Positions 1-64,000 of a DNA stretch of 64,000 nt are shown piece after piece. The notes under the pieces were generated by a model, which was not told the DNA's origin, ran no database searches, and was given only the letters and a program-made list of their open reading frames with translations. The stretch's first letter is position 1. Each line of letters begins with the position of its first letter. Source of the DNA: Bryum argenteum. Taxonomy: Eukaryota; Streptophyta; Bryopsida; Bryales; Bryaceae. The stretch is taken from the NCBI GenBank assembly GCA_037043015.1, contig CM073323.1, positions 8,370,001-8,434,000 on the forward strand. The letters are read 5' to 3'. The translations under genes were made by a program, and so were the position numbers.

Positions 1-246
1 ACTCTATATTGTGCTTTGTATATATGTGGTAGAAAAGTATCTAAATACACGTATTCTAAACGTATACCAAGTTATGTATATAATCGATAATACAACTAAA
101 TTCAACCCATATGTCCATCGCAACAACACGCCCGAAAATAATCCTTGCAATCTTGTACTATCTAGTACGTATATACACTTAGAAACACCATGTGTACACA
201 AAAACACATGGACTACGTACTAATATCTAATGCGGCTTGCAACCGG

Positions 247-3200
247 TCATCGTCGATAGCTTGGGTTTGCATTGCGATATATTCTAATATGTGGGCCTTC
301 GCAGATTGGATAATGCAAATGTTGCTTGGAACCCGCACTCCAAAGACATTGCGGTTTCTCCCTGTTTCTATGGCCGGACATGATTCTTTCTCGTTCGTCC
401 GCCCATGAAAAAATACATGCCTCTTTCTCTATCCAATCGTGATTCTCCCCGATAGCTCCCACAATGAATCCAAACAACAGCATACCGTTGTAAAGAGGAT
501 CTCGGTCCGTCAACAACTCCCCTCGTATGATTGGCCAATGCCAACAAACTTTCATCTTGATTTTATTCCGGCCTTTTCCGTCTTCAATCACCTTCCCTAA
601 ATAAAATGGAACACCTCGTCTACTTACATTTATCAACACCGAGGGCTACAAATTGTCCGAAAAGGATATCGGATTGAGGATCAAATGGGGAAAAGGATCG
701 TCGGTATCTTCCGATACCGCTTTTTCTTCTTGTTCCATCAAAGATGTGATCACGAGCCGTTCTTTGTGCCCTCTGACCGCTTGGTTAGGTGGCCTCTCTC
801 TTCAATGACCAAAGTATCCTCTAGCCTCAGAATTTGGAAGCATCGCCACTATTTGGTCCACAATAGTAATCTCGTGGTTTGATTCATTTCGATCGTCAAT
901 AACATCTATTGATGCATCTATAGTAGGTGATGTCTCTAATACCTCTGAAGGCCAAAGTCACAAGAACTATGCTCGTTGCTACGATCTTTGCTTGGAAATT
1001 CGGCTAGGTATAGTTTCAAATGTTCGGCCTCTCTTTTCGCTTCACCATTTTTTTTCCGATGTTGGAATCTTTGAATGCACCTTTCTTTGTATGCAATAAA
1101 GTCATCCAATGCCTTCAACTCCCTTTCATCAGCTGCAAAGACCTTTGCAAACGATGGTCGTTCTTCTTTATTTGGTAGCGACTGCAACGTCTTTGTCCCT
1201 AACTCAGGTCCCCATTTATCCTTGCTATAATGTTTGTGTTGTACTCGAACCTTACCGACCCCCTCTCGATTGTCCATATAGAATCGCATGTGCGGAAAAG
1301 GTTATGCCAACCAAAGAGTCCCCACCCGTCAGTAAGTGAGGGGTTATGAAGGACTTCCAGTCCCACACATTTTCTAAGAGTCTGGCGCTAACAAACGCCT
1401 CTGTTATGGATGTACCTTGTTCTATTAGACTAAGCATTTCTTTCAATGAGTCGATGTCCGACCTCTTCAACACATTAGATATACAACTAAAGCGTTGGTC
1501 GATATCTTCGTGTGTATGGCCCACTATAAGGAAAGAGAGCTCCACCTCTTGAAAAAAACCCAATCCCACCAATGAAACACATAGAGCAAACATGTAAATG
1601 TTTTTATTCTCTCGTGTGCGAGCTTATCCGCTTGATACGTAATGTTGGAGGCAAAAAGCGTTTTCTCCTCTTCACATCTCCTATCACGCGCAACAATGCG
1701 CTCACCACCTGGTTGCTATCACGTTTGTGGTGCGCGCCGAACCACACATCGCAAAGATAAACCAATCCCATGTACGAGGGCTCCACACAAATGGGTCTTC
1801 ACAAACCGATACTCGATGTTCTTCACGGTTTGACGATTCTCGGTACCATGGTAGTGTTTTGATCCATGCCATCAACGATGATGCATATGTACAAACTCCG
1901 GGTTGATATAGCACGACCTCTTAAATATCCAATAATCCCTCCGTTCCTCCATCCGAATACGCAGATGCATCATAAACAACTCTTTTATTTTGATCCGAGC
2001 ATCCGCATTCGTGGTTCCTCCACGGCACATTTATACTCCCAAAGAAGTGATAACACTTTGAAAACCTCGAGAATGGGGGTACCGGGACATGAGGATATCC
2101 GATGATGCGCCATCCTCCTCCGGAACGAGCTAATTGAAATGGTTTCTCCGTTCTACAAACTCTCTTCACCTCCTCGTTCACGTAATTGAATATATCAGAC
2201 TTCTGAGTATTCATGGGCAGGAGAATAAGAGGCACCACTTCGTTGTCATCCTTACGAAAAATTGAACGATGAGGTTGAGGACAACCAGCTTCGTCCACAA
2301 ATGATTTAAATGAGGCCTCTGCCGCTGACATTCTAGTGCTCTCCCGAAGCGGGTTTGAAAGGCTGTTACCGTGAATCGCTGCCACTCTTCCATATATTAA
2401 ACACTCCTTCTTCAGTTGTTTAAACCGTCTTTGTGAATATCCAATGCCCAGAGCATAACAAGCATTGCAAACTTGTTTGCCATCTAACTTTGTGACAAAT
2501 TTATCTCGTTGGAAACGTTCCGTCCGTGTATAAAAAGAAAGCAGCATTTGTCTCATCCAAGATTGAATTGCATAAGTAGAAGCCCACGCATTATAACGCA
2601 TGTCCAATAGATACCGTTCTTGAATGTCTCTCAAACAATTTTGTTTGCATCCTCCTCGCCCTATTGCCCTTTGCACGCTTAGAAGAGATACCTTTGTAGA
2701 TATACCTTCTCTAGAAGATGTCTCCGTGGAATCTCTCGCTTCTTCTATTTTCGCATAGAATATGGACGTCGGGCCGCTCGACATTTAATAAGCCCATCTA
2801 CATGGGGCAAATCTCGGATGTTGGAAGGAGTACTTTGAGAGAATGGAGAGTTCTCATCTACGGGGTTTGAAGCTATACTACTGCGCCGAGACCTATCAGT
2901 GGATCCAGGTGTGTTGAAGTTGTCATGGAAATCAAATTCTTGTGCCAACCTCCGTACAGGTGGCGTTTGAGACCCATTCAATACGTCCTCGCCATTTTGA
3001 ATGGTGGGTTCCATGGCTATCGCACGTAGATAAGACTTGTGCCAACGGATGATCAATCCAACACACATTCCAAGACGCTCTCCCACAATCTCTCCAAATT
3101 AATGCAATGCATTGTCTACCCCTATTGATGCGTCTTCGCCACCTCGGACGGGAATAACTTCGATCCATGCAATTGCGCGCCGCTTTGAATGTATACTCCC

Positions 3201-3413
3201 TAGTTGCCAAGCCGACAACTTCTCTTCTTTCTCGATAACAATTCAAATGTCCTTCCCAATTGAGATGAAATGACCGAGTAATACCATCTCCATCCGCCTT
3301 CTGCACGAGCCGTCAGATAATCGCGCTCCCACTGAACCGTTTGGATTAATGACATCGCTTCTGTATTGGGTGTTTTGATGTACTAAAGGGATTTGGAAAT
3401 TGGAGCTGTCCAT
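247..3413 (-). pseudogene. DUF7869-type transposase-like gene, decayed left copy
   Basis: I read a decayed copy of a protein family with a conserved VGHTHEDID motif, which I know as DUF7869. A plausible ATG lies at 3413-3411 (MDSSNFQIPLVHQ). The longest open piece, 2784-1921, has a Cys-containing N-terminal region (GCKQNC) and a GKQVCNACYALG segment. Around 1885-1850 a fragment reads IIVDGMDQNTTMVP. At 1593-1252 the piece reads LIVGHTHEDIDQRF. At 1289-936 and 639-247 lie the C-terminal parts, including PFYLGKVIEDGKG, which looks like the start of a chromatin-reader-type fold. The pieces are in family order but in different frames, with stops between them, so this is a pseudogene unless it has many unrecognised introns. 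It aligns by eye with the better-preserved copy at 53.7-56.7 kb, for example HGN, KSFVDEA versus KTFIDNA, and PHRS. It diverges from the plus-strand methyltransferase-like pseudogene at 6.7 kb. Confidence 0.7.
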
Positions 3414-4736
3414 TGTCGTTGTTGAACTAATAGGAACCTATACATTGCAAACATGTGAAAATATGTGTGTAAGCAATAGAAAATATCATTCATTCAAACG
3501 AACATATATTCTAGGACATAAATTTTTGCTTCCAAACATGATTGTTAATGTTGGTTACTAAGTTCGTAATGATATTGTATATAATTGTTAAGATTGTTTA
3601 AAGTTGCTAAATTACTTAGGATTATCTTGTGTACTTTATTTATATATAAATTAACGGTTTATCTACCTCTACAGACATGTGTTGGATAAAATAATACGAT
3701 GCTAAGTTTTGATTACATGGAAATAACAATAATCATGTTTGATACCTTGTCCAAGACTATGTTACACCTTAGGAATTGGATTGTTTGCGTTCATAATACA
3801 TTGCTAAAAATCGTTGATTGAAATAAAAAAGACAATGACAACATGAAATGGCGTCAATTTACTTTGTACCTATGGCAATTTCTATTATAAATCCTACATC
3901 ATGCTTTGAGTCATAAAACCACAAAGATGGTGGTATTGTTTAGGATAAAGGAATAATTATTGCAATGACAATGATTATAGAAAGTTACAACTTACTTATA
4001 GGTTCAATTAAATTTGCAAGAAAAATAATATTTGCAATATTCATTGTATGATCTATTATCATAGCGATGGATAGAATTATCATGTGTTCTTGTATGAATG
4101 CAATATATTATTGTTTGGAAAATATGGTAATTTTAAACTTTAACTTTAACTTCTACTACATTATAAAATTGAAAGCTGAATAAAACTTGCAATCAATGAT
4201 TCAATTGCACTCAAGTAGGAACAAAGTTTTATAGAAGAACAAAAAATATTAAATCAAATTGGAACTAAATTATTCCCACCTCAATGAGTTAGCTTTATAG
4301 GGCTTAGAACCAAGTGGTGTTCACACACATGTCCATTCTTAGACATGCTCTTCAATAGATGTAAAATATATAGACTGAAACATACAACAAATAAACCGAA
4401 TTTAGCAATGCAAACACTTGTGCGTTAGAGATTATTCAACTAGTAACTTACATTTTGAGTCATCTTGGAATTTGAAAGAAAAATAAATAAATAAATTTAA
4501 TTTTCAGTCAATTTTAAGAATTAAAAAAATGATTCACAACATACAACAAAATTTCAAGAATTTAGTGAAACAATAACTTGTAGATTACATTATTTAGCCT
4601 TCTACTAAAATCATTCAATTGTTTTCATAATTATAGAAAGTTTTTTAAAAAACTTAACATACAACAAAATTGCTATAATACAGCAATAAAAATACCTTTG
4701 ATTAGACATCCCTCAACTAAAAAATGACATTATTTC

Positions 4737-4739
<3 letters not shown>
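3414..4739. other. AT-rich intergenic stretch
   Basis: No open frame above noise. This is the left part of the spacer between the two divergent pseudogenes. It holds only AT-rich sequence and short A or T runs. Confidence 0.6.

Positions 4740-4778
<39 letters not shown>
4740..4778. repeat. Homopolymer A tract, about 39 nt
   Basis: An uninterrupted run of A from about 4740 to 4778. It abuts a perfect hairpin immediately downstream. It could be a retroposon tail or a simple polymerase-slippage tract. Confidence 0.95.
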
Positions 4779-4782
<4 letters not shown>

Positions 4783-4821
4783 TGGTAGAGGTGTTCGTCG
4801 CGGCAACACCTCTACCACCTC
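4779..4821. repeat. Perfect inverted repeat, 17-bp arms, 9-nt loop
   Basis: The arm at 4779-4795 (GAGGTGGTAGAGGTGTT) is the exact reverse complement of 4805-4821. The loop is CGTCGCGGC. On the minus strand the hairpin is followed directly by a long T tract, which resembles a terminator layout, but no RNA gene is recognisable next to it. Confidence 0.9.
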
Positions 4822-5340
4822 CTCTCTTTTTTTCCATCCGACCTCCCCGCTTCGATCTTCCGCACACTTGCCGTTTCTTCCTCCTCCGCCCTTGCTCGTG
4901 TGTTTTGAAGGTCGTTGTTGCCGCTTCTTCCTCCTCCGCTCTTGCTCGTGTTTCACGCAGTTGCTATTGCCTTTTCTTCCTCCTCCGCTCTTGCTCGTGT
5001 TTCTCAAGAACGCCGCTAGGACGATCCAGAGAGCACTAGGAGAGTTTCGTGACTTGTTGCAACCAAAAATCTTTTTGCCGATTCTCCTTATCGCTTGCTT
5101 TTGTACCGAATCGAATCGCCGCTTAGCTCAATCACCGAATCGCTCTTTGCTATTGTACTGCATCGCGCCTTCTTTGTTGCTATCGAATCGATGCTTGCTA
5201 CTTGCGATCTTGTTGCTATTCCTCATTGCTATCACCGTATTTGTTGCTCTTTGTTGCGGCGTGCATTTTGGGTTCTTGTTCGCTCTTGTGCAGTGACGCT
5301 ACTATTCAAGTTGTCCACTTTGTACTCAATATGTTAAAAT
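4800..5340 (+). promoter_or_regulatory. Pyrimidine-rich GC-elevated leader-like region with three imperfect tandem repeats
   Basis: This stretch is markedly more C/T- and GC-rich on the plus strand than its surroundings. It contains three imperfect copies of a unit with CTTCCTCCTCCGC and CTTGCTCGTG, at about 4871-4906, 4921-4953 and 4970-5003, a period of 49-50 bp. It lies upstream of the plus-strand pseudogene at 6664. Comparable pyrimidine-rich blocks lie upstream of both genes of the 39-57 kb block. I infer a transcribed 5' leader. The open frames crossing it are low-complexity and not convincing proteins. Confidence 0.4.
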
Positions 5341-5492
5341 CTTCGTCTTCCTCCCTTCATCCTCTTTGTGGTCTTTGTTGCGACCATGCGCACCGCCACC
5401 AAAGCCACCAAAATCCTAATCTTAAAACCTTAAACCCTAAAAAATTTAAAAATCTTTTAAAAATAAAAATAATAAAAAATTAGTAGAGATTG

Positions 5493-5520
5493 CAAGGGTG
5501 TGTGCGCACACACACCCTTG
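5493..5520. repeat. Perfect 12-bp hairpin
   Basis: Arms CAAGGGTGTGTG at 5493-5504 and CACACACCCTTG at 5509-5520 surround the loop CGCA. It lies in AT-rich spacer and has no recognised function. Confidence 0.9.
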
Positions 5521-6663
5521 AAACAATCAACCAAGTGAACTCCAATAAACATCCCATTTACTATATTAAAGCCATTTCAAACGTCTGATACCCGCCTATG
5601 AGGGATACCCGCCCATATTGATACCCGTCATACATTATAGTTACTTGCTTAAGAACAAGAAAAATGAAAACATTTAGCAACACATGATAGTAAAAATATT
5701 AATGTAGATATTGTAGAACTAACATCTTTCACATACAAATGTTTGAGACTAAAAAATATTACCTTCTTTTACGATTCCAAATTTCTAAAATTGTCTTCAC
5801 TGTAAAAAGAGCATTTAACCCCAGTCAAACATGTTCACACATTTTGGTCAAGGGAAAGAAAAAAATACTATTTTCTACATAAAACCTATAGATCTTCATT
5901 TAAATTTATTTTTTTTTCTAGCGAAAATTTTATGTGATAAATAAATTCTTATCAATCATTTTGGATTTTCATTCTAAAGCATGTTGAGTTCACAAAAGAT
6001 TAAAATGTGGCATAAAATTTTGTCAAATAATTTCAATCTCGATCCTTTGTATATTTGTTTTGAATATGCTACACACCTTTTCCATGTCTAGAAATTGGTT
6101 TTAAGGTAACCAACATGATCATGCCAATCATGATTTTAAAGAAGTTAGACCTTGTATAGTGAATTTTTTTTAAGCCAAGTGAAATTAAAGTGTGCTAGAC
6201 CACTAAATACAATTAAGCAAATGAATTATTCTTATGATTTCAAATGCAATAATATTTTAATCCTTCCGATGCATAGTAGCCTAAAAAATTTGGTGGCTTT
6301 ATATCAATGTTTATTTTAAGATTCTAGGATTAGAAGTCTTAAATTTCACTCTAAAACTAGACTTTGAAGCCACTTTTTGATAGTGACAGATTTGAAGTGT
6401 TTCTTGAAGAATAATGGCCTAGGCTTTTCGGAGCTAAAGAGTCGTCAATCATAAAACAACTTCCACATGGAGTCATATTAGAATCAAAACAAACAAAATG
6501 GCCTATGTTTGTCTATATTCACATGAACCATGTGGTCGGATGGTGAATTTTGGTATAAGTTATCAATATTTTATTGAATAGAAATCAAAACAATTGTCAA
6601 ATAGACTCTAAATTACACCATATTAACCATTATGATATTGTGTTCCAATGATGATCGGTTGCC
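5521..6663. other. AT-rich intergenic or leader-intron DNA
   Basis: Nothing gene-like was seen. A short triplet of GATACCCG-type repeats occurs at about 5586-5635. The stretch could be an intron of the leader of the pseudogene that starts at 6664. Confidence 0.5.
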
Positions 6664-9600
6664 ATGCCCGCAAACGTCGGAACCAACCGCAAAATCGACA
6701 AGACATGGGAGAAGCGGATGGTGGATTGTAGAAGAGGACCCTCAAAGCCTTATTTGTGGATGACGCACCAACCTTTTAAAATAAGGGACCGTACGTCAGC
6801 GTTAGGCAAGCGTTTTGGCGAGATTCAAGCAATTACTACCCGCCCATCGTCTGACATGATATATGTGATGTGTGTCCCTGATGCTGATGAAGAAATGCAG
6901 AAGACTTCTCTGTCGAGACATCTTCTTCTTGCATCCATTCCAGAATCTTTGCTTGCAAGTTCTGGGTCCGTGAAATTTCTCAATACCTTGCAGAAATTTT
7001 GGCTGAATATCGCTCTGCGATGCGTGTGTGAGGCGGAGAGCATATGTCACATTGTCTAGGGTTATCACAGGAGGATGTGGCACGCGCAATGGTTCTTATG
7101 GATGCCCATATTAAGTACGAAGCATTACTAGAGGCGGATCCAACACATGCAACATCACAAGGTCCACCAGCTGAACCAGAAGAGACGGATCCAATTCACC
7201 GTAGTTATGTTATTGGAAGTGAGTTGGATTACTGGCCACTTCAAAGAGATTGCACAATGCTGTGCCCGTCCAGCGTATCGCGACTCTCGAGCGCCGCTTT
7301 GTAGGAAGTGTTCCTCTATGTGGAAGAGGACGTCCTTCAAAGCGGCCACGACGTGAGAGAGGCGACATAGCATCTGGTTCAGGTGGACGATCGTCGAATG
7401 TGGCTACAAGTGGTGCGAGGTCAACTGGACGAGGATCGAGGGCACGTGGTAGGGGTAGTGGGTCTACAACCATGAGGTTTCCAGCTCAGCATGGAGCATC
7501 TGCTTATGTACCGAGTTCTTCACTGAATGTATCGGCGTGGAGGACGAGTTTCAAAATGTCGGACCAGGGACGAAGATTGAGTCGGAACCGATGATGGCGT
7601 TGGAGGCCTCAACGTCAAGTAAGTTCCTAGCACCGATACCTACTGAAGCAGAAATTGCGAAAGGATCACTATGGGGGACATTGTATTCGAGGTGAAGATC
7701 GACAAGATTATCCAAGTGGAGAGTCCTTTGACAAACCATCGGGTACTCCTCTGCAAAGAGAGTTAGAGAGGTTTATGACTTTATGAGACATCCAGAGAAC
7801 AAGACTTGTGTGAGCAAGTTGGTTCTTCGTCCGATCAAGTACATTGTGGATGTCACTCTCCGACGATGGTGTGGTTCGGGCGAGAAGAGGTGGCATTCCC
7901 CGAAAGAAAGAGCACAACGAGAGTTCCAACGCATATTTGATCTGCGCGGATTAGCGTCTATTCACGGTACAACACACTCTCGATTGTGTTGGCTTGAGAG
8001 AGGATCATTTGGGAGCCAGGTGGATGGACAACACATAGTTGCGTACTGCAATTTTGCGAAGGAAGAGGTTGCCCAACACAAACTCTCACATCTTGAGTTT
8101 ATTAACATCTTTGAAATGCGGGAGCGGCATTTGTCGTATATACGATGATCCCGCATTGTACCTAGCGAAGTCCGCGGGGTCAACAAGAAGAATGAAATAG
8201 GACAAAATATTCCACCATGGATGAGGACTTGAGAAAGCTACGAGATTTGGGAGTTGTATGGGAAGCCGATAGCTTGGTTCGTGCGAGATGATGAGCGAGC
8301 TAAAGCTACGGTGTGTCGCGGCTAATGCGGTCTGAAGAAGAACCTTGTTGAGGGCAACAAAGGTATAACAATCAAGAGGTTGCGAAAGCGGATCGTGACT
8401 TGACCATTCATGCGTGGAATCCTCGGCGCGTGTTCTTGAAGCTATCCTTCAAGTGTGCAAGGACTACGAAGATGGCTATCTCTTTTATAGCGAGGAAGAG
8501 GAGAAGAAGTGGAAGGCGTTTGCAGACAAGAACAACCTAGATCCTCTTGTGGATGTACGGGAGCGTCGGAAGCGAATGACCATGAATTGGTTGAGGCCGC
8601 TCAATGTGGTTCCACGATCGCTTATCTACGGCTAGTCAAGTCTTGTGCGGCTAAGCCGGTGGGGAGGACAACCGCAGACCTCGACAATCATATTACTTTC
8701 ACGCCATCAAGGATGCGTCTAGGGATCCCCGTACTATTGCAGTGCGATTGACCGGATCATGAGACAAGAAGCGGTCGCTAATATCACTCGTTGGTTAATG
8801 GTGTCCAACAAAGAGTCTTCACCTAATTCCATGGAAGAGTTCTTCCACATATCTCATGCGAATTATTTTCCCTGGGCAAGGAGCAAAATTGATGCATTTG
8901 GCACTTCTTGGCCAAAGACACAAAAGCCGCATGGGCTAAACCTACACGAGAGAAGGTGTCCAAGTTGGCGGACATAAGTGAACTTATTCCCACCTCCATC
9001 AAGGTTACTATCGGGGACATTGCAACAAGAACACATGGAGAAGTAGAAGCATCGGCGAGATGAAGGTGGTGCCACTACCGTCACATGGAAGTGGGTATTC
9101 TGAAGTTCAAGGCCAACTCGCACCAAGACACGGATCATCTTATGGTTCGAGCTTGGGAAGGATTATTTCATCCTCGATGTCCAAGATTGACACAATCGTA
9201 CTTGTGGGTTGTTGATTGTCGGCGTGGTGGGGGAAGCGTGGAGACGGTCGCCCAGGAAGAAGAAGCGATTCACCAAAGTTATTGCACAATTGTCGGCGTG
9301 GATGACGGGCGTTGAACGATGGAATAGTATTCTCTTCATACCACCACCGTGTTTGCTAATGCCAAGTTGTTCGCGTTTCAAACTTCCCGGGGCGGCACTC
9401 AACGACATGGATGTTGGGCATTTGGCGCAAACTCGGTTGATCAGTATGCCCTCAACTTTACACAGGGTGGTCAGTTACAGCAAGCGGTGGAACCATTTGG
9501 AGGTGTTGTTGTTCATATGCAACACCCTGTTGATACTTCCCCAACCGTAATTATGTTTAAGGGACCGTCCACTACCACTTGTATTTCACGATCAATGGAG

Positions 9601-10430
9601 TGAGACACATCAACCGTCGGAGGGTGATAGACTCGAGCAATCGCCATCCGAGCTCTCTAGACTGGTGGATGCGTATTTGCCAATTGGTTGGGGTTTGGCT
9701 GCGTATAACATTACAACGGCCATTCCGACAATCCTTCATGGAGGTTTCCATGGATCGGAGATCATTGTCATTGACGATAGCCTGGAAAGGCTAAACTTCT
9801 TGTATACAAAGTTGTTTGACAACTTCCAAGGACAATTTCGGATCCTCGAGATGACAGTGTGCAAGGAGCACCACCGTTTGGCATTTCCGGTGAAGATCCG
9901 ATGAACATAGGTTCAGAGGAAGGCGGTAGTGACGAGGACGAGCTTGGAGATGAAGCGGATACTTCTATTCCAGCACCATACACATTGGCAAATGTACGAC
10001 AGCCGCGTGAGTATGACACAGATGTACCCTCGCCTGATCATAACTCATGTGACGACGGGCTTCATTCGTCTGTGGAACCTAATGGCTTTGAGGAAGGATC
10101 AGAGATACCAGAGGTGGTTCTAGATACTCCAATTCAAACGAGACCAATGGTGCCATCCATTCCACAATCTACGGAATCAGCGGACACCATAGCTTTCAAC
10201 GAGGCCTTTGCACCAATGATGACATTTAGAGACGGCTTCTACTATAACACCGATGGCATAAGGTACACTCGCCACGCGAGCCGGCAGCGATTCACGCATT
10301 TCAGGAGTCTCAAGTCCATCGATCTTCAAGATTCTATTGATCCCCGTGTCGGGCGGCGGTGGATCGTATGGGTATGAGGCCTATGAAGGCGCAGCGACTG
10401 CGTAGGACAATGGAGGAGGATGATTAGAGC
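6664..10430 (+). pseudogene. Methyltransferase-like gene of the left head-to-head pair, decayed
   Basis: A run of plus-strand coding fragments in changing frames. A first piece at 6664-7059 starts MPANVGTNRKIDKTW. A basic RG-rich piece lies at about 7340-7480 (STGRGSRARGRGSGS). Longer fragments follow at 7783-8148, 8414-8635, 9349-9600 and 9665-9904, then an acidic tail at 9859-10377 (EEGGSDEDELGDEAD). The 9665-9904 piece has a helix, then GWGLAAYNITTAIPTI, then GSEIIVIDDSLERLNFL. This matches the order helix, glycine loop, beta strand, helix at the C-terminus of permuted beta-class amino-methyltransferases (PF01555 fold). The right block has a corresponding segment. The classical DPFxGxG residues are not preserved, and I could not find a DPPY motif. 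Identity as a methyltransferase relative is an inference. Frameshifts and stops make it a pseudogene. Confidence 0.45.
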
Positions 10431-13400
10431 ATCGAGATTTATAAGTAGCAAGTCAATATGATGTTTAGGTGGCATGTTAGGTTTGATTGATATGTTTGAG
10501 TAAAGTATGAGATGTTTGGTTATAGTATTATGCATGTTATATTATAGTATTTACTATCGATTCCTAAAGACGTTTATGAATTTTATGTATGGATTTTCAT
10601 ATAATATAGAGCGAGATGCTACATATTTTCTCGTTGAATAGCACATGTTGGCCTTTTATCTCTTATATAAGTATGTCTATTGTATAAATGCCAAAAATAG
10701 TATATAAATGTCATATAGCAATGTACAACGTAGAAGTTCATAATCAAAATTGCATTGAATCTAAAAAGAAACACTATAGGAAGTTCAAGGACAAAATTGA
10801 ATCTTTGAAATTCTTTAAATTTCAATTTTTGCACTCCAAGACGTGACGTTGTCCTTCATATTGATCCATTGGGATTTGTATTCCAAAAATTTATATGGTA
10901 CACAAAATAATAAAATAGATGTTGGCAATATTTGAATATAATAATTTGGTAGTATTTACAAAGCAATAAAACATGATTTAGCAACAAATTTGTTATTAAA
11001 AAAATACTATTTCTCGTTAGTTTAAGTTTAGTGCCTCCACATTTAAATTTTTTTTTTGTGTGGAATTTTTGTTGGTTTTTTTCATTTTGGAGGAAAATGT
11101 TGTTGTTTTGACATGCCATTGAGTGCACTTGGCAAAGTGCATAATTGCTTAATTGCGTGTTACTTACTAAATTATTGATTACATTTAGAAGATTATACAT
11201 CGTTGATTACACACAATTACAATGAGTTGAAATTGTAAACACATAGCTGGAAAATCATATAGTATTTATTATGTAGTATTTGTTGCCAAAGTATCCATTT
11301 TAACATGCTTTAGTTATACGTGTATTAAAAAAAATAAAATTAATAATCATAATAAAATTTAAAAATCTAACAAATATACTTGTGTATTTCAACCAAATCA
11401 AATATTTGTATAAACCCGAACGCAAACTTAATGAAATGTTAAAACTTTCAAAGTTAAGCATAATTATATTAGGTGCTACAAAGGAAGGAGAATTATATTA
11501 CCTTCTGTGCAACAAAGTGAAATCTGGGGTGGGCACGGGATAAAACGAATAACATGAAGTCAGACTGACCTCTATAATGTATAATGTATAATTACCTTAC
11601 AATCCAAAAGTTGGTAGTTGAGTTGCTTTTGGTTTACTAAGATTCTAAGAGCAATTATAATCATTCTAATAATACATGTAATCATGTACACTAGTATTAG
11701 TACACTAATACCTTCAGTCGGAATTTGCGTCCACCTTGCTAGGTCATTTTTTCCACAGTTGTCAAAGGGGTCACGTAGGCCGCCCCCCCGGGACAAGTGT
11801 TAAGGGCTGTTTCTCTAGACAACACTTAACGGTTTTGACTTAGAAACTCGACTGGATAGGTAGTGGCAAGCGATGTCAACAATAAGTCGACCGTACGGCC
11901 GGGTAGAGTCTAACACACTGGACACTTAGAAACATTTAGCAAGCAAAACCCATATTGACAAGAGATCGATGGGTCGACTGCATTCAGGTCGAGTACCTAA
12001 TTTACTCATAACCTCAGATTACTTGCAATAACAAAACCAGACTAGACACACTCGGCTTGTCTAGTCGATCACAAACAAAACACAAAATACAAGGGACAGC
12101 TGCTTGAGAGATAAGAAGAAAACTTAGATGTGATAAAAAGCAACCCCCTTCCACTCGAGGAGGGGATACATATAGTCCTAGGTCTGACATGGTTGTCAGG
12201 CCTAGTCTACCCGATCTGGTCGGATCGACCCTGTCAGTCGACTTGCAGTGTCGGCTAACTGGTCGGCTGCCTAGGTCGGGTATCAACTGCTATTTCTTCC
12301 AACTCTACCCCGGATATCAACCGGGTATCTAATATCGACCAGGTGTCGACCTAGCCAAAGTTAACCTAAGAGAATATTCGTAGAATATTCGGTTAACAAC
12401 AACTCGGTCCATCGGATCACCTCAACATGCCCGTTATGACAACCTTGATTTTTTCATTGATACAAGTCTGATTTACCACATTTGAAACTAATGATCAACT
12501 TGAAAATACCCCATGTAATTCCAAGAATCAATCGAGTACCATAATTACATGTAATTCAAATGAAAAGCTACCTTTAGAACAATCATATTTTTGCCCTTAT
12601 TTTGAAACAATCAAGAACATAGTTACCTTAAGCTAACTTGAAGTGTTTTTTGGAAGATAATAATCCGACTCTTCATTGCTTTTGTGATGTTTAATGTAAA
12701 AATGTAAAATTCAAACTCTCAAAGAAAATCAACTTTTAGGACACTAAGGGATACTATATATAGGAAAGTTTTGGGAAAAAAATCCCTCTCATGTGATTGG
12801 TTCATTTCTCAAAATTCAAAAAATGAACCAATCTCATGAATTAGATTTTTGCTCTCCGTGTAAAACCAACCCTAAAGAAGAAGATTGTTGCATTTTACCT
12901 TATGGAAAAAAGAATATCAAACGTCAAAAATAAAAGAACTATTTAACTTTTGCTTATTTAGATGAAAGGTCAAGCTCTAAATTATTTTCATCTACTTATT
13001 CAATACTAAGTAAACATATGTGAAACTAAAAGCAAAACAATTGTCTTCTAATACCTTTTTTTTTTTTTTTTTTTTTGAAAAATAAAGCTCTTAGAATTTT
13101 ATTACTAGTAGCGTGGATGCTTTAAATGAAGAGTCAAGCCATACATGAGGCCGATGGGGATCAAAAATCCTCTCAATGTTATTGGGCCATTTTTTCATTT
13201 ACAAGTAATGGACCAATTACAAGCCCCATGCTCACTCCACACGTAAAGCAACCTTTGGATTAAAGAGCGTGGTCAAAAGGTTCAATTATAAGGAGAAATA
13301 AATTAATCACATACATTATTTGTTTTTTTCATTTCTATTTTCTTTGACATGAAAAATTTAGCAACCAACATGAAGCTACAAATTGAATCAATTATCTTCA

Positions 13401-14280
13401 CTCCTCTTAAATCTTCCTTTCTATTAAAATGAAAGACTTGAAAACAATCGTTGACTTCAAATAGGTGAACCAAAAAAGCCTAACTAACCAAATCAATTCA
13501 AATTGAATCTAGACCAACATTTTCAAATCAAATTTTTGGCAACAAGATAAGAGGGATCACCGGGCGGATTCGGGTGTTGAAGGTGCAATTGAAAGTTAGT
13601 AATTTTTTGTAGGAGTGTCATTAATAAACTGATTATCACATTGGATGACAAGATATGAAGCAAAAACAAATTATTATGCAAATAAGTTATATATGTGAGA
13701 AGGAGAGGCAAATGCAAATTATTATAAAAATAAGTAATACACTCAAGGAAAGAATCATTAGAGGCCATTATATTTCAATAAGAGCAACAAATGAGCAAGG
13801 TAGAAGGTCTTTGGACATCCCTAGAAGCATTTTTCCTTTTTTGGGCCTACATAGAGGAAGATGTCTCCAAGATGTAATCAGAGTAGAGGGCACTGCTCTT
13901 GATCAACCTATAATAACAATTTACAAATACATTCACATCTTGACACCAACTATCATAAAAAAAAAAACAAACAGTCATTGTTAAGTATGTCAAGAATAAT
14001 ACTTAGCTTAGAAGTAACAAAATATCGTACGTACAAATGAACCGAAGTGCACTTTCGTGTAAGATCTTTGACGAATTATGATTCTTCTCTCTTACTTTGA
14101 AGAGACTAAACCCGTCAACAAGCTCGAAAGGGCGGGGTAGTCACACTCACATTCAAACGTGAGGTAGCGGAGGCGGGATCAGCGTTTGTGCGGTAGAGGA
14201 GCCATGCACGGTGACCACGTATCACCGTGCGGTCAATTCACAAGCTGCCCCTATTCAAACGCCAGCATTGATTTATAAAC
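10431..14280. other. AT-rich intergenic DNA with scattered repeats
   Basis: No supported gene. A more GC-rich patch at about 11,750-12,420 contains several TCGAC/GTCGA words and could be the relic of a retroelement terminus, but no paired terminus was found. A pure T run lies at about 13,057-13,076. Two stretches, about 12,780-12,900 and 13,120-13,270, resemble each other and a third at about 23,570-23,710. Confidence 0.5.
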
Positions 14281-14289
14281 TCCAGTCGA

Positions 14290-14984
14290 TGTTTGTCTTC
14301 ACCGTCTGTGAGAAAGCCGTCGACCTCTCCCTCCGATAGTAGCAGGCATTTGCATGACCATTTGAAGCTTCACACGGTTGGAGCATCCACCAGTCTCCAT
14401 ACTGTAAGGTATCGGCCAGCGCCTTCTTGCCTAACCTTTTGCGTGATTTCTTCGATTCATTTCGTTATGTTCTGATGATGTTGCGAATGATCTTTTCTTG
14501 CTAGCCGATGACCGATCAATTCGATTCCGGTCGATCGTTCCCTGCAAGATAATTATCGATCCTTTTTCATTGGCTTCCGATCTTGCCGCTGATCGATCCA
14601 CTTCTAGTCGGTTTCGATCCTCTTAAATTATGGATCTATGCTAGAGTCTACATAATTAGATAGAAGTTTATTGCCGTTCATGAGCTCGTAGATTGATAGT
14701 GCATGAAAAAAAATAATGTGGAGGTACTGCATTTTCTTTATTGATTATGAAGCATGCGATTCTGTTCTCACTGCTTTCTGATCGAAATAATGTAGTGCAA
14801 TGTGTTGATTCTGCAGCCGACTTCTTTTTTGCTGTTGGTTGCGGTAATAATGCAGCATACGACTCTCCCGCTCATGATCAATAGATTAATGTAGTAACAC
14901 CTTGCAGTTGGAGAAGAGAGGTTTAAGAACAAGAAGATGCTTCTGTCTTACGAATTTCACTAGGTCGTTTGGTCATTTGTGCAG
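14290..14984 (+). promoter_or_regulatory. Predicted 5' leader exon and leader intron of the expansin gene
   Basis: A GC-richer stretch at about 14,290-14,403 ends at a good donor (ACT/GTAAGG, GT at 14404-14405). A pyrimidine-rich tract ends in TTTGTGCAG at 14984, 17 nt before the expansin ATG. I infer a spliced 5' untranslated leader with the intron 14404-14984. Leader introns are common in plant genes, but the transcription start is not visible. Confidence 0.5.
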
Positions 14985-15001
14985 GGGACTTTTGGCGAGA
15001 G

Positions 15002-15956
15002 ATGGATCCCTTACGGTTTAGAATGGCTGTGATACTTTCGGTGCTCATCGTCGTGGTGCTCAGTCTGCATCCCGTGCATGCAAACCCTTTTGGATGGGGT
15101 TTTGCACATGCTACGTTCTACGGCGAAGTGGACGGTCGTGGCACGGAGGCCGGTGCCTGCGGGTACGAAAACACATTTGCTCGAGGATACGGTGCGATGA
15201 CTGCGGCTCTAAGTACTCCTTTGTTCGCATCTGGAACCACTTGTGGCGCTTGTTTTCGGCTCCGTTGCGTCCACATCAAGGAGACATCTACGGCAAAGAA
15301 TTGGTGCTGGAATTACTCTCGATCCATAGTTGTCACTGCCACTAATTCTTGCCCTCCAGGCTCAACCGGTGGATGGTGCGATCCTCCCCGTCGGCACTTC
15401 GACTTGACGATGCCAGCTTTTTCGAACCTTGCAAGATTAGTAGGAGGAGTTATTCCAGTATACTACAAAAGGTAACTTGCTTCTACGCTAGAGTGGATCG
15501 AGTTATTCCTCTCTGACCGGTATGCACTTCATATTTTCATCGAGTGATCGAATGCATGACTGTGATGTTCGGACTGTAACATCAATGAGACCACTTAACA
15601 GTAACTGTAAATCTTTAAATCTCTAACGAAGAGATTGCTTCGATGACAGGGTTCATTGTGCTAAACACGGAGGAATACGCATCACGCTTCAAGGTAATCC
15701 TTATTTTATCACGATGCTCTTCCACAACGTAGGAGGCGCAGGCAGTGTGAGGGCAGTGAAGGTCCACAGCCCTTCTACAGGGTGGATACTCATGTTTCAT
15801 AACTGGGGTGCACTCTGGACAGTTGCCAGCCATCTACAGGGTGCACTTTCCTTAAGGATCACGTCCAGTGACAGACGAGTCATCACCGTCCCAAATGCAA
15901 TAGGCTCAAACTGGAATTTCGGACAAACCTGGGAGTTGCACCGAAACTTTTATTGA
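15002..15956 (+). CDS. Alpha-expansin, two coding exons (15002-15471, 15650-15956)
   Basis: Expansins loosen primary cell walls without hydrolysing polysaccharide. They act in the apoplast. The two exons join in frame (AG at the end of exon 1 plus G of exon 2) to give 258 residues, normal for the family. Residues 1-27 form a signal peptide ending HPVHA. The six-stranded double-psi-beta-barrel domain shows ATFYGEVDGRG, GACGY, ALSTPLF, CGACFRLRC, VVTATN-CPP and the conserved HFD at PRRHFDLTMP. The C-terminal grass-pollen-allergen-like binding domain shows GGIRITL, NVGGAGSV, TGWILMFHNWG and a final FGQTW. The GGACGYGN-type start and HFD motif place it among alpha-expansins. The intron uses AG/GTAACT and GACAG/G. 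I chose the ATG at 15002 because the signal peptide begins there. An in-frame TTG lies further upstream in the predicted leader intron. No damage is seen. Confidence 0.93.
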
Positions 15957-17600
15957 CAGGCATCTGGAGTGGCCGAGTGGCATCTTACTTTCCACTCATG
16001 CTTACATAACTATTCTATCTCTGAGCCATTCTTACAATAACAGTTGGACACGGTGATAGCACACGATCTTGAAGGTTTTAAAACTGCTAGATTCTTGCTA
16101 TGGCCAAGTGACTAAAGTGTTCCAACAACTAGGAGGAATGGATTCTTCTCGAATGGTTTAGCAAATCTTGTATCCTATATGCATAATAAATTTCCTTCCA
16201 AGGAGGAACTTTTTGCCAACATCAATGCTGCCATGATGACTGTTTCACACTTGCAAGTTAGAGGACAGCATGAATGTGCTGCCTTTTAATGCATTGGAAC
16301 CATTTAGGAGATACTTTAGAGAAAAGCTGTCATTTGCAGTTCTGTATAAGGCTTTTGCAAAATCATGGAGACTTCAGCCATTGCCCACTTTCAAAAGAAA
16401 TTGTGTAGGGCTGTATATAACGAAGACTCTAGACAATGCCTATCATTCTTTAAAGTTTCATCCTGAGCACTGTCTGGTCCTTCAATCCTTAAATATAGGG
16501 ATGAATGATCTGAGAGGTCAAGGTTCGAGTTGAATCTGATGTCAGAGGGTTCTTATTGTTCCTTTGAGCTTTAGTCTTTGTTCTATCTCTTAACTATTTT
16601 TGTACTACATGCATGACTTCTTTATTTTTACATGTATACCTTAAACTTATATCTTCCACTATCCAATGGTACAGGTGCAATGTATTGGATGTTTGAGTTT
16701 AGAAAATAATTCTATAACAAACAACACAATATGGACCTTACATGCGTTCAAGCATCTTGGTGGTCTTTCAAAGGAATGAATCCTCTTTGATGTAAAGCCA
16801 CTGACCAAGTGCATCACAAATATGAACATGTGTTATAATAACGCACTTAAAAAAAAGAAACGAGGTCATTCAAATATCTACTAAGAATTAAAATATAGTT
16901 TCTAGAGCCTTATCTCCTCAAGGTTTGAGAGGACAAAACTCACAAAAGCTTCAACTTTTCTCTGAAATGAGCAAGTGAATGAAAGTCATCATGGAGTTTT
17001 GGTAGGATGATTTGAGTTTTTGTGACGAGAGGATATTGTAGGTAACTTCTAATCTCAGAATGTTTGTGTGTGCATTCAAGCTTTTTTATAGCTCAACAGT
17101 CTTCTAGAAATAATAAATTTGGGCAAGGATATTTTAAAGTATAGAGTCGTCTAAAGGGACCTTATTTTGACTTCTACTCTAGCACAAAGTGAGGGAAAAG
17201 TTAACATCCATAACAGTCATCTTCATTTCCAACTCCTTGATACATTGCTAGAGGTTAAATGAACCTTTTTTGTATAGGAATATTGGAGATTAACCATAAG
17301 AATCATAGATGACTTCACACCCTCCTTGCCTTTGTAAATAGATTTGAAAAATCCAAACATTTTAGTTGCAATCCACCTTATACCAATATTGAAATCTTAT
17401 TGGTCCATAGTTTAGCCTCCAAATTACCCAAAAAAAATTCTTGTTTTTTTGGGTATGAAGGCTTTTAATTAGTTATAAATCCAAAAAGAGTTTCAAGATC
17501 TATACTTGTCTTGGCACATCATATTTTAATGTAATGTATCCATTTTTGAAATTAATTATGCTCTTTCTAACTAGAATATACCTCTATCCTCCAATCTTCC
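15957..17600. other. Intergenic DNA downstream of the expansin gene
   Basis: The first few hundred bases are probably the 3' untranslated region. An 87-codon open frame at 16270-16533 has no recognisable family and may be a fragment of an old retroelement or chance. Nothing else is supported. Confidence 0.4.
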
Positions 17601-17619
17601 ATGCAAAAAAAAAGTATCT

Positions 17620-18270
17620 GATTAATTTGTGAGTAAGGTCCCCCTCGTCTTAATGGGTGAGCTCTTTATTTGGTGCTCTTCAAAAACTATCCTCTATCCC
17701 CGATTCCCTTGTTGATAGTCCTTCTGCATTTTGAGATGTATATCATGTCCTTTGTTCCCTTCTTCTTCCTTGTGCTTTTTTAAATTTATAGCATGTCGTC
17801 GATCTCCTTGTGCCCTTGTTTCTAGTTCCCGTTCTTTGTTCTGATTCCCTATTCTTTACTTTTTTGTTCATGATATCCTATCTCTAGACTCCCGTTCTCC
17901 GCTCATCCTTTGTTCCCAATTCTCCCTCTTCCAACTCTTCTTCTTGCTTTCTATAATTTGTTACCGGTTCCCATCATTTGTTCCTAATTCCCGTCCTTCG
18001 TTTGTGCTTCTCATTATTTGTTCTCAGTTCCTATCTTTTGTTCTTGGTTCCTAGTTCCCCTCCAATGTTCCCTTGATCTCTTGTTTACTCATCTTTGCTC
18101 CTATTTTCCTTTTCCATATTCCTTGTCCCTTTGATTCCTTGTTATATTATTGAAATGTAATAAACCCTTAATAACAATCAAATACAAAAGCTCTTCAAAA
18201 TCTTTAACACTCTTCATGTCGTGTATACATGATCAAATAATGATGACCCTGACCATAACCATGCATGTAT
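17620..18270. repeat. Dispersed repeat family A, copy 1
   Basis: This stretch is similar along its whole length to 21,205-21,775 and 21,775-22,375. Shared landmarks are a start with TTTATTTGGTGCTC and a GATTCCCTTGTTGA-type phrase, an internal run of short TTCCCATCATTTGTTCC-like units, and an end with CTTAATAACAA and CTTCAAAATCTTTA. The bias is pyrimidine-rich on the plus strand. No protein is encoded. Confidence 0.8.
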
Positions 18271-18990
18271 GAATTGCCAAGGAGGGACAAAGATATATGG
18301 AGATTGTCGCAATATTTCAAAGTTTTGCGAAGACCACAAAATGATCATTTGAGGGCTAAGGGGTAAATGTGACCTATGAAGCTTCTTATTTTCCTATCTC
18401 TTTTTAAGACCTTTTTGCAGTTTACTGGATACCAAAGGTTTCATTTTTAAAAAAAAAAAAAAAAAAAATTACACTAGCAATAGATGCAAAAGGTTTCTTC
18501 AAAAAGAGGAAGTCCCAATCAGAAAGGATGTGAATTAAGTTATGATTTTAAAGTCAAATGTAACTATGAAAATATGTACTTAGCTTACTTTGAAGTATGT
18601 ATAAGTAATTATGACCTTCACAAGTCCTAACCCGTGTCCTTCGGACACGGACATCATAAAGGTAAGATCGAAATTTATGAAAACATGTAAAAAATTCAGA
18701 CCTAGGTACAAAAAATAATTATACCCTGTGAGCCCAAATCCCGTGAACCGGTCTTTAAGTCACAAGGTTGGGCCGTGGGATTGGAATGCAATACAAATTG
18801 GCCTTCCAAGCAATGTTCCTTGACTTTCTCCTAAAATTTCAGCGTGCCCTTCAACTTCTTACCTAGATCTCAACTTATATAAAACTTCCTTCTTCTTGGT
18901 TCCATTTAACCCACTACCACATGAAGGTTAACGAGTCATGAATCATAAAATTCTAGCTTAGGCATAGGTTAGTGTTGGTTGGAAGTTTTT

Positions 18991-19150
18991 GGGCAGCGCT
19001 TCCGCGCGCCGACTTTAACCTCCTAAATTTTACTTAAGTTCTACCAATTCAGCCCTAAAACGGGCAGCGCTTCCGCGCACCGACCTTAATCTCCTAAATT
19101 TTACTTTAAGTTCTACCAATTCAGCCCTAAAACGGGCAGCGCTTCCGCGC
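18991..19150. repeat. Direct tandem repeat, about 71-72 bp, 2.3 copies
   Basis: The phrase GGGCAGCGCTTCCGCGC starts at 18991, 19062 and 19134, with nearly identical sequence between. It lies inside the candidate element just left of the GC-rich core. Confidence 0.9.
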
Positions 19151-19347
19151 GATTTTCATAACGGTTCCACATTCAAAACCACACAATTCAACTCAGCATG
19201 ACGAACAAGAGGAACAACCCATTCAAATGAGGCCGACACAACCATACACACATACAATCATCTCATTACAAATCCAATTACACATTCATAAGTTTTTTTT
19301 TCTTTTAGCGGCAAATTAGCCTTGCCTTTTATCTAGTTTTCACAGAA

Positions 19348-20430
19348 TCAAGTACTAACGATGGAAAAGAGATCAACCACCAAGCAAGAATTATTGGTTT
19401 GGAGGGAAGCTCCCTGTAAACACCGACTGCTGACTGAACCGGCTGTAGTGGCTGTTGTCGCTTGCGATGGTGGCGTCGGACCGACTGCTCCCCCAGCAAT
19501 GTGACCTCTCTCGTCGTGGTCGAGCTCCGCTGATGGCCGTGATCTGCTGTCCGAGCGCCGTTGCAGCGTCGGCCTTCCAACTTCCGCTTGGATCCGGCGA
19601 CCCCACCTCCAGCTGCTGGTGTTCTTCACCGTCGTCTTCTCTCGCCTTGATCCCGGATCTCGCTTCGAGGTACCGACGCCCTTCTTGGCGGTGGTGGCGA
19701 TCTTAGCTCCTTCGTTCTGATCCGCCGCAGCTCCGATGTTGGCTGGCGTCGGCCCTCGTTTCGGCTCTGCCTCCGCACCGTTGCCGTCAGCTCTTCGAAC
19801 CACGCCTCTCGCGCTTCGCGCGCGATTCTTTGTTGAAGTCGGGCCGTGGATCGGTTCGCTGCTCGCTGGTGACCGCCTCGGTGTTGGCTGCCGGGATTCG
19901 TGTTGTTCGTCGTCGAGCTCCCAGTTGATCCTTCTTCCGATCCGCTGCCGGTCCTGATCACCGTCGTCGGTGTCGATCTGGCCTTCTTGACCCTCACCGT
20001 CGTGTCGATCCTCGAACTTTTCTCCGCGGGTCTTTGTCCGGCGCACTCCATCAAGGCGACTACGGCGATCCGGTCGACACGCTGCTCTCTCGCTGCCGTT
20101 CCGGCTGCTGATCTCGAAGCCTTCCGTCGGTGCGGTACGATCGCCTCACCGTCGCCCTGCTCGAGCCTTGGCGTTCCTCCGATGGGCCGTTGCCCCGCTC
20201 ACGTGACCGGATCTGCCCCGTCGCAGTCCCGACTCCACACCTCCGACTCCGATCTCGCAATCTTGCCGCCCTCGTCCTCTGCTCCCCGGAGGTGGTGCCG
20301 CTGCTGATGCGGGTGAATTCGCCGCCTCAGGTATCGATGCTGGTCCTGGCCGCTTCTTCCTGCGCCAAGCTACGCGCGTCGCTCTTCTTCTTCGCTCACA
20401 CTCCTCACACTCCTCTCCTGCCCTAGATCT
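19348..20430 (-). other. GC-rich low-complexity open region inside the candidate element
   Basis: An isolated GC-rich block is open in several frames on both strands. The longest frame is 232 codons on the minus strand (20046-19348). The translation is rich in R, G, S, T and P without a recognisable domain. High GC alone lengthens open frames, so I do not claim a gene. It could be sequence captured from a host gene. Confidence 0.35.
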
Positions 20431-21139
20431 AATGCCACGAACAACAACACACCAAAAGCTTGAATCTCCACGCAAAACAAAACTCCAGAAATTGCACACA
20501 CCAAAAACTAGCCTAACGGCTTCTTTTCCAACTCCCCTCCTCCCTGGCTGATCCAGGGAGGTTGAAGCAAAAGCTTCATCCGTCCAATTGGGCGGATTTC
20601 ATCCGTCCAGTTGGACGGACTTCCATCCATAGTATTTCCTAACCCATTGGGCAAGATAAAGGCACCCCACCTCGTACTAGGAGTTTTGTAGAAGGTAAAG
20701 GCAAAAACGGGGCAACCCGACTCCTACTTAGGAATACATAATCGCTAAAACCTACTAAAACTCGCCATTTAATATATTGGCATTTATCAAAAATACTAAT
20801 TAGGTATAAATTAGAGCAAGAACGGCCGCTTGTGCCAAAACTCCTTATGAGACCATGGGTATTCCGTGAATCTACGAAATGAGCTAAAACGACTAATTAA
20901 ACCATGGAAACTTGATAATTACGCGCTAAACTTTGCGGGGAACGTATTCCCGCTAGAGTGAACCGTTTTGCGGGTTCACATACCCTATTGAGAATCCTCC
21001 AACTACGTATTTCTTTTTATACATGAGTTTAAATTTTTAGTTTTATACGTGTTTTAAAAAAAAAATTGATTGGCCCTTTTTGATGTCCTAGTCCGAAGGA
21101 TATAGGTTAGGACTTCTATATACCGATATCCTTTGAACA

Positions 21140-21140
21140 A

Positions 21141-21195
<55 letters not shown>

Positions 21196-21198
21196 ATA
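21140..21198. repeat. (TAAA)n microsatellite
   Basis: A pure four-base repeat of about 59 bp, directly between the right end of the candidate element and copy 2 of repeat family A. Confidence 0.97.
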
Positions 21199-21204
21199 GT
21201 ATTC

Positions 21205-21775
21205 AATTAATTAGTGAGTAAGTTCCCCTTGTCCCATGGGTAAGCACTTTATTTGGTGCTCTTCAAAAACTACACCCTATCCTCGATTCCCTCGTAAATG
21301 GTCTTCCTACTTTTTAAGATTTATAGCATGTCTTGCGTTCCCTTTTTCTGGGTTACCCATGCTTTGGCCCGTTCCCCGTTCTCATCATTTCTTTTGTGTT
21401 TCAACAACTTTCCTTTTTGGTTTCCTTCATTTGTTCCTAGTTTCCATCATTTGTATGTAGTTCCCATCATTCATTCTTGGTTCTCATTATTTGTTAGTAG
21501 TTCTCATCCTCCTTTCGTAATTCTTATCCTTTAATCTCGATTCCTGGTTCCCCTCCGATGTTCCCTTGATCTCCCCTCAAGTGACTCTTTCTTTGCTCCC
21601 ATTTTTATGTTCCATATTCCTTGTCTCTTTAACTCCTTGTATTTTTATTATTGGGATCTAATAAACTCTTAATAACAACCACATACCATTTAGAGAACTC
21701 TTCAAAATCTTTAGAACAATTACTCTTCATGTTGTGTATACATGACCAACTAATAATGGCCATGACCATGCATGT
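21205..21775. repeat. Dispersed repeat family A, copy 2
   Basis: Same landmarks as copy 1: TTTATTTGGTGCTCTTCAAA near 21,250, TTCCCATCATT-type units internally, CTTAATAACAA near 21,670, and TGTGTATACATGAC near 21,735. Copy 3 follows it directly head to tail. Confidence 0.8.
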
Positions 21776-22375
21776 CTTTGATTAATTTCTCCCCCTCATC
21801 CCAATCGATGAGCTTTTTATTTGGTGCTCCTCAAGAACTGACCCCTATTCTTGATTCTCTTGTTGATTGTATCTCCTTGCTTTATAAGAATTTTAGGATA
21901 TCCTTCATTCCATGGATCCCTACTACCGAGCTGTCTTATGTTCTATTCTGGGTCCCCATTCTCTTTTTCTTTACTAATCACTCCCAACCTCTAATTTCCC
22001 ATTCGTGGTTTCCATCATTTGTTCCCGATTCCGGCTCCCCCATCCGGCCATCCCCCAATTTCCCTTCTTGGTTTCATCATTTGTTCCCGATTTCCATAAT
22101 TTGTTCCCAGTTCCTATCATACATTGACATGTGGTTCTCATTATTTTTTTTTGTTCCCATTCTCCGTGCCCAATTCCTAGTTCTTATTCCATGTTCCGTT
22201 GATCTCCTCTTTACTCCTTACTTTGCTCCATTTTACATGTTCCACATTCCTTGTCCCTTCGACTCTTGTTATGTTGATGAGATTTAATAAATTCTTAATA
22301 ACAATCAAGTACCACCTACGGAAATCCTTCAAAATCTTTAAAACTCTTCATACCGTGTATACTCTCATGGACAAA
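21775..22375. repeat. Dispersed repeat family A, copy 3
   Basis: It begins with GATTAATTTCTCCCCCTCATCC and TTTATTTGGTGCTCC, followed by the pyrimidine-rich TTTGTTCCC units and the CTTAATAACAATCAAGTACC end. The 171-codon open frame across it is a by-product of its pyrimidine bias. Confidence 0.75.
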
Positions 22376-24400
22376 CCACCCTACTACCGGGAAGGATCAC
22401 CAAGGGCAAATAGAGAAAAAAACCGGTTGCACCAGGTCGGGCAACCTGCAAAGGATCGCTAGCAGGTAATCGTGTTCTTTTATATATATAGATGTGATAT
22501 ATAAAACCAAAACATAGAAATTAAAGAGTTGAATTCTCACACGGGTACAAATACAAAGTTACTGTACTTGTACCATGGTAAATACTTGTCTCACTACCTC
22601 ATTGCATATAAAAAAAAAATATAACTTAAATAAGAGTGGATCTTAAGATTTAACATATTTCTAATTCTAACAAATGACATATTTAACTAAATATGGACAG
22701 TCCAAGGTCTACAATTAAGAACAATAGTTGTAAAATGATTTCTAGAATCTAGGTTCTATGAAGATACTCTTCAACTATGTAGATTTTAAGGTCATGGATG
22801 GAGGGATCTCCCCATGTTTTAAAGTCCATAAATAAGCCCAAAGTCCATATTTAGGGTATTTCCATGACCTTAAATGATGCATACAAGCTAATTGATGTAG
22901 AAAATTTTTAAAAATGATTACTCCTGCTGTTCCATAATGTTTGATCTGTAGGTTCTTCAAATCTAAATCCAAGAATGGATTTGGGAAAACTTCTTGATCA
23001 GACATTATGGAGGAGATAGCCGTAGATTCCTTGTTTTGGGTTGACTATTAAACTTTTGAGGTAGAAACCTTTTAAAGTGTGAGGAGTTTGAAGTGTAAAT
23101 GATCTTATCATAAGTATATGGAAATACCTTAGGGTTTTAAAAAAGATTTCAAATTCATAGGGTTGGCCTAAATTAATTTGAATACATGTAAGCTTGACCA
23201 AGATTAAAATAAACCTCTTTGAAAATACTTAAACGATGCTTCAGGGATTGAAGGTCTCATGGATTAAAGGTCTCATGAAGGGCTGAATATTGGTCCACTC
23301 CACTCTAACCCTATCTTCGATGATTCACTCTTTACACTCAAGGGCTCAAGGATCGACCGATCAAGGAATTATTGAGAGTGCACTTTGTTAGAATACTCAT
23401 CAATTAAGGTTTTCAGACACTTCACAATAAGTAAGTAAATTGTAGTGGTGTACCTTACGTTGATGTGGAGATCTGAACTTACAACTACAACACCAGTAGC
23501 AAAAAGCAACACTTCAGAATTGGATCAAGGGAAGCTCTATATGAACCTTCAAACTATTCATTGGGCCTAAGGAGAAGAAAACTCTTCTTATGTGATTGGT
23601 TCATTTCTTGAAATTACTTGGATAAACCAATCACAATCAATATACTTGGATATACTTGGATTTTTGCCTCACTCCACATGAACAACTTGACTCCATATAT
23701 AAAGCATCCTTAAGAATATTGCAAGGAACCAAGACTCAAAACTTTAAAATACACAGGGTTTCACGAGTCCCACATTTTAGAAGACAATCACACCTTTGTT
23801 GAAAAGTAGTGCAAATCATACGGCTCCTTTTAGAATTTTTACGTCTTCTTGCTTGTTTCTAATATGACAGTGCTTATTCATAAGTTTTCTACCAACACGT
23901 CTATAAGTTTTCTGCGAAAACACAAGGATTTCACTTTGATGTGCTCTACTTTTATGCTCTCATGGTTCTCTAACATGTTTGGGCGATGTAGTAAAGAAAG
24001 AGCCCTTCAACTTTTTGGTTACCGCATTTGGAATCCTTACATTTCTTAGATTTCAGTACCGCCTTTGGAATCCTTAGATTTCTTAGATTTCAGTAGATAG
24101 TAGTTCCGTTAAAGGCGCACAGTAGAACAAAGAAGAGTAATTACAAAGTACCTCTCACACATGAGAGTTCATTCAATAATGTAGAGGAATATTGCACCAA
24201 CAAGAACTCATTGTACAATTAAATCGTATCGAGGATCACTGTCAACGAATACTAACACCGATTATCTACTAGTAAATACATTTCCCCGGGAGGTTATGCA
24301 AGCCTTTTAACATCATCGCACCTCAGTTTATCTACAACTAGGAGTTCTTTCTGAGCGAAGATGCAGAAATACTAACTCTATCCAGAGTAACAAACCTCGT
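22376..24400. other. AT-rich intergenic DNA
   Basis: No supported gene. The part at about 23,570-23,710 repeats a motif (TGTGATTGGTTCATTT) also found at about 12,800. Near 24,030-24,100 a short phrase, GGAATCCTTAGATTTCTTAG, is locally duplicated. Confidence 0.5.
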
Positions 24401-24416
24401 ATAGGAACCATGACAT

Positions 24417-27400
24417 TCAATCTGCTCCTGCTATCATAATCAACGAGGACCGCACTGGAGGAAGAGAAACCAAGACGGTGCTGGCAATACCAGTCAGAGC
24501 ATACGAAATTGCACAATATGGAAGTGCCTCCGGTTCATTCCTGGACAAAGCTGCCGTTCCCAATCCATGTGCACTGGCCAAGACAAGACAGAGCCTAACA
24601 TTAGCATCCTTGATGGCTCTTAATTCTCAAGAATATCGATTCTGGTGTGCTCTCCCAAAGGTCAAATTCACGGTAACCTAGAAGCTTTTGCTCTTTATAA
24701 CAGTAGTAGCACAACAGTCCTTTACGACTTGTCCATAATAACTCAAGCAGTCATAAACTATTGTGAAGTACAGTTCATGACTAGTTCACACCTGTTTGTC
24801 ATTACAGTTTTTTTAATAGTGTGAACTTGGTGTGTGCAGTAAACATCTGAATAAAAATTCCTATTTCGACAGGTAAAAGAATAGGATAGACGATTCTTTA
24901 CCTGGCAGCAGTTGCCATTCCTCGTGCTATGGGATCCTTGAACCCAAACTTATCCATCACAACCTGAGCAAAATTTGCTCCAGTGAGTCCCGTTAAGACC
25001 ACAGTAGCAGCTGTAAGGGAGGAGTTTCCTCCTGTGACACACATGCCACATATATATAAGACAATTAAGCCCACACCTGATATTTTGCACCATTCTTATT
25101 TCTAGAGGAAACTGACCTTCAAGTAAGGCGGCGATAGGGAGGGCCAAAGCCACAGTGACACAATGAGGTATGATGGCTCTTGTCAACGACGGCAACAGTC
25201 CCAGAAGGCGAGAAACAGATGCCGTAGAGTACATAGAGAACAGTGATGCTACCACTACTGCTGTAGTAATCTCTGCTGCATGCCGCCGTATTATCTGCAC
25301 CACTATTCGATTCGTGAGTAAGAGATCAATGCAGAAACAAGAATTGAGGTGGATATTGACGCATCTACCTTTCGTTGCCCGTAGACGGAGAATGCAAAAG
25401 AGAGGATGACTGAGCCCAAAAATCCGTTGAGGATATCACCAGCCCCTGGTCTTTCTCTGTTCTTGGTCATATACTCTCCTGCACAGCAGTTGTGTAAGAC
25501 ATCGACAATGCCTGCACATACCTCAGTCAACTGCTACTTCATCAAAAATTTCCTGCAACTACTAAATAGCTGGAGAATATGATGTAGAAGACACACCTAG
25601 AATAACTTCAAAACCTTTGCCTGTTGCAACTCCCAGAATGTAAGCAGCAAGATCAGCAGTAAGAATACATGCGACCATGGGATGAAACCAATTCTTTACT
25701 GCTGGTGGTAAGCTGTGTGATTACAATTGCGATCGTGTCAATAACAGGAACCAAACCGATACTAAACCAAAAAAAGTGAAGAATCTTACTATGATTTGTT
25801 TGCAGTTTTCTAATTTATCTGATACTACCAAATTTCCACAGTAAGCTTGCCAATGTATTGTTTTGATGGAAGTGGAGATCGTGGGCTAACCTTGTGCCCA
25901 GCACGTAGCCCACGACAGTGGCTGCAAGTAAAAAAGGAGCGGCGGAAGTGGCCACTGGTCCGAATGCATTAGGGTAAAGCAATGCCATTCCAAACCCGAG
26001 CAACATAATAACAATGTAACAGAAGCGCTCTGTAGATGTGAACGGAGCTGGTTTCGGCATGGGGTCCGCTGGAAGAAGCTCTGTCTTCACCATCTTCCGA
26101 ACACGAACTGTTGTGTAGCCGGTCACAAGCAAGGTGCACGCCCATCCTCCCACTGGAACACATTGATCAAGCAACCAGTGTCTTTGACTATTGCCTTGTA
26201 ACAACTAGACAGAACCTTTTGAATGCATAGTAATCAACCTCAAAATCAGAGGATAATTAGCCAGATATATACCGACAATAGCTCCAATTTTGATGCCTTC
26301 GGTGGCTGAGATTCTCTTCAGAGAGAGAGGAACCACTACCAAAGACGGCACGTAAAAAAGAGGCAACCAGCGTTGAATGAAAACGTTGGCTGGCAAGAAG
26401 AACCATTCGACTTTTCCCGCTGCATCTGCAAAGTAACAATGGGAATACGTTCAATCCATCTCGTCCTCCAGGGATAGAGAGGTACAATCGAGATGGTACA
26501 GGAGGAAGCAGCAAGAGGAAATACGAAAATACCAGTATTGATGGTGCGCAAAGCTGTAAGAAGGAGGACGAATAAAAACATCCCAAAGAGCGCACTGGGG
26601 AAGCTAAAGCCGTATTTGGAGAAAACGTTCTTGAGGAATTTGTCGAGAGCTAGAAATGCTCCGAGAGAAACGACCAGATGTAAAACGTACTTGGCCTGCA
26701 CATCATAGAATCCATGCTGACATTACTGTTTGCTCATCATATCGTCTCTATCCTAGAAACAACGCTTGCCGTATCCACTTCCAGGGAACGCCGTATTCAC
26801 TTCCAGGGACCGCATCACAGGAACATGTTTTCTGATCTTTTAATGCTCGTGGAAAAGTAGAAAAAAGGACGATAGAGCAGTGCATAGTACCAGAAAAACT
26901 GCTTCCATAATAATAAAAGAAACAGCAAACTAAGCCTTTTACAAAGCACCTCTCTCTCCACCATGGCCAGGATTACCTGCTCTTTGCTTTCATCTCCTTA
27001 CATGAACGATCATCTACAATGTTTTAATCTCATAAACACCTGCATCGAATTATCGATTACAGTACGTAATGCCCCTGTTTCGCGGGATTCCCCCCTAACA
27101 GAGAATTACATGAATTTCAGCCATTAAAACCATTTGCATTCGATTTTTTGGATGATCGGGCTCCCCCCCTCCTCGTCGGGAGATTTATCTGCAGAACACC
27201 CGAGGAGGTGGGTGCTTACCCTTTAATAACAACACTGCTTGTTTGTACTTAAAGAATATGAGCAGGTTCGTAATCTAAACTCTTCACTATCCATCGCTTC
27301 CGAAATCTGCATGAGTCCAGTAGGCTAAACGGTTCCACATACGAGCTCAAATCAATAACAATGCTATTTGGACTGAGCACTGGCCACTCAAAGTTTCAGT

Positions 27401-27906
27401 TCAAACAACAGCCATAGCTAACCATTTCTATGCACAGACTTAAATTACTATTTCTGCAAATAGAGACTGTTGTACTGAGACGATGTTCCCAAAATTACAA
27501 TACGCAATTGATCATTGATGAATCTGTAGGAATTCAGAAGACAATCTGGTTCAACTATGAATGAGATTGACGCAGAAGTGGTTTTCAAATTTCTGCCACT
27601 CACTCTCAAATTCCGCCACTCACTCTTTGAACTGAACCGATTCTCGATCACTGAGAAGGATAAGAAGCGTACCGATCGCCATATGGCAGAATTGCTGTCA
27701 TGAGCTCGGGCAGGGATCCCATGATCCTCAGACTTGTGCTTCATCGCTGGTCTGGCGCTAACTCCATCGCCAGGGTCCCCGATCGATTCCACATCAATCG
27801 GGCTCGAACTCAAATCTTCAAGAAGAGGTTCCGACAAGGCAGAACTCGAAGGCGATGATTGCTGGTGAATCACATTCTCCATAGCCATGTCCAGTCTGCG
27901 AAACAT
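24417..27906 (-). CDS. LrgB/PLGG1-type glycolate-glycerate transporter homologue, nine exons
   Basis: Exons on the minus strand are 27906-27673, 26695-26533, 26425-26273, 26152-25891, 25712-25597, 25478-25369, 25294-25117, 25031-24902 and 24573-24417. All junctions are GT-AG and join in frame to 500 residues, close to the roughly 510 of plant PLGG1. In the family, PLGG1 exchanges glycolate and glycerate across the plastid envelope in photorespiration. Diagnostic stretches are FPSALFGMF and FIQRWLPLFYVPSLVV (LrgA-like half), then ERPGAGDILNGFLGSVI, IIRRHAAEITTAVVVASLF, NSSLTAATVVLTGLTGANF and SAHGLGTAALSRNEPEA (LrgB half). Many hydrophobic segments fit about 12 membrane helices. Oddly, the first 78 residues are acidic and Ser/Pro-rich, with SEPLLEDL near residue 25 and no obvious chloroplast transit peptide. 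Either an upstream exon is missed or this paralogue goes to another membrane. The start is the first ATG upstream of the in-frame region. Confidence 0.92.
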
Positions 27907-28075
27907 GATTCTTCTCTCTCGCACTTGCTTCAGTCTGGACTGCCAGCAGCATTCTGTTCATCCCACTCTCATCCATAATACACTGTGCTCATCCATCATC
28001 TATGATGTTGGATGTGCTTTGCGCATCTTTCATCCTCTGCACACCTTGCATTCATGTACACGTGACGTCTTTTTA

Positions 28076-28458
28076 TCAGGTTTGCATAGATAGATAGAAA
28101 CTCCGGTCCCTTTCTAAGGGCCGGCGTGAATGAAGTGTCCATTCGTAATGCTAATATCCCGATGGCCACCGGACAAGGGGAAATTGGAACAATACTACTT
28201 CCCCCTCTCGAGGGTGGACACTATAACTACGCTAGTTTCTAGCCTAGTTACTAGTGCCTTGAGGATACTTGACATAGTATCTCCCCAAAGGACTTTGAGG
28301 TACCCATACAACAAGGTCCAAGGACCCCCCACAATAGTTGGGTGGACTATAGTGGTGAGCACCATGCCGGCATGGGGAATGGAACCCACGACCTCCTCAA
28401 TGGGGGCCATGAGCCCCAACCACCAAGCCAAGGCTTGTGGTGCCTTCAGGTTTGCATA
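28076..28458 (-). mobile_element. tRNA-derived SINE with 13-bp target-site duplications
   Basis: The direct repeats TCAGGTTTGCATA at 28076-28088 and 28446-28458 flank a unit of about 357 bp. Read on the minus strand from 28445, it starts with an A-box-like TGGCTTGGTGGTTGGGG at about 28432-28416 and a B-box-like GTGGGTTCCATTCCC at about 28391-28377, the internal RNA polymerase III promoter of a tRNA-derived element. The 3' end runs into a short simple repeat (CTATCTATCTA), a usual SINE tail. It lies just upstream of the LrgB gene. The clean duplications suggest a fairly recent insertion. Confidence 0.85.
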
Positions 28459-28459
28459 C

Positions 28460-29099
28460 TATAAGATTGTGAATGCAACACATGCATTGTATGGAAATTC
28501 GGTTTCAAAAAAATTCAGTAAGAAGCGTATCCAAATTTGGGGATGTATTTTTTGACTCCTACAATTCATTGCGCCCTATTCTTGTTCTTGGGAAGGTGAA
28601 ACCGTGAAAGGTTGAGCAACTTGAGTCCAAACACTTCAAGGACCAAAGTTGATGTTTTTGTCCTCTCTTTACTTTAGGTTTTCTACATTATTAATCGGAT
28701 TATAATGAAAATCTGTTAATCATCATTCTATTTTTAATTTTTTTGTTAAAATTATACAAACTAGAAACATTAGTTTTCTTAAACGGCACAATAAATCTCA
28801 TCCTTTTATGCAAAGGTGATGTTTGAAGCTTTCTACTTGGTTTACTCAAGTTACACTAACCTTTCTTATATCATAGATTGCATTGTCTCTCAATACTATA
28901 TAGATCATGATGCTCTTATAGCATCTCGACTCATACATTAGAAAGCAAGATTCTCATTGCACTTTCACAAAGCTTGGAGAATGTAAAATGAGTGACTTTA
29001 GCTAAAAAACTCCTAAACACGAAAGGATTCTTTTTTAACTCACTTCTGATTGTGCTCACGTAAGAGCCTTTTCGTATAAATTTCCACAATAATTATTTT
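28460..29099. other. AT-rich intergenic DNA
   Basis: No gene seen. The right part may be the decayed 3' end of the Copia remnant that follows. Confidence 0.4.
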
Positions 29100-30080
29100 T
29101 GTTGAGGATAAAGCCGTTGCTTCTTGCTATACCAATTAATTGGTGTTCCACCTAGAAAGAATACATAGCCGGTAGTGGATTTTGTGTCATGAATATCAGT
29201 CGCCCAATCCGCATCGGTGAAGGCTCGCAACTAGTTTTCCTTCCTCGTCGGAAGAGTGGAGCAAGGTCACGGGTACTTTAGAGGTAGCGGTAGATCCGAT
29301 TGACTGCCCGAGCGTGGGGCTCCTGAGAGCAGTTCATAAATCTACTAGAGGTGCCTTCATATTAGGTAGCAAGTTAAGTTTCCTCATCATGGATGTTGCT
29401 GCAGGCTTGCATTTGTCCGTGGACGTCAAATTTCGGTTTAATACGGTCAAAATACGAGCATCTTGCACGTATGTACTAGCCTTGGGTAACAAAAATTCTG
29501 ATCGAAAGAGGACTCAAGTCCCAGAGAGTATGAGAGGAGTCCTAAGTCTGACATTTCAAATGCGTTTTTGATGTAGGTTATATGTTCGAGTAAGATACAC
29601 ATAGTGAACATACAAGATTTGATGTAAGTTCCCTATTCTAACTTGGGCTCTGTGAAAGTAGAGGTAGTAATTAACTTGGGACTTCTAGAGGCCCTAGCTC
29701 AGGAAATAATGATCAATCTTTGTGTACCAAGCGCGCGGAGCCTGCTGCAAGCTATAGAAAGTCTTCTTCAGCTTGCATGCATGGTTGGGTTTGACTGAGG
29801 AGTCAAAGTCTTGAGGTGGGCGAACATAGATGTCTTCGTCAATTATTCCGTTAAGAGATGAAGTTTAATATCAAGATGGAGTATATTCGAGCCATGATGT
29901 GCTACTAGAGCTATAATGATGGAATATATTCTAGCCATGATCTCCTACTAGAGCTACGATGCTCTTGAGAGTGTTCCATTTTACTATAGGGACATATGTG
30001 TTCGTATAGTCTTGTCATCATGTCATGGTTTCTACTTGAAACTAGCCTTTAGCGATGAGTCTGGCCTTGAGTTTGGCAGC
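29100..30080 (-). mobile_element. Ty1/Copia retrotransposon pol remnant
   Basis: Minus-strand translation gives fragments in pol order. KLKARLIAKG lies near 30,060. EDIYVRPPQDFDSS and CKLKKTFYSLQQAPRAWY lie at about 29,845-29,720, the reverse transcriptase region. ARAVNRIYRYL lies near 29,300. FTDADWATDIHDTKSTTGYV and FFLGGTPINWYSKKQ lie at about 29,220-29,115, the RNase H domain. Frames change and stops intervene, so it is dead. I did not find paired long terminal repeats or gag. Confidence 0.85.
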
Positions 30081-30650
30081 TGATCCGCTTGCATTTTTTT
30101 TGACACAACATTCCCACTTTGTGTTGATAGCTTCCCATTCGTTATTACCACTCATCATGTTCCTCATCTTAAAACTCTAGAGAGTACTAGTTCAAATGGG
30201 TTTCCAATTTAGAGGAAATCAATGTCCCATGAGAACATCTCTAGAAGCTATTCTACCACATGTATAGGTCACTTATATGTACACCTCTTTGATCTACTCC
30301 TCTTATTTTATCACTAGCTCGTTTCTACTTCTAGAGCATTAACTACTCAGTCTTGCAAAGCTTAGAGAAAGAGACCAACAACTAACTGTGAGAACCTTCT
30401 GTGATAACAAATAGAACCTCAAGAACTGTGGAGTTAGACCAATGAGAGAGATGTTATTGCAAGGTTTGGCACAAGCCATATATACAAAATGGAGGTTTAA
30501 TCCTAGCTAGTACTAATCAACTGCTTATAACTAAAACACTTAGTAGGCCTTTAACGAATTAATGGTTCCAAGTAAAAGTCTTGTAAAGCGCTCATACTAA
30601 AGAACGGCTATAGTAGCATTCAAGTTAATACTACACGTTCAAAGGAAAAG
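30081..30650. other. Intergenic DNA downstream of the RING-CH gene
   Basis: Nothing gene-like. The right end probably contains the 3' untranslated region of the RING-CH gene. Confidence 0.4.
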
Positions 30651-30652
30651 AA

Positions 30653-33133
30653 TCAAGAATTGTAACTTGTAGCAGGTGGAATTCCATGGAATAGCAATGA
30701 CAGGACAACACCAACTACTACCAAAAAAATTACAAGGAAAATGAAAAGCTCCCAAATTGAAGCACATCCCAAGCTTGAGCATCGTAGCAACAGTCTTGGA
30801 TCAACCTCGTGTCCTGGAGGAGCCGGTTGGATCACTATGCGGCGTTCATTTCTTGGAGTCTGTAGAACACATTCATTTGTAATGTATGAGAACCAACTGT
30901 TCAACCCAAGTTTTGATTAGTTAAAGCGTAAAGTCAAGTGATTTGAAACAAATCTCAAACAAGTTTAGGCTTGTCTAACTAACTAAAGTCTCTTGGTTCT
31001 TTTGAAATTAACTTGAAAATAGCAAGCTTGTCTCATTAACATAAACAAGAGAGCCAAAGTAAATATGTCATTTCCGGGTTAGTTGTAACTCTTGAACTTT
31101 CTATTACCATTCACGAACGTAAAACTAAGTGCTCAGATACCTCAAGAACGATGATCATTATATAATAATATGTTCGAAAAAGGACTGAAAAGTTCTTTTG
31201 TAATTGGTAGATCACCCTCTCTACACTCTCTAATAATATGAAAGCTTATTGTAGTTGACTATTTTATTATGACTTGAAAGAGTAACAAGAGTGCACCTCA
31301 GTATCTGAAGAAGTTTGTAGAGGACGAGTTTGACGAAGTGCTTGCACCAACAACTCAGTCGGGCGTGGCTGAGTAAGTGCTGCATGGAGAATGTCTCTTT
31401 CTGAGTCTGGGCCCTCCATTGCATTTTTCAGTAAGTATGCAATCCTCGGGTTTACAATACCCCTGCAGTCCAGCAAACATACTCTAAAATCAGCACATAT
31501 TACAAAATTAACTATTTTTCTCTGAACTCGCTGTAAGACAACACAAATAATTCATGTATAGCCTCTAGAAACATTGAGGAACATCTCTCATTTTCAAAAA
31601 GTCTAAATTCTGTATCTGATGCATAGTCTAATTCTAGCTTCGAGCAAGATGCTATCAGTCAAATTCATTTGCAATAATTTCATTACAAGTTTCCAGAAAT
31701 AAAGTGGAACTGACAAATTCGCAAGCTCAGCTCGTGGAAATGTATCGGTCTGGAGTTATTGGCGCACTTGACAAGTGGGCTCATCGATATCATTCGAGGA
31801 GAAGGGTGTAACCGAGCAAGTTGCAAGTAAGATCTAGTTGAGAGAACTCACTTGCAGATTTCGCAGTGGTAGTCATTTTCCCAGATGATGCGGGGGCCGA
31901 ACCATTGCAGTACGCACTTCCTGTGCATCTTGCTCATTGGTCCCGTGCACTTGCAACCGAGTCTAATCAGACGATTGCCTGTTCCTGTGTTCTCAGCCTC
32001 TTCATCGGTATCGTCATCAAAGCAGCTCCTGTCAGGGTCCATCCAAGCAAACTAAGACCAATTTCAGAGAAAGACTCTCTTGTCAATCCCGTGCAGTGAT
32101 CCGAAGATGGACACCTACTTAACACTGAAAAGTGAAAACTGGATTCTCATTTGAACAACGACTTGCTAATGGGTACTCGATACGATATTTCCGAAATTTC
32201 CGAAAGACTTTTTGGACAGATGGGTTCCAGTGTTGTTTCGAACCTGCACTTTTTGTGATCTTCACTTTCAGGCTCCTCCCTGATGCACATACAAGCAGAA
32301 ATAACTACATGCACTCAGAGTAACTCTAGCATGTGGTGCATTTCTGCTGAATCTAACGAAAAATAAGAGGCGATAACAGAGGCAATTCGAATTTTTTTCT
32401 CTTACCTTATAGTGCCCAAACGCGTCCGACGTCGAGTAGGACGTTTTCCTTTTAGAAAAAACGCCTCATACCTGCAAGAACCATAGCTAATCTGCTTTTA
32501 AGAGTTCGTAACAAAGAAACCAGAGAACCTAAAACCGTAATACTAACCTTAAAACGCTGGAGAATCGACGTACTGCTAGAGCTGAGGGCGGATAGTACCT
32601 GCGTTGTGGGCTTGGATTGGGAGAAAGGTCGACTTCTCCAGTCGAACGATCAGGCGAAACAACTTCGCTTTCTTCAGGAGCGCTTGACAGGGGATGCGGC
32701 TCATCAGTAGACCTGCACAGAGACATGTTAGTACCGGTAAATGCAGGACTGGCAGTAAATTGAAAATGCAGAATCCTAACATACAGCCGATTCTGCACAA
32801 ACGCTGCGATTCTGCAATTCAACCATACAGAACGGGCCTCTACCGGCGTATTCTGCGCCAATTCGCGATTCCCCGTTGCAAGTCTACCTGAGGGCTCGCC
32901 CAGGACCGCTTACTTCTGCACCTGGAGAGGCCCATTCCATACTGCCGATGTGTGATCCAGACATTAGAGCATGATTTAAGCGTGATTTTTACGTACCTCT
33001 GTGGACGAGGAGGGCTGTCGTCCTCGCTTTCCGCACTGCGTTCTTCCGCAGTCTCCTCCATCTTCAGGACATGAGGGTTTTCGTCCCCGCTCTTGGCACT
33101 GCGTTCTACTGCCTCCTCCATTGGCACCGCCAT
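30653..33133 (-). CDS. RING-CH (MARCH-like) membrane E3 ubiquitin ligase, seven exons
   Basis: Exons are 33133-32997, 32712-32548, 32471-32406, 32279-32244, 32028-31852, 31462-31297 and 30859-30653. All introns are GT-AG and the join is in frame, giving 317 residues. RING-CH fingers recruit E2 enzymes, and MARCH-type proteins ubiquitinate membrane cargo. The finger is complete in C4HC3 order: C134, C137, C160, C162, H170, C173, C190, C193, with the usual long insertion after the second Cys and W177 between the middle pairs. The first Cys is contributed by a 36-nt micro-exon ending in TGC-AG. Residues 1-130 are acidic, Ser/Pro-rich and probably disordered. One hydrophobic segment at about 286-306 (WELFIFLVIFLVVVGVV) lies close to the C-terminus, giving a tail-anchored topology with a cytosolic finger. 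The first ATG gives MAVPMEEAVERSAK. The substrate is unknown. Confidence 0.9.
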
Positions 33134-33169
33134 TTTCACGTCGCTGAATGACGGAAACTCAGCTCAAAC

Positions 33170-35200
33170 ACCGGCTTCGAGGTAATCAGTACAAAAAGAC
33201 ACCCTCCCGAATGCGTGCGATCGTCACCAACCACCGATCAGGCTCCGCCTTCTCCTACTGCCCTCAGCCTCCGATCTGATGACTGTGAGTCTGATGACTA
33301 GCGGCGGTTGCCTCCGATCATCCCCATGTTCCGATGATGTAGTGCGTACTAGCTACTCCGCTGTTGCTGTGCCGAGCTGTCCTTGGGTTGTTGCAGGGAA
33401 GCAGGGAGCTTGATACTCTAAGTTGTGTTTATGAGTTTGAATGAATTTAAATAAATTCAAATTTTTCGGGTCAAGGGGTTGAGGGATATTGGTATTGCAG
33501 GTAATTTGAGGTGTTTGAAGTTAATTGCGCTTTAAATTTCAGGTGTGACCCTTGGCCCAAAGGGTATGAGGTTCTAAGTTTCAAACTACGTAAAAAATGC
33601 CAATATCTTGAGAATACATCCATGGATGGCATAATAAAAATACTTAAAATTTCCCTTCTTGAATTTATCTTGGAATGTTTTGTGGTTTACAAAATGATTT
33701 GTGCAGCTTACAATTAGTGGAGGTAGAGATAAATTCAACACCTTATTAAAAACAAATAAATAACATGATAATGTTGGACAAATTAGAAAAAAAGAGTATT
33801 CTGAAGGCACCCATTTATTAACTCCAAGACACAATGATTATAAAAAACAATAACCATCCATGACTACCACCCTCATATCCATATAATCCCTAAAGACAAG
33901 GGGTAAGAAATTTCAACTTTTCCAGAAAATAAACAAGAATGAGTAGGAATTTTTAAATTTTCTACAAGATGAGCCAAAGATCTAGAATTGTAAAATTTTG
34001 TAGAGTAGTAGTGCATATTAAGAAGTCTTGATAAAAACTTAAATAATTTGTTGAGTGCATAGATTAGGAAATCTATGCATTTAATGGACAACTAGCATAC
34101 AAAAAAATAAAAACAATAAAAAAATCTTGGCTTTAACCAAGTAAGTAAGTAGTACCGTACATCTTGCACCTTATGCTTGTTGTTGCTTCTAACTCTATCA
34201 AGTATCGATTAACAACTATCTCCAACTGAGCTAATGTAATGTTCATGCCTTTATCTTGCTCCCTCTAAAGAATTAATGTAACTATCCAATATTAGGTCAT
34301 GTTAGGCAGACTAGAGCTATATGGTAGTTAGGCGCTTGCAGAATTCATATCTAGCTGACAGTGGCTTCACACTTTTCCATTACAAAGGCTGATACAAGGT
34401 GTACACAAGGCAAAGTACGCCTAAAGTCATTCCCATGAGAAAAGATGTCAGTTTACCTATGATACATTGATACTTCTATAGAATACATTATTAAACACAT
34501 TATTGGATATTGAAATTTGTTTCATGGATTGGATATTTGAGGTTGACTGAAAGAATTGTAGGTGATCTTCACATCCTCGTAACCCTGACATAGATAAATT
34601 TAATGTTGGACATGTGGAAATGTTACCTATGAGGTTACCAATAATTCTTAACATCCTAAAATAAATCCTTCAAACTGCCTTTGACAAAAATATTTCATGT
34701 TTGTTTTTAGAGGTTAAATCATAACTCCTCCTTGTATAAGAGGATACCAACTATGAGCTTCCCTCCAAATGAGCGACTCATTGAATAATTCTATGGAACA
34801 TTCACAAGCATTTTTTGAAAGTCAATATACTTAGATAAAAATGAAAAACTAATATAAAAATACAATCTAAAATCATTAAATTAGGGGATCCTACGAATAA
34901 TAAATTTAAGATCTTAGTTCATGCTTCTATGTCATATGTCATGCCATGATTCTACTATTTTTAGAGTTCATAATTATCTTATAATGTCATTATCTCATCT
35001 TATACAAATAAATGTTTCTCTTATGAACAAAACCTTGTTGAGTATTCAAACGAAATCTGAAAATCAAAACTCACAATATCCAAATGTATCTAACAATTCA
35101 TTCGAATTTTTTAGTATCAACAGTTTCCAAATGATTGGGCCCGGTCAATCCTCGTCCCTTGCTACCATTGATTCCTTCAATTTAAGCTTCAAAAGTTTCT
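33170..35200. other. Promoter-proximal and AT-rich intergenic DNA
   Basis: The first 300 bp, a GC-richer stretch, probably carry the promoter and leader of the RING-CH gene. The rest is AT-rich with no supported gene. Confidence 0.5.
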
Positions 35201-35217
35201 CCAGTGGTTTGCCGAAA

Positions 35218-36331
35218 TTAAAGTGGCAAAATCCCATGATCGGCCATCATGACGAGCAAGTCCATCATTCCGCATCTTGTGAGGCAAACCACCCATATAT
35301 GACCATCTTTGAAGGTTTGTACAGTCGGAAGCGCAGTAAGAGGCTCCAATTCTTTAGAAGCACATTTTGATCTGAGTTTTGCAGGGAACATAATTTCCAT
35401 CTCCCACTTCCATTGTCTTAGTTCGTAAAGCTCACCGTTACTTTTATATATCGTTTTCTCAGAAAGATCATAGTTACAGCGAACTATCACATCATGATTA
35501 AGAAGCTTGGGTATCCAGCAATTTTGCACTTACAGCCATTTCACCTCATCGTTTGCTACTCCTGCCTTCAGCAACACCTTCAACATGTCACACACTTGTA
35601 TCAACATATCTTAGATATGTTTCAGCTGCTTCGGCGATGGTAATGTACGATTTCCTTCCATCGTCGTCAGTGCATTCTCTCGTTGCAGGTCTCCACAAGC
35701 AAGGGTTTCAACAATGGCTACCACGCCCTGAGTGTTCTAAAGTAGGAGTGGGGCTCCACTCTCGAAATCCAGCTTTATTCATTATTTATATCCATGATTC
35801 ATTTCTTGTACCAGATCGTCGATGAATGACTATAATCATGTCCTGATAAGATGGAGAAGAGCCTCCCTTCTCACTGGCTCTCTGCTAGCACAAGCATTGC
35901 GCATATGTTTATCGGAATATAAAGGCTCAAAAAAGTATCCGCAGATAGAGGTACTGAGTGCGTCAGATTCAATGTGACTTGCTGCTTCCAAAAGTCCTTG
36001 ACTGCACTCGACATCCTCGATAATTATCCTCGATGCTTGCAAACTGTAGGAAATTAGAGGTTTGGTACAAGATAGTCTCCTTCTCAGGGAGGTTGTACAT
36101 GATGGTAAAGCAGTCTACGTAGGGCACAACATCGTCCCCATCCACAGAGATAGAGACTTCGTGCATTTTTGGACGATTATAACATTCCCAAGGTAAGTTT
36201 GAGTCTAGTTCGTTCCTCATTTCTATTATGACATTTTCAGGAAATAGTCCATGTCTAGTTCGTTCTATGTAGATGCGCTTTTCTGCATCACTCTCACGAA
36301 GCTGTCTTTCACTGCTCTCCAAGCTGATCAT
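35218..36331 (-). CDS. Putative unrecognised gene, probably spliced
   Basis: Three minus-strand open pieces have protein-like composition. 36331-36037 reads MISLESSERQLRESDAEKR then WECYNRPKMHEVSISVDG. 36042-35836 reads ECSQGLLEAASHIESDALS then SREPVRREALLHLI, with an armadillo-like feel. 35529-35218 reads SEKTIYKSNGELYELRQW then MFPAKLRSKCASKELEPL. I recognise no domain. The first two pieces overlap in different frames near 36,040, so a splice or a frameshift must join them. No good set of introns could be fixed by eye. It could be a fast-evolving gene or a decayed one. Confidence 0.3.
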
Positions 36332-36709
36332 CTATCAACTAAATCTGTTCCTAAAATCTAGTAAGTTGCAAATGCATGGGTCTCGATCCCGTCTCAAATC
36401 CGAAAAGCAGTACTAAAACATGATGCATACTACTCTACAAACTGGAAAAGAACCCTGACGTGAAAACTGAATCGTACCATGATTTACCACCGAAGGCCAT
36501 GAGTTCACGAGTTGACGAAGCTCTGCAATCAAACAAGCTAGCAATGAAAGTGAATATGAGCTCCCATTTCTAGAGCGACAGAGAAATGCACAGCCTACGC
36601 GTGCAAGGGTATGAGCGAGCGAGCGAGCTCTGTGTTCTGAAAACGTTTCGGAACGGACCATTCTCACACTGAAACTCACTTTTGAGAAATTGATGAGCAA
36701 ATTGGTTGA

Positions 36710-38470
36710 AAATGAAATACCTGATTATTGGACGTCCTCAAAACGTCACTGAATGAATGAAAACAGGATCCAATATGCATCAAAAAGTTTCACCACTTCA
36801 TCATTGAACATAATGTAGATCAACTATGCACATGATTGGCATGCACTTCTAATGCAATAGTACTAGTTTGTCGGTGGATTCCGGAGCACGCGAATTCATT
36901 TTGGCACCCTCTTGTGATAATTCGCAACTCGATACATAGCATTTTGAAAGTTGAAAAAATGTTGAATAGAAACATTTTGTTAAGATGATTGACCATTGGC
37001 TATTATTGACTATAATTGGTTATTAAATTATTGGCTTGACCGCACCAACATTGATTCAAGAGCCGTGAAGAGTATTTGATGTGCAAATTTCCTGTTTGAC
37101 GTACCCAAAATTTGTTTTTTTGTCCAAAGATGTACTAAGTTGGAACGAGCTCTATCCTTCTACAAGTAATGGACGATCTACCTATAGTTTGTAGCGAGCT
37201 TCCATCTCATTTTGTTTGATTGATTTTTTAAAAATTCTTTGAAGTTTTTATTTTTATTTTTATTAATCATTTAAAAGAAAATATATTCTTTTCGATTTGG
37301 TTGCATTTTGTGTAGTATAAGTTATATTCCATTCGATAAAAGTCAATTTCATTTAGTTACATTTGGTTTTAAGTACTATTATTTAGGTTAATTTTGTTTG
37401 GTTTTGTTTGATTTTGTTTAGATTTCTACTTTTATTTCTTATTATTTGGAGTTCTATTTAGGTTTTTTTTTTTTTTTTTTTACTTAGAAAAAAAAGATTG
37501 TAGAAAAAGTACTGCTTCATAGAAGGAAAAATATTTTTGTAAGAGAAAAATCTTGTACAAAAAGAATACTTCATTAAAAAACCCATACATTGTAGGGAAA
37601 GTAATACCTTGTGGGAATAGCCTATACAGTTATAGCTGTTTAGTATTTTTAAAGCTCACACAGATTCTCAACAAGGAGTGCAGTCCTTTTTTCTAAACTC
37701 GATTGAGATTTTGGGGTAAGTGGTTAACCCCTTAGAGCCAATTAACCATTTTAAGAAAATTTCAAATTTTGAGGAGCGTGCAAAAAAAAAAAAAAAAAAA
37801 AATCTTATTGAATTTTGGTGGACTTAGAACCACACCTAATTTTCAAGACCTTGTTTGGAATCACATATTGTTCACGTTTAAATCTATATCTAAGTTGTGG
37901 ATCAACAAAAAAATAATAAAACTTAAACCATACGTCGACAAGGTGGAAGAAAATTGGAGTTTTTGGTTTTAAAGGTCCAAAAAACACTTAGCTTTTCAAG
38001 GGTTGATGATAATAAAGTCCTTAGTCAAAAAACATCCTCACTCATAGTGCAATGCATCTAATGGCACAGATTGGTTTGAAGGCAAGGTATGAAATATTTC
38101 ATGAGCATTGCATTTTGTGATTATTTATAAAGGAACAACAAAATTACGTCAAACATAATAAGCACAAAGAAATTGAGTTGGAATTATCTTTGGTATAGGA
38201 CCTAGGGTTACTTTTTTTGTGAAATGTACTCAAATGCAAGATTGTGCAACACCAAACTGAGTTTGCCAAATAGAATGGTAGAATAATTAGAATCTAAGTG
38301 GGTTAGTGTATTTAAAGTGTAAAAGCAAGTCATGTCAATCTCCACACTCTTATTTGAACACGTAATTCGTTATAATGGGAATATATACTGATTTTGGTAA
38401 TTAGGGAGACTTCCATTTAGATCGATTCTGACCTGATTAGTTACCAAATCACCAGGTTTTTACTGATAAC
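36710..38470. other. AT-rich intergenic DNA
   Basis: Contains T-rich and A-rich homopolymer tracts at about 37,461-37,481 and 37,782-37,802. No supported gene. Confidence 0.5.
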
Positions 38471-38873
38471 GATGAATTTTCTCAATATAAAAGACAATAC
38501 TAGTAAAGATTTCATAACGCAAGCTAAGAAATATGCTACCCCAAGAGTAAATTTTATTCATATGAAAGCACAAATACAATTTATTGGTGTAATTGTAGAC
38601 CTCCAACAGGTAGGCACTAAATTAATCTACCAATTACGACGTGGCGGAGAAGAGGTATCACCAGAAGTATCATTCTTAGTGAATAGAGGGTCCTCACTAC
38701 GTGTGTATTTAGAGAAGGCAGGTTCGTCCATCTCCATAAGCCCACCAATTCTACGACGCTTCGGTGCACGTCTCCGTAATAGACGGTGAGACTCAGTCGA
38801 AAATCGTGTTGGATGAACGCGAGTGTTTGCCCCAAGAGATAAGGAGCAATGAGCCCCAGTATTTGGCAAGGAA

Positions 38874-38900
38874 CTATTTAGCTCGAGACGAGCTAAATAG
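38874..38900. repeat. Single diverged palindrome copy at the left edge of the block
   Basis: Arms CTATTTAGCTCGA and CGAGCTAAATAG pair around the centre. It is the leftmost copy of the palindrome family in the window and lies just downstream of the last minus-strand coding piece. Confidence 0.85.
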
Positions 38901-38966
38901 GCACGGGCGTCGACGACGGGGTTGCGTGATCTGAAGATCACCTTGGGGTGCCGCAACCGGTCATCA

Positions 38967-39248
38967 TCACACCGATTCGATCATTGCCGGTTGCAATAAT
39001 TGGTTGAATCTCAATAGGGGATCGCTTACTACACCATCATCGTCATTATCCATGTCCTCCTTCGTGTAGTCTACAGCCGACGCATCGTCCGGAGCAAAGT
39101 AGATTAGCCGTCCCCGCATTCGTTCTGAGAAAGTTCTGGAGTCGTCACTTGTAATGGAAGCCTCTGAAACCGTCGAAGGACCAATTACAAGATTTGCTTG
39201 CAAAGCACATGATGCATGTGGAGAGAGCTGACGTCCAACAACAGCAAC
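38967..39248 (-). pseudogene. Possible last exon of the right minus-strand locus
   Basis: 93 codons and a stop follow a good acceptor (ATGAACCAG/GTTGCTG at 39248). The peptide VAVVGRQLSPHASCALQ continues into an acidic stretch (KEDMDNDDDGVV). No domain is recognised. The phase does not obviously match a donor at the end of the upstream HAD-like piece, so the join is uncertain. Confidence 0.35.
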
Positions 39249-39450
39249 CTGGTTCATAAACACAACCATATTAGCAAGAGAGTACAAGACGCTAAGTGCA
39301 ATGAAAAAGGTACACAATATAAGAACGCATATAATCATGTATGTCGAGGGTGGATTCACCAATCGATCTACATTATATCTGGATCTAAGCAATCGTTAAA
39401 CATAAGCTTTCCTAGGGTAAAAACCAGAACAATACCACTGATAAAAGAAT

Positions 39451-40520
39451 TTAAGGCAAATTCTTCCCACTGATTCGGTCCTGATTCCACATATATGGAA
39501 GATTACGGCTCAAGAGCATATACAACTCTGAGTCCTTCGACAGTTCATTTTGCGTGGGTCTACGATGGCGCATAGTCTCGGCGAAATTTTCAGGACCGTT
39601 CAAATGCACGGAAAGACATATCTCGCCAATCCTCTTCAAGAAGTCGGACTTTGGATCCTCGGGACAGGAATGGTTCCACGGAACAGTGAAAAGTGTGTTC
39701 TTTGTGGGAACCGCAATGCAAGTCTCGGGCTTGGAATCGACAATGAGCAAGTTATCGTCATTGAAATTGACACCCTTCCTAGGATACAACCGCCGTCGAG
39801 GATATTTTAAGAGGATGGGATTTGTCGTGTCGGGGTACTTGGCGAATGCGTAATTCTTCAACAACAGATTATCGCATTGGTTGGAAGCCAAGACAAGTCC
39901 AGGGGCAGCGTCTGACTTCGAGAACAAAAAGGAGCAGAGTCCATGGACAACCTTAGGATCTAGGGTACTCCAGACGTGGACGTGGCAAAACAAATTTAGT
40001 AAGCGAAGGAACCCGGTCAACCCGGGACGACAGTAGACGACCCTGCCGGCAACTAAGGTTGGGACGGTGGAGGAAAACACCGGAGGATTATTGGGATCCG
40101 AAAAGACAGCACTCTGCAGCGTTGGGGTAGACACAGAGGCCATCGAACATAGAACCCCGTCCAGCTCAACATCACATTCAACCACTTGGGCTTGGACCGT
40201 AAAAAGACATGGGGAGATATGCGTAATGGGTAGCTCGGGCGAGATACGCTGTTTGGGATGTTTGGACGGTCCTGCCTGCAGTGAGGGAACACGTAACAAT
40301 GGCAAATGGTATTAAAACAAGAGGTCGTGTACCTTGCAAAATGCTGAAGTATGCAAAGAATCGCCAAGATTGATTGGAGTCTCAACCGCCACACCCAGAG
40401 GTAACATGAGGTGGTTGGTGGGGGATTTTGAAGCAATCGGACGGAACAAGGTATTCAGAAGGGGGGCCTGATAGAAAAGGACGAAGTTTAGGGCCTTGTG
40501 ATGAGAAGGACGCAGACTCA
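39451..40520 (-). pseudogene. FCP1/NIF-like HAD-fold domain region, probably decayed
   Basis: The exon 40275-39451 follows the acceptor CTGCAG/GCAGGACC and ends in a stop. It has the order of an FCP1-homology (NLI-interacting factor) HAD phosphatase. There is a strand with ECDVELDGVL, then YCRPGLTGFLRLL, then a strand with VWSTLDPKVV, then NDDNLLIVDSKPE, then a C-terminal helix region. In active enzymes the first motif is DxDG with a nucleophilic Asp. Here the aligned position appears to be Glu (ELDG), so catalysis is doubtful. The upstream exon, about 40520-40333 with donor GCAAG/GTACAC, reads well only if a frameshift near 40,385 is allowed. It may belong to the same transcription unit as the methyltransferase-like part or be a separate gene. 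Confidence 0.5.
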
Positions 40521-40769
40521 CTGAAGATAAAAACTGATTTGAAAAAAAAGAGTCTCAATTTTATTGAATGATGTTTCAATAAGTACAACGATAATAATTG
40601 TACTATGTACAAAAAGAAACAGCATCCAATAATTCGAGACTACTCGTCGACCTACTCGCCAAGATCGGTGCGGACTCTGTCAAACAAGGAGCGCCGGCTT
40701 TAAGATTACTAAATGCGAAAACTTCAAGAGATGAGGGAATAGCAGAGCAAGGAAAGGATAGTAACTAAC

Positions 40770-41186
40770 CTCTGGATTTGCCGGTGAAGTTATTGCCGTC
40801 TCAGTAGCAGCCCCGGGAGAGTCAAGGGTAGGAGGAACATCGGTAGCGACCACGGGAGAGTCAAGGGCGGAACAACTTCGGTGCGACCATGGGAGAGTGG
40901 GTCGGCGTCGCCGCCTCAATCCGGGACATCGCCTCTTTCCCGGCTTCTCCGAAATCTCGAGGGGTATGGGAACGGGTGCGATCTCCGGTTCAGCAACAAT
41001 AGGAGGCTGTGGAGGCGCGACAATGGCTGGTTGTGCAAGCGCGACGATGGAAGGATGTGGAGGCGCGACGATGGCTGGTGGACTCGCGTCGCGAATCTTT
41101 GAGGCGAGGTTGATCGGGGTTGATGGAGGCAATGGGGACGGAAAACTAGGCGGTTGGGATAAGATATTCCCGAATGATTGAAACAT
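40770..41186 (-). pseudogene. Ala/Pro/Val-rich segment of the right minus-strand locus
   Basis: An open piece from the ATG at 41186 (MFQSFGNILSQPPSF) to a donor at 40770 (CCAGAG/GTTAGT). It has repeated units of the type PAIVAPPHPSIVA. It starts 15 nt after the stop of the acidic coiled-coil piece, so a frameshift or a separate start is needed. It is a probable disordered linker between the coiled coil and the HAD-like domain. Confidence 0.35.
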
Positions 41187-42000
41187 CTCGCTCCATCTTG
41201 CCTAGTGCCATGCGGGTTTGGATCGAGAGGCGAGGAATGTGGACTCCAATTTGTCCACTCGAGCATTCGCAGCTGCGATGTCTTCTAACCTTTGCCTCTC
41301 TCTTACCGCTTCTCTCTCTGCTTCTTCCTTTGCCTTGCGAGCCTTCTGAGCCTCCTTCTCTTGCCGCTTCTGTGCTCGCTTCTGATCCTTCGTGAGCAAA
41401 GGGGCGACAACTTCCACTTTCACTGGTGGTTGTGAAGGCTCTCCTTCCTCCGTGAGCAGAGGCATGACAGGAAGAAGAGGATCATCCTCAGCCCTCAAAG
41501 GCTTTGGAGAACTAGGCTCTTCCGAGAAGTCATAAAACCGGACTACTTTGGTATCCTCCGGCTCGTCCTCGGCCTTCCAAACACCTTTCACTAACCATTT
41601 GTCATACTTCCCCTTCTCAATCTGCCTCCTGGGAGGGCTCTGCGGGCCCTGGGGAGAAGGGGCCAAAGTAGTCTCCTCCTGGGATAGATCAGGAGCCACC
41701 TCGTCGTCTAACGTCATGGCCGCGAGATCAGCATCATCAGCTTGGTTATCGTCATCCCCGTCGCCATCGCTCGCACCCTCGACATCGTCATTGTCTGACG
41801 AGTCAGAGCTGTCGGATGATGATCCATCCCGTGGCACTCGCTCTTGCCCAGGTTCTTCATCGTCTTCGCCAAAGATATCCCGGTAGATGCCATCGTTGGA
41901 GTTCTTTGAACGAACCTCCCTCCGAAACCCGGGGGGTGGAACAGTGTGCTGAACCGGAGTCACAGCGGCCCCAATATCGACGACCCCAGGAGACTGCACG

Positions 42001-42022
42001 TTTAGCTCGACTCGAGCTAAAT
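42001..42022. repeat. Palindrome copy inside an open coding frame
   Basis: Arms TTTAGCTCGA and TCGAGCTAAA around C. The minus-strand frame stays open through it, adding LARVELN between an Arg/Pro-rich and a Val/Pro-rich stretch. Confidence 0.9.
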
Positions 42023-42261
42023 CCTCCTCCGTTGGAGGACCACGACGCAGTCGCCGGAGGGGGGGGCTCTCAATGTCCCCGACGACATCGGAGGCCCCAA
42101 AGTTGGCTTCGGGCGCCCTCCGTGCTTGAGGCACAGAAGCGCTTCTCGACCGAGAAGCCTCTCCAGCTCGCGCCTCAGAAGAAGAACGCTTGGTAGATTC
42201 GCGGGGAGGGGCGCGTGCTGTACCGCGACCATGTGCCGCAGAAGACCGAGCTCGACCGCTT

Positions 42262-42351
42262 CCACGACCCTGAGGGGGAGCACGAGCAGTACCACGACCC
42301 TGAGGGGGAGCACGAGCAGTACCACGACCACGAGGGGGAGCACGAGCAGCA
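42262..42351. repeat. 30-bp minisatellite, three copies
   Basis: Unit starts at 42262, 42292 and 42322. It encodes the GRG/ARAPP repeats on the minus strand. Confidence 0.92.
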
Positions 42352-42749
42352 CTCGACGGAATTGCAACCGCAGCCCAGTCAATTGCGGGAGGAGAAACCA
42401 GAGAACAAATAATCCATGGGGGAATTCATCCCCGCCGGAGAAGAAGGACCACCTTCATCTTCATCCTCGTGCTCAGAAGCGGAAGAGTCGTCGCTTGCAG
42501 GCTGGGTGCTCTTCTTCTTAGACATCCTCTTCTTCCCCTTCTTTGTCCCTTCAGCAGAAGGCTTGGGTCCGCGATTAGCTTCTGGATTGACGTATGCTGC
42601 GACGTTGATATCGTTGTAGTCCAGATGTTGGTAATCCGACGCAACATTCGTATAAGCCTCCTTCTCAGTCTCGCTGATAACAACATATGTCTCAGCCTGG
42701 CACATCTGTGAAAGAAGGAGAGAGAAACATATAAGAAGAGTAAGACGAA

Positions 42750-43048
42750 ATAGCTCGACTCGAGCTAAAAGGCCTTGGACAAAATACATGATGAAGAGAA
42801 TTAAGCATGAGAGTGTTTAGCTCGACTCGAGCTAAACAGGCAGGAGAGTGTTTAGCTCGACTCGAGCTAAACAGGCAGGAGAGTGTTTAGCTCGACTCGA
42901 GCTAAACAGGCAGGAGAGTGTTTAGCTCGACTCGAGCTAAACAGGCAGGAGAGTGTTTAGCTCGACTCGAGCTAAACAGGCATGAGATCGTTTAGCTCGA
43001 CTCGAGCTAAACGAGCATGAGATCGTTTAGCTCGACTCGAGCTAAACG
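42750..43048. repeat. Palindrome array B, intronic, 35-bp period
   Basis: One copy at about 42,750 is followed by seven regularly spaced copies with cores starting at 42816, 42851, 42886, 42921, 42956, 42991 and 43026. Arms are extended to GTTTAGCTCGA and TCGAGCTAAAC around a central C. The array fills the predicted intron between the exon ending at 43092 (donor GGAATT/GTAAGT) and the acceptor at 42705. Confidence 0.95.
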
Positions 43049-43091
43049 AGCTTGTGGAATTCAAATCGAAGGAATGGTGCAATGTACTTAC

Positions 43092-44436
43092 AATTCCAGC
43101 CAACATTGGCTTTGTGCCACCCATAATCGATAGAAACTTCCCTCCCGGAGATGAGAACATCTTCAGCACCCGACAGTAGAACTCCAATCGGAGCTCGGTA
43201 TCACTGAGACCAAGGTGGTGTTCTCTGTACGCGCCGGGCTTCGAGTACAGGGGCAACTCTGGAGCGTAGAATACAGAGGGTATCGCATCCAACACACTTT
43301 GAGCATGGCTGCTCTTCTTGACAAGAAAGAGGAGGGGGAGCAAGTGCTTCTCTGAAGCTTTTCCTCTCGCAATGCCGTTGAAACGCTTCGTTCTTTGGCC
43401 GGCATGTAGTTGGTCGCTTTGCGAGAGACTTGTCCTTCAACTTCTTGTCCACGTAAACCATTGCCTGGCGATTCACGGTCGACGTTGGAGGTGATGAACA
43501 TCCAAACCTCGGGATTCTTGATGTGAGGATCGGTCACGGTGTCCCGCCCCACACATCAAGGAATTCTTGAAAGTATGGACTCTCCGTGTCGTCCACTCTA
43601 CTTCCGCTCCCCGGGACAGCTCGCAAATCAATCAAGCCTAAATCACACTTACTTGATTGGTTCCAGGCGTAGTTCTTGTCCCAAATCCCGAATTTGAACT
43701 CGGAAGAGTGAAAGAGCCGCGTGTAAACAGTCGGTGCAGGAGGTTGAAACGTCCCTTTGACATCCAGGAACTTCTTGAAGAACTCAGCTGCATATTCCGA
43801 TATCTCTGCTGCACTCCTATTCTTCGTCTGCTTTTGGCGGTAGAGGGTGAAGAACGAGTCGCCCGGGACGGAGAGAAGCATGGACATAGTCTGACGAGTC
43901 AGATTGTATTCCACCTTAAACTTCCTCCAGTTGTCGACGTCGAACTGCCATTCCGAGTCGAACAAACCAAGCGAGGGCTTGAGGTTGTGCAGTTCCCTCG
44001 CGACAGTGTTCTTCCTCTTCCGATTCTCGACCCACTGCTTTGCACTCATGCACTGAAAGTATTTCTTCGCAGGCTTCCTCACGGCCACCTTGGGGTAGGG
44101 CAACGTTCGATCCGAGTCTCGTTCGGCAAGTCTTTGCGCCAAGACCTCGAGGTTCTCCGCGTCCAACCGCCCCATTCCTCAAGAACTCCTGTTCAAGGTG
44201 AACTTCTTTGAGGCGGTTTCCCGATCTTTCGCCCGATTGAATGGGAGCTCGGTGTCGGGGTCGATCGGCTCTCCAAGATCAGTAGTCGCGATGAACCTCT
44301 TCCACAACTCGTAGACGTCGTCGGGTGATGTGATGATGAGGAGCTCGTTGCGAAGGTCGGACGGTCTGACGATCTTGTCCTTCACGTTATTGTTGTTGAT
44401 GCTGATGAACCTCTTCACCATAGCAGCCGCGAATGC
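43092..44436 (-). pseudogene. Methyltransferase-like exon 3 of the right minus-strand locus
   Basis: From the acceptor TTTCGTGCAG/GCATTC at 44436 to the donor at 43092. Pieces read in order: AFAAAMVKRFISINNNNVKD, an in-frame stop near 44,179, GMGRLDAENLEVLAQRL, a segment with KCDLGLIDLRAVP near 43,625, a frameshift near 43,540, NPEVWMFITSNV, then frameshifts near 43,340. The end reads LSDTELRLEFYCRVLKM then FSSPGGKFLSIMGGTKPM. The last stretch has the helix, PG turn and glycine-loop order seen at the C-terminal end of beta-class DNA amino-methyltransferases (compare PGDxVLDPFxGSGT). The key acidic and FxGxG residues are replaced. IDLRAVP may stand where DPPY normally lies. At least four interruptions argue for a pseudogene. 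Confidence 0.45.
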
Positions 44437-44474
44437 CTGCACGAAAGCCAAACTATTAAGAAACAACCTATGCT

Positions 44475-44499
44475 GTTTTAGCTCGAGTCGAGCTAAAAC
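44475..44499. repeat. Single palindrome copy in an intron
   Basis: Arms GTTTTAGCTCGA and TCGAGCTAAAAC around a central G. It lies in the predicted intron 44567-44437 of the methyltransferase-like locus. Confidence 0.93.
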
Positions 44500-44567
44500 G
44501 ACAGTCCCAAACACGTCGACAGAGAATGCAAACAAAGCCAACCGGAAAAAGTTAAGACCAGGTAATA

Positions 44568-45882
44568 TCATACCTCATAACGCTTCCGGTTATCTACTTC
44601 AACCGGTGTTTCACGTCGATGCGGCTTCTTGAGCTTCTCAGGGCGGCCATAGTCTTCCTGCATCTTTCTAGCGCCCATGATGTTCGTTGCCCGGAAGGTA
44701 TGAACGTCCCCAAAGATTGTTCGTCTTGTTCGCCATGGCCGACACGTCCAAAATCTTGTTGATGTTGTAATGCCACACAACGCGGGCTTTCCATGTCCAA
44801 GGGCGAGGACCTTCGATTCGTCGATCTTCTTGTCCCGAATCAATCGCTTCGCACCTCAACGTGGTCTTTGCCCGTCGATAATTCGAACCGACAAGATTAG
44901 ACCGAACGTCCCAATCCCAAACCTCGTGCTCGGTTTTGATCTTCGGCATTATGATGATGGTTTGTCCGGAAGTTACATCAAGAGAATTCATCAAGATGTT
45001 CTTGTAATGCGCGATGCCTACTTGGTTCTAGAGATCGCACGATGAACCTTGGTTCGGAAGGGTCAAGGAGGTCGATCGACACGTCAAGGGGATTGTCACG
45101 ACCAAAGACATAACACTCTCCACACCGTCCCCCAAAGTAGTCCTCCGCAGACTTTGTCGCTTCCTCGTCTTGATGTCCTTCTCAGAGACAGCCACGTTCA
45201 TGGTAGGGTTCATGAACGTCAGAGCGCTGCCGGAGGATTTGCTCCTCTTCGATCCAGAGCTGGAAGAGTTCGGGTTTGGACGCTTCGTACCCTGAACGCC
45301 CAGACTTCCCTCTGGAGTGCCTAGACCCGACGGAGCATTCCCGGATAGAGCCTGCAACATTAGATTCCCGGGCCGCTTCATTGGAGCCTTGCCTTTCTTC
45401 TTTGCATTCTCGAAATCAGAGAGAGCCTTCCAGATCTGCGCAGTGTAAGGAATGTAGGATCTGGTGAAGATTTTCGGGGAAGACTGATTGGGCTGCAATT
45501 TCGTGTCGATATGATGAAGTTGATTGGCATCGACCTTCCCGACCATGAAGCTCCGGATGAAGTCGTGGGAGAAACGGACTTCATTAGGGGGAAACACAAT
45601 AGTGAAGACGAATCCTTCGACCTCCACTGCTTCGAACTTGATCATGAGAAATTCGTGCTCATATGTAACAAGTTCGATGAAGGCATCAAGACACAGGGGC
45701 AAAAATGCCCCGTGAGATCCTGACTGTTGATAAAAGAAGAAGTGGGTCTTGTTCATCGGACGAATCGACCAAGACTTGATGGAATGTTTCTTGGGGGTCC
45801 ACAATTTTCCCCATTGCGCGTCCAGAAAAATAGCTGCAAGCGGATCGTCTGGTGACTCGATTTCAACTGGAGCAAGGAATCC
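44568..45882 (-). pseudogene. Methyltransferase-like locus, exon 2
   Basis: It follows the predicted acceptor CCTGGAG/GGATTC at 45882. It is open to about 45,130 with FLAPVEIESPDDPLAAIFLD, a globular stretch with HEFLMIKFEAVEVEGFVF, and a Ser/Lys-rich linker (KRPNPNSSSSGSKRSKSS). After a frameshift it reads GECYVFGRDNPLDVSIDLLD, then after a second shift KNILMNSLDVTSGQTIIIMP, then after a third ARKMQEDYGRPEKLKKPHRR to a donor at 44568 (CGTTATGAG/GTATGA). No characterised domain is recognised in the N-terminal part. Confidence 0.45.
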
Positions 45883-45936
45883 CTCCAGGGCTTGCATGTT
45901 ATAAGTGACATGTGCATAACAAAATAACAGAGGGCG

Positions 45937-45959
45937 AATTAGCTCGATTCGAGCTAAAT
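45937..45959. repeat. Single palindrome copy in intron 1
   Basis: AATTAGCTCGA and TCGAGCTAAAT around a central T. It lies inside the predicted intron 46001-45883. Confidence 0.9.
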
Positions 45960-46001
45960 GGACATATTAGAAGGGAAAATAGATGTTGAGTAGGTTATTA
46001 C

Positions 46002-46106
46002 CTCAGGAGCCGACTCTTGATGCTCCACTTCCATGTTGATTTCAGGCTCGGCAGGTGCATTTGAAGCCATCTGAACAATTCTGGCAGTTTGTTTGGTTCT
46101 CGGCAT
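46002..46106 (-). CDS. First coding exon with a histone H3-tail-like N-terminus
   Basis: The ATG at 46106-46104 opens 35 codons that end in phase 0 at a donor (CCTGAG/GTAATA). The protein begins MPRTKQTARIVQMASNAPAE. Histone H3 begins ARTKQTARKS after Met removal, so RTKQTAR is identical at the same register, with Pro instead of Ala at position 1. The rest is acidic (NMEVEHQESAPE). An acceptor-like TTTGAATGACAG lies 3 nt before the ATG, so the exon is probably preceded by a leader intron that holds palindrome array C. The following exons are decayed, so this exon may no longer be translated into a full protein. Confidence 0.55.
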
Positions 46107-46226
46107 CACTGTCATTCAAATAATGAGAAACAAATTGTAAGATTTACAGGGGCAGTGGCACATCTTCATTATCTTGGCGATCAAACCGATAAAATATAAA
46201 CATGCTGAGATTAAGTGGCGAGCCCA

Positions 46227-47134
46227 TTTAGCTCGAGTCGAGCTAAATGAGCATACATCCTTGTAGCACGTCACGCCCATTTAGCTCGACTCGAGCTAAA
46301 AGGGCCTGGCCTTGTTTGAGGTCCGTGCCCATTTAGCTCGAGTCGATCTAAAAGGGCTTACTGCTTTGTTGCATGTCAAGCCTATTTAGCTCGACTCAAG
46401 CTAAATGGGCCTGGCCCTGTTTGATGTCCGTGACCATTTAGCTCGAGTCGAGCTAAATGGGCTTGAACTGCCACATAGCAGTAAGCCCATTTAGCTCGAT
46501 TCGAGCTAAATGGTCACGGACCTAAAAAGGCCATGCCCATTTAGCTCGAGTCGAGCTAAATGGGCTTGCCATGATACAGGGCAGTGAGCCCATTTAGCTC
46601 GACTCGAGCTAAATGGGCTTGCCATGAAACAGGGCAGTGAGCCCATTTAGCTCGAATCGAGCTAAATGGGCTTACTGCTATGTGGCAGTTCAAGCCCATT
46701 TAGCTCGACTCGAGCTAAATGGTCACGGACCTTAAAAAGGCCAGGCCCATTTAGCTCGAGTCGAGCTAAATAGGCTTGACATGCAACAAAGCGGTAAGCC
46801 CTTTTAGCTCGACTCGAGCTAAATGGGCCTGGCCTTTTAAGGTCCGTGACCATTTAGCTCGAGTCGAGCTAAATGGGCTTCTTGCTATGTGGCAGTTCAA
46901 GCCCATTTAGCTCGACTCGAGCTAAATGGTCACGGACATCAAACAGGGCCAGGCCCATTTAGCTCGAGTCGAGCTAAATAGGCTTGACATGCAACAAAGC
47001 AGTAAGCCCTTTTAGCTCGAGTCGAGCTAAATGGGCTTGAACTGCCACATAGCAGTAAGCCCATTTAGCTCGACTCGAGCTAAATGGTCACGGACCTAAA
47101 AAGGCCACGCCCATTTAGCTCGAGTCGAGCTAAA
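46227..47134. repeat. Palindrome array C, 18 copies, 50-54 bp period
   Basis: Cores start at 46227, 46280, 46332, 46384, 46437, 46490, 46540, 46593, 46645, 46699, 46750, 46802, 46853, 46905, 46958, 47011, 47064 and 47114. Each has arms TTTAGCTCGA and TCGAGCTAAA around one base, with few mismatches. The flanking bases are often also paired (CCCA with TGGG, ACCA with TGGT). About five spacer types recur in both orientations. A donor-like ATT/GTAAGTTGC on the minus strand near 47,453 would place the whole array in the leader intron of the methyltransferase-like locus. Confidence 0.96.
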
Positions 47135-47184
47135 TGGGCTTGGTGGTATTGGAAAATCAAGTAATCTAATGAAGCTAATGTGGT

Positions 47185-47280
47185 ATCTAGCTAAATTGGC
47201 ATCGAGCTAAATTGGCATCGAGCTAAATGGGCATCGAGCTAAATGGGCATCGAGCTAAATGAGCATTGAGCTTAATGAGC
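47185..47280. repeat. Half-site tandem array, 16-bp period, six units
   Basis: Units ATCGAGCTAAATGGGC or close variants start at 47185, 47201, 47217, 47233, 47249 and 47265. Each carries only the right half of the palindrome. The array is at the outer end of array C. Confidence 0.93.
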
Positions 47281-47289
47281 TGAAACTTG

Positions 47290-47965
47290 AAAATGGGCGC
47301 ATTGCAGGAGAAAAACACAAATTTCGACGCAAATAACACAAATCGGAAGACCTCTATTACTGTGCGAGCAACATTTCATAGCATTCTGCCCTGCGATGTA
47401 CTGAAAATGGAATTGAATCAAAAACCTAAAAGACAAGAATTAGCAACTTACAATGAAGCAAGTGAGAAAATGCGCTGTAGATGCAGCAATGATTCGCGTC
47501 CAAATGCAGGCGAAGAAAGGCGCAGCCACGAGCGTCCACAGCGCAACAGCAAAGCGAAAAAGCCGCCCAAAGCTTGAAAACAAGCAAGCTCGAAAAAGCA
47601 GGAAGGAGGAGGAGTCTAAAAAGCCGCCCTAAGTCTCAAAACAAGTGCAAAAGCAAGGAGACAGAGTGCGCGCGAAAGGCGGTAGGAAGGAGGAGGCGGA
47701 GGCGCGCGATTAGCAGCAAAATGCAGGAGCGGCAGACACAGCGCGAGGGAGGAAGAGGGCGCAGGTGCGGAGACAGAGCGGAGAGCGCCAAAGCAGCGGA
47801 GACAGAGCGGAGAGGTGCGGTGAGAAAGCGGAGAGCCCGACGCTGCTGTCGGCAGGGTTTCCCGCCAGAGCCCGTCCGCCGCAATCTCCAGGCTGCCCGG
47901 GCTGCCCGGGCGGCCCTGACTGCCCGCTCTGCCCGAGCTGCCCGAGCTGCCCGGGCTTGGCCGCC
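47290..47965 (-). promoter_or_regulatory. GC-rich, pyrimidine-rich leader/promoter-like region of the minus-strand locus
   Basis: On the minus strand this is C/T-rich and rich in CGCTCTCCGC-like words, with a (GCCCGGGCT)-like simple repeat at about 47,890-47,960. The mirror-image region at 52.14-52.68 kb has the same character for the plus-strand gene. The Arg/Ala-rich open frames on both strands here reflect composition and are not called as genes. Confidence 0.4.
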
Positions 47966-50900
47966 CAGTTTTTGTTTTTTATTTTCAATTTTTTTTTCTT
48001 TAATACTTTCAAATTTTATGTCCATTTTTTGGGTTTTTGTTTAGTTTATAGATAATCTCTAAAAATCATGTGTGAAGGTTTGAACATATTTGAATAAGGA
48101 GTTCGTGCATGGGTATGGAAAAAAAAAAGGGGAATAAATATTTTGTGTACTTCATACTTTATATAAGCCATGGAAATAATCCTAGTGCCAAAAACAAATA
48201 CTAAATCAATACTCAAAAATCATTTGGTTTCATTAGAACAACTTGTAGTTTTGAATGAGGAATTGGTGCCTTTGTTTTGGAAAAAAGGGTTGAAATTTTT
48301 TTGGAAATTTTCCTAGGTAATTGGTACCCTATAAAGTATATAGCGTGTGTTTTGGAAGCATGCAAGAAATAAAAGAATTTTTGAAGAAGTACACAAGTTT
48401 AATTATTTAGACTTGTCAAAATAGGAGGCGCTTGGAGATGTATTCAAAAAAATTTATTGGAAAGGGGTTTTTATATGTGAAGTAGGTAATAAGGATTCAA
48501 TAAAATTTATGGAATCACCAAAATAATTTTTTAGAAATCGAAACTATTTTTCCCGATTTACTTTAGATTACCTCTATCGGCCAGAACTTTGAATAATTTG
48601 TAGAAAATATAAAGAAGATGAGAAAAAATATTTTTGAATCTTAGGTTAGCTAACCTATAAAATTGATGGTGACATTTAGAAATTTGTGAGGGGTCATAAA
48701 ATAAATCATAGGGGTAACCCATCTATGTGTCATCGTTTACGTGGACCTTTTAGAAATTTGAATAAGGAGGTGATTAAGAAAATGATGGAAAGAAGTTGAT
48801 TTTAATATCTAAAATAGCTACGTAGGACCATATGAATGTGGTGGAAGTGTAAAAAATATCATAAGGCAAATGGAACTTTGTCTAAAAAATTTCGTGAGTA
48901 TTCAATAACTCAGCAGAATTTGAAGTAGGGGGCAAGTGCAAATGTAATTATGTGCAAAAAGGGAGGAAGAGTGGTTTTTATAACTTTAATTCATAATTCA
49001 TGTCATATGATAACTATGGTGAAAATATTACGACCACGAGACAATGCAAGTATTTCTTTTTTTTCAATTTTTTTTTTATTTCGTTACTTTAAAATTATAT
49101 GTTTAATTTTATTTGTTTTTGTTTAATTTATATGTTTTTGTTTTCACGCATTGAATTAAAATAGATCATTTCTATGATTAAAGGTTAAATTAATTCGTAA
49201 GAAATCAAAATAAACTGAATAAAGATATTTTTAAATCCTAGAGTAATTATCCTATAGAATGTTAGTTAAATATGTTCAATTGGTAGGAAAGCAAATTAAG
49301 GTTAAGAAACATAGTTTAGATCTGAAAATGAAAACTTATAAATATGATGTTGATATTTAAAACTTGTATAAAAAACAAATCTACATGCTACGGGTTTTTT
49401 GTAAAAGTTTTATTACTTTCGAACTATGAATAATTCGTGAAATGTAAATAAATAAAATACAATAATATATTTGTAGTGATCGTATTAAGAATATTATATG
49501 CTTGGAAAAACTATGTGTAGAAAGAAAACGAGGATTGGATAATCCGTCAGTATTTGAAGTAAGTAAAAACATCTAATATAGTGGCAAATAGAGAGTGTAA
49601 GTGGTTTTTATAACTTGATTGCTTTACTTGTTTCCCCTACGCAATTACTTCCTCTATTGGATCAATCTGTTTGTCTCGAAATAGCGCAACCAATTCTCAT
49701 TGCGTGAAGGAAATAACTGAGGAATGCACAGCTACTGTGATGTGAGCAGCGCCGTCATTCTTAAATGTCTCCCGCAGCAAGCTTCTTTTAGGGTCAATCT
49801 CATTTTAACGGAATGAGTCTCATTTTGATTGAAATTCAGATATGCATAGTCGATATCCTATACGTAAGTATTCTTTCTTAAGTAAAGATAAAAGTGTTTA
49901 ATTTCCCAATTGCATTCAAGTAATTGTATAAGGAAGTGATTATCATTTCTAAAATACCTAAAGACAACCATATTTTTGTAGTGTACGTGTTAAAATTATT
50001 AAATGCTAAAAGAAAGTATTTGTAAAAAAAAAAAAAGAATTCAATAATCCGGCATAATTTTAAGTAGGTAAAAACAAAAACTGTATGGGCAAGTCTGTGT
50101 AACTAAGTGTTTTGTATTACCTTAATAGAAAAATAGTTATTCAATATAAATAAATAAATGAATATATATATATTAATAAAAATAACTATAAAAGATTTCC
50201 AATTCAGCTTCCTTATAAATCATGAAGGTATAATGTTCAGAGTTGGAAAATAATTTTTTATTTGTTCTTGCATAGGCAAACCTAAGTTTCTTAAGATAGT
50301 AAGATACAAAATTACAAAAAAGAAATTTTTGATTCTAAATATTTAATTTTCATAAATAAAACGTTAACTGATTTGACCTACATTAAGTAATTTTGTAGGC
50401 AATAAGCATACTGTTAGCACGGAATAAAATAAAGTATTTAGGCACAATTAAAACTGCATTTAATTTATGTATGACGAATGCCCTTGATTATTAATCTACA
50501 TTTACTCGTTTACTAGGGAAAATTTAATGCACAACCAACACATTTGATTCTCATAGCTTAATATACGAATCTCCTAAAAATGAATGTGCCATTTGCAACC
50601 ATTTTACAGTAGCAATTATCAGATTGATTCAATGAAAGAACCAAGCGCGGAGCAAAATCAAGTGAATCAATACTAATATGATCTACTGGAAAATACGGAG
50701 GCTGCACCAAATTGACCGGATGAAGAGCTTCCAAGCGATGCAAACAAGCGCAAGAAAGAGAATGAGCGCGAGGATTACCTAAAGTAGCATGAGCGAGGAG
50801 TAGGAGCAAAAATCAACGGCGGAATAGCCAAAGGACATGTGCGCGAGAAAGTAGAGAGTGCGCCAGGAGATTGAATGCGTTGCGAGAGTCCTCTATTAGA

Positions 50901-52139
50901 GTATAGAATTTAGGCTAACGAATTTAGGAATTAAGGTTTTGGTTATTGAGTTAAAGGTTTAGGATTAAAGGTTAATTATTTTTGAACTTAAAGAGTAAGA
51001 ATTGAAAAGTAAACATAGAAGTTCGATATCAACTTTACAAAAAAATGCGTAAATGCGGATACATTATAATTTTTTGAAACTAACTTTAGAATACTATAAT
51101 ATATAAAACATCCTAGCATAAGAATTGAAGTAAAACAGAATATTATTATGTTTGAATATCACACATAGAATACTAAACTTCTAAAAAACATATAGTCACT
51201 CAATGTTAACAAGACTGAATTTAAAAGCAATAATAATATACTTTAAATATATTATACTTTAAGTAATATACTTAAATTATCCTATTGGAAATAACACACT
51301 TGAAAAAATACGTAATAAACTTATGATTTCTCAACTTATTCACTGTCTAAATAGTTATATGATATTATATCACATAAATATGTTGAATAATATGTTTATA
51401 ATGGCCATTTGTAGAATATCACATTCAACTTAATTGAATATCATACGTAATACACCACACCTAATTAAATAGAAACTAATCTTATAGGATCACATTTAAA
51501 TAATGTGAATATAATATTTACTATAACTGTTTCAACGTGTAAAGTATTTATCTTTTAATATTACATGTAATTTAGTAAATACAAATCTTACAATTATACT
51601 TCACAACACCTATCGATTTTAATCAATTAAGCATAAACGCTAGGCTTAAAGACTATAAAGTTGTAAAGAATCACCTTAAGATCATGATTATGAAAAAGCG
51701 AATCATGAAAAACTCTTTTTAATTTCACGTAATTGGCTTGCAATCATAATACATGCTCCATGCTTGGAGTTCCAATAAAATAAAAGAGTTGTTTTCACTT
51801 AAGTGCATTTCATTATTTCATACTTTTTGCAAAGTTTAGAATAGAAACTAGACTTGATTTGGAGCAAAACCTAAGTGATATCATTCAAAACGGACCTCGG
51901 ACGAAGAAGATATGGCTATTCAAAGTTATGCTTTCTATTCAAAATGTCGTTTTTGACATTCGGCGCATTAAGAGTTTAACATTCTAGTGCCCGATATGAG
52001 ATTATTTTGTTCATTTGAGTTTGGGTTATCCATTGTCCTCCCGAATCCGGTTTTTATTATTACAATTATGTAATTTCTATTTTTAGAAGTATTACAAATT
52101 TCTCCGCGACTTCACTTCAAATGATTTTCTTGGCCTAAG
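47966..52139. other. AT-rich spacer between the two divergent genes of the right block
   Basis: About 4.2 kb with no supported gene, palindrome copy or recognisable element. It has short (TA)n and (AATA)n stretches, for example near 50,150-50,190. Confidence 0.55.
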
Positions 52140-52677
52140 ATGTCCTCGTTCCTCCCAAATTTCCGAAGATGTCCTCGTTCCTTGCGAAGTTCCCGTTCCT
52201 TGTGAAGTTCCCGTTTCCCCCAAGTTCCCATCCACGCCGCTTTTACTCTATACCGTTCTTCGGCCGTATTTGGCGCCCTTTCTATTTTGAGTTCGTGATC
52301 TTGTTTGGCGCCATTTCTCTTCCCGCTTGCTCGGCTCTCTCCTCATTTGCGCACTATGCGCTTTCGCTCCTCTCTTGCTCCGCTCTCCGTGCTCTTTTCC
52401 GCTCTCCTTCGCTCTGCTGCGCTCCCGTGCTCTATCCGCTCCTCTCCGGCCGCGCTCTCTGTTGCCCTTCGCCTCACCTCCGCACCTTCGCATCTCTCGC
52501 CTTCGTCTCTCATGCACTCGTTTTGCCTAAACTCCCTATTACCATTAGTGCTTCCGGTTTTGCAAATTTTGATTAGGGTTTGGGACTCTAAGAAGCTCGG
52601 GAGTTGATGCGCGTCTTTGCTTTGAGGATGCCCAAGGCCTTCGTTGAAATACCGCAGCAGTCAAGCACGGCGTGAGG
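52140..52677 (+). promoter_or_regulatory. Pyrimidine-rich leader exon of the right DUF7869 gene
   Basis: A C/T-rich block with repeats of CGCTCTCC-like words and a local repeat of GATGTCCTCGTTCCT near 52,140-52,180. It ends at a strong donor (GTGAGG/GTAAGTTCG, GT at 52678). It is joined by the predicted leader intron 52678-53737 to the exon with the start codon. Confidence 0.45.
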
Positions 52678-52949
52678 GTAAGTTCGATCTATATCCTCAA
52701 TGTCAATGTATAACAAGAGATTGTTGTTGATTGGTCATGTCTTGCGTTCATTGTGGTGCATTCCTGATGGCAATGTGGATATCGTCGGTTTAGTTGTGCA
52801 CGGAAATCGAGGCAAAGTTCTTTTTTTACTTACGCATTCCCCAAGAACGATTCATAGTATTTGCTGTGCACGAATATCGAGGCAGTTTCATATAACATAT
52901 GCATGATATGCTCATGAAGTCCTGTACTGAAGGATTCACTCGATGCCCA

Positions 52950-53644
52950 TTTAGCTCGAATCGAGCTAAATGGGCTTGCAGTGAACCATAGCTGTACGCC
53001 CATTTAGCTCGACTCGAGCTAAATGGGCTTGCAGTGAATCAGAGCTGTACGCCGATTTAGCTCGACTCGAGCTAAATGGGCTTGATCTGCTATGATTCAC
53101 TGCAAGCCCATTTAGCTCGACTCGAGCTAAATGGGCTTACCCTACAACGGAGTGGTGTGCCCATTTAGCTCGACTCGAGCTAAATGGTCATCCGGTTTTA
53201 ACTTCGTCGTGGTGAGAGTTGAGCAGTTATCTTGAAGACCATTTAGCTCGAGTCGAGCTAAATGGTCATTAAGAAAACTGTTCATCATTCTTACCTCGAA
53301 GCTGTTGAAACTTGATGACTATTTAGCTCGACTCGAGCTAAATGGTCTTCCTCTTCGACATGCTTCAGTGTAAACATAATGTATTAAGATCTTCAAGTCC
53401 ATTTAGCTCGAGCCGAGCTAAATGGTCATCCGCGTTTAATCGCCAGCGGTGAGTGGTGAACAATTTTCTCGATGACCATTTTGCTCGAGTCGAGCTAATT
53501 GTTCATTGAGAAAACTGTTCATCACGCTTACCTCGAAGGTGTTAAAGCGTGATGACCATTTAGCTCGAGTCGAGCTAAATAGTCGTCAGTATACACATGC
53601 TTCGTGACTGAGTGGTGAATTCTTATCGAGTCGAGCTTAATGGT
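52950..53644. repeat. Palindrome array D, ten clear copies plus one degenerate, in the predicted leader intron
   Basis: Cores start at 52950, 53003, 53056, 53111, 53164, 53242, 53322, 53402, 53479 and 53559, with a degenerate copy near 53,624. The first five are about 53-55 bp apart and the rest about 80 bp. In the 80-bp part the spacers on either side of a core also pair (for example GCAGTTATCTT with AAGAAAACTGTTC), so hairpin arms reach about 30 bp. The array lies within intron 52678-53737. Confidence 0.95.
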
Positions 53645-53743
53645 CATATATTCTTAATGGTAGTAATCATTTCTGACTGCACGTAAATATAGCTACCAGT
53701 GATTTCTCATGATTGTTTATTTATTGCTGGCATTCAGGTTATC

Positions 53744-56685
53744 ATGGAATTGAGTGAATCCGATGGCGACGATGATTTGCAGCGTCTTTTTTCGGAGGTA
53801 CTGGACTTACTTATTTTGCATAATACAATATTGTTCTGAGATCATCCATTCGTACTAATTCGTCTATGTTTGTGGTCTTTTAGGACTTGGATGGTCCTTC
53901 TGAGCTGGTTCTTCCGGACCATTTAAAAGATTGCCCAGGACTACCCAGAAGTAAATGGGTTACGAAATTTGTGACACTTCTCAACGATAGTGGGGACGTT
54001 GTTGGTGAAGGCATTTGTCAGACTCTGGACGCTGAAAGAATGCTTGAGAGTAATGACGAGCCCGTATGTGAAGATCAAGTAGTTGTGCAGATCGTGAAGT
54101 GCTTAAATTTCGACTACGTTCCTGCTGAGACCATTTACGGGACCAGGAGCTGGAAGCTCAGCCATGCTATGCACGAGGGTTGGTCACTACTTGATCATTT
54201 ACGAGTTGATCAATTCAACGTCGCTGTTTATGCCCGCGATCATCCAAAGAAGAAGGGGGTGCGACCGTATGATTTGGGAGAACGGAACCAACGGTTTGTG
54301 AGGACTAAGAGGGAGGAGGAGCTTTTGACGTTGGATTCAGTCAACTTGGTTGCAAGCAAGATTTGCTGCAGCAAGAACTGTTGCCAACCTTTCCCCCGTG
54401 AGAAAATTATGGCTCTCCGGAAGCAGATGTACGAGGCGTCAGGTTTTAAATTTAAATCACATTTCAAGATAGATGTTCATAATCGTTTTCATCAGGCACC
54501 AGACGGCACGATGATGGTAACCACTGAAGGCATCGATGTTTGCGCGCGTGCATGGCAACATATTAGTGGAGTTCCGATTTCCACATTTTACAGGCGGAAG
54601 GCGGAAGCTGCAGCTGGACTACGTGCTCGCCACCATGGGAATGTTGGTCAGAAGAAACCACGATTGCATGTAAAGCAAGCTGTTGCTACTTTGAAGACAT
54701 TCATTGACAATGCTGCTGATCATATGCCTCACCGGTCGAAGATGTTGACATCCGGTGAGAAGGTTGTCTCTCGGTCTTTGCCATCGTCTTTCAGATGGAA
54801 GGATGCTATACCAGGTATCAATGACATCAATGAGAGGTTGGGCTTGAAGTCTATTTCGCAGAGCACACTGAGCAGGATTAGGAGGTCAAAATTTTCTGAG
54901 TATTCAAAGAAGGCGTCTGGGGACAATTTTGCTCGTTGCTCAACTTGTGACAGGATGGAGACAATGATCAAGTCTATGGTACCTGATTCATGTGAAGAGA
55001 CTATGTGGATCAAGAAGCTAGAGGAGCATTTGCATCATCAAGAAACGCATCGTGAGTATTATTATTCAAATCGTTCTCTTTCTATTCAGCGGCCGAGAGA
55101 TGTCCTTTGTATAATACATGACAAAATGGATCATGCGAAGACTGCCTGCCCAGTATTTTCACATAAAACAAAGGCAAATGATGCATTGATGAAGCTTCCA
55201 ATTGCTGTGACTGGCATGATTGCTCACGGGCATAGCGATGTCCGGTATGCTCATTATGGGCTCGATATTTATCCAAGTGATTGCAATCACACTGTTGGAT
55301 CAATATTAAAGCTTTTACGAGATCTAGAAGGTGTTCCGATCTCGTATTCGAAGTCCTTATTCGCAAATTCGGGGTCACTGCCTTTATTTGAAGCTGTACT
55401 GTTCGGAAGAGAAGGGTGTTTAAACTCTCTTCTACCTGAAAGTGAAGTTTCTGGGGTGGCGGAGCCTCTACCTCCTGTCCTGCATGTGCAACTAGACAAC
55501 GCAGCTTCTGACAACAAGAATAGATTTATGTTTTGCTTTTGGTCTCTTTTGGTACACATGGGTGTGTTCCGTGAAGTATATGTCAATTTCTTGTTAGTTG
55601 GACATACCCACGAAGACATTGACGCCCTCTTTGGGCGTTGGAGCATGACTCTCAAAGAGAATGACTTTCTCACACTTCCTCAGTTGATGAAGTCATTTAT
55701 GAACGCGGAGGCTTTGCCCGTCATTCCTCATTTGATAGAGGAAATACCTGACTTCAAGGGTTATATCAAAGACTACATTGGTTCCAGAGATGAAATTTTA
55801 GTTGGGCATTCGTAGGTCGATAGTTCAAGTTTTACAAGCATGACAATGGATGGCCAATGATGCAGTATAAGATGTTATGCACGGACAAGGAGTGGTTACC
55901 TTCTACTAATGGAGGTATAAAATTGTGGAAAGAGGACCGAAGTGCGGAAACCAATGTTACCTACAAAGACATGAAACCTTTGGCGCCCATTCCCATGAAG
56001 AACCGTGATGACATTGTAAAAGGCATTGGAGGGTTTATTAAGATGTGGGAGACTTCAAGTGCGGAGGACATATCGGGAGAATTTGGTCGGCGTCATGAAT
56101 TTGTTATTCGCTATTGGCGAGTATGTGAAGTCGGGCGTTGGTTGAGCCTATAGAAGTGTCCTCGATTTTGAAGAACGGTCGTTGGCCTTTAACTCGAGTA
56201 CTGCGACACGAGAATTCTTAAATCTTGCGAATCTGCGAGAGGAATATGGCCGTGATCCGCACTTTATCGGACGGTTGTGTGATAGACCAAGGGAGTCGTT
56301 TCGGGTTGGTCGAGATGTTTATCTTTGGATATTTTGTAGCTCTCGTCCAAATGATGGGGATGCTCGTCCTTTTCCGGATTGCTAGGGCTCTAATCGATTT
56401 CGATGTTGATCACAACTATCCAGTCGTATTCAAATGCAATATTTTCAACCCGCATCAAAAAATAGTGTTGTTCGGAAACCTATCTTTGGTTGGGATACGA
56501 AGAAGACATTCAAATGGAAAGTTGAAGACACTCACATTCCGGAATGGCTCCATGCTGATGCTATTTTTACGTCATGGAAATCAAGTGCAAAACTTGGCTC
56601 GCGGCGTCCTATTATTTCATTATCGGAGCGTCAAATCGACATCATCAAACAAAGTATTGAGCGATTCGACGATGGAGAGGAGTAG
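53744..56685 (+). pseudogene. DUF7869-type transposase-like gene, open for 661 codons then frameshifted
   Basis: Exon 53744-53797 (MELSESDGDDDLQRLFSE) joins in phase 0 to exon 53884 onward, open to a TAG at 55813-55815. The protein has a Cys cluster (CCSKNCC, about 179-185), GIDVCARAW (about 234-242), a CSTC and HLHHQETH putative zinc site (about 370-406), IIHDKMDHAKTACP with D431 and D434, VQLDNAASDNKNR with D556, and LLVGHTHEDIDALF (about 589-601). Three acidic clusters about 125 and 40 residues apart would suit an RNase H-fold DDE/D nuclease. That is inference. After the TAG, homology continues in other frames: FKFYKHDNGWPMMQYKM, then frameshifts near 56,130-56,150 and 56,390, ending at 56685 with a region resembling BAH/PWWP-type readers (RPNDGDARPF, WLHADAIFTSWKS). 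The long intact part suggests recent activity or selection. Confidence 0.75.
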
Positions 56686-56714
56686 CCTGTCATCCCTACT
56701 TTATTTGGGCATGC

Positions 56715-56741
56715 TCATTTAGCTCTAGTCGAGCTAAATGA
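56715..56741. repeat. Single palindrome copy downstream of the DUF7869 gene
   Basis: TCATTTAGCTCTA and TCGAGCTAAATGA around G, with one mismatch. It lies about 30 bp after the end of the last coding piece. Confidence 0.9.
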
Positions 56742-57011
56742 CCTCAGTGCAATTTGAGCTGTCTATTTATCGTGTGGTGACTTTTTGCCAATAGATTCAT
56801 CTTTGAAATGGACATACTAGAAGTCCTACCATTCGTAGTTAAGTATTGGTACGGTTTTTATGCCTTAAAGTTAACAATGCAAGTGTTTGTAAATTTATGG
56901 CCTTGGTCGTCGATTCCCAGTTTAATTGACTTTATCATTTTATTGTGCTCTTTTAGCAAACTGCTGTCAGGATGCATTTTGCTTTTGCTATTATCATCAT
57001 CTTCTGTATTC

Positions 57012-57085
57012 AGTTTAGCTCTACCACATGCGCGTTTAGCTCTACATCACGCGCGTTTTGCTCTTAAACACACACGTTTAGCTCG
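57012..57085. repeat. Half-site array, 21-22 bp period, four units
   Basis: GTTTAGCTCT at 57012 and 57034, GTTTTGCTCT at 57055 and GTTTAGCTCG at 57076, with CACGCG-like spacers. Only the left half of the palindrome is present. It is the rightmost trace of the family in the window. Confidence 0.85.
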
Positions 57086-57589
57086 ATATATATGTTGGAA
57101 TTTAGGTCGATTGGTTTTTGAGAGTTTGGATATTCCCATTATAACGAATTACGTGTTTTTGGACAAAACTTGAAATTTTTTTATATGGTATTCTTTCATA
57201 GTGATACAAAATTATGGGGTGTTCAAAATTGTATAATAAGTAACTGTGAGTTTTTGATTTTTTTTCACCCATCAATGTTTCTCAAGAGCATTTGAAAGTG
57301 ACTTTTTAAGTGACTTTTCAAGGACATTGCTCTTTGAGGTTTACAAGCGAGCATTGGAAAAGTCAGAAACATTCAAAATTTGTGAAAATGAGTGCGGTTA
57401 GGAGATAAACCATGATATCATGAAGAATAGTAGTATCGTTGAAAAAATGCGTCCTTGTAGAGGCAAAACTAAATATGCTTTTAAGATGACATGAGTCAGT
57501 GCCAAAAGGACACATTTGGTTCATTAAAATAACATATAAAATGATATTAATACTAGTATTAGTATAACAAAAAAATTGCATGGCAATCC

Positions 57590-57660
57590 TTCCTACCTAC
57601 CAACGTACCAACCTACCAACATACAAATCTACCAACCTACGAACTTATCAACCTACCTAC
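57590..57660. repeat. Imperfect CCAACCTA-type microsatellite
   Basis: Repeated CTACC and AACCTACC words. Confidence 0.9.
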
Positions 57661-59700
57661 CTTCTTTTACGTTTTTTGGATTATGTTAAAAAAATATAAA
57701 AATCATAATACGGTTTGAGAAATGGTAGACACTCGATACATTTTTGAAAGTACCATGTAAAGATTTTCCTTGTTTGGAAGACGGGAACCTTACTAGTATT
57801 AGTAGAAAAGGGACTATGAGAAAAGCCATTACTATCTGGCTTTAAGGCGTTATATGCCTTTTCATTTGCCTCCGCTCTCAACTACCTCCGACCCTATTTA
57901 TCAATTTATTTTTTCGTGTACGATGGTTTCACAATCGAATTTCTGAAATTAGCCACCGGGTCCAAGGGGCCCCCACCTATTGGTGAGAAGAAGGGTAGCA
58001 TAAGTTAGAATGAATGAATGAAAAATCATATCTTATATTTTCAATGAGGTTTTCTTTCTTTAAATTGTATACATTAAGTTAAAAATGATGTTGCATTTTG
58101 TAATCTACAACTCTCATCTATATTTGTTTACACTATGTGAAGAATGACTTCTATTGCGCTTTTGTTTGAAAATATGATGAGTAACCCTTATATGTTCACA
58201 ATGTCAAATGTGAAAATTTGAATTATAGTTGAAATTCAAATTCAACAATTTCCGCAGAATCGGCTTTCAAATGAAGAAAATATAGCTTCCGAGACTTTCA
58301 TCTTGACATCTTAATAAATTGAATATTGTCATTTGACCTATTTAGGGGTCAAAAAAATTTCTTATAAACTTTGTACTTTCAATTTGTTCACGAACTAACA
58401 TTTGTGCATTCGCATTGGTAGATGTACGCAACCCACTTTAAAGATTGATCACCACATTAAAGTAAATATGCATTTATTTTCTATTTTAACAAACATTTAA
58501 CTTGTTAACGAATCTCCAAAATTGACACAGGGATCTAATAATTGCTTCTTGTGTAACATAAATTTACATGAAGTCTGTTGCATTGTTTGGTAGCCTTCCT
58601 AGTTGTTCCTCTGTGATCCCACAATTAGTAGTTGCTGCAGTCCTTGTGTCATGAAAAACAATTCTTGTCTTGCCACTTTTCTTTAGCTAACTTCATTGTT
58701 GACAATGTAAGCTAGACAACATGCAGAATGCCACAAAGGTACTCAATATAATAAGCAAAAGCAACACAAACTACATGGATTACGTCTTGGAGTCTTGCAA
58801 TCTTGTGAAAGCAACCATGTCACTAAAAACTTTACAAGTTGATTCATTTCATAATTATCTAAAGCTTCACCATCAATTTTTTCCTTAACTAGTGCTTTAT
58901 TCAACGTGGTGAGGAAAACGCTCACATACAACTTGAGTATGTTGAAATTATTCAATGAACATCATGTTTTATTGTCTTCAAGAAACTCATAATATTGTGA
59001 AAGGGAGATTAAAATTTGTTTGTGTTAATGCAATTTTTAGTTTCAACTATCATGCAACTCAAAATTAGGCATTGATAACTTTGTGATGAGCAATTGGCAC
59101 GGCTAACAATGGAGGACTGGCTTGCACGGAGAACATTGGGCGGAGTCGTGCCAAAACAAACTCTCCATGATTGTCATTGATAGGAGAAGTGACCAGTTAT
59201 TATGCAGTTTGATGATCCTCTTAATGGTAACACAAACTAGGAGTACCAAGTTACTTAGAGGTTTTTAAGGCTTAGTTACACCTATTTAGCAAAGTACATC
59301 ATCGAAGTCCTATAAATGTCTTATAAAACCACAAGCAACAAACAAACTTTAATGAAGATTCTCTTGTACACACAACTTCACAACAGGAAGCAAGACAACA
59401 TAGAGTCAGACATGCATTTTGCTCCACGATTGAACATAATTGATAAGATTATTAATTTGAAAGAGACATCTTACAACGACATGATTGTTCTCTTGTCATC
59501 TTGGTCCAAGCCAACAATAAGGGCAATAAAACCAAAACTAAAATTGTAAAAATGTCACTATGAACAAACTCACAGTCACACATTTACCGAATATATACTA
59601 TCAAAAGTGTCTCGTGAAAATAGAATCCGCACTAGTTAGGAGACTATTCCTGAATAATGTAATCCCAAAAACCAATATGATGGTTCAATGACCAGGCCAA
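57661..59700. other. AT-rich intergenic DNA
   Basis: No supported gene. The last part probably contains the 3' untranslated region of the F-box gene. Confidence 0.5.
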
Positions 59701-59701
59701 G

Positions 59702-62469
59702 CTAAGGTTTCATATGAAAGCTCGGCGTGTATGATAAGTGTAAGTTACAAGAAGAGAAAATATTGGGTATAATTGTGGTTGTTGATACACCTGACATAAC
59801 ATTGTACTCTAGCAAGTAATCACCAAATGCAATGTTGATGACACTTCCCCATCCTTGGTATCCATACCAACTCGCACCCGTAGATTCGTACCAAGGATCT
59901 TTGTGCAGATCCACTACATAGTGCCTGTTTGTATTCCCACCTTCATTCAACATTGCATCCACACGCTCTTGAAACTCTCTAGCTCGCATATTCTTTGTCT
60001 TCCGTAGGAGCGCTTGCCCAAAATGCAACCCCACACCTTGGAGTCTTAAAACGTAAAACCGAACAGGAAAGAACCCAAACCGATGATAACTGTTGTCCTC
60101 AGCAGCATCCTCAATGCCCAATTTGTACATACTCCGGACATTGGTGCTAACATCCTCGCCGATATTGAGAAAAGCAGGGATAAGAGCAAACATACTGGCC
60201 ATGCAGCCCACCAGTCCAATGCCATAACTGCCCATGGCATAAACACCAAATAAATCGGCACACTCATGCAAATCCGTTGGGATGAAATGCCGAAGAGCAT
60301 GTACGCCAGCCGGCTTCCATATCCCTGCTTCATCATCCACTTCGAACACTCTCACTGCGGCATTGTTGAGAATGGTATCATCGTCTTCTTCTACTTCAAA
60401 GGGCAGGGACTGTCCATGCACTTCTAGCTCTGCATAGTAGAGCTTACCTCCCACGGTTGCCCTTGCAATGTCAACGTACTTAGCCTCCTGTACTCCGTGA
60501 CCCCATGGAATCGGCTGTTGGAAAAAGCTTACAACCCAGCTCTTGGTCGTGGATCTGTAAATACAAAGATGGCTTGGGAAGAGTACCAAGACTTTGTACT
60601 CACTTTCTTTCTCATCCAACACCATAAGGTGTGCGTGTGCGCCGTGGTAATCCCAAGGAGTGCATGGAAGACCGGGTAGCACTCTCCAAGTTCGTGTGAG
60701 AGGGTTACTAACAAGAAGCGGTCGCCACTTCTTGTCACACTCTGGGACGACGACCTGTTTGGAATTCCACGCTCGGTCCACTCCTTGACCTCGGGGCTTC
60801 AAACTAAATAGGAGGAGTCCGCCTGAACTGTCAAGAAGAGTTGGAATACCGTGGTCGAGCCCAATTCTGGAAGCTGGGAGATGCGCGAGGGAAGGAAGCA
60901 CATCACGCTCTCCTGTGGGGTGATGCAAGCCAACCCAGTTCCACGAGTACCTCCAGCGACGCTCTGGTCCCAAGCCCATGACGGCAATCAGACGCACCCG
61001 CAGAGGGAAATATGCATCCTTCGAGTTGTCCCCCGAACGAACATCGACTGTGATCGCACTGTTGTCTCTAGTCAGGTTCATGAAGGTTTTCGACACTGGC
61101 TTCAGTTGGACAAGCTGTTTGGTGGTAAAGGTTCGGATCAAATAGTGAAACAGTGGATCTGTAACTGACGTCCGTGAGATCATGGCATCGAGTTGGTCCT
61201 CTGTTTGTCAGAAATTAGAAATCACCCAATTAGAATACACAATTTCACGGATCACAGGTTCAAAGGTGATACAAGCAAATCAGGTTGTTTGAAACGTCGT
61301 TCAGAATCTGAAAGTCTGAGAGAATCACTCGCCCAGTGAAGGCAACGTCCACATGGATTCTTGTTATGGACTGTCAAATTGTTATTTACTTATCGTGAAG
61401 TCCCACCATACTGTTTTATCATGTGTATACAAAGTAAATGTGTAACTACTAACTGCTCTAATCGATTACGATGTGATTGTGTAAGTTTCATCAGCAACCA
61501 CGTTGTTCTGAAACTTGAGAGCAATTCAAACAGTTTTCAAATGTAGCTATAATCGAATCTTTCATCACAACCATGCAAAATAATTCACAAATTGTCTCCC
61601 AAAACTCCCCTTTGAATAGGCACATCCGTAGTCGTTGTCAGATTATTCGAATGAACTCGTCTCTTTAGATCTAATAAATCTTTGTCTTACGTGAAGGTCG
61701 TGTATATTCTTCTGTTCGAGACATACTGGTTTTAGACTTACTCCGTCACGTGATCAAGGCTCGTCTTCTGAAATTCTTAAAAAGACGTGCCTTGATAAGG
61801 TGACCTAGCTTCCAGAAGGTTTCAAGACGGCATCCAGAGGGTTTCAAGACGGTTAATAACAGGATATAATTTAATTGAAGTAATCTTCGTAAAGGTACTA
61901 CCTAAGATACAAGGACACGAAACACTCGTACTTTGAGAGTGAATATCCTATTAGACCTCGATTAAACTTCTTCGTTATGGAAATGCTCCAGACCTAACTT
62001 GCGTATTAATCACGAGTGGCTAAGAGCCTAAGATGCCTTCCGTGGAATGGATTCCTAACGGAGCAATCATACGCTGCACGATCATCATTCCCTTCTTGAA
62101 GTACAAATGCTCTTAAATAACAAGCTATGTGACCCCTGCAGTTACTCGAATCCAGTTTTCGAGCTTCTGAACGTCAAAGCAATAACACTTCTCTCTGCGG
62201 CGTTCTCACATCTGGAATTCTATCCTCTCATGGCGTGCTACCGTTTATGGGGAGAATTCCAATTGAAGAATTCCAAAATTCAAACAGACAATGTGAGGAC
62301 TTAAAAAGTGAGATCTGAGTACACAAATCCAAAAGAGATGGCCAGGAAATTCAAACAGACAATGTGAGGACTTAAAAAGTGAGATCTGAGTACACAAATC
62401 CAAAAGAGATGGCCAGGAAATTGTAATACCTGCCAACTCCAAAGAAGCGATTTCTGGTGGATTTGCCAT
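59702..62469 (-). CDS. F-box protein, two coding exons (62469-62430, 61200-59702)
   Basis: The short first coding exon MANPPEIASLELA joins in frame, through the donor GGCAG/GTATTAC and the acceptor CAAACAG/AGGACC, to a long exon ending at 59702, 512 residues in all. An F-box-like region at about 27-65 (DPLFHYLIRTFTTKQLVQLK then PVSKTFMNL) would bind SKP1 in an SCF ubiquitin ligase. It is followed by a probable beta-propeller: PLLVSNPLTRTWRVLPGLP is the usual first-blade phrase of plant F-box/kelch-type proteins, with further strands such as HLCIYRSTTKSWVVSFF and GGKLYYAELEV. The C-terminal 150 residues match no family I can name. A further leader exon probably ends at 62580 (donor CAGAG/GTAATT), with the acceptor TTTACAG at 62491. 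Starting instead at Met20 (61183) would give 493 residues, but the in-frame upstream exon supports the longer form. The substrate is unknown. Confidence 0.82.
62280..62421. repeat. Recent 71-bp tandem duplication
   Basis: CAAACAGACAATGTGAGGAC starts at 62281 and again at 62352, with an otherwise identical 71-bp unit. It lies in the F-box gene intron, ending within about 10 bp of the donor. Confidence 0.95.
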
Positions 62470-62649
62470 GCTGATGGTAAACGTAACTATCTGTAAAGCA
62501 CAAGCGACAAGAAATGAAAAAACACGATCAGTAAGATGAGCAAAAGCATGAATGACAATCAATGGATTTAGATAATTACCTCTGAACAAGTCGATCGCCA
62601 CAAATCTTAACGTGAATGAACTTGTTGCTGAGCACTGCAACTGAAGGTG

Positions 62650-64000
62650 AGCGAAGGTGAGGGCAGTTGAGACCCTAAGTAATGCGAACGGAGTGAACTG
62701 TGTGTGATTGCTGGGAGCGCAATTGGGACCCTAATGGTAACGGAGCTTGGAGTTCTGATACAAGCACAAGCAGAAACAGATGGTGAGGAGGGTACAGCTC
62801 TCTCATTCCTCGCTTATAACCTAGCTTGATTCACATAATTGACTTGCAAGTCAATTCACGTAATTGACTTGCAATCAGAGCGAATCGGGCGGGCGGGCAG
62901 CCTGCATGCAATGGTGAAACATGCCCCCATCATGTTTGAAAACCCCAAAAGCAAAAGCAAGACTTCTAAGACAGTGTCAGTTCTTGAGCAATACCTTACG
63001 CCTGTCTCCACTTTGTATGCGCGAACTTCCAGGTGATTGAATTGTGCAAGCAATGCTAGTGAAATGCAAGTTCCGCATTCCCAGTTACCCCAAGGCTACG
63101 TGCTAGAGGTCCACACTTCCTCCTCTTCTCCTTCAATCTCTACAAATCCCATGCTGATCAACCATTCCAAACTCTGTGCTGATTTCTGATTTTGTCAAGA
63201 CCAACCCTTCTTTCGTCTCTAATTCGATTCGATTCTCCTACGTAATTGCAGTGCCAGTGCGGTAGTTCAGTATATTGGGAAACGTGAGAAAGAGGGTGAC
63301 GAAAGAAAATGGCATCCGTCTAATCGGTCAATCGGTCAGTCGGTCTATTTCAGAACTGAAATTGGCTTTAGAGGTGGTAAATCGGCTTTAGAGGTGGTAA
63401 ATTGGCTTTAGAGGTGGTAGATATAGGGTGTCCTGCGAACAGCTATTGCTACTGGTACAATTTTGTCTCGTAAGTGTGGTAGGAAACGTGAGCACTTCCG
63501 AGGATAAAGTAGTCGTGGACTATGTCATAAATATGTAAAGTTTAGGTCACCCTATAACTCCTACTTAATCTAAAGTAGAGGTTGTCGAAGCAACACAATG
63601 GAGATTCACCTCTCTTAAAGAAGGGATTCTTTGCAATGGTTGGTAGAGATGGTTTAGAAATAAACCCCCCAAACTCGAGCTTTGATAGGCACAAAGGCCT
63701 GGACACGAGTCCGGAAAATGGTCTTTGCCCTAGAAGTGTGCAAAAAGTTTGTATGTCAAATTATCTATGTTGTTCCAAAGGTGTTAAAAAGCCTTCTCAC
63801 ATTTCGAATTGTGATGAGTCCGGTATGCAAGGGGGAAAATGGTGGAGGTAGGGGTCTTGCACAAACTCGTTCTAGATAAGTTCATACCAAAAGGAAGATC
63901 TGAGAGGTTAAGTGCAATTAGAGGCCCTTAACACACATGAGTCATGAGTGACCTAATGCAAGCATAGTTATTGTATGAGCAAATAATTTGCATAACAAAC
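62650..64000. other. Intergenic DNA upstream of the F-box gene
   Basis: The first part is the presumed F-box promoter. A 20-bp tandem repeat (GGCTTTAGAGGTGGTAAAT-like, three copies) lies at 63361-63420. No supported gene. Open frames near 63,582-63,879 have no recognisable product. Confidence 0.5.
63361..63420. repeat. 20-bp tandem repeat, three copies
   Basis: GGCTTTAGAGGTGGTA recurs at exact 20-bp spacing. Confidence 0.95.

Follow-up and report, generated by a model that had tools for sequence, protein, structure and literature searches.

Arrays of a 21-bp palindrome as conserved parts of a large, divergently transcribed DUF7869 DNA transposon in the moss Bryum argenteum

A stretch of 64,000 nucleotides of Bryum argenteum (assembly GCA_037043015.1, contig CM073323.1, positions 8,370,001 to 8,434,000; hereafter the window) carries many copies of one palindrome, partly in regular arrays, and raises the question of which unit these copies belong to and what they serve. 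The motif TTTAGCTCGANTCGAGCTAAA (motif I) matched 41 sites in the window with up to 3 mismatches, against an average of 0.01 in 100 dinucleotide shuffles. All 41 fell within 38877-56738, in agreement with the original prediction of at least 40 copies between 38.9 and 57.1 kb, and the regular periods claimed for the three arrays were likewise found (Table 1). The family had also been called block-specific, which holds inside the window but not in the 258.8-Mb genome, where the exact core occurs 5,878 times (0 for the reversed-pattern control).

The palindromes belong to a large DNA transposon in which two transcription units diverge, and within it they are conserved and strictly spaced. The enclosing element is 18.8 kb long (38357-57157), with 28-bp terminal inverted repeats and a TTTG duplication, and the range 42750-53644 taken earlier as the unit was too short. 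The same ends were found in nine further full copies, giving 10 full-length elements with that of the window, and in one MITE; the 4-bp target duplication matched in all 11, so that end repeats and fixed-length duplications in independent copies identify a terminal-inverted-repeat DNA transposon. The nine additional copies were chosen from pairs with exact end repeats, by which the sample is biased to young copies. A 26-bp part of the terminal repeat was present at 611 + 627 sites genome-wide (up to 3 mismatches; control 0), and the exact palindrome gave 0 matches in viral contigs.

Table 1. Features of the transposon and its palindromes, in window coordinates
Feature	Position	Strand	Basis or detail
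Target site duplication TTTG, left	38353..38356		matching 4-bp duplication in 11/11 elements
Terminal inverted repeat, left, 28-bp, AACACGTAATTCGTTATAATGGGAATAT	38357..38384	+	genome-wide sites of 26-bp part
Lone palindrome, last part of gene C	38877..38897		AYLARLELN in a frame of copy E2, open by hand reading
Gene C part, NIF/FCP1-like phosphatase domain	39451..40305	-	Pfam PF03031, E 3.3e-5
Gene B, four introns upstream of long last exon	40790..46106	-	limits by eye (splice signals, ORFs); 3' end approximate
Lone palindrome within gene B exon 5	42001..42021		LARVELN in open frame of copy E2
Array B (42816-43046) in gene B intron 4	42706..43091	-	8 copies, 7 at 35-bp period
Lone palindrome (at 44477) in gene B intron 3	intron 44437..44573	-	motif match
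Lone palindrome (at 45938) in gene B intron 2	intron 45900..46001 (limits approximate)	-	motif match
Gene B first coding exon, MPRTKQTARIVQ...	46002..46106	-	resembles histone H3 tail
Array C (46227-47134) in gene B 5' intron	46109..47451	-	18 copies, period 50-53 bp
Palindrome-free region between divergent 5' introns (AT-rich spacer and two 5' exons)	47500..52680		no matches
Array D (52950-53579) in gene A 5' intron	52678..53737	+	10 copies, period 53-55 then 77-80 bp
Gene A, DUF7869 putative transposase (limits by eye)	53744..56685	+	Pfam DUF7869; predicted fold of homologue P0001
Lone palindrome directly past gene A (3' UTR by eye)	56718..56738		one mismatch common to 10/10 copies
Subterminal direct half-sites TTTAGCTC, 21-bp period	57013..57084	+	2 or 3 exact at right end, each of 10 copies
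Terminal inverted repeat, right, 28-bp	57130..57157	-	inverted copy of left end
Target site duplication TTTG, right	57158..57161		pairs with left TTTG

In the window element, 38 of the 41 palindromes are intronic and none lies in the interval between the two divergent genes, and in each of the 10 copies the longest stretch without a palindrome in the central part takes up 24-46% of the element. Half-site direct repeats (47173-47277) are also held by the 5' intron of gene B. The palindrome of gene B exon 5 is in an open coding frame, and that of gene C is probably coding likewise. Of 157 homologous proteins, 5 contained a peptide that would result from translation of motif I (LARxEL 3, FSSxRAK 2), where shuffling gave 0.05 and 0, respectively; the five footprints are partly dependent, since P0144 and P0145 are 85% identical.

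Spacing and conservation were determined on the 10 copies. With spacers from 0 to 30 tested, exact arms paired at spacer 1 alone (233/233 pairs). At five orthologous single sites (intron-3 sites aligned from 7/10 copies, intron-2 sites from 9/10), arm identity was 0.948-0.990 against 0.853-0.895 for the flanks, and centre base identity was 0.44-0.78 at four sites and 1.00 at the fifth; at two of the five, one mismatch was common to all aligned copies, and at two of the five, some flank windows equalled the arms. These values bear on the view that the palindromes are selfish repeats or satellites, expanded by slippage and hitchhiking in the element. Array copy numbers do vary among the element copies, as slippage would have it, but this view is weakened by single sites that are better conserved than the sequence on either side, with a drifting centre base in four of five, and by the pairing at spacer 1 alone, and it is considered most improbable.

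Outer arm bases had been described as variable yet paired, and this was upheld in part. On the gene B/C side (230 sites), pairing beyond the core was above that of shuffles, which take no account of relatedness among the sites, at the first 3 positions (0.87, 0.78 and 0.65 against 0.55, 0.55 and 0.58, respectively) and showed no excess at positions 4-8; on the gene A side (132 sites), a clear excess over shuffles of the same kind was present at position 4 only (0.70 against 0.44). Within the core, double changes brought pairing back in 2/7 cases, and sense-strand arm mismatches comprised G.U 33, A.C 37 and other 91. The proposal that the sites work in transcripts as RNA hairpins, either small-RNA precursors or splicing structures, is consistent with the intronic position of nearly all window sites and their absence between the genes. 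It was rejected as highly unlikely on the lack of any G.U over A.C bias, the few compensatory double changes and the centre of a related lineage's motif (motif III, below), which is not self-complementary. Among the roles suggested at the outset, small-RNA hairpin precursors are thereby disfavoured, and sites for a bound protein (transposase or chromatin protein) fit best.

In two related lineages the corresponding place is taken by other motifs of 21 bp (TTCAACTCGANTCGAGTTGAA; TTTAGGTCGCTGTCTGCTAAA). As read at two loci, motifs II and III stand in for motif I at the same intron position in other DUF7869 lineages; motif III has the same 21-bp geometry as motif I, and the genome-wide exact counts were 875 for motif II and 59 + 48 for motif III. 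Pairing of motifs with DUF7869 genes was scored by exact matches only, at 1.0-4.5 kb from the DUF7869 site, a limit chosen after the positions of three arrays had been seen; among the matches listed, 12 genes on C1 up to 1.31 Mb were compared for motif I, and 77 genes up to about 8.6 Mb for motifs II and III. In this listed part of C1, all 16 exact motifs within that distance lay 5' of the gene and 0 lay 3' of it; the core is common, yet here it is not the satellite without a link to DUF7869 genes that would have spoken against the original reading. Motif II was found at 5 and motif III at 6 of the 77 genes, 66 having neither as an exact match; of the 12 genes for which motifs I-III were all tested, 5 lacked every one, these counts likewise holding among the matches listed. 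Label shuffles reached the observed clustering of motifs II and III in 156 and 1,477 of 100,000, respectively, and two motifs at one gene were seen in 0/12 genes tested for motifs I-III and in 0/65 more tested for II and III. A gene B motif lay 7-14 kb off on the 5' side in 10 of the 16 motif-bearing genes, all 10 divergent (3' control 0/16), and was absent from this range in 6/16 (3/5 for motif I).

That related lineages carry different tags of equal size suggests that each element may mark its own DNA for a self-made protein. Motif type did not follow transposase similarity, gene A identity to the window family being 67% in a motif III lineage and 49% in a second motif I lineage, whose gene B is 24-34% identical to that of the window family. 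The identical motif I in elements so far diverged could also be read as the site of a host transcription factor, used by the elements as an intronic enhancer; this is thought quite improbable, as motifs II and III of equal length and equal placement would require different host factors or broad tolerance.

Gene A is likely a DDE transposase, according to the predicted fold of its homologue P0001, which is RNase H-like with an invariant acidic triad. In Pfam, gene A and its homologues P0001, P0007 and P0008 matched DUF7869 only; the PDB profile search gave a single match (E 0.084), which was not a transposase, and no match was obtained in plasmids. The main gene A frame of the window copy ends at 55815, and the sister copy E9 has an open frame of 933 codons. 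Binding of the sites by this transposase itself was weighed, with half-sites near the ends guiding transposition and dimer sites in the 5' introns serving autoregulation or titration. A model for this is given by En/Spm, in which repeated motifs near an end are bound by the element protein TNPA. The moss element also has repeated motifs near an end; it differs in lacking CACTA ends, in a 4-bp rather than 3-bp duplication and in its main arrays, which are internal in the 5' introns. Against binding by the transposase, the motif does not go with similarity in gene A, and MITE copies moved while carrying degenerate palindromes, so that it appears rather unlikely. Exact 4-bp duplications were found in 24/28 of the MITE set (including the MITE of the 11-element set), and the two palindromes were degenerate in 28/28 readable copies (30 loci), as judged by eye in copies that descend from one founder. 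As the MITE family spread although both of its palindromes are degenerate, mobility does not call for perfect sites, and the idea that transposition requires the perfect palindrome in cis is weakened.

Homologues of gene B were retrieved by using the copy of a diverged lineage as the query; the window-family query found none. The encoded protein comprises a predicted ParB/sulfiredoxin-like domain and then a second conserved region. The homologue P0144 has the predicted fold of a ParB N-domain: in the structure comparison, 25 of the top 27 rows were titled ParB, Noc, KorB, PadC, SerK, SbnI or sulfiredoxin, and the other 2 had no named function, a fold missing from this list being no sign of its absence. 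The ParB phosphate motif GERRxR is replaced by GQHSVA in the homologues, NGQHSV being invariant in 20 members of A2 (gene B homologues) and copy E2 of the window family reading GQHHVEAA. A helix-turn-helix region was sought after the N-domain, much of the model past residue 420 being at low confidence. No Pfam family except NIF was seen above the cut-off in gene B pieces and homologues (one homologue matched PF20277 at 0.001). The second half, with no match in Pfam or PDB profiles, looked methyltransferase-like by eye, which is offered as a lead. An FCP1-like phosphatase domain stands at the end of several Ceratodon gene B homologues, and in the Ceratodon protein P0122 the NIF/FCP1-like domain is fused behind the gene B homologue (E 5.2e-12).

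The start MPRTKQTAR of gene B is encoded in 8/10 element copies, as read from the DNA. Of the 66 genomic M-x-RTKQTAR sites, 52 were of MPRTKQTARI type and 12 were starts of H3 type, the remaining 2 being E6 and C1:13757748. On this distribution, and as none of the sites lay within motif II or III loci placed on C1, H3-tail mimicry as a general mechanism was rejected; the 22-residue N-terminal peptide gave no match in PDB.

The explanation held to be moderately probable is that the palindromes are bound by an element-encoded protein that would provide self-recognition and act against silencing or in regulation. A dimer would bind each 21-bp site, the most likely binder being the gene B product, possibly joined by the DUF7869 transposase. 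Binding over transcribed parts would enable an element to single out copies of its own kind, and the bound protein may protect the two genes from silencing or control their expression. Lineages would have shifted to different 21-bp motifs, each protein set serving its own kind, as proposed for VANC/VANDAL in Arabidopsis. In favour of this explanation stand the fixed spacer, the conserved single sites (one in an open coding frame, a second probably so), the exchange of motifs at one intron position, the 5' placement of the motifs with divergent gene B motifs farther off, the encoded peptide runs and the predicted ParB-like fold. Against it stand the disagreement of motif type and gene A similarity, the altered phosphate motif, the MITE family with degenerate sites, the shared mismatches and equally conserved flank windows at some single sites, the genes that lacked an exact motif or a gene B motif in range, the distance limit set after the arrays had been seen and the partial dependence of the footprints.

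The best reading by analogy is that the moss element may work like the VANC/VANDAL anti-silencing motifs, in an unrelated element. The Arabidopsis motifs are short, specific to their element and different among related elements, and they form tandem arrays in introns and other non-coding parts (PMC5735166, PMC10398659). The moss arrays are likewise element-specific, in non-coding regions (save the one coding and one probably coding window site) and divergent between related elements. They differ in that the motif is a two-armed site of 21 bp, that the element has a 4-bp duplication and a DUF7869 transposase, which is not Mutator-like, and that most of gene B has no Pfam match. The Sola superfamily shares with the present elements 4-bp target duplications (Sola2, PMC3627910), a DDE-type transposase and a report from a moss (Sola1 tabulated for Physcomitrella, PMC9033089); the moss elements span 16-20 kb and hold a second long gene, against a mean of 5,445 bp for curated bivalve Sola1 elements (PMC10294476).

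The predicted ParB-type fold and palindromic sites in arrays also recall ParB-parS, Noc and KorB-OB. The KorB operator begins TTTAGC and ends GCTAAA, as the moss palindrome does. The differences from these systems (for KorB, PMC11790492) are that the carrier is a eukaryotic transposon, that GERRxR is GQHSVA and that no DNA-binding domain was identified in gene B, much of whose model past residue 420 is at low confidence. A speculative and rather unlikely form of the proposal is a ParB-like loading system, in which the gene B protein would load at the palindromes, spread over transcribed chromatin and keep it open, helped by the FCP1-like polymerase-tail phosphatase domain and, in the window family, by an N-terminal H3 tail mimic, motif changes ending cross-service between lineages.

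In the open-access literature searched, DUF7869 was not mentioned; among the matches listed, such an element was not named, and the listed titles for the arm strings were unrelated. DUF7869 gains a likely identity as a DDE transposase, and moss transposons of 16-20 kb are described whose second gene has no Pfam match over most of its length. They look like another, independent instance of motif arrays that are specific to an element and change from one sister transposon to the next. It would be unexpected, if true, for a ParB-type fold to stand next to arrays of palindromes in a mobile element of a eukaryote. Mosses are a plant group in which gene targeting works, and with three motifs present in related lineages of a single genome, self-addressing by transposons can be tested directly in them.

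The palindrome block is a DNA transposon, since terminal repeats and 4-bp duplications adjoining them were found in all 11 elements compared (11/11). The window element was compared with nine further full copies, obtained from exact-repeat pairs, and with one 147-bp pair (151 bp when the two outermost bases of each end are included). The full copies were 16.2-20.1 kb in length and their fetched stretches carried 27-44 palindromes, three of those of copy E8 lying outside its repeats; inside the 10 elements, 362 palindromes were counted in total. A 26-bp part of the terminal repeat was matched at 611 + 627 genomic sites with at most 3 mismatches. A MITE family of 150-151 bp (loci L029-L058), with the same ends as the big element, was observed at at least 40 near-identical places; its copies are a 70-74% match to the query complement, and two degenerate palindromes were present in every readable copy.

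Features of the window element and its surroundings
Feature	Position	Strand	Description
DNA transposon	38357-57157		begins with repeat AACACGTAATTCGTTATAATGGGAATAT, ends with inverted counterpart; TTTG on both flanks
Gene A		+	DUF7869, E 8.7e-40
Gene B		-	four introns, then long exon
Gene B, N-terminal sequence	46002-46106	-	MPRTKQTARIVQ
Gene C	39451-40305	-	after gene B; NIF/FCP1-like domain, E 3.3e-5
Half-site direct repeats	47173-47277; 57013-57084		16-bp and 21-bp periods
8-bp tandem repeat	57595-57662		ACCTACCA-type, directly beyond right end

Two transcription units diverge out of an AT-rich spacer, with exon limits set by eye from the splice signals of the window copy and copy E2. The window copy is damaged, with the frame of gene A closed at 55815; that of copy E9 is open, with 933 codons. 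Among the 120 of 190 matches listed for the window DUF7869 protein, the organism-named relatives came from mosses (Ceratodon purpureus, Physcomitrium patens), from which the host was inferred to be a moss as well. The FCP1-like domain, which usually starts with DxDx, starts with ELDG in copy E2 and DLNG in Ceratodon protein P0122, and with this start replaced it is perhaps an inactive phosphatase. In homologues P0124 and P0137, the second half of gene B ends with ELRMEFYLQVI..GESI..FAGTK..ASV, which by eye resembles a degenerate DNA methyltransferase motif. The N-terminal sequence of gene B is close to the histone H3 tail (ARTKQTARKS); by DNA reading, MPRTKQTAR is encoded in 8/10 copies, with a one-residue difference in E4 and E6. 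Genome-wide, 52 element-type and 12 H3-type starts were found, besides two variant starts in elements of the same kind. SNAG domains, described in PMC8080763 as LSD1 hooks that mimic H3, are alike by analogy only.

The core TTTAGCTCGA-N-TCGAGCTAAA (at most 3 mismatches) was found 41 times in the window versus 0.01 expected, in arrays arranged as the original prediction had described. The exact core occurs 5,878 times in the host genome (258.8 Mb, 25 contigs), and the reversed-core control 0 times in the same search. With intron and exon limits set by us, the four introns of gene B hold 28 of the 41 sites and the first intron of gene A holds 10. The others are single sites in gene B exon 5, where the open frame in copy E2 gives LARVELN, in the final part of gene C (LARLELN, frame read by hand) and in the gene A 3' UTR. 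None of the 41 lies in the 5.2 kb separating the two 5' introns, and the widest palindrome-free gap of the middle part was 24-46% of element length in 10/10 copies. Half-site repeats at the right end are common to 10/10 copies.

Exact arms were kept in 233 of the 362 sites, and exact inverted arms occurred with spacer 1 only (spacers 0-30 examined, 10 copies). At five single sites at matching places in 7 to 10 copies, arm identity was 0.948-0.990 and flank identity 0.853-0.895, with centre-base identities of 0.44, 0.64, 0.52, 0.78 and 1.00. Of 122 flank windows (20 nt), none was as conserved at three of these sites, and 18 and 30 were at the remaining two; that the palindromes are neutral repeats is highly improbable. 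At the sites in intron 2 and the 3' UTR, all aligned copies had one mismatch in common. Mismatched pairs on the sense strand were 33 G.U, 37 A.C and 91 others, and pairing was restored by 2/7 double changes. What is kept seems to be sequence, not RNA structure, and action of the palindromes as RNA has very little probability.

Runs encodable by motif I, the window palindrome, were found in 5/157 homologous proteins: LARxEL in P0143, P0144 and, at residue 18, the gene A homologue P0029, and FSSxRAK in P0145 and P0146 (shuffled expectations 0.05 and 0, respectively). In the four gene B homologues (P0143-P0146), the run is close to the C-terminus of the predicted protein; P0144 and P0145 are 85% identical. 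The five runs were read as gene predictions extending into palindrome-bearing introns, which suggests a conserved position of motif I across other elements or genomes; the host species may be among the organisms of these proteins.

Genomic matches to a DNA pattern of VGHTHxDxDA, a DUF7869 motif, numbered 293 + 300. In stretches 5' of two DUF7869 genes without motif I, motif II (TTCAACTCGANTCGAGTTGAA, L061) and motif III (TTTAGGTCGCTGTCTGCTAAA, L060, 30-bp period) were found, both of 21 bp and in introns positioned as for motif I, likewise of 21 bp; motif III retains TTTAG and CTAAA around an asymmetric centre. Exact genomic counts were 875 (II) and 59 + 48 (III). On contig C1, 5/12, 5/77 and 6/77 genes had motifs I, II and III, respectively, at 1.0-4.5 kb in the 5' direction, and each motif was found 0 times on the 3' side. 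The 12 C1 genes tested for all three had I in five, II in one, III in one and none in five, and II and III occurred together in 0/77. Gene A identity to the window was 84-89% at L001 (motif I), 67% at L060 (motif III) and 49% at L003 (motif I), and gene B pieces beside motif I were 24-30% (L005, L007, L008) and 30-34% (L059) identical. At L059 (C1:1052501-1059500), a gene B homologue from another lineage is surrounded by motif I copies in a dense, irregular array, in which all four centre bases occur. By these identities, motif type does not track transposase similarity, and a simple transposase-only model is therefore disfavoured; that the palindromes are transposase sites is unlikely, and that they are host-factor sites is more doubtful still.

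In PMC5735166 and PMC10398659, VANC proteins are described as binding short tandem-repeated motifs in the introns and other non-coding regions of the VANDAL elements to which they belong, and as causing methylation loss. The layout, the constraint and the change of motif between lineages are alike here, whereas the elements themselves differ. The sites are probably targets of a candidate element-encoded binding factor, with a regulatory or anti-silencing role, and the proposed working mode would resemble that of VANC/VANDAL, with both the binding protein and the anti-silencing putative.
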